A stretch of DNA of 64,000 nucleotides from Xenophilus aerolatus (lineage in GTDB: Bacteria; Pseudomonadota; Gammaproteobacteria; Burkholderiales; Burkholderiaceae_C): contig JASCNX010000002.1 in NCBI GenBank assembly GCA_029968055.1, forward strand, positions 1-64,000, read 5' to 3'. A model generated the notes under the pieces. That model was given only the letters and a program-made list of their open reading frames with translations. It searched no databases and had not been told where the DNA came from. Positions within the stretch are counted from its first letter, which is position 1. Each line of letters starts with the position of its first letter. Of the stretch, positions 1 through 64,000 are shown in pieces. The translations under genes and the position numbers were made by a program.

Positions 1-176
1 TGGTCCTGGTCCTGCCCGCGGAACTTGTAGTTGGTGGTGAGCGTGATGTTGGCGGTCAGCGGCGACGCGGCAGGTGCCGCGGCGTCGGCCGTGGCGGTCT
101 GGGCCAGGGCGGCGCCGGACGCGGTCAGGGCGACAGCCAGGAGGGCCAGCGTCGGGGCGGCGGAACGGTGCATCAT
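1..176 (-). CDS. TorF-family putative porin, N-terminal fragment
   Basis: The first 58 codons of a gene that runs off the left edge. The start (Met-Met pair at 176-171) follows a good GGAG ribosome site in the reverse strand. Residues 1 to about 25 form a signal peptide ending in an ALAQ-type cleavage site; after an Ala/Pro-rich linker the mature part begins NITLTTNYKFRGQDQ, the characteristic first strand of the TorF/CHP02001 outer-membrane proteins. That family is commonly found beside glnK-amtB and comM in Comamonadaceae, and comM is indeed the divergent neighbour here. Function of the family is not established beyond a predicted outer-membrane beta-barrel. The rest of the barrel is outside the window. 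Confidence 0.75.
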   Translation of the reverse strand, partial: MMHRSAAPTLALLAVALTASGAALAQTATADAAAPAASPLTANITLTTNYKFRGQDQD

Positions 177-401
177 CAGGAGAACTCCTCGCAAGGGTGG
201 TGGTGGGTCGATGCACCTCAAAGCAGGGAGCGTGCCAAATTGCAAGCGTCGGGGAACTTGTGCGACAGGGCCGCATCGGCGCGGGAAACCTGTGCAATCG
301 TTATAAATCGTTAGTGGATGTCGGACAGTGGGCCGGCAGGTGCCGGGGGCATGTCACGCCCAGCAGCCCCCAGATGCACCAATTCAGGGAGGAAAATCAA
401 A

Positions 402-1094
402 GTGAGTCTTTCTTTGGTGCGCAGCCGTGCGCTGTTGGGGCTCATCGCCGCCCCGGTCACCGTCGAGGTGCATCTGGCCAACGGTTTGCCCAGCTTCACG
501 CTGGTCGGGCTGGCGGACGTGGAAGTGAAGGAAGCGCGCGAACGCGTGCGCTCGGCGCTGCAGAACGCGGGCCTGGAATTTCCCCACAACCGGCGCATCA
601 CCGTGAACCTGGCGCCGGCCGACCTGCCGAAGGATTCGGGCCGCTTCGACCTGCCGATCGCGCTGGGCATCCTGGCCGCCAGTGGCCAGATCGACGCCGA
701 CCGGCTGGCCGGCCACGAATTTGCCGGCGAGCTGTCGCTGTCGGGCGAACTGCGGCCGGTGCGCGGCGCACTGGCCATGGCGCTGACGGTGCACGGCCAG
801 GACGCGGTGACGCGGCTCGTGCTGCCGATGGAAAGCGCCCGCGAGGCGGCGCTGGTGCCGGCGATCGAGGTGTATGGCGCGCGCCACCTGCTCGATGTGG
901 TGCAGCGCTTCCTGCCGCCCGATGGAGCGGCGGCGCAGGCGGCCCTGGCCGAGGGCGGCACGGACGGCTGGTCGCGCATGCCGGCGGCCACCGCCACCGA
1001 GGCGCCGGCCGGCCCGGACCTCATCGACGTGAAAGGCCACGCCGCGGCGCGGCGCGTGCTGGAGATTTCGGCGGCGGGTGCCGTCGAGGCCTGA
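402..1094 (+). pseudogene. comM: ComM/YifB Mg-chelatase-like ATPase, truncated after the N-terminal domain
   Basis: GTG start at 402 preceded by a strong GGAGGAAA ribosome site. Residues 1-227 are the well conserved N-terminal (Lon-protease-like fold) domain of ComM, a branch-migration helicase for natural transformation: SLSLVRSRALLGLIAAPVTV, then PSFTLVGLADVEVKEARERV and PKDSGRFDLPIALGILAASG. The protein stops right after LEISAAGA, just before the Walker A segment that should follow, and ends Val-Glu-Ala-stop. Only 230 of about 500 residues remain and all ATPase motifs are missing, so the gene cannot encode a working helicase. The 3' part is nowhere else in this window. At the break the DNA switches to an oppositely oriented, likewise truncated autotransporter gene. 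Confidence 0.85.
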
Positions 1095-1099
1095 CCTGC

Positions 1100-2104
1100 G
1101 GCGACGGTTTGTCTCCCGCCCCGCGTCGCGCCCTGGTTACCGATAGCCAGCGAGTCCAAGCCGGAGGCCAAAGTCTGTCCGCCCAGCGCGGTGGAATCCG
1201 CACCGGTCGCGCTGGCCTGCCGGCCCACCGCCATGGCATTGCCGCGATTGAGCCCGGCTGCGCCGGCGACTGCGCCGGAGCCGATGGCGATTGAGTCACC
1301 GCCGCTGTTGGCGAGGGCTTGCGCGCCGTTGCCAATTGCAATGTTGCTGACAGTGGATCCCGAGGAGGCCCCTGCCAATGCCGACTGGCCGATGCTGATG
1401 GCGCTGGCGCCCGTGGCTTGAGCGGACGCGCCGACGGCGATGCTTGTGTCGGCCGACGCCAGCGCGCCGTTGCCGATTGCGACGGTGCTGCTGGCAGTAA
1501 TCCCGGAGGCGGGAAATGCGGGGCGATTGGCGTTGGTGCCAATTGCCACGTTGTCCGAGCCTACGGTATTGAAGCCCGCGAAATATCCTGTCGCGACATT
1601 GTTCGAACCGACCGTGCTGGCACCCGAAAAATATCCTGAAAATGTGTTTGCGCTACCGCGCAAACCGTTGCCGGCAAAGCCACCGACAGCCGTGTTGTTG
1701 TCGCCCGAGCCGGATTGACCGCTCGCGCCGCCCAAATAAGTGTTCCAGCTGCCCGGACTGTTATTGCCCGCGTAAGTACCTAAAAAGGTGCTTTGCATGC
1801 CGGAAAGGCCGCCGTAACCGGCACCATAGCCAACCGCAGTCACATAATCGCTCGGGGCGCTCGAAGCTGCACCTACAGCCAACGAATTGGCGCCGATCGC
1901 AGAACCGCCACCCGCAGCGTATTGTTGTGCTTGCGCGATATCGGGTGCAGCGCCCAAAATCAACGACGCAAAGACCATGAGGCTTCCCAGCACCCCGGAA
2001 GGCGTGGCGCTTCGGCTGCGCTTTCCGGCCGACACGGTGAGTTCGGAAGCGGCGACCCACGCGCCAAGCGCTTCATTGAAAACTGAACGGTAATTGCGAT
2101 TCAC
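1100..2104 (-). pseudogene. Trimeric autotransporter adhesin (YadA head type), 5' part only
   Basis: Residues 1-60 are an extended signal peptide of the type seen in trimeric autotransporters (MNRNYRSVFNEALGAWVAAS, cleavage after AQAQ). From about residue 68 to 324 there are YadA-type head repeats of 14-16 residues such as SIAIGSGAVA and DSLAIGNQ, with irregular versions of the form NNTAVGGFAGN in between. After residue about 324 (near 1133) the head pattern ends. The frame stays open but runs into the antisense strand of comM down to 311, so the last 270 residues of the open frame are not adhesin. The coiled-coil stalk and C-terminal membrane anchor are missing, so no surface trimer can form. 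Coding DNA here is less GC-rich than its surroundings. The exact left limit is uncertain within about 50 bp. Confidence 0.8.
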
Positions 2105-2841
2105 GATTTTCTCTTTGAATAATTCAAGTAATTCGAACGCGTGCGGTCATCGGCGCGCAGCAAATCAATGGATGCGTGCACATGCGTCAGGGACCATGAC
2201 TCGGCAGATGGGCGGCTTGAGGCAGCGATGCTGGGTCAGAGGACGCAATCATCTTCTCCGCTAAAGCAAATGGCGTAAGGTGAAAGAATTTGTGAGTTTT
2301 GCTGCTAACAAAAGGCCTAACCGTTGCAAAAGTTCACAATTCGGCAGGCATCCTTTGTTTGCATTTCGCATTAAAAAAGTATCGGAAACTCTATAAATCT
2401 CCCAAATTGACGCAAACCGCAATTAATCAGACCGTCGGTCGGTAATTGGAGGGCGCTCGCGCGCAAGGGCTATTTCCAAAACAGACATCCAACTGGGCGC
2501 GACGCCGAGCGCGCCGCCTCGTCGAAGGCGCGGCGCGGAAAAAGGGCGAGCGGAAGCCGGCGCTCCGGCTGGGTGGCCGCAGTGTGGGAAGTGCGCGTGC
2601 CTCAGCGTGCGCAGTGCTGCAAGCGTCGAAGTCCCGCGCGGGGCTTCGACCAGTTCCGCCCGAACGGGTGAGCGGGTGCTGGGTCAGCCCCGGAGCGGGC
2701 CGTCAAGGTTCAGCCCGGACGACGTGCGAGCCGAGTCCGGAGGAAGCGACTTACGAAGCAGTTCAGACCGAGTATTTCGAGCTCAGCGCCCACGACGCTT
2801 CGACTCGGAAAGCGCCGCCCGACAGGCCCGGAACAGCCAGG
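2105..2841. other. Long intergenic region, AT-rich then GC-rich
   Basis: No convincing gene. The part nearest the adhesin (about 2105-2450) is strikingly AT-rich for this genome, with runs such as ATTAAAAAAGTATCGGAAAC, and probably holds the adhesin promoter. From about 2450 to 2841 composition returns to high GC, with a perfect hairpin at 2625-2650. Open frames in this stretch have no family-like sequence and no ribosome sites. It also serves as the 3' end of the secretion operon that finishes at 2842. Confidence 0.5.
2625..2650. repeat. Perfect 11-bp-stem hairpin, possible terminator or REP-like element
   Basis: GTCGAAGTCCC and GGGGCTTCGAC are inverted repeats separated by GCGC (one G-T type mismatch in the middle of the stem). 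It lies about 190 bp beyond the last gene of the minus-strand secretion operon. There is no T-run, so it would not be a classic intrinsic terminator. Confidence 0.45.
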
Positions 2842-3096
2842 TCAACGTGCCATGGCGAACATCACGATCAGCATCGCGATGCCGGCCACGAAGGCGACCA
2901 TGCGCACCACCCACGGCACGACCAGCCAGGCGGCGATGGCAGCGACCACCTTGCCCAGCAGGCCGGCGGTGACGACCGGCTCGCGCCGCAGCGGCACGTC
3001 GGCCGGCGCGGCAGCGACCGGGGCGCCGCAGGACGGGCAGCTCTTGGCCAGGGTCGAGACCTGGTGGCCGCATTCGGGACAGGCGATGAGGGCCAT
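2842..3096 (-). CDS. Small zinc-ribbon membrane protein
   Basis: 84 residues. The first 25 carry a zinc-ribbon with Cys6-x2-Cys9 and Cys20-x2-Cys23 (CPECGH...SCPSCGAP). After a short linker, two hydrophobic stretches (about residues 44-62 and 64-82) suggest a membrane hairpin. Last gene of the minus-strand secretion operon, 29 bp after the OmpA-type gene. Zinc-ribbon plus transmembrane proteins of this size are common and mostly uncharacterised; a role in the fibre system is inferred only from position. Confidence 0.65.
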   Translation of the reverse strand: MALIACPECGHQVSTLAKSCPSCGAPVAAAPADVPLRREPVVTAGLLGKVVAAIAAWLVVPWVVRMVAFVAGIAMLIVMFAMAR

Positions 3097-3125
3097 GGGT
3101 TCTCCGTCGGATGGGGGCCGGGCCG

Positions 3126-3836
3126 TCAGGACGCGGGCCGCGTGCCCGTCGGCTCGATGACGATCTCGACGCGCCGGTTGCGTTGCCGGCCTTCGGGGTC
3201 GTCGCTGCCGTCGGCGTGCTGGTTCGGCGCCACGGGGCGGCGCTTGCCGAGCCCATCGGTGGCGATGGTGCGGCCGTCCGCCGCCGCACGCAGGCGCTCG
3301 GCCACGGCCTGCGCACGGCGCAGCGACAGCGCGTCGTTGTAGGCCTCGCTGCCCTTCGCGTCGGTGTGGCCGCGCACGGCGACGGGTGCGTCGGCATAGC
3401 TGCGCAGCAGCTCGGCCGCCTTCGCCAGCGAACCCTGCGCGTCGGGCCGCAACTCGGCCTTGTCGAAGTCGAAGAGCACGTCGGCCGGCAGGTCGATGAC
3501 GATGGCCCGCTGCGGCGTCTCGCGCGCCCGCAGGGTGTCGAGCAGCTCGCGCGTGCGTTGCAGGCGCTCGGGCGGCACCTCGGCCAGCCGGAAGCGCGTG
3601 GCCGGTGCGCTCGCCGGCGCGAAGGTCGACGAGGCGCCTGCGGGCCCGAAGCTGCTGCCCGTGCCGGCGGCGCGCATCTCGCTGGCAGGCGCATCAGCTT
3701 GGCGCACGAAGCGGCTGGAGGTGTCGGCGAGCGGCTGGGCGCTGCGCTGCACGCGGTATTCGGCGATCGCGCTGCCGGCGGCGGCCAGGCCGCACAGCAC
3801 CGGCAGCACGCCAGCGACCGCGCGCCGGCCGCTCAT
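3126..3836 (-). CDS. OmpA-family peptidoglycan-binding protein
   Basis: 236 residues. N-terminal hydrophobic signal/anchor to about residue 25, a linker of about 95 residues without recognisable fold, then a C-terminal OmpA domain from about residue 120: DVLFDFDKAELRPDAQGSL, the peptidoglycan-contacting HTDAKGSEAYNDALSLRRA and RRVEIVIEP. Such domains bind diaminopimelate in the cell wall. The start overlaps the stop of the preceding lipoprotein gene by four bases (ATGA), so the two are translationally coupled. Within this operon it most likely ties the outer-membrane secretion complex or its product to peptidoglycan, a role inferred from context. Confidence 0.8.
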   Translation of the reverse strand: MSGRRAVAGVLPVLCGLAAAGSAIAEYRVQRSAQPLADTSSRFVRQADAPASEMRAAGTGSSFGPAGASSTFAPASAPATRFRLAEVPPERLQRTRELLDTLRARETPQRAIVIDLPADVLFDFDKAELRPDAQGSLAKAAELLRSYADAPVAVRGHTDAKGSEAYNDALSLRRAQAVAERLRAAADGRTIATDGLGKRRPVAPNQHADGSDDPEGRQRNRRVEIVIEPTGTRPAS

Positions 3837-4438
3837 GAACCGGCCGGCTTAAGCGGCAGGTCGATCGTCAGGCCGGGGCTGTTGGGGTCGTCCTGCGGGC
3901 TGCCTTCGTTGAGGACCAGCTTGACCTGGGTGGCCGAGGGCGGCACGGCGCCGAGGAAGACGAGACGGCCCTCCATCGTGTCGCCGTTCTTGATCTTGAG
4001 GTAGCGGTTGTCCTCGACGCGCTTGAGCATCAGCTTGTTGCCGTCGGCGTCCTGCAGGTAGGTGTCGCCGGAGGCCATCTGCGTCCAGTTGGTGAGCTGG
4101 CTGGCAAAGGAGGCGCTCACGGTGAGCACGGTGGCGTCGGGCCCGAGTTCGATGCCCTTGACGCGCACCGTGAGGCCCGCGCTGGCCACGCCCTGCACGG
4201 ACAGCGGCAGTTGCCGTTCGGCGGCGGGGGCTGGCGCGGGCGCTGGCGCAGGCGCTGTGGGCACATTCGACGCCACCGCCGGAGCAGGCGTGGGCGCCGC
4301 TGCCACGGGGGCCGGTGCCGGCGTCACCGCGGGCGGCGTCGCGTCGGTCGCGCGGTCGGAGCAGCCTGCAGCCAAGAGGGTCGCGGCCACGGCCAGGGCG
4401 ACCGCTGCACGGGGGGATGCGTTCGAAGCCATCGTCAT
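3833..4438 (-). CDS. Putative lipoprotein of the secretion operon
   Basis: 201 residues. Signal peptide with lipobox LLAAGC (Cys26), then an Ala/Pro linker (residues about 33-72) that would span away from the membrane, then a compact domain from about residue 75 to 201 (SVQGVASAGLTVRVKGIELG ... LTVSASFASQLTNWTQMA ... LYLQDADGNKLMLKR-like beta-rich sequence). I do not recognise the family of the domain. Its alternating hydrophobic pattern suggests a beta-sandwich. Overlaps both neighbours by four bases, so it belongs to the same transcript as the OmpA-type and small repeat protein genes. Confidence 0.65.
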   Translation of the reverse strand: MTMASNASPRAAVALAVAATLLAAGCSDRATDATPPAVTPAPAPVAAAPTPAPAVASNVPTAPAPAPAPAPAAERQLPLSVQGVASAGLTVRVKGIELGPDATVLTVSASFASQLTNWTQMASGDTYLQDADGNKLMLKRVEDNRYLKIKNGDTMEGRLVFLGAVPPSATQVKLVLNEGSPQDDPNSPGLTIDLPLKPAGS

Positions 4439-4824
4439 CGGATGTTGATGCTGTTCACGTTGGCCGCGCCCGGCTGGCCGTGGGCGCAGTCCGCATCGGC
4501 CTTGACGTCGCGCGCATTGCGGCCGGTCACGATGACCGTGCGGCCCTCGAGCGCGCGCTTGTCGACGTTGACGCTGTTCACGTTGGCGCCCTGGCCGGAG
4601 GCCGCCGTGCGTCCGTCGCCGCAGCGCACCTGGACGTTGGTCGCGGTGTTGCCGGTGATCTCGATGCGGTTGGTGCCGCGGCCGGGGTTGTCGATGACGG
4701 TGCGGTCGTCCGCCGAAGCGGCGGGTGCCGCGAGCAGGCCGCCCAGCGCGGCCAGCGCCAGGCCGGCGAGCGACGCGCGGTGCGGGGCGCGGTACGGGGC
4801 GCAGAGATGCGAGGGTCGTTGCAT
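4435..4824 (-). CDS. Small exported two-unit repeat protein with a cysteine pair
   Basis: 129 residues with a signal peptide to about residue 38 (AAPAASA). The mature part holds two units of the repeat seen in the 1166-residue protein of the same operon: RIEITGNTATNV...GANVNSVNV and TVIVTGRNARDV...AANVNSINI. Each unit carries one cysteine at the same place (VQVRCGDGRT and VKADADCAHG), which could form a disulphide in the periplasm; the other two repeat proteins lack it. Ends NVNSINIR, almost the same ending as the 122-residue protein (NVNSVNIN). No named family recognised. It is probably a minor or capping subunit secreted through the CsgG-like channel, by inference. Confidence 0.7.
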   Translation of the reverse strand: MQRPSHLCAPYRAPHRASLAGLALAALGGLLAAPAASADDRTVIDNPGRGTNRIEITGNTATNVQVRCGDGRTAASGQGANVNSVNVDKRALEGRTVIVTGRNARDVKADADCAHGQPGAANVNSINIR

Positions 4825-4834
4825 GGATGCTTCC

Positions 4835-5767
4835 TCAGGGTGTGCTGCGCGGCGTCAGGCTGTCCTGGCCCGGCAGGCCGCCCAGCGGCGATGCAGGAGC
4901 GGGCGCGGGCGGCGCGCTCTGCGCCTGCACGGCGCCCATGCCGGGCAGGCGCGAGATGTTCGCGCCGCCACCGGGGGCGGGGCCGCCGGCCGGCGCAGGC
5001 ACCACCGCCGGCCCACCGGCCGATGCGGTGCCCGGGGCAGCACCCTGGCCGCGCAGCTTGGTTTCGAGTTCGCTGGCAAAACGGTCTGCCAGCACCACCT
5101 CCTCGGCCGCCATCTCGTTGCCGAGGCTGTTGATCGTGTCGGTCGCCTGCCGGGCGCTGGCGCTGCCCGGCACGGCCAGGCGCTGCGCGAGCCGCGCATA
5201 GCCCAAGGCCTTGATGTTGTCCTGCGGCGCGCCGCGGCCGCTCTTGTAGAGCTCGCTCAGGCGCTGCATCGCCCGCGGGTCGCCGCGCACCGCGCCCAGC
5301 AGGTACCAGCGGTAGGCCTGCCCGATGTCGGACACGCCGCTGCGGTTGCTCTGGTAGGCATCGCCCAGCAGCGTGAGCAGGTTCGGGTTGTTGGTGCGCA
5401 GCGCGTCTTCCTTCAGCCGCGCGATCTCGCTGGCGTACAGCGGGCCCTGGCACCCGGCGTTGACCACGCCGCGCTCGATGGCCTGCTGGCACGATTCGAC
5501 ATAGCGTGCACCGGTATCGCCTCCCGGCGCGGCCGTGGCGCCCGCCGGCGTGACCGGCGTCGCGGCCGCGGAGGACGGCGCGCCACCGCCGCCCACGGTG
5601 ACGGTCGCGCGCGCAGCGGCCGAAGGTGCCGCGGCCCCCGTGCTGGCCGCAGCCTGCGCCCATGCCGTCGAGGCGGCCGGGCCCAGTGCCCAGGCCACGA
5701 GCGCCACCGCGGCGGTGCCGCCGCGAAGCGGCAGGCCCCAGACGTGCGACGGACGAAGCCCTGGCAT
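4835..5767 (-). CDS. Periplasmic Sel1-repeat (TPR-like) protein
   Basis: 310 residues from the ATG at 5767, which overlaps the stop of the CsgG-like gene by one base (TGATG). Signal peptide to about residue 38. An Ala/Gly linker is followed by helical Sel1-type repeats at about residues 110-225: NPNLLTLLGDAYQSNRSG, IGQAYRWYLLGAVRGDPRAM and RLSELYKSGRGAPQDNIKAL. The C-terminal quarter is Gly/Pro/Ala-rich and likely disordered. Sel1 proteins act as scaffolds for protein complexes, and a periplasmic one next to the secretion lipoprotein could gather substrate or hold the channel. An upstream in-frame ATG at 5851 would lie inside the preceding gene and is not favoured. Confidence 0.75.
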   Translation of the reverse strand: MPGLRPSHVWGLPLRGGTAAVALVAWALGPAASTAWAQAAASTGAAAPSAAARATVTVGGGGAPSSAAATPVTPAGATAAPGGDTGARYVESCQQAIERGVVNAGCQGPLYASEIARLKEDALRTNNPNLLTLLGDAYQSNRSGVSDIGQAYRWYLLGAVRGDPRAMQRLSELYKSGRGAPQDNIKALGYARLAQRLAVPGSASARQATDTINSLGNEMAAEEVVLADRFASELETKLRGQGAAPGTASAGGPAVVPAPAGGPAPGGGANISRLPGMGAVQAQSAPPAPAPASPLGGLPGQDSLTPRSTP

Positions 5768-6945
5768 CAGGTGCCCACCTTCGCAGGTGCAGCCGGTGCG
5801 CCGGCCGCGGGCGGTGCGGCCGTGCCCGCGGTCTGCGGCGGCGGGTCCCACGGCATCGGCACGCCGAAGAACAGCGGCTCGAAGCCCTTCCAGCTCAGCA
5901 CGTCGACCGTGTCGCCCAGCTGCGGGTAGCGCGTGGAATACACCCGGCGCAGCGCCTCCTTGGTCGGCTCGTCCAGCTGCTGGTTGACGGTGACGTTCTC
6001 GCCGTATTTGCGCAGCATGACCTGGATCAGGCCGACCTTCAGCTGCGGCGTCAGCCCTTCGAAGGACTTCTGCATGTTCTCGACCACCACCGGGTCGGGC
6101 ACGCCGTTGGGGATGCAGCGCCAGTACGGCGTGTTGGTGGCCTTGCCCATCAGCTCGAGCACGCTCAGGTCCACCAGCGTGCGGATCGCCGAGTGGCGCC
6201 CCTGCAGGTACTTGCCCTCGAGCTTGAAGCCGAAGGAGTCGCCGTAGAAGCCCAGGCTCGCGTTGTCCTCGGCGCTGAAGTTCAGCACCTTGATGACGTT
6301 GGAGGCCTGGATGCGCGGCACCATCTGCTGGGTGCTGAAGCTCACCAGGTTGAGGTCCAGCGCGAGCGCCGACAGGATGGCCGTGCGCTTGAAGTCCGCG
6401 CCGATGTTGGTTTCGCCCTTGCCCTTGCCGAAGTCGACGCTGGCCGAGTTGGAGCGGCCCGCGCCCGACAGCGCGCGGTCGAACTCGGTGAGCGCGCCGG
6501 TGATGAGGAAGTCCGGCATGGTCACGCCGAACTTCGCGCCCAGCTGCGCCTGCGAGATCAGGTAGTCGGGGTGGTAGGGCACGTACACGATGCGCGCGCC
6601 GATGCGGTTGACCGCTGTGCGGACCATCTCGGTGATGTCGCCCGGGATCTCCGAGCCCACCAGCGGGTTCGACAGGTTGGTCGCGTCGAGGATGTTGCGC
6701 GTCTGCATGTAGACCACCGGGTCGCCATCCTTGTAGATGTCGAGCATGTGGCCGAAGCGCCCGAGCGAGACGGCATAGCTGCTGAGGTTGGCCGTGGGCA
6801 GCTGCTTGGCGGCTTCGCGTTCGGCCAGCAGCTTGTCGGCGTCGTTCAGGGCGTTCTGGGTGGTGGCGCAGCCGGCCAGGAGGGCGGCCGTGGCGGCCAG
6901 GGCGAGCGCCCCGCGCCGCACGCGTGAAGAGGTGTGCGATGTCAT
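5767..6945 (-). CDS. CsgG/HfaB-like outer-membrane secretion lipoprotein
   Basis: 392 residues. Signal peptide with lipobox LLAGC (Cys26). The body (about residues 45-310) matches the CsgG/HfaB family: LGRFGHMLDIYKDGDPVVYM, then TEMVRTAVNRIGARIVYVPY, DFLITGALTEFDRAL, TAILSALALDLNLV and HSAIRTLVDLSVLELMGKAT. CsgG forms the nine-fold outer-membrane pore that exports curli subunits; HfaB does the equivalent for Caulobacter holdfast anchors. A peptidoglycan-binding-like helical segment follows at about residues 320-352, and a Pro/Ala tail. Flanked by a HfaA-like gene upstream and by exported repeat proteins, so its substrates are probably encoded alongside it. CsgE/CsgF homologues are not seen in the window. 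Confidence 0.85.
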   Translation of the reverse strand: MTSHTSSRVRRGALALAATAALLAGCATTQNALNDADKLLAEREAAKQLPTANLSSYAVSLGRFGHMLDIYKDGDPVVYMQTRNILDATNLSNPLVGSEIPGDITEMVRTAVNRIGARIVYVPYHPDYLISQAQLGAKFGVTMPDFLITGALTEFDRALSGAGRSNSASVDFGKGKGETNIGADFKRTAILSALALDLNLVSFSTQQMVPRIQASNVIKVLNFSAEDNASLGFYGDSFGFKLEGKYLQGRHSAIRTLVDLSVLELMGKATNTPYWRCIPNGVPDPVVVENMQKSFEGLTPQLKVGLIQVMLRKYGENVTVNQQLDEPTKEALRRVYSTRYPQLGDTVDVLSWKGFEPLFFGVPMPWDPPPQTAGTAAPPAAGAPAAPAKVGT

Positions 6946-7033
6946 TCGGTCAACCGGACAGGGAGTTGTTGTTCATGCGGGGCCGCATCACTCGGCCCCG
7001 GTTCGCCGGACGCTGCCACGCAGCGCAGCACGG

Positions 7034-7453
7034 TCACTTGCCGTTGTTCAGCACCGTGATGTTCTCCACCCCCTTGCCGTCGACGAACAGCGTCACGTTG
7101 CCACTCACGTTGCCCTGAATGGTCGGGCTCGCAATGCGCAGCTGGCCGTCGGCGCCCTGCTGCACGTTGCTGTAGTCGGTGCGGATGACCAGGTTGGTCT
7201 GGTTGGCGGGCAGCTTCAGGGTCCCGTCCGGCTGCACCAGCGCCTGCTGGTCCACCACCTTGTTCTGCTCCAGCGCGCGCGCCACCCGGGCGCGCGCCGT
7301 CACCCCGGGCGTCACGCCGTCGATGAGCTTGACGCCCGCGTCCTTGTTGTCCCGGTAGGCCCCGAGCGCCTCGCCGTAGTTGATGAGCTGGGCCGATGCC
7401 GCGCCCGACACGAGCAGCGCCAGCGCACCGATGAAGTGGGTCTTCGTCGTCAT
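7034..7453 (-). CDS. HfaA-like small exported protein
   Basis: 139 residues. ATG at 7453 with AAGGAG upstream. Signal peptide to about residue 21 (SGAASA). The mature protein has a charged middle with Asn-rich stretches and ends in a beta-type region, IQGNVSGNVTLFVDGKGVEN followed by ITVLNNGK. Size, export signal, the GNVSGNVTLFV segment and a position directly before a HfaB-like gene fit HfaA, the curlin-like holdfast-anchor subunit. The ending TVLN is shared with the last residues of the giant repeat protein (VTVLNM), which hints at a common C-terminal recognition element. The HfaA assignment is by resemblance and context, not by a search. Confidence 0.65.
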   Translation of the reverse strand: MTTKTHFIGALALLVSGAASAQLINYGEALGAYRDNKDAGVKLIDGVTPGVTARARVARALEQNKVVDQQALVQPDGTLKLPANQTNLVIRTDYSNVQQGADGQLRIASPTIQGNVSGNVTLFVDGKGVENITVLNNGK

Positions 7454-7485
7454 GATTCGCTCCTTCCGCGCGGCCCGCGCCGCCC

Positions 7486-10400
7486 TCACATGTTCAGCAC
7501 CGTGACCGCCGGTCCGACCGTCACGCTGCGGTTGACCACCCCGGTCGACGGCAGCGTCACGGTGTAGCCCGCGTTCGCTGCCCAGGGCGTGTTGCCCGTC
7601 ACCCCGGCCGCACCGGCCAGCGCGCCACCCGTGGTGCGCACGCTGCCGGTCGTCATGCCGACGCCCGCCGTGGACTGGTTGCCCACGATGGCCACCGTGC
7701 CGGTGATCACGCCGCGGTTGATGACGGAGTTGCTCGTGCCGCCTGCCATCGCCGAACCGCGGTTGCCGCTGATCACGATGTTCCCGGCCATGAGCCCATG
7801 ATTGACGACGGAGTTGACCGTGCCGCCCTGTAGGCTGGAGCCCTGGTTGCCCATGATCGCCACGCGGCCGGTGAGCGTGCCGCGGTTGTCGACGCTGTTC
7901 ACCGTGCCGCCGCCGCGCGCCTCGCCGTGGTTGCCGATGATCGCGATGTTGGCGTTCATGAGGTTGCCGCTGCCGCGGTTGTGCACGCTGTTGACCGTGC
8001 CGCCGCCGCGCGCGGACCCGGTGTTGCCCGCGATGGTGATGCTGCCCGCGCCGATGCGGCCCTGGTTGATCACGCTGTTGACCGTGCCGCCGCCCTGCGT
8101 GCTGCCCTGGTTGCCCAGCACCGTGATCTGCCCGCCGGCGAGGGTGCCGCCGTTGATCACGCTGTTGGCCACGCCGCCGCCCTGCACGCTGCCGCGGTTG
8201 CCCATGATGGCGATGCGGCTGCTGCCGATGGTGCCGCTGTTGTCCACCGAATTGATGGCGCCCTTGTGCGCCGTGCCCTGGTTGCCGGTGATCGCCACCT
8301 GCGAGCCGGCGATGCGGCCGCTGCTGCGGTTGCGCAGGCTGGCGGCGCTGGCATCCTCGCCGTCGGCCTGTGCACCGCTGCGCAGGTTGCCGGTGATGCT
8401 CACCTGCGAGCCGCTGGTGCGGCCCTCGTTGAACACGCTGTTGGCCACGGCCGTCTTGCCGTCGCGCGTGCTCACGTCGGCCGCTGAGTTGCCACTGACC
8501 GTGGTGGGCGTCCCCTCGGTGGTGGCGCCCTCGCCGACCGTCGCGCTGTTGGCCAGCGCGACGCCCTTCTCGGCCCGCACGTTGTCCGCGGTGTTGCCCA
8601 GCAACTGCATGCTGCTCGCGCGCAGCGCGCCGAGCACCTGCACCGCGTTGGCACTGGCCGCCCCCACGCCCTTGCCGATGACGGCGTGGCCCGCGATCGT
8701 GCCTTCCTTGCCTTCGCTCCGGATGTTGCCGGCGCGGTTGTCGGCCAGCGTGACGGGGCTGCCCTGCACCTCGCCCTGGCCGTTGACCGCCAGCGCGTTG
8801 GCGTTGATGCGGCCGCCGTCGGCGTCGAGCGCCTGCGCACGATTGCCCCGCACCGTGACCGGCGAGCCCGACACCCGCACGCCGTTCTCGCCCTCGAGGT
8901 ACACGCCGTTGGCCACCAGGATGCCGTTCTTCGCGTCGCCGATGCCCGCCACCTGGCCGTAGCCGCCGCCGGTGCGCACGTCGCTGGCCGTGTTGTCGGT
9001 GATCGTCACCGGGCTGCCCGCGAGGCTCGCGTCGCGGTAGCCCGCCAGCGCGTTGACCAACGCCGTGCCGCCGATGGCCGCCACCTGCGTCGCGCGGTTG
9101 TCGCGCAGCGTCAGGGCCGAGCCGCTGTCGATGCGCGTGTTCTCGTACAGCACCACCGCGTTGGTCGCGGCGCGCGCCACGCTGCGGTCGCTGAAGGCGT
9201 TGCCCGGGCCGGCCATGGAACTGGCGCCGGTGGACACCTGCGATGCCGTGTTGCCCGACAGCTGCGTGGTGGCCGACAGGCGCGAGCCGGCGCCCTCGCC
9301 CTTCTCGACGCTGACGCTGTTGGCGACCAACTTGCCGCCCTGCGCCGACAGCTCGCGTGCCGTGTTGTCGCGCAGGCTCACGCTGCCCGCATCGACGGTG
9401 GAACCGAAGACGCCCAGGCTGTTGGCCAGGGCCATCGCGTTCTGCTTCGACGAGAAGAGCAGGCCGCCCGCGGCGCTGCCCGAGAAGCCGTTGGCACGCA
9501 CGTTCTCGGCCGTGTTGCCGCCCAGGTCGATGCGCCCGTTGCGCACCGTGCCTTCGCTCACCAGTGCGCTGTTGGCGGCTGCGAGGCCACCCGAGCCCTG
9601 CACGCCGCGCGCCGTGTTGTTGCCGAGGGTGACCGGCGTGTTGTCCAGCGTGGCCTGCCTGTCCAGCGCCACGCTGTTGGCCAGCGCGCGGCCGTTGCGC
9701 TCGAACTCGCCGACGAAGCCGCCGCCGATGCTCGCGCGCCCGCCGGCCGTGTTGATGTCGGTGGCGCGGTTGTCGGTCAGGGTGATGTTGCTGCTGCGCG
9801 CGGTCGCGCTCTGCAGCCAGATGCTGTTGGCCGCGGCGGCACCGCCCACCGCCTGCACCTGGTCGGCCTGGTTGCCCGACAGCGTGTGGCGCGTGGCGCC
9901 CTGCAGTTGCCCGCCCTGCACCGAGATGCTGTTGGCCAGGGCCGCCGCCGACATCTGCACGTCGGCCAGCGCGCCCTTGAGGATCGAGCCGCTGCCGCCG
10001 CTGGCTTCGACGCGGCCGGCCTTGTTGTTCGACAGCTGCGCCTGGTACTGGCGCAGGTCGCCGCCCCGGTAGTCGGCGAGGTTCACGGTGTTGGCCAAGG
10101 CACTGCCGCCCAGCGCGCCCATGCCGTCGACCTCGTTGCCCTGCTGCGTGATGCGCGCGCCCTGGAGCTGGCTGCCGGCGGCCGTGATCGCGTTGGCCGC
10201 GGCGACGCCGGTGAGGTCGGCCTGCGCCACCGCGCCCCAGCCCGCGCCGCCCGACCCGCCGCCGGCGCGCACGTTGCGCGCCGTGTTGCGCACCTGCTGG
10301 GTCTGCAGGTCCTCGACGTTGCTGCGGGCGAGCGTGGTGCCGTTGGCGATGGCCGCGCCGCCAAGCGACGCGACGCCCTCGGCGGTGTTGTTCATGACGT

Positions 10401-10986
10401 CGACGCGCGCACGGCGCACGTCGGTCTCGTCGCTCAGCAGCCCGTTGGCCGTGGCGCGGCCGGGCAGCTGCAGCGAGCCGGCGCCGAGCAGCACGGAGGC
10501 CTTGGCACCGTTCGCCTCGATGCGCCCGGCCTGGTTGTTCTGGATGTTGACCACGCTGTCCGTGAGCGGGCGGCGGCCCGCGCCGCCGGAGATCAGCGCC
10601 GTGTTGGCCGTGGCCGCGCCGCCGATCGCGGTGACGAAGCCGGTGACCTGGTTCTGCAGCACGTTCAGCTGCGTGTTGTTCACGTCGAGTGCGGACAGGC
10701 CCACCGTGTTGGCCTGCGCCGTCGCGATGAGATCGACCGAGGCGCCCAGCCCCGCGCCCACCGTGGCCTTGCCGCCGCCGGCCGTCACCTCGGCGTTCGC
10801 CTTGTTGCCGGTCGCGCGTGCGGCGCTGTTGCCCTTGAGCTCGGTGCCGGGGCGCTGCGTGACCCAGCCCAGGCCGTGCAACACGCTCTCCTGCGCGCCC
10901 GCGGGCGGCGCCATCAGAAGCGAACTGCCGCCGCACAGTGCGGCGATCAGGGCAACGGTGTTCTTTCGTCGAAGGGACGGGGTCAC
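7486..10986 (-). CDS. Giant exported repeat protein, likely fibre or surface-layer subunit
   Basis: 1166 residues. GTG start at 10986 with GGAG upstream; signal peptide to about residue 31 (PAGA). Residues about 50-825 are nine alternating pairs of a long unit (about 48-52) and a short unit (about 34-38), both built on hydrophobic-x-hydrophobic-x-x-Asn-x-Ala-x-x-Val-x-Ala-x-Gly-Gly-x-Ala-x-Ala-Asn-Ser; examples are PVTLGNNTARGVQGSGGLAA and SVSLRDNTARELSAQGGKLV. Residues about 826-894 are two transitional units, 895-1095 seven shorter units (28-31 residues) with GNxGSxxGGGTVNSVxNxG, and the last 71 a different end closing VTVLNM. Such regular strand-turn repeats normally fold as a beta-solenoid. 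Almost no Cys or aromatic residues, many Asn, Gly, Ala, Ser. It sits 32 bp before the HfaA-like gene and is the probable main substrate of the CsgG-like channel. I recognise no described family. Confidence 0.8.
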   Translation of the reverse strand: MTPSLRRKNTVALIAALCGGSSLLMAPPAGAQESVLHGLGWVTQRPGTELKGNSAARATGNKANAEVTAGGGKATVGAGLGASVDLIATAQANTVGLSALDVNNTQLNVLQNQVTGFVTAIGGAATANTALISGGAGRRPLTDSVVNIQNNQAGRIEANGAKASVLLGAGSLQLPGRATANGLLSDETDVRRARVDVMNNTAEGVASLGGAAIANGTTLARSNVEDLQTQQVRNTARNVRAGGGSGGAGWGAVAQADLTGVAAANAITAAGSQLQGARITQQGNEVDGMGALGGSALANTVNLADYRGGDLRQYQAQLSNNKAGRVEASGGSGSILKGALADVQMSAAALANSISVQGGQLQGATRHTLSGNQADQVQAVGGAAAANSIWLQSATARSSNITLTDNRATDINTAGGRASIGGGFVGEFERNGRALANSVALDRQATLDNTPVTLGNNTARGVQGSGGLAAANSALVSEGTVRNGRIDLGGNTAENVRANGFSGSAAGGLLFSSKQNAMALANSLGVFGSTVDAGSVSLRDNTARELSAQGGKLVANSVSVEKGEGAGSRLSATTQLSGNTASQVSTGASSMAGPGNAFSDRSVARAATNAVVLYENTRIDSGSALTLRDNRATQVAAIGGTALVNALAGYRDASLAGSPVTITDNTASDVRTGGGYGQVAGIGDAKNGILVANGVYLEGENGVRVSGSPVTVRGNRAQALDADGGRINANALAVNGQGEVQGSPVTLADNRAGNIRSEGKEGTIAGHAVIGKGVGAASANAVQVLGALRASSMQLLGNTADNVRAEKGVALANSATVGEGATTEGTPTTVSGNSAADVSTRDGKTAVANSVFNEGRTSGSQVSITGNLRSGAQADGEDASAASLRNRSSGRIAGSQVAITGNQGTAHKGAINSVDNSGTIGSSRIAIMGNRGSVQGGGVANSVINGGTLAGGQITVLGNQGSTQGGGTVNSVINQGRIGAGSITIAGNTGSARGGGTVNSVHNRGSGNLMNANIAIIGNHGEARGGGTVNSVDNRGTLTGRVAIMGNQGSSLQGGTVNSVVNHGLMAGNIVISGNRGSAMAGGTSNSVINRGVITGTVAIVGNQSTAGVGMTTGSVRTTGGALAGAAGVTGNTPWAANAGYTVTLPSTGVVNRSVTVGPAVTVLNM
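7702..8304 (-). repeat. C-terminal array of seven 28-31-residue units
   Basis: Coding tandem repeat inside the giant protein. Units read like GQITVLGNQGSTQGGGTVNS and GSITIAGNTGSARGGGTVNS; the block GGGTVNSV recurs almost unchanged in three neighbouring units at the DNA level (the reverse strand of gttgaccgtgccgccgccgc). These units lack the Val-x-Ala-x-Gly-Gly middle strand of the N-terminal units and are much more alike than those are, suggesting recent duplication. Confidence 0.8.
8512..10839 (-). repeat. Nine long-short unit pairs in the giant repeat protein
   Basis: Diverged coding repeats. Short units have the pattern x-L-x-x-N-x-A-x-x-V-x-A-x-G-G-x-A-x-A-N-S; long units carry 12-16 extra residues between the Gly-Gly and the Ala-Asn-Ser, often beginning Gly-Ser or Ala-Ser (for example SGGSGSILKGALADVQMSAA). 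The strict long-short order holds for all pairs that I could delimit by eye. Confidence 0.75.
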
Positions 10987-11114
10987 AGCGGTCTCCGTGG
11001 GTCAGGACGGGTGATGAGGCTCACCCCGTCCACAGTGGCCGGCACGCATGCAGCGCCGGCGGCGGTCGATGCGCGCGGCACCGCAGGCTGCGGGCCGCCG
11101 CTCGCCGGGCGCGC

Positions 11115-11483
11115 TCAGTTGATGTTGACGCTGTTGACGTTGGCGGTGCCGCCGATGGCCTTGACGTTGGTCGCCTCGTTGCCGCTGATGGTGATGTCGC
11201 TGTCCTTGACCTTCGAGCCGGTGATGTTCACGGTGTTGACGTTGGCCATGCCGGTCATGCTGACGTTGGCGCCGACCTTCAGCACGCCCGCTTCGCCGCC
11301 GCCGGCCAGCACGTCGCGCGCCTTGTTGTTGCTCACGGTGATGCGGGTGTTGGTCACTTCGGAGCCCAGCGAACCGTTGGCCTTGCCCACGCCCGGGATG
11401 CTGATGGCGCCGCTCTGTGCGAAGGCGGTGCTCGAGAGGGCGGCGACGAGCGCAACGGCGCCGGCTGCAACGAATTTCTTCAT
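11115..11483 (-). CDS. Small exported protein: a single long-short repeat pair
   Basis: 122 residues; ATG at 11483 with AGGAG eight bases upstream. Signal peptide to about residue 23 (SSTAFAQ). The mature chain holds one long unit (RITVSNNKARDVLAGGGEAG ... GMANVNTVNITGSKVKDS) and one short unit (DITISGNEATNVKAIGGTAN followed by VNSVNIN), matching the unit pair repeated nine times in the giant protein next door. First gene of the minus-strand secretion operon, 128 bp before the giant gene. It may be a nucleator, minor subunit, or the founding form from which the giant gene grew by duplication; which of these cannot be told from sequence. Confidence 0.75.
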   Translation of the reverse strand: MKKFVAAGAVALVAALSSTAFAQSGAISIPGVGKANGSLGSEVTNTRITVSNNKARDVLAGGGEAGVLKVGANVSMTGMANVNTVNITGSKVKDSDITISGNEATNVKAIGGTANVNSVNIN

Positions 11484-12023
11484 GTGTTCACTCCTGGTAG
11501 ATGCGAAAGATGGAAGGTGTTGAAGCGCGGTCCGGTGCGGACCACGAAGCGCAATCTACCGACGCGACGTGACATGGCCTGCCTTATTTGTAAGTCGCTG
11601 TTGAGGTCACGCCTGCTTACGAAATCATGCGTGCCGGACAGCGATGCGTGAAATTTCTCGCACTTCCCGATGCAGCTGTCGGAACTTTCAGCGAGCGCTC
11701 ACACATCGTTCCGAATGTCTTTCGGGGCTCTTTTTAGTAGGAAGGTGTGCACTGATGGCCGGCGCAACGTAGCGTGTGGGACGTATCGCACAAGCCGAGC
11801 GGCCCAGGGCTGTCAAGGCCATTCGTCGCACCTGCAACCGAAAGCAAGCCCCTGTGCGCGAGGTGTCGAAACATCGATTCACAAACACGGCCCGGTGCCG
11901 GGCGTGCTCGTCGGACTGGTCTGACAAGGTGCACGCGCTCACTCGCAGACACTCGGGTCCCTTTCAGCTTCCGGTACCCACTTCATGCGCTTCCGACTCC
12001 CCTCTTCCGCCCTGCCGACATCG
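11484..12023. promoter_or_regulatory. Divergent intergenic region, presumed promoter of the secretion operon
   Basis: 540 bp between the first gene of the secretion operon (minus strand) and a lipoprotein gene (plus strand). Less GC-rich than the coding DNA, with no believable gene. It should contain promoters for both sides, but I could not pick out a confident -35/-10 pair or operator. Confidence 0.4.
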
Positions 12024-12647
12024 ATGCGAATTGCGCGCAAGGCGCTGCTGGGCGCGGGCCTGGCAGCCGCCCTGGCGCTGAGCGCCTGCAAGGACGGCGC
12101 GGGCGCCGGGGCCACGGGCGCGAGCGGCATCCGCTTCCCGGACGACGCGCAGATCACGCAGGCGCTGCAGGCCAACTTCGGCGAAGACCCGAACAACGCC
12201 AAGGCGCGCGAACTGATCCAGGTGCTGGGGGGCGAGAAGGGCCAGCTCGACTACAAGATCCGCCGCGTGATCTGGCGCCAGGGCGCCTTCGAGGCGCAGT
12301 ACGACGTGAGCCTGAAGATGGGCCAGCCCGGTGCCCTGAGCCTGCAGAAGCTCTACGCGACGATGGTGCCGAAGGACGAAGCGGCCAAGCTGCCCGAGCA
12401 GACCCTGCAGGCCTACGAGGACTGGCTCAAGAACAACGCCGCCACGCTCGAGAAGAGCAACCCGCAGCAGGCGCAGGCGCTGCGCGCCAGCCTCGAGAGC
12501 CTGGGCAAGTGCTACCGCGAGGCCAAGCCCGACGACCGCGTGGCACTGATGAACGGGCTGGGCGCGCTGATCTCGCCGGCGCGCGAAGGCTGGTACGCCG
12601 ACCGGCTGCAGACGCCCAGCGTGGAGCTGCGCTGCCTGCCCCTGTAG
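12024..12647 (+). CDS. Putative lipoprotein of unknown function
   Basis: 207 residues from the ATG at 12024; an earlier ATG at 11985 would add 13 residues before the signal. Signal peptide MRIARKALLGAGLAAALALS with a lipobox-like ALSAC. The mature part is hydrophilic and mostly helical: DDAQITQALQANFGEDPNNA, then ELIQVLGGEKGQLDYKIRRV, with two further cysteines (LGKCYRE and ELRCLPL) that could pair. No family recognised. Single gene reading away from the secretion operon, convergent with the FAH gene. Confidence 0.6.
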   Translation: MRIARKALLGAGLAAALALSACKDGAGAGATGASGIRFPDDAQITQALQANFGEDPNNAKARELIQVLGGEKGQLDYKIRRVIWRQGAFEAQYDVSLKMGQPGALSLQKLYATMVPKDEAAKLPEQTLQAYEDWLKNNAATLEKSNPQQAQALRASLESLGKCYREAKPDDRVALMNGLGALISPAREGWYADRLQTPSVELRCLPL

Positions 12648-12671
12648 AAAGAGGCTCCTGCCGCGAACGGC

Positions 12672-13865
12672 TCAGCGCAGCAGCCCGCGGCCGGCGAGGT
12701 TGCGCATCAGCGCGCCGATGCCGAAGTCCCAGCGCGGCGCCTCGTGCGCATGCACGACGCGGTTGACCAGCGCGCCCAGCTCGGGCGCGGCGATGGTCAC
12801 GCGGTCGCCCACCACATGCGTGAAGCCCTGGCCGGGGCCGTGGCGGTCCTGCGTGGGCGCGAACATGGTGCCCAGGAAGAGCATCAGCCCGTCGGGGTAG
12901 GCATGGTGCGCTCCGATGGCCTGGGCCACGAGGTCGAGCGGGTCGCGGCTGATCTTCGCGAGCGAGCTGCTGCCTTCCATCACGAAGCCTTCGGGTCCCT
13001 CGACCTTCAGCGCCACGGTGATGCGGCGCACGTCGTCGATGCCGAAGTGCGCATCGAACAGCCGCACGAAGGGGCCGATGGCGCAGGAGGCGTTGTTGTC
13101 CTTGGCCTTGCCCAGCAGCAGCGCGCTGCGGCCCTCGATGTCGCGCAGGTTGACGTCGTTGCCCAGCGCGGCGCCGACCACGCGGCCGCGGCTGTCGATC
13201 GCCAGCACGACCTCGGGCTCGGGGTTGTTCCACACCGACTTGGCAAGGATGCCCACGTCGGCCCCCATGCCCACCGCCGCGAGCACCGGCGCCTTGGTGA
13301 AGATCTCCGCGTCGGGGCCGATGCCGACCTCGAGGTACTGCGACCACGCGTTCTGCGCGATCAGCACCTCCTTGACCTTCGCCGCCTGCGGCGAGCCGGG
13401 CACGATGCCGGCGAGGTTGTCGCCCAGCACCTGCGACAGGCCGGCGCGGATCGTTTCGGCCCTGGACGCATCGCCGCGCGCCTGCTCCTCGATCACGCGC
13501 TCGAGCAGGCTCGCCACGAAGGTGACGCCGCTGGCCTTGACGGCCTGCAGGTCGCAGGGCGCGAGCAGCCAGGGCTGCGCATCGTCGCGCGCAGCGGCGT
13601 CGCTGTTGCGCAGCGCCGCGGCCAGCGTCGCGATGCGCGGTGCCTCGCCGGCTTCGAGCACACGCCGCACCGCGGCGGCCGGGTCGTCCTGTTCGAACAG
13701 CTCGCTGGCCGTGGGCGCCAGGGCCGACAGGTCGTGCAGCGCGTCGCCGTGCACGGCCACCAGCACCGGGCCGACGCCGGGCTGCCAGAGCCGGCCCACG
13801 AGGGCGGCACGTCCGGCGTCCTGCGGCAGGCTGCGGGTGGGGTCGAGGGGCGTGGGCGCGGTCAT
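12672..13865 (-). CDS. Fumarylacetoacetate hydrolase family protein
   Basis: 397 residues. Start at 13865 (MTAPTPLDP) or four codons earlier at 13877. The C-terminal two thirds has the FAH fold: YLEVGIGPDAEIFTKAPVLA, the Glu-x-Glu metal ligands in NNPEPEVVLAI, GRSALLLGKAKDNNASCAIG and GDRVTIAAPELGALVNRVV. Enzymes of this superfamily cleave or dehydrate 2-oxo or 3-oxo acids using a divalent metal. It is the last gene of the nicotinate-degradation operon, 116 bp after the dehydrogenase gene, so a substrate derived from 2-formylglutarate is possible but not shown. Related long-form FAH proteins also act on sugar acids. Confidence 0.75.
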   Translation of the reverse strand: MTAPTPLDPTRSLPQDAGRAALVGRLWQPGVGPVLVAVHGDALHDLSALAPTASELFEQDDPAAAVRRVLEAGEAPRIATLAAALRNSDAAARDDAQPWLLAPCDLQAVKASGVTFVASLLERVIEEQARGDASRAETIRAGLSQVLGDNLAGIVPGSPQAAKVKEVLIAQNAWSQYLEVGIGPDAEIFTKAPVLAAVGMGADVGILAKSVWNNPEPEVVLAIDSRGRVVGAALGNDVNLRDIEGRSALLLGKAKDNNASCAIGPFVRLFDAHFGIDDVRRITVALKVEGPEGFVMEGSSSLAKISRDPLDLVAQAIGAHHAYPDGLMLFLGTMFAPTQDRHGPGQGFTHVVGDRVTIAAPELGALVNRVVHAHEAPRWDFGIGALMRNLAGRGLLR

Positions 13866-13981
13866 CGGTGTCTCCATGTCGTGAAGGCCGGAGTGTCGCC
13901 GCAGCGCCGTTGCCGCGGCGGGCGTTTCGATGACTGCGCACGCGGCGGGCGCCGCAGTCCGGCGCGCGGCCCGGAACGCCG

Positions 13982-16900
13982 TCAGCGCGCCGGTGCGCCG
14001 TGCCCCGGCGCCCCGCGCACGCGGGCCACCTGCGCCGGCAGGTCGGTCCATGGCGCGGCCTGCGGCGCGAAGCGCGCGCGCATGTAGCCGGCCAGTTCGG
14101 CGATCTGCATGTCGCTCAAGGCCTCGCGGAAGGGGGGCATGAAGCCGAGGTCCTTCGCCGCGGGCTCCCGCACGCCGTCGAGGATGGTGCGGATGAGGTT
14201 GTCGGGTCGGTCGCTGGCCAGCTGGCTGTTGAGCGCGAGCGGCGTGTTCACGCCCAGCAGCGTCGGGCCGTCGCCATCGTGGTGGCAGGCGGCGCAGGCC
14301 ATCTCGAACATGCGCTGCGGCGCGCCGAGCAGCTGGCCCTGGCGCGCCGCGGCGGCCTGCACCACGGCCTGCGCCCGCCGCTGCGGGTCGGGCGCCGGCG
14401 CGGGGTTGAAGGACGCGAGGTACGTGGCCATGGCGCGGATGTCGGCGTCGGACACCTGCTGCAGCTCGCGCACCACCTGCGCCATCGGCCCGCCCGCGAC
14501 GCCATGCCGCGGCGAATGGCCGTGGCGCAGGTAGGCGTACAGCGCATCGGCGTCCCAGGGAACGGGCGACGTCGACAGCGCCGTGAGCGCCGGCGCTTCC
14601 CAGCCGTCGATGGTGGCGCCGGCGAGGAAGGCGTTGCCGCCCCGCTCCGCACCGAGCGCATTGCGCGGCGTGTGGCAGGCGCCGCAGTGGCCCAGGCCGT
14701 TGACGAGGTAGGCGCCCCGGTTCCACTCGGCGCTCCGCGTTGCGACGGGCACGTAGGGCGTCGCGTCATGGAACAACGCATTCCAGCCCGCCATCAAGGG
14801 CCGCAGGTTGAAGGGGAAGCGCAGGTCGTTGGCGGGCAGGATGGCGGGCGAGCCGTCCTCCCTCGCCCCCGCCTTCACCGCGGGCAGCGACTGCAGGTAC
14901 GCGTACAGCGCCTGCAGGTCGTCGTCGCTGGTCTTCGCGAACGCGGTGTACGGGAAGGCCGGGTAGAGGTGCCGGCCATCGCGCGAAATGCCCTCGCGCA
15001 TCGCGCGCTGGAAGGCCGTGAAGGACCAGCGGCCCAGGCCCGTCTCGGGGTCGGGGGTGAGGTTGGTGGTGTGCAGGGTGCCGAAGGGCGTTTCCATCGC
15101 CCGGCCACCGGCGTTGGGCGTGCCGCCCGGCGCGGTGTGGCACACGGCGCAGTCGCCCAGCGCGGCGAGCTGGCGTCCGCGTTCGATGGTCTCGGCGCTG
15201 TAGGCCGGTGCATTGAAGGACACGGGCGCGATGGCAGGCCGCCACCCGAGCAGGCCGGCAATGGCGCCGAGGCCGCCGAGGACCAGCGCCGCACCGGTCG
15301 CCCACAGGCCCTTGCGGCGCGGCAGCGGCGCGTCGGCCGGCAGCGCGCGTGCCGGAGCGGGCAGTGCCTGCGGCGCATCGTCGCGCGCCGCCGACTCGTT
15401 CGCGGGCGGCAGCGGATTGAGCGCAGCACGCACCACCTCGGGCGTGAAGGGTGGCGAGCGGAAGCGCACCCCGGTCGCATCGAAGATCGCATTGGCGATC
15501 GCCGCCGTGCCGGGCACCGAGGCCGACTCGCCGGCGCCCAGCGGCGGCTCGCCGGGGCGCGGCATCTGCAGCACCTCGACCACCGGCACCTCGCGGAAGC
15601 TGAGGATCGGGTAGCTGCCCCATTCGCGGTTCGCCACCACGCCCTGCGGCAGCACGCCGGGCAGTTGCGCGTTCGCTGCAGCGGCGCCCGCAGGCGACGC
15701 GGGCGCGAACTGCACCTGCTCCTTCAGGGCGCGGCTGGTGGTCTGCAGCACGTTGCCGTGGACCTGGTGCTCGACGCCCGCGGGGTTGATGGTCAGGCCC
15801 GCATCGTGGCCCACCACCACGCGGCGCACATGCACCTCGCCCGTCCTGCGGTTGACCTCCACGTCGGCCACCCACGCGGCCCAGGCGGCGCCGAAGCCGG
15901 GCCACTTGCTGTGGATGTAGCGCGCGTAGGCGAAGCCTTGCCCGAAAAGGATGTCGCCGCCCAGCCCCAAGCCGCCATCGGCGTTCTCCTGCGGCCCGCT
16001 GCGCATGCGCCAGCCGGCCTTCTGCGCCGTGGCCTGCACGAGTTCGACGGCGCGCGGGTCGTCGAGGTGGCGCAGGCGGAACTGCACCGGGTCCACGCCC
16101 GCGGCGGTGGCCAGCTCGTCGATGAAGGACTCGTGCGCGAAGGAGTTCGGCAAGGCCGACACGCCGCGCAGCCACGAGGCGCGCACGATGGGCGCCATGT
16201 CGTTGACCTTGACCCGCAGGTGCTCGTAGGCGTAGGGCGGGCGCGCGGTGCGGTCGCCCATCTCGTAGGCGTGCGGCTGCGCGTCGACGGTGCCGGTGAG
16301 CAGCAGCGCCAGCGTGGGCGCACCGTTGCTGGGGTAGGAGGTCTCGAAGTCGTAGGCGCCGATGCCGCCCTCGGGCGACAGCGCACCGGCCACCGTCATG
16401 AGCTGCGCCGTGCCCTTGGGCTCCCACGCATGCTCCTGCTCGCGCGTGAGCTGCACGCGCACCGGCGCGCCGACGGCGCGTGCCAGCAGCGCAGCGTCGG
16501 CCGCCACGTCGTCGGCGCCGTTGCGGCCGTAGCAGCCGGCCGCCTCCATGCGCACGACGTCGACCTCGAGGTCCTGCACGCCCACGAGCTTCGCGAGGTC
16601 CGCCCGCAGCACATGCGGGTTCTGCGAGCCCGCCCAAACGCGCAAGCGCGCGCCCCCACGCTCCCCCGCTTCGCGCGGTCCGCTGGACGAGACGGCGTCA
16701 GAGACGCCGTCCCTTCGCGCTGTCCCGCTTCGCGCAGGCGAAGCGGGAGCCGCAGCGCTCAGCCCCTCGGGGGCGCTCGCCCCTGGCCCCGGCCCAGGCG
16801 GGGCGGCCGATCCTGCGGATCGGGGGCTCGGCGCAGTTGGCTCCTCCAGCCAATGCGCGACAGCGCAGGACGGCCCGATCGACGCATGCAGCTGGTACGG

Positions 16901-17929
16901 CCACAGGTAGCTGCGGCGCATCGTGTCGCCCGCGCCGGCCAGGGCCGCGTCGACGTCGCCCTCGTCCACCAGCAGCCGCTGCGTGGCGGGGTTGTCGCGG
17001 ATCGCCTGCGCCACCTTGTCGGGGTGGTCCAGGTCGGGCATGCCGGGCCAGGGCTTCCAGCGCACGCGCAGCTCGCGCATGGCCTGCTCGGCATGTTCCT
17101 CGCGCTCGGCGACGATGCCGACGAAGTCGCGGATCACCACGACGGCACGGAGGCCGGGGATGTGCGCGATCGACGATTCGTCGACCGACTCCAGCGTGTT
17201 GCCGACGAAGTCGCCGTGGTCGGCGCCCGCATAGGGCGGCCGCACCACGCGCCCGTGCAGCATGCCGGGCAGGCGCATGTCGTGCACGAACACGAGTTCG
17301 CCGGCCAGCTTGGCGGGGATGTCGACGCGCGGCTGCGGCGTGCCGACGAGGCGGTAGTCCTGGGCGCGCTTGACCTGCGCGGCGGCGTCGAGCTCCAGCA
17401 CGCTGCGCTGGCCGGCCACCAGTGCGGCCAGTGGCAGCCGCGGCTGGCCGCCGTGGTGGACGACGCCACCCTCGATGCGCAGCTCGGCCGCCGCCACACC
17501 CAGCCGCCCGGCCGCGCGTGCGAGCAGCCAGGCGCGTGCCTGCGCCGCTGCCAGCCGCAGCGGCTGCGCGTGGATCTGGATCGAGGCGCTGGCGATGGTG
17601 CCGCCCTGGTTGGGCGCGCGGGCCGTGTCGCCCAGCACCATGCAGACCGCGTCCAAGGGGGCATCGAGTTCCTCGGCCACGATCTGCGCCAGCGCGGTGC
17701 CGATGCCGGTGCCCAGGTCGACGTGGCCGTTCAAGGCCGTGATGCTGCCGTCGTCCCACACCGCCAGCAGCACCTCGTCGCCTTCGAGCGGATTGCCCGG
17801 CACCGCCGCCGGCTGGCCCTGGGCGGGCGGCGGCGCCGGCGGCGTGGGCCGCACGACCACCAGCACGCCCTCGGCCGCCAGGAAGTCGGCGCGGCTGCGC
17901 GGCTGCACGGCACGCGGGGGAAGGCTCAT
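13982..17929 (-). CDS. Nicotinate dehydrogenase, molybdopterin subunit fused to three cytochromes c
   Basis: 1315 residues; ATG at 17929 overlaps the stop of the 2Fe-2S subunit gene (ATGA). Residues about 25-830 are an aldehyde oxidase/xanthine dehydrogenase-type molybdenum domain (NGHVDLGTGIGTALAQIVAE, AAGCYGRNGADDVAADAALL, QVHGNVLQTTSRALKEQV). A transmembrane helix follows at about 872-895 (GLWATGAALVLGGLGAIAG), then three haem-binding sites CAVCH, CGACH and CAACH in the C-terminal part. This is the NicB-type layout: nicotinate is hydroxylated to 6-hydroxynicotinate in the cytoplasm and electrons leave via periplasmic cytochromes. Residues about 362-430 are a Pro/Ala/Ser-rich insertion encoded by palindromic repeats (see 16633-16841). 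The nicotinate assignment rests on the architecture plus the neighbouring 6-hydroxynicotinate reductase and enamidase. Confidence 0.85.
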   Translation of the reverse strand: MSLPPRAVQPRSRADFLAAEGVLVVVRPTPPAPPPAQGQPAAVPGNPLEGDEVLLAVWDDGSITALNGHVDLGTGIGTALAQIVAEELDAPLDAVCMVLGDTARAPNQGGTIASASIQIHAQPLRLAAAQARAWLLARAAGRLGVAAAELRIEGGVVHHGGQPRLPLAALVAGQRSVLELDAAAQVKRAQDYRLVGTPQPRVDIPAKLAGELVFVHDMRLPGMLHGRVVRPPYAGADHGDFVGNTLESVDESSIAHIPGLRAVVVIRDFVGIVAEREEHAEQAMRELRVRWKPWPGMPDLDHPDKVAQAIRDNPATQRLLVDEGDVDAALAGAGDTMRRSYLWPYQLHASIGPSCAVAHWLEEPTAPSPRSAGSAAPPGPGPGASAPEGLSAAAPASPARSGTARRDGVSDAVSSSGPREAGERGGARLRVWAGSQNPHVLRADLAKLVGVQDLEVDVVRMEAAGCYGRNGADDVAADAALLARAVGAPVRVQLTREQEHAWEPKGTAQLMTVAGALSPEGGIGAYDFETSYPSNGAPTLALLLTGTVDAQPHAYEMGDRTARPPYAYEHLRVKVNDMAPIVRASWLRGVSALPNSFAHESFIDELATAAGVDPVQFRLRHLDDPRAVELVQATAQKAGWRMRSGPQENADGGLGLGGDILFGQGFAYARYIHSKWPGFGAAWAAWVADVEVNRRTGEVHVRRVVVGHDAGLTINPAGVEHQVHGNVLQTTSRALKEQVQFAPASPAGAAAANAQLPGVLPQGVVANREWGSYPILSFREVPVVEVLQMPRPGEPPLGAGESASVPGTAAIANAIFDATGVRFRSPPFTPEVVRAALNPLPPANESAARDDAPQALPAPARALPADAPLPRRKGLWATGAALVLGGLGAIAGLLGWRPAIAPVSFNAPAYSAETIERGRQLAALGDCAVCHTAPGGTPNAGGRAMETPFGTLHTTNLTPDPETGLGRWSFTAFQRAMREGISRDGRHLYPAFPYTAFAKTSDDDLQALYAYLQSLPAVKAGAREDGSPAILPANDLRFPFNLRPLMAGWNALFHDATPYVPVATRSAEWNRGAYLVNGLGHCGACHTPRNALGAERGGNAFLAGATIDGWEAPALTALSTSPVPWDADALYAYLRHGHSPRHGVAGGPMAQVVRELQQVSDADIRAMATYLASFNPAPAPDPQRRAQAVVQAAAARQGQLLGAPQRMFEMACAACHHDGDGPTLLGVNTPLALNSQLASDRPDNLIRTILDGVREPAAKDLGFMPPFREALSDMQIAELAGYMRARFAPQAAPWTDLPAQVARVRGAPGHGAPAR
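16633..16841. repeat. Palindromic GC-rich insertion inside the nicotinate dehydrogenase gene
   Basis: About 210 bp containing three perfect hairpins: 16691-16711 (GACGGCGTC, loop AGA), 16724-16747 (CCCGCTTCGC, loop GCAG) and 16807-16823 (CCGATCC, loop TGC), plus CCCCTCGGGGGC. It begins near a CCCCCACGCTC motif that also occurs in the repeat-derived start of the hut ABC ATPase. Read in frame it adds about 68 low-complexity residues between the conserved segments GPSCAVAHWLEE and RVWAGSQNPHVLRADL. Confidence 0.7.
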
Positions 17930-18396
17930 GCCGATGCCAGCCGCGCGGCGGCGTCTTCCACGGCGCGCAGGATCTCGATGTGGGTGCCGCAGCGGCACAG
18001 GTTGCCCGACAGCTCGGCACGGATGCGGGCGGGCGAGGGGCGCGCTTCACGCGCCAGCAGCGCCGCGGCCTGCATCACCATGCCGTTGAGGCAGTAGCCG
18101 CACTGCGCCGCCTGGGCCTGCTCGAAGGCCTGCTGCACGGGGTGGAAATCGTCGCGCGACCCCAGGCCCTCCAGGGTGGTGATGCGGCGGCCGGCGACGC
18201 CGTGCGCGGGGATCACGCAGGCCCGCGCCGCGACTCCGTCCACATGCACCGTGCAGGCGCCGCACTGGCCCAGGCCGCAGCCGTACTTCGGGCCGTTGAG
18301 GCCCAGGTCGTTGCGCAGCACGTGCAGCAGCGTGGCCTCGGGCGGAACCTCGCCGGCGAAGGGCCGGTCGTTGACGGACAGGTGCAGGCAGGCCAA
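17926..18396 (-). CDS. Nicotinate dehydrogenase, 2Fe-2S subunit
   Basis: 156 residues. N-terminal plant-type ferredoxin domain with GCGLGQCGACTVHVDG (first 2Fe-2S cluster) and a C-terminal four-helix domain with CGYCLNGMVM and GNLCRCGTHIEI (second cluster), the standard small subunit of molybdenum hydroxylases. It passes electrons from the molybdenum centre to the cytochrome domains of the neighbouring large subunit. ATGA overlap with that gene. No FAD subunit is present, as expected for the cytochrome-linked (NicAB-like) type. Confidence 0.9.
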   Translation of the reverse strand: MACLHLSVNDRPFAGEVPPEATLLHVLRNDLGLNGPKYGCGLGQCGACTVHVDGVAARACVIPAHGVAGRRITTLEGLGSRDDFHPVQQAFEQAQAAQCGYCLNGMVMQAAALLAREARPSPARIRAELSGNLCRCGTHIEILRAVEDAAARLASA

Positions 18397-18403
18397 GTCG
18401 CGT

Positions 18404-19120
18404 TCAGGCGATGTCGCCGGACTGGATGCGCTTGACGCCCTTGGCCTGCATGTCCTTCCAGGCCTTGGCCAGCGAGCCGTTGAGGTCGATGGCGCGGGTG
18501 GCGTCCTCGATCACGTAGGCGTCGAAGCCGGCCTTGCGTGCATCGAGCGCGGTCCAGGCGACGCAGAAGTCGGTGGCCAGCCCGGTGACGTACACGGTCT
18601 TGATGCCGCGCGCCTTGAGGTAGCCGGCCAGGCCGGTGACGGTCTTGCGGTCGGCCTCCTCGAAGGCGGAATAGCTGTCGACGCCCTTGTTGAAGCCCTT
18701 GCGGATGATGAGCTGCGCGGTGGGCAGCTTCAGGTCCTTGTGCAGGGCCGCGTCGTCGGTGCCCTGCACGCAGTGGTCGGGCCACAGTACCTGGTTGCCG
18801 TAGTCGAGCTTGATGCTGGAGAAGGGCTTCTGGCCCCCATGCGCGCTGGCGAAGGAGGCATGGCCGGGCGTGTGCCAGTCCTGCGTGACGACCACGTTGT
18901 CGAAGCTTGCGGCCAGCTTGTTGATCAGGGGCACCACCTCGGCCCCGCCCTTGACCGGCAGCGTGCCGCCGTCGACGAAGCAGTTCTGGACATCGACCAC
19001 GATGAGCGCGGCCTTGGGGCCGGGCTTGATCTTGCCGGCGGCCCACAGCGTGGGCGCGAGGCCGGCCGCGCCCAATGCGGCGGCGGCCTGAAGGAATTGA
19101 CGGCGTTGCGGGATCTGCAT
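18404..19120 (-). CDS. pncA: Nicotinamidase with a Tat-type export signal
   Basis: 238 residues. N-terminus QRRQFLQAAAALGAAGLAP looks like a twin-arginine signal (Arg-Arg-x-Phe-Leu), so the enzyme is probably periplasmic, unlike ordinary PncA. The catalytic domain is of the isochorismatase/nicotinamidase family: ALIVVDVQNCFVDGGTLPVK (catalytic Asp), the metal-binding DWHTPGHASFAS, and VTGLATDFCVAWTALDA with the catalytic Cys. It hydrolyses nicotinamide to nicotinate and ammonia, feeding the dehydrogenase encoded next in the operon. Lies 7 bp upstream of the 2Fe-2S subunit gene and downstream of the ABC importer genes. Confidence 0.85.
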   Translation of the reverse strand: MQIPQRRQFLQAAAALGAAGLAPTLWAAGKIKPGPKAALIVVDVQNCFVDGGTLPVKGGAEVVPLINKLAASFDNVVVTQDWHTPGHASFASAHGGQKPFSSIKLDYGNQVLWPDHCVQGTDDAALHKDLKLPTAQLIIRKGFNKGVDSYSAFEEADRKTVTGLAGYLKARGIKTVYVTGLATDFCVAWTALDARKAGFDAYVIEDATRAIDLNGSLAKAWKDMQAKGVKRIQSGDIA

Positions 19121-19180
19121 GGAAAAGCCCTCCGGGGTTGGAATGGATCTGTGGAGGCCGCGGGACGACGAAGGCGGTGC

Positions 19181-19915
19181 TCAGACGCTCAGGTAGGCGC
19201 GTCGCACATCCTCGTTGGCTGCCAGCTCGGCCATGCTGGCGGCAAAACGGATCTGGCCCTTCTCCAGCACGTAGGCGCGGTCGGACACCAGTTCGGCGAA
19301 GTGCATGTTCTGCTCCGACAGCAGGATCGACACGCCCTGCGCCTTCAGTTCCAGGATCATGTTGGCCATCTGCTCGACGATGACGGGCGCCACGCCCTCG
19401 GACGGCTCGTCGAGCAGCACCAGGTAGGGATTGCCCATCAGCGTGCGGGCCACGGTGAGCATCTGCTGCTCGCCGCCGCTCATGCGCCCGCCCGGACGGT
19501 GCGGCATCTCGCCGAGGTTGGGAAAGAGCTTGAACAGCTTCTCGGGCGTCCACAGCGGCGCGGCGCCGCCATCGGCCCATTGCCGGCCGGCCTGGCGGCC
19601 CACCTCGAGGTTCTCCATCACCGTGAGGTCGGTGAAGACGCGCCGGTCCTCGGGCACGAAGCCCAGGCCCAGGCGCGCCGCGTGGTGCGGCTCGGTCTTC
19701 GAGATGTCGTGGCCCAGGAAGCGGATCGCGCCGCGCCGCTTGGCCAGCATGCCCATCAGCGCCTTGAGCGTGGTGGACTTGCCCGCGCCGTTGCGCCCCA
19801 TGAGCGCCACCACCTCGCCGCGCCGCACCTCCAGGTCGACGTCGTAGAGGATCTGCGCGGCGCCGTACCAGGCGCACAGGGACTTGGCTTCGAGGAGTGA
19901 ATCGGATGTGGACAT
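19181..19915 (-). CDS. livF: LivF-type ABC transporter ATPase
   Basis: 244 residues from the ATG at 19915 (MSTSDSLLEAK); the frame is open further upstream only because it runs into a dispersed repeat. Walker A GRNGAGKSTTLKAL, signature MSGGEQQMLTVARTLMG, Walker B YLVLLDEPSEG. Belongs to the LivF half of branched-chain-amino-acid-type importers. In this operon the importer most plausibly brings in nicotinate, nicotinamide or a related pyridine, inferred from its neighbours. Confidence 0.85.
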   Translation of the reverse strand: MSTSDSLLEAKSLCAWYGAAQILYDVDLEVRRGEVVALMGRNGAGKSTTLKALMGMLAKRRGAIRFLGHDISKTEPHHAARLGLGFVPEDRRVFTDLTVMENLEVGRQAGRQWADGGAAPLWTPEKLFKLFPNLGEMPHRPGGRMSGGEQQMLTVARTLMGNPYLVLLDEPSEGVAPVIVEQMANMILELKAQGVSILLSEQNMHFAELVSDRAYVLEKGQIRFAASMAELAANEDVRRAYLSV

Positions 19916-19938
19916 GGATGGCTCAAGGGCTCTGAAAG

Positions 19939-20064
19939 CGGACATCCGGACGCAGAGGACGCAAAGGTTTCGCAGAGGGCGCAAAAGAACAGCCAGAAGA
20001 ATTCTTTGCTTTTCTCTTCTGCGTCTTCTGCGGAACTTCTGCGTCCTCTGCGTCCGGAAGTCCG
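19939..20064. repeat. Dispersed inverted repeat, copy A
   Basis: Two arms facing each other: left CGGACATCCGGACGCAGAGG continuing ACGCAAAGGTTTCGCAGAGG, right its near-complement ending GCGTCCTCTGCGTCCGGAAG. The centre is AT-rich. Lies between livG and livF. Confidence 0.8.
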
Positions 20065-20080
20065 TATCGAGAGGCCTTCG

Positions 20081-20857
20081 TCATGCCGCCGCCTTCTCGA
20101 AGGTCTTGCCGGTGCCGAAGTAGACCTCCTGCACCTTCGGGTGGTCGCGGATCTCCAGCGGCTTGCCCTGCGCGATGAGGCGGCCGCGGGCCAGCACGAT
20201 CATGCGGTCGGCGTACGCGAAGACGACGTCCATGCTGTGCTCGGTGAAGAGCACCGCCAGGCCGCGGTCGACCACCAGCTGCTTGGTCAGCGCCATGAGC
20301 GAATTGCGCTCCTTGGGCGCCATGCCGGCGGTGGGCTCGTCCATCAGCAGCAGCTTGGGCGAATTGGCCATGGCGATGGCGAGCTCGACGCGCTTGACGT
20401 CGCCGTACGCCAGCACGCTGCAGGGCCGGTCGGCCTGCGCCTTCATGCCGACCTGCTCCAGCAGGGCCAGCGCCTCGTCGCGCTTGTGCCCGGCGGCGGG
20501 CTTCCACATCGAGAACAGCTTCCGGTCGTGCGAGATCAGCGCCATCTGCACGTTCTCGACCACGGTGAGCGAAGAAAAGGTTTCGGCGATCTGGAAGGTG
20601 CGGCCCACGCCCAGGCGCCAGATGTCGCGCGGGCGCTGGCCCACGAGCTCGGTGCCGGCGAGCCGGATCGAGCCCTGGTCGGCCTTGAGCTGGCCGTTGA
20701 CCATGTTGAAGGTGGTCGACTTGCCGGCGCCGTTGGGGCCGATCAGGGCCAGCAGTTCGCCGGCGGCCAGGTCGAAGGTGATGCCGTCGACGGCCTTCAC
20801 CCCGCCGAAGGACTTGCCCAGGTTGCTGACCTGCAGCAGCGGTGTTGCGGCGCTCAT
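20081..20857 (-). CDS. livG: LivG-type ABC transporter ATPase
   Basis: 258 residues; ATG at 20857 overlaps the stop of the permease gene by four bases. Walker A IGPNGAGKSTTFNMVNG, Walker B PKLLLMDEPTAGMAP, His-switch LFTEHSMDVVF. The signature region reads LAYGDVKRVELAIAMA, slightly different from the usual LSYGEQR of LivG but in the expected place. The LivG-specific long insert before the signature is present. Partner of the fused permease and of LivF. Confidence 0.85.
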   Translation of the reverse strand: MSAATPLLQVSNLGKSFGGVKAVDGITFDLAAGELLALIGPNGAGKSTTFNMVNGQLKADQGSIRLAGTELVGQRPRDIWRLGVGRTFQIAETFSSLTVVENVQMALISHDRKLFSMWKPAAGHKRDEALALLEQVGMKAQADRPCSVLAYGDVKRVELAIAMANSPKLLLMDEPTAGMAPKERNSLMALTKQLVVDRGLAVLFTEHSMDVVFAYADRMIVLARGRLIAQGKPLEIRDHPKVQEVYFGTGKTFEKAAA

Positions 20858-22821
20858 CGTGCGGCCTCCCCGGTGGCGGCCGTGACCTTCAGCGGCTGCT
20901 GGCCTGCGGCGTCGGCCGCCGCATCGTCGGCGCGCCCGCGCCAGCGGTCGGCCAGCAGCTTGAGCGAGCCGGCGATGCCCTGCGGGAACAGCAGCACCAG
21001 GATCAGGATGATGGCGCCCAGCATCGCACGCCAGTAGTCGGTGTTGCGCGCCACGGTGTCGTGCAGCCAGGTGAAGGTGACGGCGCCGACCACCGGGCCG
21101 GCCAGGGTCTGGATGCCGCCCAGCAGCACCATCACCAGTCCGTCGACCGACTTGCCCACGGACAGCGACTCGGGCGAGATGCTGCCCTTGGAGAAGGCGA
21201 ACAGCGCCCCCGCCAGGCCGGCCACCAGGCCCGCCACCACGAAGGCTGCCCACTGCATGCGCTTGACGTCGATGCCGATGGCGTCGGCACGCAGCACCGA
21301 GTCGCGGCCCGCGCGCATGGCGTAGCCGAAGGGCGAGAACAGCACGCGCCGCAGCCACCACACGCCGGCGCCCACCAGCACCAGCGTGAGCCAGTAGTAG
21401 TTGCGCTTGTCGGACAGCCAGGCAGAGGGCCAGACGCCCGTCAGGCCGTTGCTGCCGCCGGTGAAGCTGTCCCACTGGTAGGTGACGGCCCAGGTGATCT
21501 GCGCGAAGGCGAGCGTGAGCATGGCCAGGTACACGCCCGAGAGCCGCACCGCGAACCAGCCGTAGACGAAGGCGCCGATGGCGGCGACCAGCGGCGCGAC
21601 GATCAGCGCCAGTTCCATCGGCAGGCCCAGGGCCCGCACCAGCAGCGCAGCGCCGTAGGCCCCGAGGCCGAAGTAGGCCGCGTGGCCGAAGGAGTGCATG
21701 CCCGCCGGCCCCATGATGAAGTGCAGGCTGGCGGCGAAGAGCGCGGCCACCAGCAGGTCGATCATGAGCACCGTGGTGTAGGGCGAACCGGCCGTGAGGA
21801 AGGGCACCACCGCCAGCAGCGCAGCGAAGGCCGCGGCCGCCATCACGTAGGTGCGGCTGGCGCGGCGCAGGGGCTCCTCCTGCATGCCGACGTAGCGGCT
21901 GGGCGCCTGGGCGCGCCCCATCAGGCCCCAGGGGCGCCACACGAGCACCACCGCCATGACCAGGAAGTCGACCACCAGGGTCAACTTGGAGAACGAGATG
22001 GACAGGCCGAACAGGTCGACCACGCCGAGCCAGATGCAGATGGCCTTGATCTCGGCGATGAGCAGCGCCGCCACGTACGCGCCGGGCAGCGAGCCCATGC
22101 CGCCCACCACCACCACGACGAAGGCGGCGCCGATGGTGTTGAGGTCCATCTCCAGCGTGGCGGGCTCGCGCGGCAGCTGCAGCGCGCCGCCCAGGCCCGC
22201 CAGCATCGCGCCGAGCGCGAACACCGCCGTGAAGAGCCAGGCCTGGTTCACGCCCAGGGCGCTGACCATCTCGCGGTCCTGCGTGGCGGCGCGCACCAGC
22301 GTGCCGAAGCGCGTGCGCGTGAGCAGCAGCCACACGAGGCCCAGCACCACGGGGCCCACGACGATGAGGAACAGGTCATAGGACGGGAACTGGCGGCCGA
22401 GGATCTCGACCGAGCCCTTGAGCCCCGGCGCACGCGGGCCCAGCAGCTCGTCGGGGCCCCAGAGCCACAGCACCGCGTCCTTGATGACGAGCACCAGCGC
22501 GAAGGTCGCCAGCAGCTGGAACAGCTCGGGCGCCTTGTAGATGCGGCGCAGCAGCACCACCTCGATCAGCGCGCCGAGCACGCCCACCGCGATGGCCGCC
22601 AGCGGCAGCGCCAGCCAGAAGCCGCCGCTGCCCAGCGCGCCGCCGAGCCGGTCGGCCAGGGTGTAGGCCAGGTAGATGCCCACCATGAAGAAGGAGCCAT
22701 GGGCGAAATTGACGATGCGCGTGACGCCGAAGATCAGCGACAGGCCCGCCGCCACCAGGAACAGCGAGGACGCGGACGCCAGCCCGTTGAGGAGCTGGAC
22801 GATCAGGCCGGAAAAACTCAT
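20854..22821 (-). CDS. Fused LivH-LivM ABC transporter permease
   Basis: 655 residues, two permeases in one chain. Residues about 1-300 match LivH (GLSLIFGVTRIVNFAHGSFF) and about 325-620 match LivM (MGPAGMHSFGHAAYFGLGAY, LAFAQITWAVTYQWDSFTGG). A short hydrophilic linker (about 295-325, PSRYVGMQEEPLRRASR) joins them. LivHM fusions are well known in Betaproteobacteria. Inner-membrane channel of the presumed pyridine-compound importer. Confidence 0.88.
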   Translation of the reverse strand: MSFSGLIVQLLNGLASASSLFLVAAGLSLIFGVTRIVNFAHGSFFMVGIYLAYTLADRLGGALGSGGFWLALPLAAIAVGVLGALIEVVLLRRIYKAPELFQLLATFALVLVIKDAVLWLWGPDELLGPRAPGLKGSVEILGRQFPSYDLFLIVVGPVVLGLVWLLLTRTRFGTLVRAATQDREMVSALGVNQAWLFTAVFALGAMLAGLGGALQLPREPATLEMDLNTIGAAFVVVVVGGMGSLPGAYVAALLIAEIKAICIWLGVVDLFGLSISFSKLTLVVDFLVMAVVLVWRPWGLMGRAQAPSRYVGMQEEPLRRASRTYVMAAAAFAALLAVVPFLTAGSPYTTVLMIDLLVAALFAASLHFIMGPAGMHSFGHAAYFGLGAYGAALLVRALGLPMELALIVAPLVAAIGAFVYGWFAVRLSGVYLAMLTLAFAQITWAVTYQWDSFTGGSNGLTGVWPSAWLSDKRNYYWLTLVLVGAGVWWLRRVLFSPFGYAMRAGRDSVLRADAIGIDVKRMQWAAFVVAGLVAGLAGALFAFSKGSISPESLSVGKSVDGLVMVLLGGIQTLAGPVVGAVTFTWLHDTVARNTDYWRAMLGAIILILVLLFPQGIAGSLKLLADRWRGRADDAAADAAGQQPLKVTAATGEAAR

Positions 22822-22856
22822 GGCTCTCTTCTTCTACCGTGGGGCGTCGCAGCGGC

Positions 22857-24062
22857 TCAATCCGCGGCGCGCGACTTCTTGACGTCGGCGGCGCTCGGCT
22901 GGAAGCGCGCGTCGGCGCCGTCGAAGTAGGTGTAGTTCACCATCACGCCCTTGCCGCCGTCGTTCTTGGTGCGGCCCACGAAGGCGCCCATGGTCGACTG
23001 GTGGTCTTCGGGGCGGTAGCTGATCTTGCCGAAGGGCGTGTCGACCTGCAGGCCCTTGAAGGCCGCGACGAGCTTGTCGGACTCGGTGCTGCCGGCCTTG
23101 GCCACCCCGGCCGCGGCCGACTTGACCATGGTGTAGCCGACCACCGAGCCCAGGCGCGGGTAGTCCTTGAACTTGGCTTGGTAGGCCTGCTCGAACTTCT
23201 TGTGCTCGGGCGTGGCGATGCCGTACCACGGGTAGCCGGTCACCAGCCAGCCGTTGGGTGCCTCGTCCTTCAGCGGGTCGAGGTACTCGGGCTCGCCGGT
23301 CAGCACGCTCACCACCTCGCGGTCCTTGAAGAGGCCGCGCGTGTTGCCCTCGCGCACGAACTTCGACAGGTCGGCACCGAAGAGCACGTTGAAGATGGCG
23401 TCCGGCTTGGCGTCGGCCAGCGCCTGCACCACGCTGCCCGCGTCGACCTTGCCCAGCGGCGTGGCCTGCTCGGTCACGAACTCGACGTCGGGCTGCGCGG
23501 CCTTCATGAGCTGCTTGAACGCCGCCACCGCCGACTGGCCGTACTCGTAGTTGGGGTACACGATGGCCCAGCGCTTCTTCTTGAGCTTGGCCGCATCGGG
23601 CACCAGCATGGCGGCCTGCATGTAGGTGCCGGGGCGCAGGCGGAAGGTGTACTGGTTGCCGCCCTGCCAGGTCATCTTGTCGGTCAGCGGCTCGCCGGCC
23701 AGGTAGAAGAACTTCTTCTGCTTGGCGAAGTCGGCCAGCGCCAGGCCGGTGTTCGACAGGAAGGCGCCGGCGAGGATGTCGACCTTCTCGCGCGAGACCA
23801 GCTCCTCGGCCATGCGCACCGCGTCGCCGGGGTTGGCGTTGTCGTCGCGCGTGATGAGCTCGATCTTCCTGCCGCCCACGCCGCCGGCCGCGTTGATCTC
23901 GTCCACGGCCAGCTCCATGCCCTTCTTGTAGGGCTCGAGGAAGGCGGGCTGCGCCTTGTAGCTGTTGATTTCGCCGATCTTGATCACGCCCTGGGCATGG
24001 GCGGCAGACGCCAGCAGCGCAGCGAGCGCGGCGAGAGTGAAGGCAGGACGCAGTGCGTTCAT
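22857..24062 (-). CDS. Periplasmic substrate-binding protein of the Liv-type importer
   Basis: 401 residues. Signal peptide to about residue 23 (LASAAHAQ). Mature part is a type I periplasmic binding protein (LivJ/Peripla_BP_6): IKIGEINSYKAQPAFLEPYK, GMELAVDEINAAGGVGGRKI, then AIVYPNYEYGQSAVAAFKQL. The ligand cannot be read from sequence; position between pathway genes and the cognate permease argues for nicotinate or a related compound. Confidence 0.85.
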   Translation of the reverse strand: MNALRPAFTLAALAALLASAAHAQGVIKIGEINSYKAQPAFLEPYKKGMELAVDEINAAGGVGGRKIELITRDDNANPGDAVRMAEELVSREKVDILAGAFLSNTGLALADFAKQKKFFYLAGEPLTDKMTWQGGNQYTFRLRPGTYMQAAMLVPDAAKLKKKRWAIVYPNYEYGQSAVAAFKQLMKAAQPDVEFVTEQATPLGKVDAGSVVQALADAKPDAIFNVLFGADLSKFVREGNTRGLFKDREVVSVLTGEPEYLDPLKDEAPNGWLVTGYPWYGIATPEHKKFEQAYQAKFKDYPRLGSVVGYTMVKSAAAGVAKAGSTESDKLVAAFKGLQVDTPFGKISYRPEDHQSTMGAFVGRTKNDGGKGVMVNYTYFDGADARFQPSAADVKKSRAAD

Positions 24063-24099
24063 GGAAGACTCCTTTGAGGAATGAAGCGGAAAGAAATAC

Positions 24100-24223
24100 G
24101 GGCTACCGGACGCAGAGGACGCGAAGGTTTCGCAGAGGACGCAGAAGGGACATCCGAAAGACTCTCATTGGATTCTTTCGCGTCCTCTGCGTGATCTTTG
24201 CGTCCTCTGCGTCCGGAAGTCCG
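24100..24223. repeat. Dispersed inverted repeat, copy B
   Basis: Arms ACCGGACGCAGAGGACGCGA and TTTGCGTCCTCTGCGTCCGG surround a short AT-richer centre. Lies between the substrate-binding protein gene and the first AA_synth gene. Confidence 0.8.
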
Positions 24224-24238
24224 TTTTTCAGGGGATCG

Positions 24239-24823
24239 TTATCGCAAACCATCTTCGCCCTTGATCTCGGACACCTGCAGCCCGCCGATGCGCGGCAGCG
24301 GCCGGCCGCTGTCGGTCACGGCCACGGCGACGACGATCTCGCCGGCGCGCGGCGCATCGCTCACGCGGGCCTCCACGGCGTCGAAGTGGCTGCGCACGAA
24401 GGCGGCGTCCTTGTGGCCCAGGGGCACGTCGATGGCGGTGCCCAGCGTGCCGCGTTTCTTGGCCGAGGGCACCAGCGCGGCGCCCTTCTCGACCGCCACG
24501 CGCAGCGGGGCGCCCAGCTTGGGGTGCAGGATGGCGGCCGCATGCTCCAGCTCGCCACCCTCGCCGACGATCGCGGCCTTGCCGTAGCTCTGGGCCTGGC
24601 CGGGCTCGATGCCCAGCGCCTGCACGGCCTTCTGCCCGAGCAGCGCGCCGAGTTCCTCGCCGATGGCGATCAGCTCGTCGAGCGTCTCGCTGTAGCGGCC
24701 CGCGTAGGGATTGGCGATCACGGCGATGGCGACCGCGCGGCGCGTGGGCGGGTCGATGGCCTGGCCCATTTCCTTGCGCGTTTCGTCCACCTGAACCACC
24801 AGCTTGCGAATATCGACCGACAT
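24239..24823 (-). CDS. AA_synth (DUF1185) family protein, copy 1
   Basis: 194 residues; start at 24823 (a second ATG lies directly upstream at 24826) with AAGGAT as ribosome site. The sequence IRKLVVQVDETRKEMGQAID, IANPYAGRYSETLDELIAIG, YGKAAIVGEGGELEHAAAIL and TAIDVPLGHKDAAFVRSHFD is typical of the small amino-acid-synthesis/DUF1185 family. Biochemical activity unknown to me; members often sit with amidohydrolases and catabolic operons. Paralogue of the next upstream gene (24912-25556). Role in nicotinate breakdown inferred from position only. Confidence 0.8.
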   Translation of the reverse strand: MSVDIRKLVVQVDETRKEMGQAIDPPTRRAVAIAVIANPYAGRYSETLDELIAIGEELGALLGQKAVQALGIEPGQAQSYGKAAIVGEGGELEHAAAILHPKLGAPLRVAVEKGAALVPSAKKRGTLGTAIDVPLGHKDAAFVRSHFDAVEARVSDAPRAGEIVVAVAVTDSGRPLPRIGGLQVSEIKGEDGLR

Positions 24824-24841
24824 CATTGATCCTTCACTTGT

Positions 24842-24893
24842 CTTTTCTGCGCGCTCTGCGAAACCTTTGCGTCCTCTGCGTTCGGCAGTCCGA
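24842..24893. repeat. Dispersed repeat, copy C (single arm)
   Basis: Only the right arm is present: CTGCGAAACCTTTGCGTCCT followed by CTGCGTTCGGCAGTCCG. The opposite arm is missing, so this is a half element between the two AA_synth genes. Confidence 0.7.
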
Positions 24894-24911
24894 ATTCGAC
24901 GGCCGTCGAAC

Positions 24912-25556
24912 TCACCGCAGCCCGTCCCATTGGGCGATGTTCTCCGCACGCAGGCCGCCGACGCGGTCGTGCACACGGTAGCCGGTGCTCATGGCAAGGA
25001 TGAAGACGATCTCGTCCGACTCGGGCGCACCGGGCACGCGAACCTCGACGGCATCGAACTGGCCGCGCACGTAGCTGGCATTGATGTTGGTGAGCGGCAC
25101 GTCGAGCGTGGCGCCGGGCGGGCCGACCTTCTTGGTCGAGGGCACGATCGACAGCGCGTTGCCGGGCTGGCCGGTCTTCTTCTCGTCGACGGTACCGGCC
25201 TTGTAGGCGGCGCGGTCGCCCTTCCAGCCCAGCAGCTCGCGCATCGCATAGCCGCCGGGCACGTGCCACAGCGCACCGTGCTCGAGCTCGCCCGCGGCAC
25301 CGACGATGGCGCCCTTGCCGTAGGTGGCGATCTGTTCGAGCGGCACGCCCATGGCCGCATGCAGCCGGTGCGCCATGTCGACGCCCACGGGTTCGAGCAG
25401 GTCCATCATCGGCAGGATGTCGGGTTCGTAGCGTCCCGCGAACGGATTGGTCAGCACCGCGCCGATCGCGCCACGCACCAGCGGCGTCGCGGCGCGCGGG
25501 CCGAACTCGTGTTGGATGGTCTCGACCTGGGTGAAGACGCGTCGGATGTCGATCAT
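24912..25556 (-). CDS. AA_synth (DUF1185) family protein, copy 2
   Basis: 214 residues; ATG at 25556 (MIDIRRVFTQVETIQHEFG). Same family as copy 1: LTNPFAGRYEPDILPMMDLL, YGKGAIVGAAGELEHGALWH and TLDVPLTNINASYVRGQFD align with the equivalent blocks there. About 20 residues longer, mainly in the middle (DRAAYKAGTVDEKKTGQPG). The two copies are clearly diverged, so they probably act on different substrates or form a heteromer. Follows the UPF0280 gene by 22 bp in the same operon. Confidence 0.8.
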   Translation of the reverse strand: MIDIRRVFTQVETIQHEFGPRAATPLVRGAIGAVLTNPFAGRYEPDILPMMDLLEPVGVDMAHRLHAAMGVPLEQIATYGKGAIVGAAGELEHGALWHVPGGYAMRELLGWKGDRAAYKAGTVDEKKTGQPGNALSIVPSTKKVGPPGATLDVPLTNINASYVRGQFDAVEVRVPGAPESDEIVFILAMSTGYRVHDRVGGLRAENIAQWDGLR

Positions 25557-25578
25557 GGGAAGGATGCCTTGCTTTTCA

Positions 25579-26478
25579 TTAAGCAAATACTGAACCAAGT
25601 GCAGGCTGCGCGGCGTCGCCGGAGGCCGAGCTTAAGGGCTGCACCAGACGCCATTGCCCCTGGCAAACGAGTATCGCGGCCCAGGCGTGGCCGGCGGCCT
25701 GCACCGCGCGGGCGCGCTGCGCGCCCGCATCCAGTGCCCGCGCGACGGCCTGGGGCGGCAAGGCAGGCACATCCACCGTCACGGGGGTGTCGCCCAGGTC
25801 GCTGCCGTCCTTGCAGTCGCTGGCCGGCAGCCGGCGGATGCCCGGATGGGCCACGTCCACGGCATTGGCAATGACGGTGGCCGCGGCGTCGGCGGCCGCG
25901 GCGGTGTCGGCAAGCACGGTCACGCTGTCGGCGATGCCCAGCGAGAAGCTGCGGCCGCGCCAGCCGCTGGTGGCCACGCCGCGCACGGGCTGGGCGGCAT
26001 GCACCTCGAACTGGCCATCGGTGCGCAGCGCCGCGGCGTCGGCCGGGTCGAAGCGGGCGAGGTCGGCGTACAGCCCCACGCGCGCCGAGGCCCCGGGCGC
26101 CAGTTGGAAGGCGATGTCGCCCCCGTTGTTGGCCCACGCGCGCACGATGCCGGGCCGGCGATAGGCAGCGATCAGTTCCTGCGCGACGGCGCCGGCGACG
26201 GCTGCCATCGGCGTGATGAAGAGCGGCGCATGCACTGCGCATGCCTCCCACATGCGGCGGGCCACGGGGCCGGCCGGCACGGCGCCGGCCGCGACGGGCT
26301 GCTTGAGCAGCGGCAGCTCGGCCACGAGCTGGTCGAGCAAGGGCATGAAGCGCGCCCAGGCATCGGCATGCGCGGCCGCGACGGCCTGCGGCTCGCCCTC
26401 GGCCTGCAGCACGACGTCCATCGGGCCGTGCTGGAAATGCCAGCGACCGCCGTCGAGCCGCGCACGCGTCGCTGCCAT
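25579..26478 (-). CDS. UPF0280 (ApbE-like fold) protein
   Basis: 299 residues; ATG at 26478. Recognised by GPMDVVLQAEG, PMAAVAGAVAQELIAAYRRP, ANNGGDIAFQLAPG, RGVATSGWRGRSFSLGIADS and VTVLADTAAAADAAATVIAN. UPF0280 proteins share the ApbE (flavin transferase) fold: the NNGGD and SGWRGRSFSLG blocks correspond to the ApbE NxGGD and the region preceding its catalytic motif. Encoded 26 bp downstream of the 6-hydroxynicotinate reductase gene. A flavin-attachment role for that enzyme is my inference (see findings). Confidence 0.8.
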   Translation of the reverse strand: MAATRARLDGGRWHFQHGPMDVVLQAEGEPQAVAAAHADAWARFMPLLDQLVAELPLLKQPVAAGAVPAGPVARRMWEACAVHAPLFITPMAAVAGAVAQELIAAYRRPGIVRAWANNGGDIAFQLAPGASARVGLYADLARFDPADAAALRTDGQFEVHAAQPVRGVATSGWRGRSFSLGIADSVTVLADTAAAADAAATVIANAVDVAHPGIRRLPASDCKDGSDLGDTPVTVDVPALPPQAVARALDAGAQRARAVQAAGHAWAAILVCQGQWRLVQPLSSASGDAAQPALGSVFA

Positions 26479-26504
26479 GGCGAATCCGTCCCGTCTGCGC
26501 CGTC

Positions 26505-28139
26505 TCAGCCCAGCATGGGGCCGTGCCCCAGCGGCCAGGGGTTGATGCCATCGGCCCGGCGCCACTCGCGCGCCGTCGGTGCGCCGTCGTCCTGCCAGGC
26601 GCCGCGCGCCAGCGCCTGGCCGAGCGGCATGACGTGGTCGACGTGGCCGCCGAGCGCGGCGTAGTCGTCCAGGCGCATGCTGAACTCGATGGGCGCGATG
26701 ATGGCCGGCGTGGGCACGGTGCCGAAGCTGTTGTCGGGCATGCGCATCACATCGACCATGACGGTGATGCCGCCACCCGGCCACACGTAGGCGGGCGCAC
26801 CGCCGCAGGTCACGTTCACCAGCGCCTGCTTGATGGCGCGCGTGAGCAGGATGGGGTTCTCGGTCACGCCGGCGCGCAGGCTGCCGCCCGCGCCGCCGAG
26901 GAAGAGCACGGTGCACAGCGACGGCTCGCAGTTCTCGCCGATGCGGTCGACCACGCGCTGCACGGCCGGGGGCATGGGCTGCTCCACGGGCTGCAGCTGG
27001 TCGTCGAGCACGTACCACTGCGCCTGCTCGCCGGTGGTGGAGGTCATGAGCAGGCGCAGGCCCGGCCGCGCCACGCCGGGCTCCCAGCCCTCGATGATCG
27101 ACAGCGGATCGGCGATGTCGGTGCCGCCCCAGCCGCTGCCGGGGTTGGCGACCTGGAAGTAGCGCCCCGGCGTGGACTTGCGCCCGCGCATCTGGATGCC
27201 CGAGGGCGCCATCGACAGGCAGCGGCCGGCCTGGTGCTCGGTGAGCACGCCGGTGATGTGGTCGTCGACCACCACCACCTCGTCGGCCAGGTCCTGCAGC
27301 TGCTTGGCGAAGATGCCGACGGTGGCCGAACCGCAGCCCACGCGCATGCGCTGTTCCTCGACGCCGTTGACGATGGGCGCCCGCCCCGCCTGGATGACCA
27401 GGCTGGCGCCGCCGTCGATGGTGCATTCGGCCGCCTGCTTGTTGCACAGGTTCTGCATGAGCTCCAGCGTCATGCGGCCTTCCTTCTTGCTGCCGCCGGT
27501 GAGGTGGTGCACGCCGCCGAGCGAGAGCATCTGCGAGCCGTACTCGGCCGTGGTCACGTGGCCCACCACCTCGCCCTTGTAGCGGACGTTGGCCTGCTCG
27601 GCGCCGAGGAAGCGGTCGGTGTCGATCTTCACCTTCACGCTGCAGTAGCTGAAGATGCCTTCGGTCACCACGGTGACCATGTCGACGCCCTCGGCCTGCG
27701 AACCGACGATGAAGGGCGCCGGCTTGTAGTCGGGGTAGGTGGTGGAGGCGCCGATGCCGGTGACGAAGACCTCGTTGGCGTGCAGCAGGTCGCCGTTCCA
27801 GTCGGCGGGTGCGGCGGCCTCGATCGCCTCGCCGGCCTCGGCCTGGGCGCCGGGGCGCGCGAAGGGAACGAGCGCCGGCGCCTCGGTGGCCAGCTCGCGG
27901 CGCAGCAGCACCACCGGGTCGACACGCACCAGCACCCCGGCGCGGTTGGCGTAGCGGTCGCAGGCGCCGGTGCGGCCTTCGGAGATCTGGCAGAGCACCG
28001 GGCAGGCGTTGCACTCGACCTTGGCCGCGCTCATGCGTTCGTTGCGCACCGGCGACTTGCCGTAGCCCAGGCCGGCCGCATCGGGCACGACGGGCAGGTC
28101 CATGGTGGGCAGGCCGTCGGTCTTGGTGTGTTCAGTCAT
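26505..28139 (-). CDS. hnr: 6-Hydroxynicotinate reductase
   Basis: 544 residues from the ATG at 28139; ATG at 28148 and TTG at 28169 are alternatives. A cluster-binding motif lies near the N-terminus: Cys43-x2-Cys46-x3-Cys50-x9-Cys60 (VECNACPVLCQISEGRTGAC), with further conserved cysteines (IFSYCSVKV, CNKQAAEC, VGCGSATVG, CEPSLC, VTCGGAPAY). This is the sequence type of Hnr from Eubacterium barkeri and Azorhizobium, which reduces 6-hydroxynicotinate to 1,4,5,6-tetrahydro-6-oxonicotinate; the Eubacterium enzyme has iron-sulphur clusters and covalently bound flavin. First gene of the minus-strand nicotinate operon and divergent from a ferredoxin-NADP reductase that could supply electrons. Confidence 0.88.
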   Translation of the reverse strand: MTEHTKTDGLPTMDLPVVPDAAGLGYGKSPVRNERMSAAKVECNACPVLCQISEGRTGACDRYANRAGVLVRVDPVVLLRRELATEAPALVPFARPGAQAEAGEAIEAAAPADWNGDLLHANEVFVTGIGASTTYPDYKPAPFIVGSQAEGVDMVTVVTEGIFSYCSVKVKIDTDRFLGAEQANVRYKGEVVGHVTTAEYGSQMLSLGGVHHLTGGSKKEGRMTLELMQNLCNKQAAECTIDGGASLVIQAGRAPIVNGVEEQRMRVGCGSATVGIFAKQLQDLADEVVVVDDHITGVLTEHQAGRCLSMAPSGIQMRGRKSTPGRYFQVANPGSGWGGTDIADPLSIIEGWEPGVARPGLRLLMTSTTGEQAQWYVLDDQLQPVEQPMPPAVQRVVDRIGENCEPSLCTVLFLGGAGGSLRAGVTENPILLTRAIKQALVNVTCGGAPAYVWPGGGITVMVDVMRMPDNSFGTVPTPAIIAPIEFSMRLDDYAALGGHVDHVMPLGQALARGAWQDDGAPTAREWRRADGINPWPLGHGPMLG

Positions 28140-28439
28140 CGTGGTCATCCGTGAGATGAAGCGGCCCAACGTGCAACAAGCGTGCCTGCGCGATGCTTGA
28201 GCCTCGACATCGTTTTGTGTAGCATTTGCTCCACTTTCATGTTGTATTCGCTACACCAAACGCAATGTAGCGGTCCGGCGCGAAGCTTGCATGGGTGTTT
28301 TCCTGAGGCGCGCATTCACCGACTCGGTGCACCGTGAACGACAATTGGGCGGCCACAGCCGGTTGACGTGCCAGCCCCCGTTCGCAAGCATTCCGTCGCC
28401 CGCTCCTACCCCTCTCATTCACCAGCTTTCCGACTTGCC
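28140..28439. promoter_or_regulatory. Divergent control region of the nicotinate genes
   Basis: 300 bp between hnr (minus) and fpr (plus), with no gene. It contains GTGTAGC at 28217-28223, its exact inverse GCTACAC at 28250-28256 and another ATGTAGC at 28265-28271, the natural candidates for an operator of the TetR-type regulator at 29362. The stretch around them is AT-rich (CATCGTTTTGTGTAGCATTT), so promoters probably lie here for both directions. Confidence 0.5.
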
Positions 28440-29213
28440 ATGAGTGCCTTCAGCGAAGAACGCGTCCTCTCGGTCCACCACTGGACGGACCGCCTGTTCA
28501 CCTTCACGACCACGCGCGACCCGGCGCTGCGCTTCTCCAACGGCCACTTCACGATGATCGGCCTGAAGGTCAACAACAAGCCGCTGCTGCGCGCCTACAG
28601 CATCGTCAGCCCCAACTACGAAGAGCACCTGGAGTTCCTCAGCATCAAGGTCGAGGAAGGCCCGCTGACCTCGCGCCTGCAGCACATCCAGGTCGGCGAC
28701 ACGATCATCGTCGGGCGCAAGCCCACCGGCACGCTGCTGATCGACTACACCCTGCCGGGCAAGCGCCTGTACATGTTCGGCACGGGCACGGGCCTGGCGC
28801 CCTTCATGAGCATCATCCGCGACCCCGAGACCTACGAGAAGTTCGAGCAGGTCGTCCTCGTGCACGGCGTGCGCCAGGTCGACGAGCTGGCCTACCACGA
28901 CCTGGTCGTCGACCACCTGCCCAAGCACGAGTTCCTGGGCGAGATGATCGAGAAGCAACTGCTGTACTACCCCACGGTGACGCGCGAGGAGTTCCGCAAC
29001 CAGGGCCGCATCACCGACCTGATCACGGCCAACAAGCTCACCGACGACCTGGGCCTGCCGCCGCTGAACCCCGCGGAAGACCGCGTCATGATCTGCGGCA
29101 GCCCGGGCCTGCTGGTCGACATGAAGGAAATCCTCGAGGGCCGCGGCTTCAAGGAAGGCAACACCAGCACGCCGGGCGACTACGTGGTCGAACGGGCCTT
29201 CGCCGAGAAGTAG
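28440..29213 (+). CDS. fpr: Ferredoxin/flavodoxin-NADP reductase
   Basis: 257 residues, the usual length of bacterial Fpr; ATG at 28440. FAD domain with LLRAYSIVSPNYEEHLEFLS and GPLTSRLQHIQVGDTI, NADP domain with YMFGTGTGLAPFMSIIRDPE, LVHGVRQVDELAYHD and MICGSPGLLVDMKEIL. Ends with the short VERAFAEK tail typical of the FprA type. It moves electrons between NADPH and ferredoxin or flavodoxin. Placed head-to-head with hnr, it may supply reduced ferredoxin for 6-hydroxynicotinate reduction, or it may simply be the housekeeping Fpr. Confidence 0.9.
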   Translation: MSAFSEERVLSVHHWTDRLFTFTTTRDPALRFSNGHFTMIGLKVNNKPLLRAYSIVSPNYEEHLEFLSIKVEEGPLTSRLQHIQVGDTIIVGRKPTGTLLIDYTLPGKRLYMFGTGTGLAPFMSIIRDPETYEKFEQVVLVHGVRQVDELAYHDLVVDHLPKHEFLGEMIEKQLLYYPTVTREEFRNQGRITDLITANKLTDDLGLPPLNPAEDRVMICGSPGLLVDMKEILEGRGFKEGNTSTPGDYVVERAFAEK

Positions 29214-29220
29214 TCGAATG

Positions 29221-29341
29221 CGGGCAGCCGAACGCAGAGGACGCAAAGGTTCCGCAGAGGACGCAAAAGGAGAATCCAATTTCCTTTTGGTGTCTTTTGC
29301 GCCTTCTGCGTAATCTTTGCGTCCTCTGCGTCCGGTATCCG
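29221..29341. repeat. Dispersed inverted repeat, copy D
   Basis: Left arm GCCGAACGCAGAGGACGCAA, right arm TCTTTGCGTCCTCTGCGTCC, with the AT-rich centre TCCAATTTCCTTTTGG. Begins 8 bp after the fpr stop and ends 20 bp before tetR, so almost the whole gap is repeat. Confidence 0.8.
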
Positions 29342-29361
29342 ATCCCGAATCCCCCATCCGC

Positions 29362-30123
29362 ATGACCACTCGCAAGACCGTCGCCAAGCCCCAGCGCAAG
29401 ACCGGCGTGCGAGAGGCGGCGGCGCAGGCGACGCGCGACGCGATCCTCAAGGCGGCCACCAAGGTGTTCGCGAAGTACGGCTACGAAGGTGGCAGCGTGG
29501 AGAAGATCTCCAGGGCCGCGAAGTCGTACGACCGGATGATCTACTACTACTTCGGCAGCAAGGAAGGCCTGTTCGTCGCGGTGCTCGAGGGCATCTACCA
29601 GCGCATGGACGAGGCCGAGGCAGCCATCGCGCTCGATGCCTCGCGGCCGGTGGAGGCGCTCACCGGGGTCATCCGCTTCGTGCACGGCTACTACCGGCGC
29701 AACCCCGACTTCGTCACGCTGCTGAACACCGAGAACCTGCACAAGGGGCGGCACATCGCCCGGTCGGTGCGGGCGCGGGAGTACTCCTCGCGCGCGGTGG
29801 CGATCATCGCGGACATCCTGGCGGCGGGCGCGGCGCAGGGGCTGTTCCGCGCCGACCTGGTGGCGCGCGACGTGTACCTGCTGATCGCGGCCTCGGGCTA
29901 TTTCTACACCTCCAACCGCTACACGCTGACGACCTTCCTGGACGAAGCCCTGGACGCGCCGGACAAGGTGGCGCACTGGGAGGACTTCGTCATCGAGGCC
30001 GTGCTGCGCACGGTGCGGCTCGAGGACGCAGCCGACAACGACACATCCCCTCACGAAGAGAGCAAGCCATGGCAGAAATCGCAACCGGCGGCAAGTCGGG
30101 CAAGGTCGTCATCCAGAACATAG
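29362..30123 (+). CDS. TetR-family transcriptional regulator
   Basis: 253 residues; ATG at 29362 (MTTRKTVAKPQRK). Helix-turn-helix at about residues 25-70: TRDAILKAATKVFAKYGYEG and ISRAAKSYDRMIYYYFGSKE, the classic TetR signature. The ligand domain (about 80-215) has LNTENLHKGRHIARSVRARE, as in the family with the TetR_C_33-like C-terminus. The gene reads 55 bp into the enamidase gene in another frame, which couples the two. Likely controls the nicotinate genes; inducer unknown (nicotinate or 6-hydroxynicotinate would be logical). Confidence 0.85.
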   Translation: MTTRKTVAKPQRKTGVREAAAQATRDAILKAATKVFAKYGYEGGSVEKISRAAKSYDRMIYYYFGSKEGLFVAVLEGIYQRMDEAEAAIALDASRPVEALTGVIRFVHGYYRRNPDFVTLLNTENLHKGRHIARSVRAREYSSRAVAIIADILAAGAAQGLFRADLVARDVYLLIAASGYFYTSNRYTLTTFLDEALDAPDKVAHWEDFVIEAVLRTVRLEDAADNDTSPHEESKPWQKSQPAASRARSSSRT

Positions 30124-31268
30124 GGCTGCTGCTCTCGGGCGACATCGACCGGCCCATCCTCGATGCCGACACGGTCGTCGTGAACGACGGGCTGATCACG
30201 GCCGTCGGCAAGTTCAAGGACTGCGACACCGAAGGCGCGAAGACCGTCATCGACGCCAAGGGCGTGTGCCTCGCGCCCGGCCTGATCGACAGCCATGTGC
30301 ACCCGGTGGCCGGCGACTGGACGCCGCGCCAGAGCCAGCTCAACTGGATCGAGTCGAGCATGAACGGCGGCGTGACCACGATGATCTCGGCCGGCGAGGT
30401 GCACTACCCCGGCCGGCCGCGCGACATCGTGGGCCTGAAGGCGCTGGCGATCACCGCGCAGCGCGCCTTCGACGCCTTCCGACCGGGCGGCGTGAAGGTG
30501 CTGGCCGGCGCCCCGGTGATCGAGAAGGGCATGGTCGAGAGCGACTTCAAGGAACTGGCCGAGGCCGGCGTGGGCCTGCTCGGCGAAGTGGGCCTGGGCA
30601 CGGTGAAGGCCGGCTACGAGGCCAAGGAGATGGTGGCCTGGGCGCGCAAGTACGGCATCCAGAGCACCATCCACACCGGCGGGCCCTCGGTGCCCGGCTC
30701 GGGCTACATCGACAAGGACACGGTGCTGGAGGCCGACGCCGACATCATCGGCCACATCAACGGCGGCCACACCTCGCTGCCGCTCAAGCACGTGTGCGAC
30801 CTGTGCGAGCAGAGCACGCGCGGCATCGAGATCGTGCACAACGGCAACGAGCGCGTGGCGATCGGCGCGGCGCGCGCGGCGATCGAGCTCAAGTGCCCGC
30901 ACCGCGTGATCCTCGGCACCGACGGGCCGGCCGGCTCGGGCGTGCAGCCGCTGGGCATGCTGCGCATGGTGTCGCTGATCTCGTCGATGGCGGACATCCC
31001 GGCCGAGGTCGTGTTCTGCTTCGCGACGGGCAACACCGCCCGCCTGCGCAACCTCAACAGCGGCCTGGTCGAGGTGGGCCGCGCGGCGGACTTCGTCTTC
31101 ATGGACCGGGCGCAGCACACGGCCGGCAAGACCCTGCTCGAGAGCGTGCAACTGGGCGACATTCCCGGCGTGGGCATGGTCATGATCGACGGCATCGTGC
31201 GGGCCGGCCGCAGCCGCAACACGCCGCCGGCCACCGAGGTGCCGGTGGTGGTGCCCGCCGCGCACTGA
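30069..31268 (+). CDS. ena: Enamidase (tetrahydro-6-oxonicotinate amidohydrolase)
   Basis: 399 residues. Amidohydrolase superfamily with DSHVHPVAGDWTPRQSQLNW (metal ligands His-x-His), MNGGVTTMISAGEVHYPGRP, IIGHINGGHTSLPLKHV and VILGTDGPAGSGVQPLGMLR. From memory this follows the Eubacterium barkeri enamidase closely along the chain, including the GGVTTMISAG block and the ending SRNTPPA. That enzyme opens 1,4,5,6-tetrahydro-6-oxonicotinate to 2-formylglutarate and ammonia, the step directly after Hnr. Starts inside the 3' end of tetR. Enzymes converting 2-formylglutarate further are not in the window. Confidence 0.9.
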   Translation: MAEIATGGKSGKVVIQNIGLLLSGDIDRPILDADTVVVNDGLITAVGKFKDCDTEGAKTVIDAKGVCLAPGLIDSHVHPVAGDWTPRQSQLNWIESSMNGGVTTMISAGEVHYPGRPRDIVGLKALAITAQRAFDAFRPGGVKVLAGAPVIEKGMVESDFKELAEAGVGLLGEVGLGTVKAGYEAKEMVAWARKYGIQSTIHTGGPSVPGSGYIDKDTVLEADADIIGHINGGHTSLPLKHVCDLCEQSTRGIEIVHNGNERVAIGAARAAIELKCPHRVILGTDGPAGSGVQPLGMLRMVSLISSMADIPAEVVFCFATGNTARLRNLNSGLVEVGRAADFVFMDRAQHTAGKTLLESVQLGDIPGVGMVMIDGIVRAGRSRNTPPATEVPVVVPAAH

Positions 31269-31298
31269 GCCGGCGCCGGCCGACCGCCCCGTGGCGGA

Positions 31299-32225
31299 TC
31301 AGCCGCGTGGCGGGCGTGCGGCCTCGTCGGCGCGCGCCCGCGCTTCGTCCGACAGCGCACGGGCGCAGCCGGCCGAGAGCAGCAGGATGGCCGAGGTGAA
31401 GTAGATCCACATGAGGATCACGACCAGCGAGCCGGCCGCGCCGTAGGCCGACACCACCGCGGCCGTCGACAGGTACAGCGCCAGCGCCTGCTTGCCCAGC
31501 GTGAACAGCACCGCGCCCACCGCGCCGCCCACCAGCATGTAGCGCATGCGCGGCTTGGGGCCGGTGCTCAGGCGCATCAGGCCGGCGAACAGGCCGGTGC
31601 AGAAGGCGAAGGAGATCAGCTCGTTGATGCCGCGCAGCAGCGGCTTGAGCGACAGCCACTGGCCGGCCCAGTCGGCGATGAAGTTGATGGCCGTGGTGGC
31701 CGCCAGCGACATCAGCAGCAGCACGCCGAAGACCAGGATGTAGCCCAGCCCGCGCAGCCGCAGCGACGCCGTGTACCACCAGGGCGTTTCGGGTGCGGGT
31801 TCGCCGCCCTGGCGCCACAGCCGCTCGAAGGCCGACTGCAGCTCGGCGAATACCCCGGTCGCGCCGGAGATCAGCAGCACGAAGGCCAGCACCGAGGCGA
31901 TGATCCCCTCCTTGGGCTGCTGCGCGCTGGTGAGCGCCTGGCGCACCGCTTCGGCGCCGCGCTGGCCGACCACGGCGGAGATCTCGCCCACCAGCCGCGT
32001 CTGCACGAAGGCCGGGTCGAGCCACCAGCCCAGGATGGCGACGATGAGCACCAGCAGCGGCGCCAGGCTCAGGATGCCGTAGAAGGACATGGCGGCGCTC
32101 ATGCGCAGGCCGTCGGCTTCCTTCCACAGCATGGCGGCGCGCCACAGCGGCGTGAGCGGCCGCAGCGGCAGCAGCAGTTTCTGGACGAGGGGCGGAAGCG
32201 GATGATTGGAAGGCACGGCCGGCAT
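31299..32225 (-). CDS. YihY/virulence factor BrkB-type membrane protein
   Basis: 308 residues. Six predicted membrane helices with the family signature AMSFYGILSLAPLLVLIVAI, ISGATGVFAELQSAFERLW, and near the end AAGSLVVILMWIYFTSAILL. Members were once called ribonuclease BN in error; function is still unsettled. Convergent with the enamidase gene and separated from it by 30 bp; transcribed apart from the glycosyltransferase operon upstream by a 35-bp gap, so it could be that operon's last gene. Confidence 0.85.
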   Translation of the reverse strand: MPAVPSNHPLPPLVQKLLLPLRPLTPLWRAAMLWKEADGLRMSAAMSFYGILSLAPLLVLIVAILGWWLDPAFVQTRLVGEISAVVGQRGAEAVRQALTSAQQPKEGIIASVLAFVLLISGATGVFAELQSAFERLWRQGGEPAPETPWWYTASLRLRGLGYILVFGVLLLMSLAATTAINFIADWAGQWLSLKPLLRGINELISFAFCTGLFAGLMRLSTGPKPRMRYMLVGGAVGAVLFTLGKQALALYLSTAAVVSAYGAAGSLVVILMWIYFTSAILLLSAGCARALSDEARARADEAARPPRG

Positions 32226-32260
32226 GCCCCGACGCTAGCCGCCTTCGGCGGCGCTGTCGA

Positions 32261-32689
32261 TCAGTCCGGGCCGCGCGCGCGGAACACCAGGTGGCGGGCC
32301 GACAGGTAGTTGACGACCATGCCGCCCAGGCTGCCCAGCGCGACGCCCAGCGCCGCCGCCCAGGGCCCGTCCACCGAATGCAGCGTGAGCACGTAGACCG
32401 CGTAGTTCACCGCGGCGCCGCCGAGCATGGCGGCCACGTACGACACGTACTCGCGCCACAGCGAGGCCGGCCGACCGGCCGCGAAGGTGAAGCGCCGGTT
32501 GAAGGCCCAGGTCGCCGTCGCCGCGGCGAGAAAGGAGAGCACCCGCGCGGCATACCAGCCCAGCCAGGGCGCCAGCAGGTAGAGCACGCCCACGTCGACG
32601 ATCAGGCCGAGCACGCCGGCCACCGCGAACAGCATCAGCCGCCGCGCGGTGCCGTGCGCGTCGCCGCCCTGGGCGCCCGGGGCGCTCAT
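32261..32689 (-). CDS. GtrA-family membrane protein
   Basis: 142 residues with four membrane helices: LMLFAVAGVLGLIVDVGVLY, VLSFLAAATATWAFNRRFTF, VSYVAAMLGGAAVNYAVYVL and GVALGSLGGMVVNYLSARHL, ending in the GtrA-typical VFRARGPD. GtrA proteins are thought to flip lipid-linked sugars across the inner membrane. ATGA overlap with the GT2 gene upstream, forming a glycosylation trio with it and the large membrane glycosyltransferase. Confidence 0.88.
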   Translation of the reverse strand: MSAPGAQGGDAHGTARRLMLFAVAGVLGLIVDVGVLYLLAPWLGWYAARVLSFLAAATATWAFNRRFTFAAGRPASLWREYVSYVAAMLGGAAVNYAVYVLTLHSVDGPWAAALGVALGSLGGMVVNYLSARHLVFRARGPD

Positions 32690-33654
32690 GGCCGGCGCAG
32701 CGCGTTGCGCACGCCCGGCGTGGCCAGGTAGCGCAGGCGCTTGACCTCGCGCCGGCCCAGCGTCACCGTGCGCAGCACCGCGCCGCAGGCGGCCGACAGC
32801 ATGGCGGCCAGCATCATGCCGGTGGCGAGCACCGCGGTGGGCAGGCGCGGCACCAGCCCGGTCTCGAGGAAGGTGATGACGAGCGGAATCGCCAGCACGA
32901 TGGCGCCCAGCGCGAGCAGGCCGCCGATGGCGCTGAAGAAGCTCAGCGGCCGTTCGTTGACGTACAGCCGCAGGATCATCAGCAGGATGCGCCAGCCGTC
33001 GCGGTACGTCGACAGCTTGGAATGCGAGCCTTCGGGCCGCGACCGGTACAGCGTGGGCCGCTCGGCCAGGGGCATGCGCAGCTCCAGCGCATGCACGGTG
33101 AGCTCGGTCTCGATCTCGAAGCCCTTGGCCAGCGCCGGAAAGGACTTCACGTAGCGGCGCGAGAACACCCGCAGGCCCGACAGCATGTCGGTGAAGTGGC
33201 CGCCGAAGAGGTGCGCCACCGCGCCGGTGAGGAGGCGATTGCCGAAGCGGTGGCCGGGTCGGTAGGTCTGCGCGTCGTGCCGGTCGTCGACGCGCGCGCC
33301 CACCACCATGTCGAGGTTGCCGTCGACCAGGTCGGCGATGAGCTCGCGCACCGTCGACAGGTCGTAGGTGGCGTCGCCGTCGACCATGACATACACGTCG
33401 GCCTCGACGTCGGCGAACATGCGGCGCACCACGTTGCCCTTGCCGCGCAGCGCCACGCGCGTCACCTGCGCGCCGTGCGCGCGTGCGACCGCGGCGGTGT
33501 CGTCGCTGGACGCGTTGTCGAAGACGTGGATCTCGGCCTGCGGCAGCGCGGCGCGGAACTCGGCGATCACCTGCGGGACGGCCAGCGCCTCGTTGTAGCA
33601 GGGGATCACGGCGGCGATGCGCAGGCGGTCCGGAATGGGGGATGGAGGCGTCAT
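32686..33654 (-). CDS. Glycosyltransferase family 2 (polyprenyl-phosphate type)
   Basis: 322 residues. Catalytic GT-A domain about residues 10-230: IAAVIPCYNEALAVPQVIAE, VYVMVDGDATYDLSTVRELI (metal-binding DGD), DMLSGLRVFSRRYVKSFPAL. Two C-terminal membrane helices (about 245-275 and 280-305). Similar to enzymes that make dolichol- or undecaprenyl-phosphate sugars. Overlaps both its neighbours, so it likely charges the lipid carrier that GtrA flips and the next enzyme uses. Confidence 0.88.
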   Translation of the reverse strand: MTPPSPIPDRLRIAAVIPCYNEALAVPQVIAEFRAALPQAEIHVFDNASSDDTAAVARAHGAQVTRVALRGKGNVVRRMFADVEADVYVMVDGDATYDLSTVRELIADLVDGNLDMVVGARVDDRHDAQTYRPGHRFGNRLLTGAVAHLFGGHFTDMLSGLRVFSRRYVKSFPALAKGFEIETELTVHALELRMPLAERPTLYRSRPEGSHSKLSTYRDGWRILLMILRLYVNERPLSFFSAIGGLLALGAIVLAIPLVITFLETGLVPRLPTAVLATGMMLAAMLSAACGAVLRTVTLGRREVKRLRYLATPGVRNALRRP

Positions 33655-35459
33655 GGTCGGTAGGGAAGCACGCGGTACGCCTTCACGCCGTCCTGCTCGG
33701 CCACGAGCTGGAAGTGGCGCTCGAAATCGGGCTTGCCGTCCACGTACGGGCCCAGCGCCGTGCGCACGACGAGGGTCCCGAAGCCGTGTTCGGCGAGCTT
33801 GCGCGCCATCGGCGCCGCCGGCAGCAGCAGGTAGTCGGCGTAGCGGTAGGGGCCGAAGACGTCGCCCCACACCGGGCCGCCGGCGAAGTAGATCGCGTCG
33901 CTCAGGCCGACCTGGTAGAGCTTGCCGGCCGGCTGGCGCCGCAGCGCGCTCAGCACCGCATAGCCGGGCACGTGGGCCTGCAGGAAGGCTTCGCGCGTCT
34001 CGGGCGTGGGCGAGATCATGCGCGCGTGCCCCGCGAAGCGCTGCGCACCCGCCGCCGCCAGTACCGCCACGAACAGGCCCGCGGCCACGCGCGGGACGGG
34101 CGGCCGGGCCAGCGCCGGCGCCAGCCGCCGCGCCGCGGCGGCGCCCCAGAGGTAGAGCTGCCGCCACCCGATGGCACCGAGCCAGGCCAGCAACGGGAAC
34201 GCCGCCATCATGTAGCGCGGGTAGCGCGAGGTCAGCACCCACACGAGGAGCGACCAGGCGCCGAACACGAAGGCGCCCCGCACCGCCGCCCGGCCCGGCC
34301 CGCGCCAGAACACGCTGAAGGGCACGAGCACCAGCGCCCAGAACATCACGTTCGGCAGGCTGGCATGGTCGCGCACGTCGCCCACCTGGTTGCGGAAGTC
34401 GGCCTCGTTCCAGTTGGTGAAGCCGAAGACGCGCGCGCCGATCGGGTTGAAGGGATCGCCGGTCTGCAGCCAGTTGCGCGCATACCAGTAGACGCAGGGC
34501 AGCAGGAAGGCCGCGAGCCCCAGCGCGAGCGGGCCGGGCCGGCGCTCGCGCCACAGCACCCACAGCCCCAGCAGCGGCAGGAAGGTGAGCGCCTGGTACT
34601 TGCTGCCGACCGCCACGCCGAGCAGGAAGGCGGCCAGCACCAGCCAGCGCGTGGGCCGCACGGCGCCTTCGCCTTGATCTTCCTGCCAGATCCACAGGGC
34701 GGCGCAGGCCGCGACGACGAACAGCGCCACCGCCATGTCGATCAGCGCGTTGGCGTACTCGCCCACCGCCAGCAGGATGACCACGGCCATCCCGGCCACG
34801 ATGCGGTCGGTGTACAGCACCGCCAGGCGGTAGACGATGGTGGCCGACAGCCAGCCCGCGAGCGCGTGCAGCAGATGCGGGAACACGTCGCCCATCCAGG
34901 GCAGCGCGGCCGCATAGAGCAGGTTGTAGTTGTAGGGGAACCAGGGGTAGCGCAGCCAGTCGTGGATGCCGATGCGCCCGCTCGAGGCGGTCTCCCGCGC
35001 CCAGGGCAGGTGGTACATCATCTCGTCGAAGGCGAAGGGCGGGGCCAGCGGTTCGATGAGGCACACCAGGGCGGCGCCGACGACGACCCAGCGCATGGTG
35101 CGCTCGGCCAGCGTCGGCGCCGGGCCCGGCGGGCCGGCGCGCAGCCCCCGCCATGCGGCCGGCGTTCGCACCGCGGCCACGGCCAGCGCCGCGAGCAGCA
35201 GCGCCATCGTGGCCGGCGGACGCAGCCAGCCCGCGATGCCCAGGCCCTGCAGCAGCAGCACGACGATGCCGATGCCCAGCGCGGACGACAGGGCCAGGCC
35301 CAGCCACGCATCGCCCCGGGCGGTGCCTGGGCGTGCGGGCAGCCCGCCACGCAGCCGGGCGCCCACGAGGTCGCCCACGCCCCAGGCGGCCCAGAGGAAC
35401 AGGGCCAGCGCCCCAAGGTGCTGCGCCGCGAAGATCAGCTTCTGCAAGGCCAGGGTCAC
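33651..35459 (-). CDS. Integral-membrane glycosyltransferase (GT39/ArnT-like)
   Basis: 602 residues from the GTG at 35459, which avoids the 47-bp overlap with metH that the ATG at 35525 would need; the start is not certain. About a dozen hydrophobic helices, with the first large periplasmic loop containing APPFAFDEMMYHLPWARE, the acidic pair typical of GT-C enzymes, and DWLRYPWFPYNYNLLYAAAL. Soluble C-terminal part from about residue 500 (YAVLSALRRQPAGKLYQVGL). Uses a lipid-phosphate sugar to modify a periplasmic acceptor (protein, lipid or glycan), which cannot be told. Four-base overlap with the GT2 gene. Confidence 0.8.
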   Translation of the reverse strand: MTLALQKLIFAAQHLGALALFLWAAWGVGDLVGARLRGGLPARPGTARGDAWLGLALSSALGIGIVVLLLQGLGIAGWLRPPATMALLLAALAVAAVRTPAAWRGLRAGPPGPAPTLAERTMRWVVVGAALVCLIEPLAPPFAFDEMMYHLPWARETASSGRIGIHDWLRYPWFPYNYNLLYAAALPWMGDVFPHLLHALAGWLSATIVYRLAVLYTDRIVAGMAVVILLAVGEYANALIDMAVALFVVAACAALWIWQEDQGEGAVRPTRWLVLAAFLLGVAVGSKYQALTFLPLLGLWVLWRERRPGPLALGLAAFLLPCVYWYARNWLQTGDPFNPIGARVFGFTNWNEADFRNQVGDVRDHASLPNVMFWALVLVPFSVFWRGPGRAAVRGAFVFGAWSLLVWVLTSRYPRYMMAAFPLLAWLGAIGWRQLYLWGAAAARRLAPALARPPVPRVAAGLFVAVLAAAGAQRFAGHARMISPTPETREAFLQAHVPGYAVLSALRRQPAGKLYQVGLSDAIYFAGGPVWGDVFGPYRYADYLLLPAAPMARKLAEHGFGTLVVRTALGPYVDGKPDFERHFQLVAEQDGVKAYRVLPYRP

Positions 35460-35478
35460 GGTGCCGATCGCATCGGGT

Positions 35479-38250
<2,772 letters not shown>

Positions 38251-38282
38251 GGGCTCACCTGCAGGGGACACGGGAGAAACAG

Positions 38283-38367
38283 GCGAGCGTCGTTGCGGGT
38301 CCCAAGCCTGACGCGGCGGCCGGCGCCCGGGGGCCCCGGCCCCGGCGCTGCAACGCTCCTTGGGCGA
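38283..38367 (-). promoter_or_regulatory. SAH (S-adenosylhomocysteine) riboswitch
   Basis: Reading the reverse strand, CGCCCAAGGAGCGTTGCAGC is followed by a GC-rich variable hairpin, then CGTCAGGCTTGGGACCCGCA and ACGACGCTCGCC. This matches the SAH riboswitch consensus: GAGGAGCGYUGC, then CAGGCUCGG, then AACGGCGCUC. CCCAAG pairs with CTTGGG (P1) and GAGCG with CGCTC (pseudoknot/P4). It ends about 30 bp before the metH start. This class turns genes on when SAH accumulates and is known upstream of ahcY and metH in Betaproteobacteria. Confidence 0.9.
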
Positions 38368-38411
38368 GCGGGGATTTTAATGAGCGCGGGCCCGGCGGCC
38401 GCGCGCCAGGG

Positions 38412-38837
38412 TCAGGCCGGCTGCGCCGACGCCGGCAGGCCGAACACGCGGTCGAAGCCCCAGTTGAAGCAGAAGGTGTAGACGAGGAAGAAAAGCATCA
38501 GCCCCGCGTCCATGACGAGCGCATGCCACAGGCTCACGCCCAGCCACCAGGCGAACACCGGAATCAGCACGATGGCCAGGCCCAGTTCGAAGCCGATGGC
38601 ATGCGCGACGCGCCGCGCCAGGCTGCGGCCGCGCACCGGCTGGCGCGCTTCCCACCACTCGAAGGCGCTGTTGTAGCCCAGGTTCCACACGATGGCGATG
38701 GCCGAGGCCATGACCGCGGCGATACCCGAATGGCCCAGGCCGTTGTCCGAGAGCATGGCCAGCCCCAGGGTGGCACAGACGATGGCCAGCCCCTCGTAAA
38801 GGCTGATGTAGACGATCTTTCGCTGGATTCCTTGCAT
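38412..38837 (-). CDS. PACE-family (AceI-like) small efflux transporter
   Basis: 141 residues, four membrane helices in two similar halves (the bacterial transmembrane pair domain): KIVYISLYEGLAIVCATLGL with the conserved Glu in helix 1, VMASAIAIVWNLGYNSAFEW, then GFELGLAIVLIPVFAWWLGV and LMLFFLVYTFCFNWGFDRVF. The two halves repeat the WNLxYNxxFEW/FNWxFDRVF motif. AceI exports chlorhexidine and other biocides or polyamines using protons. Divergent from a LysR gene, the usual arrangement for PACE regulation. Confidence 0.88.
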   Translation of the reverse strand: MQGIQRKIVYISLYEGLAIVCATLGLAMLSDNGLGHSGIAAVMASAIAIVWNLGYNSAFEWWEARQPVRGRSLARRVAHAIGFELGLAIVLIPVFAWWLGVSLWHALVMDAGLMLFFLVYTFCFNWGFDRVFGLPASAQPA

Positions 38838-38846
38838 GACGCAGAA

Positions 38847-38871
38847 TTTATGTCTTATTGATTGACATAAA
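38847..38871. promoter_or_regulatory. Perfect inverted repeat, likely LysR operator
   Basis: TTTATGTC and GACATAAA are exact inverted repeats of 8 bp separated by 9 bp (TTATTGATT), in the 70-bp AT-rich gap between the PACE transporter and its divergent LysR gene. Spacing and position fit a LysR-type binding site; the site lies 10 bp from the transporter start. Confidence 0.65.
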
Positions 38872-38907
38872 AAGTCATCTTCTTTCAGATTAATTGATAG
38901 ATCGGGC

Positions 38908-39795
38908 ATGGCCTTCGACAGCGACAGCGTGGCGGTTTTTCTGGCGGTGCTCGACCACGGCTCCTTTTCGGCCGCGGCGCGCGCCCTGGGCAAGGTGCCC
39001 TCGGCCGTGAGCATGGCCATCGCCCAGCTGGAGGCCGAGCTCGACCTGCCGCTGTTCGACCGCAGCGGGCGCGAGCCGCGGCCCACGCCTGCCGCGCGCT
39101 CGCTGGAGCCGCAGGCGCGGCTCATGGCCGACCAGCTCACGCAGCTGCAGGTGCAGGCGCTGGCCTTGACGCAGGGGCTGGAAGACCGGCTCACGCTGGC
39201 CATCGCCCCCGAGCTGCTGGGCGCCGCCTGGGGGCCGGCCCTCGCCACCCTGGCCGCCGAATACCCCGCGCTGGAGATGGAAGTGCTGGCCGCGCCGCAG
39301 GCCGACGCGCTGGCCATGCTGCACAGCGGGCGCGCCCAGCTGGCGCTGGTGTTCGAGCGGCCCGGCATGGACGGGCGCGAGGGCTTTCAGGAGGTGGCGC
39401 GCGAGACGCTGGTGCTGGTGATCGCGCCCGGCCACCCGGTGCTCGCCGCGGCCGGCGGCCGGCTGCGCGAGCAGCACCTGGCGGCCACGCGGCAGATCGT
39501 CGTCGCCGGCCGCGACGTGCCCACGGCCGACCCGCGCTTCGTCTTCGCGCGGCAGGTCTGGCGCACCGACAACGCCCTGGCGGCGCTGAACATGGTGAGC
39601 GCGGGCCTGGGCTGGGGCTGGCTGCCGCGCAACGTGGTGCGGCCGCACGTGGCGGCCGGCACGCTGGTGGAAATTCCCTTCGAGAACCTCAGCAACGGGC
39701 TGAACCTGTGGGTCGACGTCGTGTGGTCGAAGGAGCGCCCGCTGGGACTGGGCGCGCGCCGCTTCGTGGCGCTGATGGGGCGCACGCCCGGCTGA
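38908..39795 (+). CDS. LysR-family transcriptional regulator
   Basis: 295 residues. N-terminal winged helix: SVAVFLAVLDHGSFSAAARA, LGKVPSAVSMAIAQLEAELD, LPLFDRSGREPRPT. Effector domain from about residue 90 (LTLAIAPELLGAAWGPALAT) to the end, with the late GLGWGWLPRNVV block. Transcribed divergently from the PACE transporter, so it most likely controls that gene in response to its substrate. Confidence 0.9.
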   Translation: MAFDSDSVAVFLAVLDHGSFSAAARALGKVPSAVSMAIAQLEAELDLPLFDRSGREPRPTPAARSLEPQARLMADQLTQLQVQALALTQGLEDRLTLAIAPELLGAAWGPALATLAAEYPALEMEVLAAPQADALAMLHSGRAQLALVFERPGMDGREGFQEVARETLVLVIAPGHPVLAAAGGRLREQHLAATRQIVVAGRDVPTADPRFVFARQVWRTDNALAALNMVSAGLGWGWLPRNVVRPHVAAGTLVEIPFENLSNGLNLWVDVVWSKERPLGLGARRFVALMGRTPG

Positions 39796-39817
39796 GCGCG
39801 CGCCCCGCCGGCCGTGC

Positions 39818-40753
39818 TCAGGGGCGGTCCGGATTGCCGCCGTCGGGCGGCATCACGACGTGCGGGCGGGGCATGGCGCCCATGGGGAAGCGGGGCTGCG
39901 GCGCGGCCTGCACGGGCACCGGCGGCTGCGGCGCGGCCATGGGCGGACGGGGCTGCTGCTGCGGCTGCGGCGCAGCCATCGGCGGACGAGGCTGCTGCTG
40001 CTGCGGCGGTGGCTGCATCGGGAACTGGGGCTGCGGCCGGGGCATCGCCACCGGCGGCGGCTGCATGGGCGCCGGTGGCGGCCGGCCGTTCCATTCGGGG
40101 CGCTGCGGCTGCCCGCCCCAGCCCGGTCGCGGCGGTCCACCGTTCCACTCCGGACGCGGAGGCGGGCCGTTCCATTCAGGGCGTGGCGGCGGCGCGTTCC
40201 ATTCCGGGCGCGGCGGGGGACCGGACCAGCCCGGACGCGGCGGCGGGGCGTTCCAGCCCGGCCCGGGCGGGCGCGGCGCCCAACCCAGCGTGGGCGGGGG
40301 TGGCGGACGCCAGCCCGGCACGGGCGGCGGCGGGGGACGGTTGCCCCACCAGCGCGGCTCGCGGTACCAAGGACGGTCGCGGTAGTAGTTGCTCCAGTAG
40401 TTGCCCAGGGTGAAGCCGACGATCGGCACGCCGATGGCCGCACCGTAGGTCGCCAGTGGCAGGGTGTCGCCGGCGTAGTCGTATTCGAGCCGGTTCGCCG
40501 CCACCCAGCCGCGCAGGCCGTCGGGCAGGACCACGTCGCACCAGCCGTAGCCGTCGGTGCAGCCCACGACGCTGAGCGACTGGCCGGGCGCCAGCCGTGC
40601 AACGGCCGGGTAGTCCGGGGAAGGGCCGGCGAAAAGGGTGGGCGATCCGCGCGTGTAGGCTTCCTGGGCCGACGCGGCGAGCGGCACGGCGAGCGCCAGT
40701 GCGGCGACGGCGAGCCAGCGACGCGGGCCCGAGGGCTGGGGTAGGGAGGTCAT
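39818..40753 (-). CDS. Secreted SH3-like protein with Pro/Trp/Asn repeat tail
   Basis: 311 residues. Signal peptide to about residue 29 (AASAQ). Bacterial SH3 domain at about 30-90: SPTLFAGPSPDYPAVARLAP and VVGCTDGYGWCDVVLPDGLR, with two cysteines. A short Trp/Tyr-rich block (NYWSNYYRDRPWYREPRWWG) leads into a tail of 8-10-residue repeats like PPPRPEWNG, then Gln/Pro-rich sequence to the end. Paralogue of the protein at 43372-43875 (same GWC and RGWVA signatures). Likely binds cell wall or another surface polymer; role unknown. Confidence 0.75.
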   Translation of the reverse strand: MTSLPQPSGPRRWLAVAALALAVPLAASAQEAYTRGSPTLFAGPSPDYPAVARLAPGQSLSVVGCTDGYGWCDVVLPDGLRGWVAANRLEYDYAGDTLPLATYGAAIGVPIVGFTLGNYWSNYYRDRPWYREPRWWGNRPPPPPVPGWRPPPPPTLGWAPRPPGPGWNAPPPRPGWSGPPPRPEWNAPPPRPEWNGPPPRPEWNGGPPRPGWGGQPQRPEWNGRPPPAPMQPPPVAMPRPQPQFPMQPPPQQQQPRPPMAAPQPQQQPRPPMAAPQPPVPVQAAPQPRFPMGAMPRPHVVMPPDGGNPDRP

Positions 40754-40919
40754 TGAACGGTCCTTGGTGACGCAGGGTAGGCAGACGCCGCAGGCACTGT
40801 CCATAGGACGCCGCCCTGCCTCCCGCCAACGCCACCGGTCGCCGCACGGTGGACCGCCGGTACTTTTGGCTACCGCCTTCATCCTCGCTTCACACGAGGC
40901 CGGGGTGCGGGATGCCGCG

Positions 40920-41960
40920 TCAGGCCGCTTCGCGGTACGCCTGCGGCAGCGCCCGGCCGCGCAGGGGCGCAACGGCGCGGCCGATGGCGGCGATGTGGTC
41001 CGGCGTGGTGCCGCAGCAGCCGCCGACGATGTTGACCAGCCCGTCGGCCGCGAACTCGTGGATGAGCCGCGAGGTGACCTCCGGCGTCTCGTCGAAGCCG
41101 GTGTCGCTCATCGGGTTGGGCAGCCCGGCGTTCGGGTAGCAGCTGATGAAGGTGTCGCCCGCCACGCGGTTGAGTTCCTGCACGTACGGCCGCATCAGCG
41201 CGGCGCCCAGCGCGCAGTTCAGGCCCACCGCCAGCGGCTGCGCATGCCGCACGCTGTGCCAGAAGGCGGTGACGGTCTGGCCCGACAGGATGCGGCCCGA
41301 GGCGTCGGTGACGGTGCCGCTGATGATGATCGGCAGCCGCTCGCCGCTGGCCTCGAAGTACTCGTCGACGGCGAAGAGCGCGGCCTTGGCGTTGAGCGTG
41401 TCGAAGATCGTCTCGACCAGGATCACGTCGGCCCCGCCTTGCACCAGCGCCTCGGTCTGTTCGTAGTAGGCGGCGCGCAGGGTCTCGAAATCGACGTTGC
41501 GCGCGCCCGGGTCGTTCACGTCGGGGCTGATGCTGGCGGTCTTGGGCGTGGGGCCGAGCGCGCCGGCCACGAAGCGCGGCTTGTCCGGCGTGCTGAACTT
41601 GTCGCAGGCGGCGCGGGCGAGCTTGGCCGATTCGAGGTTCATCTCGCGCGCCAGCTGCGCCATGTCGTAGTCCTCCTGCGCCACGGTGGTGGCGCCGAAG
41701 GTGTTGGTCTCGACCAGGTCGGCGCCCGCGGCCAGGTAGCCCTCGTGGATGTCGCGGATGACGTCGGGGCGCGTGAGCGACAGCAATTCGTTGTTGCCCT
41801 TCACGTCCTTGTGGAAGTCCTTGAAGCGCTCGCCGCGGTACTGCGCCTCGGTGAGCTTGAAGCGCTGGATCATCGTGCCCATGGCGCCGTCGAGGATGGC
41901 GATGCGTTGGGCGAGAATGCCGGGCAGCTCACGGGCACGGGTGTAGGCGGGCAGCGTCAT
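40920..41960 (-). CDS. Methionine synthase, homocysteine-binding N-terminal part
   Basis: 346 residues; ATG at 41960. Homocysteine S-methyltransferase domain: [40 protein letters not shown], zinc ligands in [10 protein letters not shown] and [16 protein letters not shown]. This is the first domain of MetH as a separate protein; the folate, cobalamin and activation domains are encoded at 35479-38250 on the same strand, with three unrelated genes in between. The pair must associate to make methionine. No riboswitch was found before this part. Confidence 0.9.
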
Positions 41961-42171
41961 GCGGCGATTGTAGGAATCGCGGCCTCGGCGCCGCCCCGCG
42001 CATCCGGCTGGCCCTGCCAACTTCCAGGTCGCCCGGCCGGTGTTTGACGGCTGTCATGACACTGTCCACAGGCCTCGGTTAGGGTTGCATGCCGATCCCT
42101 GCCGGGCCGCGGCCGGATCGCCGATCTCCCTTTCGTCCACCGTGCGCGCAGGTCGCGCCTCCTTCAGCTCC

Positions 42172-43278
42172 ATGTCCGACACGACTCTCCAGCCGGCGCC
42201 CCGCCCGCTGCCACCCGAGGTGCCGCTGCCGCACCGCAAGACCATCCGCGGCTGGCTGCTGCCGCTCGTCCAGCGCAGCACGCTGCGCCCCATCCTGCTG
42301 CTGGTGCTGGACTACCTGCTGTTCTTCGCCCTGGCGGCGGCCGCCGTGCTGCTCGAGGCCGGCTGGGCCCGCGCCCTGGCCGGCCTGGCCTGCGGCTTCG
42401 TGATCGGGCGCCTGTTCATCATCGGCCACGACGCCTGCCACCAGAGCCTCACGCCGCACCGGCGGCTGAACCGGTGGCTGGGCCGCATCGCCTTCCTGCC
42501 TTCGCTCACGCCCTACAGCCTGTGGGACATGGGGCACAACACGGTGCACCACGGCTTCACCAACCTCAAGGGCGTGGACTTCGTCTGGGCGCCGCTCACG
42601 CAGGCCGAGTACGAGGCGCTGCCGCCCGGCCGGCGGCTGATGGAGCGCCTGTACCGCAGCGGCTGGGCGCCGGGCGTGTACTACATGGTCGAGATCTGGT
42701 GGCGCCGCATGATCGCCCGCGACCGGTCGGCCAACGCCGAGCGGCCGGTGTTCTCGCGCGACTGCGCGCTGGTGCTGGGCTTCGCCACGCTGTGGCTGGC
42801 GGTGCTCGCGGCGGTGTCCTTCGCCACCGGGCGCGCGCTGCTGCCGATGCTGGGCTTCGCCTTCGTGCTGCCGGTGCTGTTCTGGTTCGCGATGATCGGC
42901 TTCGTGGTGTACGTGCACCACACGCACGTGAAGGTGTCGTGGCACGACGACCGCGCGGCCTGGCAGCGCGCACAGCCCTTCGTCTCGACCACCGTGCACC
43001 TGACCTTCCCGTGGCGCATCGGCAGCCTGATGCACCACATCATGGAGCACACGGCCCACCACGTGGACATGAGCATCCCGCTGTACAAGCTCAAGGCCGC
43101 GCAGGCGCGCATCGAGGAACTGCTGCCCGGGCGCATCGTGATCCAGCGCTTCTCGTGGCGCTGGTACTTCGGCACGGCGCGGCGCTGCAAGCTGTACGAC
43201 TTCACGCGGCGCTGCTGGACCGACTTCCAGGGCCGTGCGACGAGCGATCCGGCACCGCTGCCGCTGGCCGCGGCCTGA
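42172..43278 (+). CDS. Membrane fatty acid desaturase
   Basis: 368 residues; ATG at 42172. Three histidine boxes of the membrane desaturase family: HDACH (residues 86-90), HNTVHH (122-127) and HTAHH (about residue 310), plus YVHHTHVKVSW; four or more membrane helices around them. It is of the short type that works on acyl lipids or fatty acids with di-iron chemistry. Stands alone between the metH N-terminal gene (divergent) and an SH3-like gene (convergent). Substrate and position of the double bond cannot be told. Confidence 0.85.
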   Translation: MSDTTLQPAPRPLPPEVPLPHRKTIRGWLLPLVQRSTLRPILLLVLDYLLFFALAAAAVLLEAGWARALAGLACGFVIGRLFIIGHDACHQSLTPHRRLNRWLGRIAFLPSLTPYSLWDMGHNTVHHGFTNLKGVDFVWAPLTQAEYEALPPGRRLMERLYRSGWAPGVYYMVEIWWRRMIARDRSANAERPVFSRDCALVLGFATLWLAVLAAVSFATGRALLPMLGFAFVLPVLFWFAMIGFVVYVHHTHVKVSWHDDRAAWQRAQPFVSTTVHLTFPWRIGSLMHHIMEHTAHHVDMSIPLYKLKAAQARIEELLPGRIVIQRFSWRWYFGTARRCKLYDFTRRCWTDFQGRATSDPAPLPLAAA

Positions 43279-43371
43279 TCCGGCAGGACGCCTTTTTCAG
43301 CCCGGATCGGCCGGCTGCGGGTGCCGGACGGCGCCCGCAGCGGTCGGTTCGATGGCCATCGGCGCGGCCGC

Positions 43372-43875
43372 TCAGCGCGGCATCGGCTGCCCGCGGGCCC
43401 AGCCGGGGCGCATCGGGAACATCGGCTCGCCCGGTCCGCCGCGCGGCGCGAGCTCGATGACGGTGGCGCCGCCGTGGTAGCCGTAGCCCCAGGGCTGCAC
43501 CACGTACACACCGGTGACGGCGCCGTTGGCGATCACGCCGCGCTGCGGCAGCGGGGTGCTGGTGCGGTGGTCCAGGCTGTCCTCTTCCTGCACCGCCTGC
43601 AGGCGGCTCTCGGCCACCCAGCCGCGCGCGCCGCCTTCGAGTTCGACCTCGCACCAGCCACGCTGCTCGGTGCAGCCGTACACCCACGCCGGCACCGTGC
43701 GCGGCACGCGCTGCGTGACCGCATCGCGGGTGGACGGCCCGGCCCGCAGCACGCTGCCGGCGCGCAGGTCGGCATCGACGGGCTGCTGCACCTGCTGGGC
43801 CAGGACGCCCAGGGGAACCAGGGCCGCGGCAACGACAGCGAGGGAGGCGAGAAGGTTCGGGCTCGGGTGGCGCAT
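43372..43875 (-). CDS. Secreted SH3-like protein
   Basis: 167 residues; signal peptide to about residue 26 (GVLAQ). SH3 domain: AGSVLRAGPSTRDAVTQRVP and VYGCTEQRGWCEVELEGGAR, then GWVAESRLQ. Shares the two cysteines, the GWC and RGWVA motifs and the following Gly/Trp/Tyr-rich segment (VYVVQPWGYGYHGG) with the longer protein at 39818-40753 but lacks the proline-rich tail. Function unknown; presumably a periplasmic or surface binding module. Confidence 0.75.
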   Translation of the reverse strand: MRHPSPNLLASLAVVAAALVPLGVLAQQVQQPVDADLRAGSVLRAGPSTRDAVTQRVPRTVPAWVYGCTEQRGWCEVELEGGARGWVAESRLQAVQEEDSLDHRTSTPLPQRGVIANGAVTGVYVVQPWGYGYHGGATVIELAPRGGPGEPMFPMRPGWARGQPMPR

Positions 43876-43940
43876 GCGGTGATGCCTCGGGGTGTTCGAG
43901 GCCACGATGGTAAGCGCCGGGTCGCGCCCGCGTCCCGCGA

Positions 43941-44753
43941 TCAGGCTTGCACGAACGCCAGCACGGCCTCCAGCATGCGCCGCACCTGCGGCTGCACGCC
44001 GGCCGCCACGGCGGGCAGGTAGCCGAAGGGCAGCGCCTCCTGCATGTAGCTGCATTGCGTCATCTCGAGCTGCACCGCGTGGACGCCACCGGCCGGGTCG
44101 CCGTAGCGGCGCGTGATGTGGCCGCCCTTGAAACGGCCGTTCAGCACGCCCGTGTAGGCCGGGTTGGACTGCGCGATGGCCAGCAATTGCGCCGCCAGTG
44201 CCGGGTCGCAGCTCGCACCATCGGCGGTGCCGAGGTTGAGGTCGGGCAGCTTGCCGTCGAAGAAGCGCGGCAGCACCGAGCGGATGGAGTGCGCATCCCA
44301 CAGCGCGACGACGCCGTGCGCCGCCTTCAGGCGCGCGAGTTCGGCCGCCAGTTGCGCGTGGTAGGGCTGCCACAGGGCCTCTCGCCGGGCGGCGATCTCG
44401 GCCTCGTCCGGCACATCGCCCCGGGCGTACAGCGGCGTGTCGTCGAAGGTATCGACCGGGCACAGGCCGGTGACGCTCTGGCCCGGGTAGAGGCTGGCGC
44501 CGTCCGGCGGACGGTTGAGGTCGATCACGTAGCGCGAGTGCGTGGCGACGAGCACCGAGGCGCCGAGCGCATCGGCGAAATCGTAGAGCCGTTCGAGGTG
44601 CCAGTCGGTGTCGGGCACCTGGCGCGCCTCGTCGGTGAGGCGTGCGGCCAGCGCGGGCGGCAGGTGCGTGCCGACGTGGGGCATGGAGATCAGCAGCGGC
44701 CGGGTGCCGGCGCGGAAGCGGAAAGGGGGTTCGGTGGTGGTGAAGAGGCTCAT
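43941..44753 (-). CDS. hutG: N-formylglutamate deformylase
   Basis: 270 residues; ATG at 44753, overlapping the stop of the small preceding ORF by four bases. Family blocks: PLLISMPHVGTHLPPALAAR, DTDWHLERLYDFADALGASV, SRYVIDLNRPPDGASLYPGQ, VALWDAHSIRSVLPRFFDGK and FKGGHITRRYGDPAGGVHAV. It removes formate from N-formylglutamate, the last step of the five-step histidine route that uses HutF. Final gene of the hut operon. Confidence 0.92.
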   Translation of the reverse strand: MSLFTTTEPPFRFRAGTRPLLISMPHVGTHLPPALAARLTDEARQVPDTDWHLERLYDFADALGASVLVATHSRYVIDLNRPPDGASLYPGQSVTGLCPVDTFDDTPLYARGDVPDEAEIAARREALWQPYHAQLAAELARLKAAHGVVALWDAHSIRSVLPRFFDGKLPDLNLGTADGASCDPALAAQLLAIAQSNPAYTGVLNGRFKGGHITRRYGDPAGGVHAVQLEMTQCSYMQEALPFGYLPAVAAGVQPQVRRMLEAVLAFVQA

Positions 44754-45085
44754 GGTGCAGAAACGTTCCGACGAAACAATGGCTTGATCAATCGCCAGGC
44801 ACCGTAGAGCAGAGCGCCAGCAACAGCAACATGCAAAACGCCTTCCACCCAACCCCTGCTGCTCTCGGGAAGCAAGCGCAGAATCTCGTTTCCGAGATGG
44901 CAAAGCAACCTTGAGCTGGCTTTGATCTCAGACGCACAGTTCTTCAAGGCAACCTTGCCTGCAGAGAACAAATGGTGCGCATTGACCAACATCAGCATCG
45001 CGATCAGGAGTGCGCCGAGAGCGCCGATCACCCGCAGGCTTGGCCGGACGCGGCGGTCCTCGTCTGTCGCCGTGTATCGCATCAC
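44750..45085 (-). CDS. Small membrane protein of unknown origin within the hut operon
   Basis: 111 residues with two hydrophobic segments (about 18-38 SLRVIGALGALLIAMLMLVN and 82-98 GVLHVAVAGALLYGAWRLI) and between them a hydrophilic loop with two cysteines (KNCASEIKASSRLLCHLGNE). I recognise no family. Its DNA is markedly less GC-rich (near 55 percent by eye) than the neighbouring hut genes and uses rarer codons. It sits exactly between hutF (3-bp gap) and hutG (ATGA overlap). It could be a late insertion into the operon. Confidence 0.6.
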   Translation of the reverse strand: MMRYTATDEDRRVRPSLRVIGALGALLIAMLMLVNAHHLFSAGKVALKNCASEIKASSRLLCHLGNEILRLLPESSRGWVEGVLHVAVAGALLYGAWRLIKPLFRRNVSAP

Positions 45086-45088
45086 GCT

Positions 45089-46468
45089 CTAACTCAGAAG
45101 CGCGCGCCGCGCGGCGACGAAGCCGGCTGCGGCGCTGTGGTGGAGCGGGTGCCGCCCGCCCTGCGCGCGCGGCTGTCCCGCCACCCACACGGCATCGATG
45201 GCGCTCGTGCGCTGGCTGGCGAAGACGTGCGAGGCCAGCATGTCGGGCGCAGGCAGGCCGGCCAGCGCGGTGTGGTCCGCATCGAGCACGACGAAGTCCG
45301 CCTGCTGACCCACGGCCAGCCCGGCGACCGGGCGGCCCGCGGCCTGTGCGCCGCCCTGCACCGCGGCCAGGGTCATCGCCGTGGCGACCTGCGGCTGCGA
45401 CACGTCGGCAGCCACGTTGCGCTCGCGCCGGGCGAGGCGCTGGCTGTACTCGAGCAGCAGCAACTCCTCGGCGGCGTTGACGCAGACGTGGCTGTCGGAA
45501 CCCACGCCCCACGCGCCTCCGGCAGAACGCCACGCCGGCAGGTCGAAGATGCCGTCGCCCAGATTGGCTTCGGTCGTCGGACACAGGCCGGCGACGGCGC
45601 CGCTGGCGGCCGCGCGGCGGTATTCGTCGGCGTCCATGTGGGTGGCGTGCACCAGGCACCAGCGTGCGTCGACCGGCACGTGGTCGAGCAGCCAGGCGAC
45701 CGGGCGCCGGCCGCTCCAGGCCAGGCAGTCGTCGACCTCCTTGGTCTGCTCGGCGATGTGGATGTGCACCGGCGCGGTGGCGTCCAGCGCCTGCAGGCCG
45801 GCCAGCGCTGCACGCAGGCTGTCGGGCGGCACGGCGCGCAGCGAATGGGGTGCGAGTCCGAGGCGGCCGCCCTGCGCCTCGCACAGCGGCTTCAGCCGAT
45901 CGAGCAGTGCGAGCATCGAGTCGGTCGAGCGGATGAAGCGCCGCTGGCCGTCGCCGGGCGGCAGGCCGCCGAAGCCCCCGGACTGGTACAGCACCGGCAG
46001 CAAGGTGAGGCCGATGCCCGCCTGCTCGGCAGCGCGCAGCAGCGCGAGCGCGAGCGTCGCGTCGTCGGCATAGGGCTGGCCGTCGGCATCGTGGTGCACG
46101 TAGTGGAACTCGCACACCGAGGTGTAGCCCGCCTCGAGCATCTCGACGTAGAGCCACAGCGCGATGGCCTCCAGCTGCGCGGGATCGAGCCGCAGCGCGA
46201 AGCGGTACATCAGGGTGCGCCAGCTCCAGAAGGAATCCTGCGCCTGGCCGCGGTATTCGGTGAGCCCCGCGATGCCGCGCTGGAAGGCGTGCGAATGCAG
46301 GTTGGGCATGCCCGGCAGCAGCGGGCCGCGGGCCCGGTCGGCGCCCGGCAGCGGCGCAGCGTCGGCGTCGACGGCGACGAGACGGCCATGGTCGTCCCAG
46401 GCGATCGACACGTTCTTTGCCCAGCCGCCCGGCAGCAGCGCATCGGCGGCATGCAGCGCGCGCGTCAT
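45089..46468 (-). CDS. hutF: Formimidoylglutamate deiminase
   Basis: 459 residues; ATG at 46468 overlaps the hutI stop. Amidohydrolase-type zinc enzyme: [20 protein letters not shown] with the His-x-His pair, [38 protein letters not shown] and [20 protein letters not shown]. Converts N-formimino-glutamate to N-formylglutamate plus ammonia, the substrate for HutG. Presence of HutF and HutG shows the five-step pathway rather than the HutG-formimidase one. Confidence 0.92.
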
Positions 46469-47685
46469 GCGCCCTCCCCTTCGGCGATGCGGCCCTGGCG
46501 CACGACGGTACGCACCGGGCGCTGGCCGAACCAGTAGGCGAGTTCGGCCGCTTCGCGCACGTCCCACAGCACGAAGTTGGCGGGCTGCCCGACGATCAGC
46601 GCGCCGTGGGTGCCCTGCAGACCCAGCGCGCGCGCCGCGTGGCGGGTGACACCGTCCAGCGCCTCGGGCACGGTGAGGCGGAACAGCGTGCACGCCATGT
46701 TGACCATCAGCAGCAGCGACAGCGCCGGCGAGGTGCCGGGGTTGTGGTCGGTGGAAACGGCCAGGGGCACGCCCGCCTCGCGCAGCGCGGCGATGGGCGG
46801 CAGCTGCGTGTCGCGCAGCGTGTAGTAGGCGCCGGGCAGCAGCACGGCCACGGTGCCGGCGGCCTTCATCGCCTCGATGCCGGCCTGCGACAGGTGCTCG
46901 ATGTGGTCGCACGACAGCGCGCCGTAGCGCGCCGCCAGCGCGGCGCCCCCCATGTCGGACAGCTGCTCGGCATGCAGCTTGACGGGCAGGCCCAGCGTCT
47001 GCGCGGCGCGGAAGACCTGCTCCGTCTCGTGCAGCGAGAAGGCGATGCGTTCGCAGAAGACGTCGACGGCATCGACCAGCCCCTCGGCCGCCAGCGTGGG
47101 CAGCATCTCCTGGCAGACGAGGTCGACGTACGCCTGGCTGCGGCCCGCGTACTCCGGCGGCAGCGCGTGCGCACCGAGGAAGGTGGTGCGCACCGTCACG
47201 CCATGCGCCTCGGCCAGCCGGCGCGCCACGCGCAGCTGCTTGCGCTCGTGCGCCAGCGCCAGGCCGTAGCCGGACTTGATCTCGATCGCGCACACGCCCT
47301 CGGCCAGCAGGTTCGCAAGCCGCGACGAGGCGGCGGCGAAGAGTTCGTCCTCGCTGGCCTCGCGCGTGGCGCGCACGCTGGCGACGATGCCGCCCCCGGC
47401 CCGGGCCACCTCTTCGTAGCTGGCGCCGGCCAGGCGCATGGCGAATTCATTGGCGCGCTGGCCTCCATAGACGAGGTGGGTGTGGCAGTCGACCAGGCCG
47501 GGCGTGACCAGCGCGCCGCCGCCGTCGTGCACGCGCGCGCCGGCCCAGGCGGCGGGCACGGCGCCGGGTGCACCGGCCCAGCGCAGCAGGCCGTCGGCCA
47601 CGGCCAGCGCCAGGGGCGCACCGCCGGCGTCGCGCAGGCCCGTCCACAGGCCATCGGCCGAAGGTCGCGAGGCGAAGGGTGTCAT
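46465..47685 (-). CDS. hutI: Imidazolonepropionase
   Basis: 406 residues, standard length. [20 protein letters not shown] (metal ligands), [40 protein letters not shown] and [20 protein letters not shown]. Opens the ring of imidazolone propionate to formiminoglutamate. Four-base overlap with hutF downstream; 61-bp gap after hutD. Confidence 0.95.
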
Positions 47686-47746
47686 GAAGCGATCCGCTCT
47701 TGTTCGATGGTTGCCTGCGCCCGGCCGGCGGGTGATGCAGCCGGTT

Positions 47747-48322
47747 TCATTCTGGAGTCCGCGGCTCCCAGCGCACCGCGATCAGGCGCGCATCGCGGCT
47801 CGCGGGCGTGAGCACCCATTCCTGCGGCTGCTCGGCCCACCAGAGGCCGTCCCAGGTCTTGAGCAGGCCGCCGCCGCGCAGGTGGTAGTGGCCCTGCACG
47901 CAGAGCAGCAGGCCATAGGTGCAGCGCGGCATCGCGTGGGCCTGGCTGTACACCGAGACGGTGGAGGTGCCGGCATCGCGCCGCGTCATCACGTTGAAGT
48001 CGGTCGACGGACCGCCGAGCAGTTCGCAGCGCAGCGCCAGGTCGCCGCTGAAGGCGAAGGGGTCGTGCAGGACGTCGAGCCGGTGGCGCACACCCTCGCC
48101 TTCGAGCCACACGCCGTCGCCCTCGAGCAGCACGATGGTGCGGTCCACGCCCGGAAAGGGCGAGAAGGGGCCTGGCGCGGCGATGCTGGCCACGCTCACC
48201 CGCCAGTCGAAGCCGTGCATGTCGGCGCCGCGCGGCCAGCACAGGATCTCGCGCGTGCTCCCGCCGCCGTTCTTCCACGGGCTCACGGGCAGTTCGTGCA
48301 GCTTGAAGCGTTCGTAGGGCAT
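47747..48322 (-). CDS. hutD: HutD-family protein
   Basis: 191 residues of cupin-like fold: [60 protein letters not shown] and [20 protein letters not shown]. HutD is thought to set an upper limit on hut activity, possibly by binding formylglutamate or urocanate; no enzymatic function is established. Between hutU and hutI in the operon. Confidence 0.88.
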
Positions 48323-48428
48323 GCGGTGTCACTCCGTTCGGCAGGCCCGGCCGACGCGGCACGGGCACCGCGCCACTATCGCAGCGCCGCGGCCGCAGGG
48401 CCAGCGCGCCGGGCGGAAAGCCGGCGGC

Positions 48429-50141
<1,713 letters not shown>

Positions 50142-50159
50142 GGCAGGGCTCCTTGACGT

Positions 50160-51716
50160 TCAGGCGTGGCTGGGCAGGATGTTCACAAGCGCGTCGGGCA
50201 GGTCGGCCTTCAGCGCCCAGAGGCGCATGGCCTCGAGGTCGGGGGCGAGGTAGCGGTCGCGGTCGATGAAGGCGACCTGTTCGCGGATGCGGGCGAATTC
50301 GGCTTCGACCATCGCGGAGCTGCGGGGCGTGGACTCGCTTCGTTTGAGTTCCATGCCCTGTGCGGCGGCCATGGCCTCGATGCCGACCACCACCGCGGTG
50401 TTGTTCACCATGTCGGCCAGGCGGCGCGCGGCGAAGGTGGCCATCGACACATGGTCCTCCTGGTTGGCGGAGGTGGGCAGGCTGTCGACGCTGGCGGGGT
50501 GGGCGAGCGACTTGTTCTCCGACGCCAGCGCGGCGGCCGTGACCTGCGCGATCATGAAGCCGGAGTTCAGGCCGCCGTCGCGCACCAGGAAGGGCGGCAG
50601 GCCCGACAGGCCCGTGTCGAGCAGCAGCGCGATGCGGCGCTCGGCGATGGCGCCGATTTCGCTGACGGCCAGCGCCACGATGTCGGCGGCAAAGGCAACG
50701 GGCTCGGCGTGGAAGTTGCCGCCGGAGATCACCTCGCCGGTGTCCGTGAAGACCAGTGGGTTGTCCGATGCGGCATTGGCCTCGATGACCAGCACGCGCG
50801 CGGCGTGCGCGAGGTTGTCGAGGCAGGCGCCCATCACCTGCGGGATGCAGCGGATGGAATACGGGTCCTGCACGCGCCCGCAGTCGGCGTGCGAGGGCAC
50901 GATCGCGCTGCCCTCGAGCAGCGCACGCACCGCGCCCGCGACGGCGATCTGCCCCGGCTGGCCGCGCGCGGCGTGGATGCGGGCGTCGAAGGGCTTGATC
51001 GAGCCCTGGATGGCTTCGAGCGACAGCGCACCCGACATGAGCGCCGAGGCGAACACGTTCTCGGCGCCGAAGAGGCCCGACAGCGCGAGCGCCGTGGACA
51101 CCTGCGTGCCGTTGAGCAGCGCCAGGCCTTCCTTGGGGCCGAGCACGAAGGGGGCGAGGCCGATGGCGCGCATCGCCTCGGTGCCCGGCACCGTGCGGCC
51201 CCCCATCGAATCCGGCAGTTGCGCCGCGCCCTCGCCGATGAGCACACAAGCCAGGTGCGCGAGCGGCGCGAGGTCGCCCGAGGCGCCGACCGAGCCCTTG
51301 GCCGGGATGACCGGCGTGACCCCGGCATTGAAGAGCGCGAGCAGCGCGTCGGCCAGCGCGGGCCGGACGCCGGAATGCCCGCGCGCCAGGCTCACCGCCT
51401 TGGTGGCCAGCGCCAGCCGCACCACGGCGGGCGCGAGCGGCTCGCCGGTGCCGACGCTGTGCGACAACACCAGGTTGCGCTGCAGCTCGGCCAGGTGGTC
51501 GTGGCCGATCTTCGTGCTGGCCAGCTTGCCGAAGCCGGTGTTGATGCCGTAGACGACTTCGTCATGGTCCACGATGCGCTGCACGGCCGCCTGCGCGGCC
51601 AGCATGGGGGCGGCCGTGGCCGCATCGAGCGCGAGCCGCACGCCGCCTGAATGGATGGCGCGCAACTGGGCCAGCGAGACATGGCCGGGGTCGAGCGTGA
51701 GGGCGATGGGAGTCAT
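50160..51716 (-). CDS. hutH: Histidine ammonia-lyase
   Basis: 518 residues from the ATG at 51716. The Ala-Ser-Gly that forms the MIO cofactor is at about residues 143-145 ([20 protein letters not shown]); [20 protein letters not shown] and [20 protein letters not shown] are also diagnostic. Deaminates histidine to urocanate, the inducer that releases HutC in known systems. A HutC-type operator (51723-51736) lies directly before the start, in the 54-bp gap after hutC. Confidence 0.95.
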
Positions 51717-51722
51717 GAAGAA

Positions 51723-51736
51723 CCTGTCTATACAAG
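51723..51736. promoter_or_regulatory. HutC operator before hutH
   Basis: CCTGTCTATACAAG matches the known HutC half sites (consensus TGTATATACA) at nearly all positions. Located between hutC and hutH, 7 bp from the hutH start, so binding would block an internal promoter or the transcript's start. Confidence 0.7.
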
Positions 51737-51770
51737 TAGGAGCGTGCGAATTCCGTGGACGGCACACCGC

Positions 51771-52640
51771 TCAGGCGGAGGACGGGTTACCGTCGGCCCG
51801 GAAGCGGCTGCCCAGGCGGTAGCGCGAGGCGGGATGCAGGCAACGCACCACCGTGACGGGCACGGCACGCGTCCAGGTGCGCCGCGTCAGCAGCAGGCAC
51901 GGGTCGGCCGCGGCCATGTCGAGGCGGTCGGCCTGCTCGGCGGTGGGCAGCACGGCGTCGACCAGGTGCTCGATCTGGTCGAAGGGCACATGGCGCACGA
52001 GGTACTCGCTGGGCGGCGTGGCCGCAAGGTCCTGCTCCAGGTAGTCGGGCACGACGCGCGGGCTGACGTAGCGGTCTTCGAGCTGCACCGGCACGCCGTC
52101 CTCCAGATGCAGGCAGGTCGAATGGAAGACCGATTCGCCGGCCCGCAGATCGAGCCAGGCGGCCACGTCGGGCGAGGCCGCCACGCGCTCGGCCGACAGC
52201 AACTGGTAGCCGTAGTCGTGGCCGCGCGCGCGGATCTCGCTGGCGATGTTGGCGATCTGCAGCAGGGTGGACTGCGGCTTGTGCTCGGCCACGAAGCTGC
52301 CCACGCCGGCCACCCGGACGATGCGCCCCTGCTCGACCAGCTCGCGCAGCGCGCGGTTGATGGTCATGCGCGAGATGCCGAACTGCGTCACCAGTTCGTG
52401 CTCCGACGGCAGCCGGTGGCCCGCGGGCCAGGTGCCGTCCTGGATGCGGCGCGTGATGTGTTCCTTGACCTGCTCGTAGAGGGCGAGGGAAGGCTCTTGG
52501 GTACGGGCAGCCGAACGCAGAGAACGCGAAGGTTTCGCAGAGGGCGCAGAAGAAATACCAAGTTCCTTTTTCTTGGCTTTCTCTGCGACCTCTGCGCGCT
52601 TTGGCGCCCTCTGCGTTCGGCTGTCCGTATCCGCGTTCAT
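51771..52640 (-). CDS. hutC: HutC, histidine-utilisation repressor (GntR family), with repeat-derived N-terminus
   Basis: 289 residues. Winged helix from about residue 50: LALYEQVKEHITRRIQDGTW, LPSEHELVTQFGISRMTINR, ALRELVEQGRIVRVAGVGSF. UTRA ligand domain to the end (SASDVAAWL-type, RYVSPRVVPDYLEQDLAATP). The ATG at 52640 comes one base after the ABC ATPase stop and has a GGAG site, but residues about 5-46 (RTQRAPKRAEVAEKAKKKEL and on) are the translation of a dispersed repeat inserted after the start. There is no other ATG before the DNA-binding domain. The extra 45 basic residues precede an otherwise intact protein. Represses hut genes until urocanate binds. Confidence 0.88.
   Translation of the reverse strand: MNADTDSRTQRAPKRAEVAEKAKKKELGISSAPSAKPSRSLRSAARTQEPSLALYEQVKEHITRRIQDGTWPAGHRLPSEHELVTQFGISRMTINRALRELVEQGRIVRVAGVGSFVAEHKPQSTLLQIANIASEIRARGHDYGYQLLSAERVAASPDVAAWLDLRAGESVFHSTCLHLEDGVPVQLEDRYVSPRVVPDYLEQDLAATPPSEYLVRHVPFDQIEHLVDAVLPTAEQADRLDMAAADPCLLLTRRTWTRAVPVTVVRCLHPASRYRLGSRFRADGNPSSA
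52504..52628. repeat. Dispersed inverted repeat, copy E (inside hutC)
   Basis: Left arm CAGCCGAACGCAGAGAACGC, right arm GCCCTCTGCGTTCGGCTGTC, with the AT-rich centre AATACCAAGTTCCTTTTTCT. Same family as copies A-D but coding: it forms codons about 5-46 of hutC without a stop. Confidence 0.85.
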
Positions 52641-52641
52641 C

Positions 52642-53501
<860 letters not shown>

Positions 53502-53505
<4 letters not shown>

Positions 53506-54353
53506 AGCGAAGCCCACCCGAAGAGGCGCTTGTTGATGGCCTTGAACACGAAATCCGACACCAGCCCGATGATGCCGATGACGATGATCCCGAAGATGAT
53601 CTGGCCGGTGTTCAGCAGCGCCTGGCTGTCGGTGATCATGTGGCCGATGCCCGACGACGAACCGATGAGTTCGGCCACGATGACGTAGGTCCAGGCCCAG
53701 CCGAGCACGAGGCGCAGCGTCTCGGCGATGCCCGGCGCGGCGCCCGGGATGAGCACGCGACGCACGATGCCGCGGCTGTCGGCGCCCAGGGTGTAGGCCG
53801 CCTCGACCAGGTCCTTGCGCGCGCCGCCCACGGTGACGGCGACCATGAGGATGATCTGGAACACCGAGCCGATGAAGATCACGAGCAGCTTCTGCGTCTC
53901 GCCGATGCCCGCCCACAGGATGAGCAGCGGGATGAAGGCAGACGCCGGCAGGTAGCGGCAGAAGGAGACGAAGGGCTCCAGGAAGGCCTCCACGGGCTTG
54001 TAGGCCCCCATCGCGATGCCCAGCGGCACGGCGATGACGGCCGCCAGGATGAAGCCGCCCAGCACGCGCCAGACGGTCATGCCGATGTCCTTGATGAAGC
54101 CGTACTCGGTGAAGAGCAGCCAGGCTTCCTTGACCATGGTGACCGGGCTGGCCAGGAAGGTGGGCGACACGAAGCCGCCCAGCGTGGCCGCGGCCCACAC
54201 CGCCACGAAGAGGACGAAGAAGCCGACCCCCAGCATCCAGCGCGCCCGCGGGCTCACCGGCTCCAGCGGTGCCATGCCGCGCGCGCGGCGCGCCGGGCGC
54301 GGCGTGGCGATCGAAGAAGGCGATGGCTGCATCGCCGTGGAAGTCGCTTCCAT
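53502..54353 (-). CDS. ABC transporter permease of the hut operon (TauC/SsuC type)
   Basis: 283 residues, about six membrane helices. Family motif LPASAFIPLLILWAGIGETQ, KLLVIFIGSVFQIILMVAVT and the EAA-like loop VEAAYTLGADSRGIVRRVLI with the conserved Gly. Start at 54353. Overlaps the ATPase gene (ATGA) and is 13 bp after the substrate-binding protein gene. Confidence 0.9.
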
Positions 54354-54366
54354 CGTCCGTCCGCGC

Positions 54367-55335
54367 CTACTTGATGAAGGAGGCGTCGTAGGTGGCCTTC
54401 AGGTCTTCCGGGGCCTTGCGGATCACGCCGGCCTCCAGCAGGATCGGCACCGAGTCCTTCATGAACTGCTCGAGCTCGCCGGCGAAGAACTTCTGGTTGG
54501 CCGCCTTGTCCTGCCAGCGCAGGTACTTCGACGAGTTGGCGAAGGCCTCGCCGGTCTGCTTCACGGCCGAGCCCATGAGTTCGTTGGACTTGGCCGGGTC
54601 GGCCTTGATCATCTCCAGCGCCTCGAAGTACGAATTGGTCAGCGCCTGGGCCGCCTTGGCGTTGGCCTTCAGCCAGGTGGGTGCGCAGCCCACGGTGTCC
54701 ATGACCATCGGGTAGTCGAGCGTGGTCGCGAGGATCTTGCCGGACTGCGGTGCGTTGCGCACCGTCGAGAGGTAGGGCTCGTAGGTCATGGCGGCGTCGT
54801 TCTGGCCGGCCACGAAGGCCTGGGCCGAGGCCTGCGGCGCGAGGGTGACGGTCTTCACGTCCTTCAGGCTCATGCCGTTCTTGCTCAGCATCCAGGCCAG
54901 GCCGAAAAAGGGCGCGGTGCCCGGCGCGTCGACGCCGATGGTCTTGCCCTTGAGCTCGGCGAAGGACTTGATGTCGTTGCGCACGGCGATGCCGTCGGCG
55001 CCGTAGGACTTGTCCATCTGGAAGATCTGCACGATCGGCACGCCGTTGGCGTTCCAGGCCACGTGCGTTTCCACCGTCGTGGCGGCGCACTGGATGGCGC
55101 CCGAAGCCAGGGCCAGGTGGCGGTCCTTCTGCGGGATCATCTTGATCTCCACGTCCAGGCCGTTCTTCTTGAAGATGCCGGCCTTGTCGGCCAGCGTGAG
55201 CGGTGCGAAGCCGGTCCAGCCGGACATGCCCAGCGCGATCTTGGTCTCCTGTGCGGCGGCGGAGCCGGCGGCACCGGCCAGACAGGCTGCGGCAGCGGCC
55301 AGGGATGCGATCTTGAAGAAGACGGTTTTGGCCAT
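54367..55335 (-). CDS. ABC transporter substrate-binding protein of the hut operon
   Basis: 322 residues; ATG at 55335. Signal peptide to about residue 28 (GSAAAQ). Type II binding protein of the NMT1/TauA family: ALGMSGWTGFAPLTLADKAG, IFKKNGLDVEIKMIPQKDRH, GVDAPGTAPFFGLAWMLSKN. First gene of the hut operon, with a perfect HutC operator upstream, so it is induced with histidine breakdown and probably imports histidine, urocanate or a peptide derivative. Confidence 0.88.
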   Translation of the reverse strand: MAKTVFFKIASLAAAAACLAGAAGSAAAQETKIALGMSGWTGFAPLTLADKAGIFKKNGLDVEIKMIPQKDRHLALASGAIQCAATTVETHVAWNANGVPIVQIFQMDKSYGADGIAVRNDIKSFAELKGKTIGVDAPGTAPFFGLAWMLSKNGMSLKDVKTVTLAPQASAQAFVAGQNDAAMTYEPYLSTVRNAPQSGKILATTLDYPMVMDTVGCAPTWLKANAKAAQALTNSYFEALEMIKADPAKSNELMGSAVKQTGEAFANSSKYLRWQDKAANQKFFAGELEQFMKDSVPILLEAGVIRKAPEDLKATYDASFIK

Positions 55336-55441
55336 GCGGCTCTCCTGAATCAAAGGACGAAAAGTGATGGTTGGCGCCCCGCCGCGCGGACCCCGAGACG
55401 GATCCAGGCCGCGGTGGCGCAGTGTGTTTCGCTCATTTCAG

Positions 55442-55455
55442 CCTGTATATACAGG
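55442..55455. promoter_or_regulatory. HutC operator, perfect palindrome
   Basis: CCTGTATATACAGG is a perfect 14-bp palindrome containing the known HutC recognition core TGTATATACA. It is 107 bp upstream of the first hut gene (substrate-binding protein), in the gap shared with recQ. Confidence 0.85.
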
Positions 55456-55535
55456 TTAACCCGCCGTGGCATCGCTTGCAAGCGAAGCGCCGGGCTTCCC
55501 ACTTGGTGCATTGCGCATGGCCATGCACCAGAATG

Positions 55536-55547
55536 TTGTCTATACAG
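55536..55547. promoter_or_regulatory. Second HutC-like operator
   Basis: TTGTCTATACAG differs from the CTGTATATACAG core at two positions and is nearly identical to the site before hutH (TGTCTATACA). It lies 94 bp further from the hut genes than the perfect site, so two repressor dimers could act together. Nothing else recognisable lies in the 55336-55718 gap. Confidence 0.65.
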
Positions 55548-55718
55548 GACTGATCAGCGAATGGCGGCAAGGTCAGCAAGCGCCGTGCCAGCCGGGTGCG
55601 GCCACGGCCCGCCGCGGCGCAGCGGCGAGAATGTGCAGGTCACACTGCATCTCGCGCCGACCTGCTGGCCGAATCGGGCCGTTCGCCCGTCCCACCTGCG
55701 CCGGCAGCCACAAGAACC

Positions 55719-57617
<1,899 letters not shown>

Positions 57618-57680
57618 AGCAGCAACGGCGGGGCCACCCGCCGGTCAGGCGCCGTCATCTCTCCGAGCAGTCGCAGGGGC

Positions 57681-60005
57681 TCAGTGCACGAAGCCCATCG
57701 AGCGCGCCTCGCGCACCTCGGGCTTGATGCGGTGCTCGGCCTCGAGCTGGTCGAGGAATTCCTCGGGCGAGAAGGTGGCGGCCAGGATGTCGGTCTGGCG
57801 CTTGACGGCGGCGAAGTCGCCGGGACACAGCTGGTCCAGCCGTGCCAGGCGCGTGCGCAGTTCGGGCGTGAGCGCCGCGGCGTCGCCGGCCAGCGCCTCG
57901 GTGACGAACATGCGTTCGCGCTGCTCGGCGGTGAGCGGCATGAACTTGATCTTGAAGGTGAAGCGCCGCAGCGCGGCCTGGTCGAGCCGGTCGAGCAGGT
58001 TGGTGGTGCAGACGAACACGCCCTTGAAGCGCTCCATCCCCTGCAGCATCTCGTTGACCTCGGTCACTTCGTAGGTGCGTTGGGCGCCGCGGCGGTCCTG
58101 CAGGAAGGAGTCGGCCTCGTCGAGCAGCAGCACGGCCTTCTCGGCCTCAGCCTCGCGGAACATGGCGGCCATGTTCTGCTCGGTCTCGCCGACGTACTTG
58201 CTCATGAGGTCGCTGGCCTGCTTGATGATGAGCGGCCGGCCGATGCTCTTGGCGATGTGCTCGGCCAGCGCCGTCTTGCCGGTGCCGGGCGCGCCGTAGA
58301 AGCACAGCGTGCCGTGGCCGCGCGCCTTGAGCGCTTCGACGATGCGCGGGATCTCGAAACGGGTCTCGACATGGAGCATGTCAAGGTCCCAGGTGGTGAC
58401 CTGCAGGCGCTCGTGGCGCGCGGCCTGGCCGGTGCCCAGGGCCTGGTCGGCGTTGCGCAGCTGGCGCTCGATCAGGGCCTCGGTCGACAGCGCGTCGCTG
58501 GCCGCCAGCCCGGCAAAGCGCACCGCGGTGCGGATCTGCGCCGGGGTGAGGCCCTTGCGCTCGGCCAGCTGGGCGGTGAAGGCCTCGGACACGGGCACGC
58601 CGGCCAGCGCCTTGCGCACGATCTGCTCGCGCGCGCCGGGCGGGGGTGACTTCAGTTCGAGGTGGTAGGCGAAGCGGCGGCGGAAGGCCGGGTCGATCTG
58701 CTCGATGCGGTTGGTGATCCACAGCGTCGGCACCGGGTTGGTCTCGAGGATCTGGTTGACCCAGGCCTTGCCGCTCACGCTGCCGCTGGGCGGCGCGGGA
58801 ATCTGCTCGGCGCGTGCCATGAACTGCGCGGCCTCGGTGCTGATGGGCGGGAAGACGTCTTCCACCTCGTCGAAAAGCAGCGTGGCCTGGGCGCTGCCCT
58901 TGAGGAAGACCTGCGCGATCTGCAGCGAGCGATACCGGTCGCGGCCCGAGAGCGAATTGCCGTCGCGGTCGGCGTACTCGACCTCGAAGAGCTCCAGCCC
59001 CGCGGCCTGCGCGACCACCTTGGCCAGCTCGGTCTTGCCGGTGCCGGGCGGACCGTAGAGCAGCACGTTGACGCCGGGCTCCTTGCGCGCGATGGCGGCG
59101 CGCAGCAGGGTGACGAGCATCTGCGCGTCCTCGGCGACGAAGTCGAAGTCCTGCAGCGTCAGGCCGCTCTTGGCCGAGGGCCGCGTGAACACGGCCATCA
59201 GCTCGTTGTGGTCGCGGTACTCGCGCATCAGCACCGGCGGCAGCTTCTCGCTGACCTTCATCAGGTCGGCGAGGTCGGTGATGTTGTGCTCGGAGATGAG
59301 GTTCTCGACCAGGCCGATGCGCTCCAGCCGCGAGCCGGCGCGCAGCGCCTCGCCCACCTCGCTGGCGTTCACGCCGGCCACCTCGGCGATGGCGGCATAG
59401 GCCTCGGGCGCGTTGTTGACCTTGAACTCCACCAGCAGCGAACGCAGGTCGCGCTGGTAGCGTGCGAGCGTGCCGTACAGCAGCAACGCGCGCTCGGCCT
59501 TGTTCAGCTGCAGCAGGCCGGCCAGGGCATCGATGTTCTTCTCGACCAGCGTGGACTGCTTGCGCAGCGTGGTCGACAGCCAGTCGCGCGTGAGCGAGAG
59601 CACCGCCAGCAGGTCCTTGGGCTGGTCCTTGGCGTACTCGTCGAGGTAGAAGAAGAGCGTGCCTTCCTCGTACGGGCCGCGCCAGACGCCGTGACGCTCG
59701 AGCAGGGCGCGGTTGTCGAGGTGCTGGACGTCCTTCCACACCTCGTTGCCCGCGCAGCGGCGGCCCAGGAACTCGCGCAGGCGCTGCAGCGTCGACACCG
59801 GCCACACCAGGTGGCGCCCGGTGAGGGAGAGCAGGCCGTTGAGGTCGCGCCGCACGTTGAATTTCGGCCCCTGCTTGGCCGCGAGCGTGAGCACGAAGTG
59901 CGAGCACATGAGCTCGAGCACCGGGGCGTCCTTCAGGCCGGGCGACGGCAGCGCCTGGCCACGCGGCGAGGCGGTCAGCACATCGACACCGGAACGTTTT
60001 GCCAT
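57681..60005 (-). CDS. Double-AAA ATPase of unknown function
   Basis: 774 residues. N-terminal region (1 to about 300) is helical without a fold I recognise. Two AAA modules follow: the first with Walker A LLYGPPGTGKTELAKVVAQA and Walker B ATLLFDEVEDVFPP, the second with LCFYGAPGTGKTALAEHIAK, the sensor region CTTNLLDRLDQAALRRFTFK and Walker B KAVLLLDEADSFLQDRRGAQ. In the first module the Walker B is DEVED rather than DEAD/DEDD. It resembles midasin- or Vps4-like remodelling AAA proteins found as orphan genes in Betaproteobacteria. Convergent with recQ; no operon partner visible. Confidence 0.8.
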   Translation of the reverse strand: MAKRSGVDVLTASPRGQALPSPGLKDAPVLELMCSHFVLTLAAKQGPKFNVRRDLNGLLSLTGRHLVWPVSTLQRLREFLGRRCAGNEVWKDVQHLDNRALLERHGVWRGPYEEGTLFFYLDEYAKDQPKDLLAVLSLTRDWLSTTLRKQSTLVEKNIDALAGLLQLNKAERALLLYGTLARYQRDLRSLLVEFKVNNAPEAYAAIAEVAGVNASEVGEALRAGSRLERIGLVENLISEHNITDLADLMKVSEKLPPVLMREYRDHNELMAVFTRPSAKSGLTLQDFDFVAEDAQMLVTLLRAAIARKEPGVNVLLYGPPGTGKTELAKVVAQAAGLELFEVEYADRDGNSLSGRDRYRSLQIAQVFLKGSAQATLLFDEVEDVFPPISTEAAQFMARAEQIPAPPSGSVSGKAWVNQILETNPVPTLWITNRIEQIDPAFRRRFAYHLELKSPPPGAREQIVRKALAGVPVSEAFTAQLAERKGLTPAQIRTAVRFAGLAASDALSTEALIERQLRNADQALGTGQAARHERLQVTTWDLDMLHVETRFEIPRIVEALKARGHGTLCFYGAPGTGKTALAEHIAKSIGRPLIIKQASDLMSKYVGETEQNMAAMFREAEAEKAVLLLDEADSFLQDRRGAQRTYEVTEVNEMLQGMERFKGVFVCTTNLLDRLDQAALRRFTFKIKFMPLTAEQRERMFVTEALAGDAAALTPELRTRLARLDQLCPGDFAAVKRQTDILAATFSPEEFLDQLEAEHRIKPEVREARSMGFVH

Positions 60006-60181
60006 GGGGCAACCTCCAGAAGCTCAGGCGGGAAGAGAACGCGATGCCGCCGGGGAATGCAGCCGCGGGGAAGAAGTCCGGGCTGCGGCGGCGGGCACTT
60101 GCGACACGACCATAACGCAGAGTTTTGGGTTGTGGAAGACAGGACCAGAGGAAAAACCCTGAGCGTGGGAAGCGATCCACA

Positions 60182-61423
60182 ATGGCGCCCATGGTTGCCA
60201 TCGACGACATCGAACTCGCCGCCGTGCGCCTGCGCGGGCAGGTGCTGGACACGCCCTGCGTGGAATCGCGCACGCTTTCGCAGATCGTCGGTGCCCAGGT
60301 CTTCCTCAAATTCGAGAACCTGCAGTTCACCGCGTCCTTCAAGGAACGCGGCGCATGCAACAAGATGACCGAGCTGGCTGATGCGGGGCTGACGCCCGGC
60401 GCCGGCAACACGGAGGCCCCCCTGCGCGGCGTGGTGGCCATGTCGGCGGGCAACCACGCCCAGGGTGTGGCCTACCACGCGCAGCGGCTGGGCATTCCGG
60501 CGACCATCGTGATGCCGCGCTTCACGCCGGGCGTGAAGATCGAGCGCACGCGCGGCTTCGGTGCAAACGTGGTGCTGTTCGGCGATTCGCTGGAGGCGGC
60601 GCGCGGTCACGCCTACGAGCTGGCCGAGCGCGAGGGCCTGCGCTTCGTGCATCCCTACGACGACGACGCGGTGATCGCCGGCCAGGGCACCGTCGCGCTG
60701 GAGATGCTCGACGCGGTGCCCGACCTCGACACGCTCGTCGTCTCGGTGGGCGGCGGCGGCCTGATCGCGGGCATGGCCATCGCGGCGCGCGCGCGGCGGC
60801 CCGGCATCGAGATCGTGGGCGTGCAGACGGCGCGCTTCCCGGCCATGGTCAACGCCATCCAGGGCACGCAGCACCCGGGCGGCACCAGCACGATCGCCGA
60901 GGGCATCGCGGTGGGCACGCCGGGCGAGCGCAACCGCGAGATCGTCGCGCGGCTGGTCGACGACCTGCTGCTGGTCGACGAAGGCGACATCGAGCAGGCC
61001 GTGCTGATGCTGCTGGAGATCGAGAAGACGCTGGTCGAGGGCGCCGGCGCGGCCGGGCTGGCGGCGCTGATCCGCCACCCGGAGCGTTTTCGCGGCAAGC
61101 GCGTGGGGCTGGTGCTCTCGGGCGGCAACATCGATCCGCTGCTGCTGGCCGCCATCATCGAGCGCGGGATGGTGCGTGCCGGCCGGCTGGCGCGGCTGCA
61201 GGTCGGCGCGCGCGACGTGCCGGGCGTGCTGGCCCGCATCACGACGACCGTGGCCGAAGCGGGCGCCAACATCGACGAGGTTCACCACCAGCGCGCATTC
61301 ACGATGCTGGCGGCGCAGAACGTCGACATCGAACTGGTTTTGCAGACGCGCGGGCGCGAGCACCTGGCCGCCGTCATCGACGCATTGCACCATGCGGGAT
61401 TCCAGGCCGAGGAAAAACGCTGA
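60182..61423 (+). CDS. ilvA: Threonine ammonia-lyase (threonine dehydratase)
   Basis: 413 residues from the ATG at 60182 (GGGA site 11 bp upstream); ATG at 60191 is also possible. PLP enzyme with the lysine in FKERGACNKMTELADAG, phosphate-binding SAGNHAQGVAYHAQRLG and VSVGGGGLIAGMAIAARARR. A short ACT-like regulatory domain at the end (about 330-413: VGARDVPGVLARITTTVAEA). Deaminates threonine to 2-oxobutyrate. The ACT domain and length fit the catabolic/medium type rather than the long biosynthetic IlvA. Confidence 0.92.
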   Translation: MAPMVAIDDIELAAVRLRGQVLDTPCVESRTLSQIVGAQVFLKFENLQFTASFKERGACNKMTELADAGLTPGAGNTEAPLRGVVAMSAGNHAQGVAYHAQRLGIPATIVMPRFTPGVKIERTRGFGANVVLFGDSLEAARGHAYELAEREGLRFVHPYDDDAVIAGQGTVALEMLDAVPDLDTLVVSVGGGGLIAGMAIAARARRPGIEIVGVQTARFPAMVNAIQGTQHPGGTSTIAEGIAVGTPGERNREIVARLVDDLLLVDEGDIEQAVLMLLEIEKTLVEGAGAAGLAALIRHPERFRGKRVGLVLSGGNIDPLLLAAIIERGMVRAGRLARLQVGARDVPGVLARITTTVAEAGANIDEVHHQRAFTMLAAQNVDIELVLQTRGREHLAAVIDALHHAGFQAEEKR

Positions 61424-61481
61424 CAGGGCATCCGGAACCGGACTTGTAAAATCGGTCCAGTTTGTGAACCAGAGGTTTCGG

Positions 61482-61634
61482 ATGTCCAACCCCACCCCCG
61501 TCGAGCCGGGCCACGCCGCCCGCGTCGAGCAGGATGCCGTCGAAGGCATCGTTCCCCTCATGCCCATCGTGCTGCCCCTGGCCGGCGGCGTGCTGATGCT
61601 GCTGCTGGCCTCGATCGCCATCTACATGGCTTGA
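61482..61634 (+). CDS. Small single-span membrane protein
   Basis: 50 residues; the soluble N-terminus ([20 protein letters not shown]) is followed by one hydrophobic helix of about 22 residues at the end ([20 protein letters not shown]). ATG at 61482 follows an AGAGG stretch. I recognise no family. It lies 58 bp after ilvA and 130 bp before pckG on the same strand. Confidence 0.6.
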
Positions 61635-61764
61635 TCGCCTCGCGGGGCCCGTTCAGCCCCGCCCACTCCCGCGCTGGAAGACGTTTTCTCCAACGGCTCT
61701 CGCGGCCCCTCGACGGGGCCGAGTCCCGTTCGAAAAGACGATTTTTCAATCCAGGAGTTTTCCG

Positions 61765-63633
61765 ATGAACGCACCCGTGGTGAAAGGGCTGGCCATCCAG
61801 GCCCCCGCCTACGTCAAGAGCCAGAAGCTGATCGCCTGGGTCGCCGAGATGGCGGCCCTGTGCAAGCCTGAACGCATCGAGTGGTGCGACGGCAGCCAGG
61901 CAGAGTACGAGCGCCTGTGCCAGCAGCTGGTCGACGCCGGCACCTTCAGGAAGCTCAACCCGGCCAAGCGGCCCGACTCCTACCTCGCCTGGTCCGACCC
62001 GAGCGACGTCGCACGCGTCGAAGACCGCACCTTCATCTGTTCCGCCAGGAAGGAAGACGCCGGCCCGACCAACAACTGGATGGCGCCGGCCGAGATGCGC
62101 GCCACGCTGCAGCCCCTGTTCGACGGCTGCATGAAGGGCCGCACCATGTACGTGGTGCCCTTCAGCATGGGCCCGCTGGGCTCGCCGATCGCGCACATCG
62201 GCGTCGAGCTGTCCGACAGCCCCTACGTCGCGGTCAACATGAAGATCATGACCCGCATGGGCCAGGCCGTGTACGAGGTGCTCGGCGCGGACGGCGAATT
62301 CGTGCCCTGCGTACACACCGTGGGCGCGCCGCTGGAGGCCGGCCAGAAGGATGTCGCCTGGCCCTGCAACACCACCAAGTACATCGTCCACTACCCCGAG
62401 ACGCGCGAGATCTGGAGCTACGGCTCGGGCTACGGCGGCAACGCGCTGCTGGGCAAGAAGTGCTTCGCGCTGCGCATCGCCTCCAACATGGGCCGCGACG
62501 AAGGCTGGCTGGCCGAGCACATGCTCATCCTGGGCGTGACCAGCCCCGAAGGCAAGAAACACCACGTGGCCGCGGCCTTTCCCAGCGCCTGCGGCAAGAC
62601 CAACTTCTCGATGCTGGTGCCGCCGGCCGGCTTCGACGGCTGGAAGGTCACGACCATCGGCGACGACATCGCCTGGATCAAGCCGCAGGCCGACGGTTCG
62701 CTGCGTGCCATCAACCCCGAGGCGGGTTACTTCGGCGTGGCGCCGGGCACCAACTACAAGACCAACCCCAACTGCATGGCCAGTCTCGACAAGGGCGTGA
62801 TCTTCACCAACGTCGCGCTGACCGACGATGGCGACGTGTGGTGGGAAGGCATGGAAGCGGATGCGCCCAACAAGGCACTGCCCGCCCACCTGATCGACTG
62901 GCAGGGCAAGGACTGGACGCCGCAGATCGCGCGCGAGACCGGCGCCAAGGCCGCGCACCCGAACGCCCGCTTCACCGTGGCCGCCACCAACAACCCGGCG
63001 CTGGACGAGGCCTGGGACGATCCCAAGGGCGTGAAGATCGACGCCTTCATCTTCGGTGGCCGCCGCTCCACCACCGTGCCGCTGGTGACCGAGGCGCGCA
63101 ACTGGGTCGAGGGCGTGTACATGGCCGCCACCATGGGCAGCGAGACGACCGCCGCCGCCGCCGGCCAGCAGGGCATCGTGCGCCGCGACCCCTTCGCCAT
63201 GCTGCCGTTCATGGGCTACAACATGAGCGACTACTTCCAGCACTGGCTCACGCTGGGCAGGAAGCTGCAGGCCTCCGGCGCCAAGCTGCCGAAGATCTAC
63301 ACGACCAACTGGTTCCGCAAGGGCGAGGACGGCAAGTTCGTGTGGCCCGGCTACGGCGAGAACATGCGCGTGCTCAAGTGGATGATCGACCGCGTCGAGG
63401 GCCGCGGCCAGGGCACCGAGCACGTCTTCGGCGTGAGCCCGCGCTACGAAGACCTCAACTGGACCGGCCTGGACTTCAGCCCCGCACAGTTCGCCACGGT
63501 GACGAGCATCGACAAGGCCGCCTGGCAGGCCGAGTTGAAGCTGCATGCCGAGCTGTTCGAGCAGCTGGCGCACCACCTGCCCCAGGAGTTGCCGGCCACC
63601 AAGGCGGCCATCGAGGAACGGCTCGCCGCCTGA
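61765..63633 (+). CDS. pckG: Phosphoenolpyruvate carboxykinase (GTP)
   Basis: 622 residues, usual length of the GTP-dependent type. Kinase P-loop [20 protein letters not shown] (about residues 271-290), CGDDIAWI-type metal site ([16 protein letters not shown]), and [12 protein letters not shown]-like [20 protein letters not shown]; the C-terminal domain carries [20 protein letters not shown]. Ribosome site AGGAG 9 bp upstream. Makes PEP from oxaloacetate in gluconeogenesis, fitting an organism living on amino and pyridine acids. Ends at a strong terminator. Confidence 0.95.
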
Positions 63634-63646
63634 CCGGCCCGTCGCG

Positions 63647-63686
63647 CCCAAAGAAAAAGCCGCCCGAGGGCGGCTTTTTCTTTGGG
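63647..63686. terminator. Perfect bidirectional terminator after pckG
   Basis: 18-bp perfect stem CCCAAAGAAAAAGCCGCC with its inverse GGCGGCTTTTTCTTTGGG, loop CGAG. The AAAAA and TTTTT runs give U-tracts on both strands, so it ends transcription from pckG on the plus strand and from the gene to its right on the minus strand. Confidence 0.9.
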
Positions 63687-63718
63687 CCGTGCTGCCCGCA
63701 CGGGCGGGCGGCGGCGGC

Positions 63719-64000
63719 TCAGTAGTAGCGCGCGCTGTTCATGCGGCGCATCGCTTCGTACAGCGTGGGCATGCGCACGTCCTGCGAGCGGCGGGCGGCG
63801 GCATCGACCGCGGCCGAAGGCGTCGAGCCGACGCGCACGACCAGGTCGTCCTGGCCTTGCTGGCGGGTCATGGCGGCGCGCAGGTCGTTCATGACGCGCG
63901 GATCGCTTTGCGCCGTGGCCAGGAACTGGGCGTCGGCACGGGCCGCGGCCATGCGGCGCTCGACGGCCTTCCAGCCGACCAGGGCACGGGCGGCCAGGGA
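63719..64000 (-). CDS. C-terminal fragment of an unrecognised protein
   Basis: The last 93 codons of a minus-strand gene that enters from the right edge and stops at 63719. Visible sequence is helical and charged (VGWKAVERRMAAARADAQFL, ATAQSDPRVMNDLRAAMTRQ, QDVRMPTLYEAMRRMNSARY). No family recognised. It shares the bidirectional terminator with pckG. The start lies outside the window. Confidence 0.55.
   Translation of the reverse strand, partial: SLAARALVGWKAVERRMAAARADAQFLATAQSDPRVMNDLRAAMTRQQGQDDLVVRVGSTPSAAVDAAARRSQDVRMPTLYEAMRRMNSARYY

Follow-up and report, generated by a model that had tools for sequence, protein, structure and literature searches.

What does a bacterium build with a CsgG/HfaB-like channel lipoprotein that is encoded among exported repeat proteins of no named family? 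The question is raised by a locus in the window, the stretch of 64,000 nucleotides from Xenophilus aerolatus that was analyzed here. An earlier note had described nine minus-strand genes with overlaps or short gaps, and this layout held. Nine open reading frames (A–I) were confirmed at 2842–11483, all on the minus strand and transcribed in the order A, B, C, D, E, F, G, H, I. The widest intergenic gap lies between A and B (128 bp), followed by C-D (88 bp), B-C (32 bp), H-I (29 bp), and E-F (10 bp); D and E overlap by 1 base, and F-G and G-H by 4 each. Signal-peptide and lipoprotein assignments for the locus proteins were made by reading the sequences. A Pfam scan gave no match over the cut-off for A, B, C, D, F, or G. 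No promoter was found in a scan of 2300–12700, and terminator predictions in the same interval were at chance level (6 vs. 5.9). RNA structure in the A-B gap was not unusual (z -0.95), no RNA element was found with Rfam at the gathering threshold in positions 1–20000, and motif conservation upstream of A across 32 sequences showed nothing convincing.

The cluster has a tenth member, X1 (11985–12647, plus strand), a divergent gene for a predicted lipoprotein of 220 aa. It was divergent and adjoined A in 32 of the 33 loci found in a scan of named genomes (tblastn), the exception, L061, being a 3.4 kb contig without A; a profile search detected it in all eight further close loci (L031–L038) as well. 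Identity of X1 drops to 31–34% in L080–L082, and no meaningful match was found in Pfam. The remaining flanking genes tested recur in only 8, 7, 5, and 0 of the 33 named loci. The gene near 12672 presumably encodes a fumarylacetoacetate-hydrolase-type protein. X1 lay outside the earlier description, as did the probable C-terminal domain of D and a wider set of loci with HfaB-like, peptidoglycan-binding (PG-binding), and DUF4384 domains and other repeat proteins, both of which are treated below.

The ten-gene cluster is real and is conserved in relatives of Acidovorax and Variovorax. The 33 named loci were found in Xenophilus, Variovorax, Pseudacidovorax, Xylophilus, Acidovorax, Ottowia, Diaphorobacter, and Vandammella, and in unplaced MAGs or strains. 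Comamonadaceae membership was confirmed for five of these locus-bearing genera; Variovorax, Acidovorax, and Xylophilus are taken here to belong to that family. D of the window is 98–99% identical to D of Xenophilus aerolatus and its near relatives. Genes A to I were complete in 25 named loci, counting L075, in which E is split over two frames, the reading of H is over-long, and the gene order is unclear. Four loci (L064, L080–L082) had A to H without I, which was not found there although those contigs run on, and four (L055, L057, L061, L065) were interrupted by contig ends. Among the eight close loci L031–L038, single-sequence searches detected all nine genes in six, with F missing from L034 and I from L038; F of L034 was recovered with profiles built from the window and L031–L038, i.e., partly from the loci searched.

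Further away the gene set was no longer detected. A search with D matched 32 of 150 genomes of the family, nine at an identity of at least 65% (own genome counted) and 23 at only 24–30%. Twelve distant loci were read (L039–L050, of 30 distant places); A, B, C, E, F, G, and I were undetected in all 12, and an OmpA gene was found in one. Seven further distant loci (L116–L122) yielded none of A, B, C, F, G, or I; four of them have an OmpA gene and one a Sel1-type match. A plasmid collection yielded one distant D-like match, from Azospirillum (27.5% identity, annotated DUF4384). A literature search of open-licence papers found no description of this locus.

The putative channel protein D (5767–6945, 392 aa) carries a predicted lipoprotein-type signal and, by profile comparison, is a remote member of the HfaB branch of the CsgG superfamily. 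Its alignment, made from the window and 28 of the 33 named loci (L052, L054, L055, L060, and L061 left out), matched an HfaB profile in hhalign at 95.5% (E 1.6e-8, 27% identity, 245 columns). The best of 20 column shuffles reached 1.2% and the other locus proteins 0.1–11.8%. The CsgG/HfaB-like lipoprotein of the earlier note was thus recovered, although Pfam CsgG (PF03783) gave no match to D in its own genome. With the same Pfam model an HfaB scores 59 bits and a distant D relative (L116) 18 bits, under the cut-off. The NCBIfam HfaB model scored D at E 0.0016 and 17.7 bits, far under its cut-off of 300, and the HfaB family model found no match in the own genome. Searches of the PDB with the D sequence and with the D profile gave no matches. 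The AlphaFold monomer of D (pLDDT 44) was too poor to use except near 291–363; this C-terminal tail (about 291–363) probably resembles a peptidoglycan-binding domain.

Three exported proteins, namely the giant B (7486–10986, 1166 aa) and the small A (11115–11483, 122 aa) and F (4435–4824, 129 aa), bear Sec-type signals, as read, and share a common repeat. B starts with 85-residue long-short super-repeats and continues with 28/29-residue coils. The best lag over the whole of B was 85 with a score of -0.18, compared with a mean of -0.36 and a maximum of -0.27 for the best lags of 100 shuffles; residues 850–1110 alone scored 0.81 at lag 28. Structure prediction returned one continuous long β-helix (pLDDT 79) with a loop every 86 residues, and in this model B consists of parallel β-strands stacked in coils. 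The top structural matches presumably belong to right-handed β-helix families, and among the 50 matches listed many bind or process polysaccharide (tailspikes, polygalacturonases, alginate epimerases). It has been noted, in the available part of one source, that shallow alignments can yield the wrong hand in predicted β-solenoids (PMC10192328). A PDB search with the B profile gave no matches. The alignment of B comprised the window and 26 of the 33 named loci. It excluded L057, where B is truncated, and L081, where B has masked letters, as well as five near-identical or cut loci (L052, L054, L055, L060, and L061). The 160 invariant positions of B include 45 Asn, although Asn makes up 8.7% of B; G, N, or A occupy 121, and only H367, E561, R605, D620, and R651 are charged or His.

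The small proteins were tied to B by profile comparisons of A, B, C, and F, which left out L055, L057, L061, L065, and rows with masked letters or of odd length. A matched F at 98.1% (hhalign, E 1e-13) and B at 97.8% (E 9e-13; A 39–119 against B 228–311), and the direct F-B comparison reached only 27.6%. On these alignments A corresponds to one long-short unit of B, and F is a small relative. Among the named loci 29 F genes were read, and in all of them two Cys follow an NRI motif. Searches of Pfam and NCBIfam returned no name for A, B, or F. The earlier note had not recognized the large long-short repeat protein and its two miniatures from any described curli, Fap, or holdfast locus; the lag analysis, hhalign, and the family searches agree with this view.

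The occurrence of these repeats follows that of D. Among 150 family genomes the B profile matched nine, and these were exactly the ones that carry a close D; among 300 order genomes it matched four, again exactly the ones whose D scored above 100 bits. Scoring covered at most four (family) or two (order) candidate places per genome. Whether homologues of the repeat proteins always lie beside a channel gene had been posed as a check, and they were found in the same genomes as close D. Two outcomes had been named as refuting, that the repeat family is already named with another export route and that homologues mostly lack a channel neighbor; neither was encountered in the samples searched. In the fourth of the matched order genomes (G311, locus L115) the match is a single miniature A-like gene (E 5.8e-8 by the A profile), whose neighbors are a close D (3e-115), an OmpA gene (2e-9), and a weak C-like gene (E 0.0037). 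The giant B was looked for in this genome and was not found; on this evidence A is more likely than B to be the ancestral subunit.

Of the accessory genes, C (7034–7453, 139 aa) encodes a small exported protein that is present in 33 of 33 named loci; across 274 genomes of the class its profile matched the own genome only. E (4835–5767, 310 aa) is a predicted exported protein with a single Sel1 match. The Sel1 assignment made earlier stands in that the match is present, but it is weak (Pfam 1.2e-4, 22.9 bits, under the curated cut-off of 30.7). G (3833–4438, 201 aa) is a predicted lipoprotein, with Cys 26 of its lipobox-like stretch invariant across 11 sequences; an immunoglobulin-like fold, suspected from reading, was dropped after no Pfam or PDB match of weight was found. 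The OmpA-type and zinc-ribbon readings were both upheld by Pfam. H (3126–3836, 236 aa) is an exported OmpA-family peptidoglycan-binding protein (1.1e-16) and I (2842–3096, 84 aa) a small zinc-ribbon membrane protein (1.5e-7), which is absent from some loci.

We propose, with confidence that is evenly balanced, that the locus is a wall-tied HfaB-type export-and-anchor machine that would assemble β-solenoid subunits at the cell surface, export and fibers being the conjectural parts. The proposal draws on the preserved locus content and the co-occurrence of A/B-type repeats with close D; from the match of D to HfaB, the peptidoglycan-binding-like tail of D, and the homology of A, B, and F; on the β-helix model of B with its structural matches and Asn-rich invariant positions; and on the gene set of G311. 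D would make an outer-membrane pore, tethered to the wall by its own tail and by H. A, B, and F would traverse this pore unfolded and then fold outside the cell. With a β-helix rise of 4.8 Angstrom per coil, B could fold into a rod of ~29 coils and about 14 nm and serve as scaffold or nucleator. A, probably too short for a stable helix alone, may stack on the open edge of B and extend the fiber; the two-cysteine F might start or terminate it. C, E, G, and X1 would escort the subunits in place of CsgE/CsgF/CsgC. In the available text of two reports, curlin subunits of as many as 22 repeats are believed to undergo secretion in an unfolded state (PMC3521004), and open-ended β-solenoids polymerize via strand stacking at their edges (PMC10192328).

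A more specific version, which we hold at slightly less than even confidence, is that of a distinct Comamonadaceae organelle in which a wall-tethered HfaB-type pore exports a non-curlin β-helix rod of ~29 coils together with miniature copies of its repeat that stack on it to grow a fiber, and which arose from a smaller G311-like, miniature-only ancestor. Should the export-and-anchor reading be right, a different β-helix family would join curlin and holdfast subunits among the cargoes of CsgG/HfaB-type export. The giant scaffold and its single-unit copy would form a natural pair with which scaffolded fiber growth becomes testable, and the ten named genes could be deleted singly in environmental bacteria.

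It is possible, but rather unlikely, that the product is a holdfast-like anchor and not a fiber. B, A, and F would then be surface rods that bind a secreted polysaccharide and fix it to the outer membrane, and D and H would hold this complex at the wall. HfaA and HfaD help fix holdfast polysaccharide to the outer membrane. An anchor would suit the kinship of D, whose closest relative is the holdfast anchor protein HfaB, the many proteins that bind or process polysaccharide among the 50 listed structural matches of B, and the presence of one clear and one probable wall-binding part. B and A, however, show no homology to HfaD or HfaA, and the common β-helix fold tells little about the ligand.

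Retention of the repeat proteins inside the cell is improbable. They would stay in the periplasm as rods between the outer membrane and peptidoglycan, anchored by D and H; reading of the sequences revealed Sec-type signals only, H binds the wall and D probably does so, and a rod of ~14 nm would roughly fit the periplasm, as we infer. Against this, HfaB, the nearest studied relative of D, is needed for the outer-membrane targeting of its partners, according to the available part of the source (PMC6707917), and the related D-like loci likewise adjoin signal-bearing repeat proteins. Least probable is that B is a secreted β-helix enzyme or soluble adhesin with A and F as regulators or cofactors and not structural units. 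The structural matches listed for B are full of such enzymes and adhesins, but its invariant positions are mostly G, N, or A with five charged or His among them, and an A-like gene occurs in G311 without a detected B.

Three systems come closest to the locus. The Caulobacter holdfast HfaABD has a channel lipoprotein of the same branch as D, adjoined by small exported partners. It differs from the present locus in having three anchor genes, compared with ten here, and D adds the probable peptidoglycan-binding-like tail. No HfaA or HfaD homologue was detected at the present locus with comparison profiles of 27 HfaA and 27 HfaD sequences (one HfaD being a 35-residue fragment). The HfaA-like label originally given to C was rejected (hhalign 21.8%, alignment confined to signal-peptide residues). 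A reached 34.4% against HfaA, aligned at the N-terminal region only. B was likewise rejected as HfaD (0.9%), and the HfaD profile gave 1.7% with A, 0.3% with F, and 1.7% with C.

Curli (CsgA–G) share with the locus a CsgG-superfamily channel and β-solenoid repeat subunits, which are predicted here. The absence of CsgE and CsgF had been proposed earlier; neither was found in the own genome, nor were curlin repeats (PF07012), with E. coli controls positive for all three. By these tests of sequence the present locus is not a curli system. The repeats here measure 28/29, 34/35, and 50 residues, compared with 23 +/- 5 in CsgA, and long curli subunits of 4 to 62 repeats are known, as given in the accessible part of PMC10192328. 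Burkholderiales also have true curli systems, of which one survey gives two (PMC3521004, in the part available).

The 24–30% relatives of D are HfaB-like/PG_binding_1/DUF4384 proteins of Burkholderiales with loci of their own, for which no name was found in the searches made. Their channel protein is related to D (hhalign 99.9%, E 7e-34, 375 columns) and has a PG_binding_1-type tail; in the loci read, an exported repeat protein and a small exported protein are encoded upstream, and one locus (L041) also has a Sel1 protein. Unlike D, the channel protein bears an extra DUF4384 domain (five of five scanned), and the apparent cargo is curlin-like repeat proteins, not the A/B type. These loci suggest that the same exporter branch has further uncharacterized cargoes in Burkholderiales.

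The start of the window, which is also an end of the contig, contains a gene junction (311-2104). A comM-like gene (318-1094, plus strand) ends abruptly there and lies tail to tail with a minus-strand gene portion, running from 2104, that corresponds to the N-terminus of a YadA-like autotransporter; both names were assigned by reading. Intact comM was observed at the corresponding place in four named loci (L051, L053, L056, and L064). The junction may reflect a deletion, the scar of an insertion, or a join made during assembly.

A short collagen-like run of the Gly-Pro-Val type was detected at the start of the small exported repeat protein F in 10 of the 29 F genes read (loci L064, L068, L069, L072-L077, and L079).

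The locus of the order-level relative G311 (L115, 9252-19687) was also found to encode a DUF2807 protein, as well as a two-partner transporter of the ShlB type. It contains further genes that resemble, by reading only, a WD40-caspase combination and a sigma factor of the ECF type. A second, distant type of locus, HfaB-like/PG_binding_1/DUF4384 with curlin-like repeat proteins, is present in Burkholderiales (L039-L050 and L116-L122); some of these loci are located near response-regulator, OmpA, or caspase-like genes (regulators and caspase named by reading).
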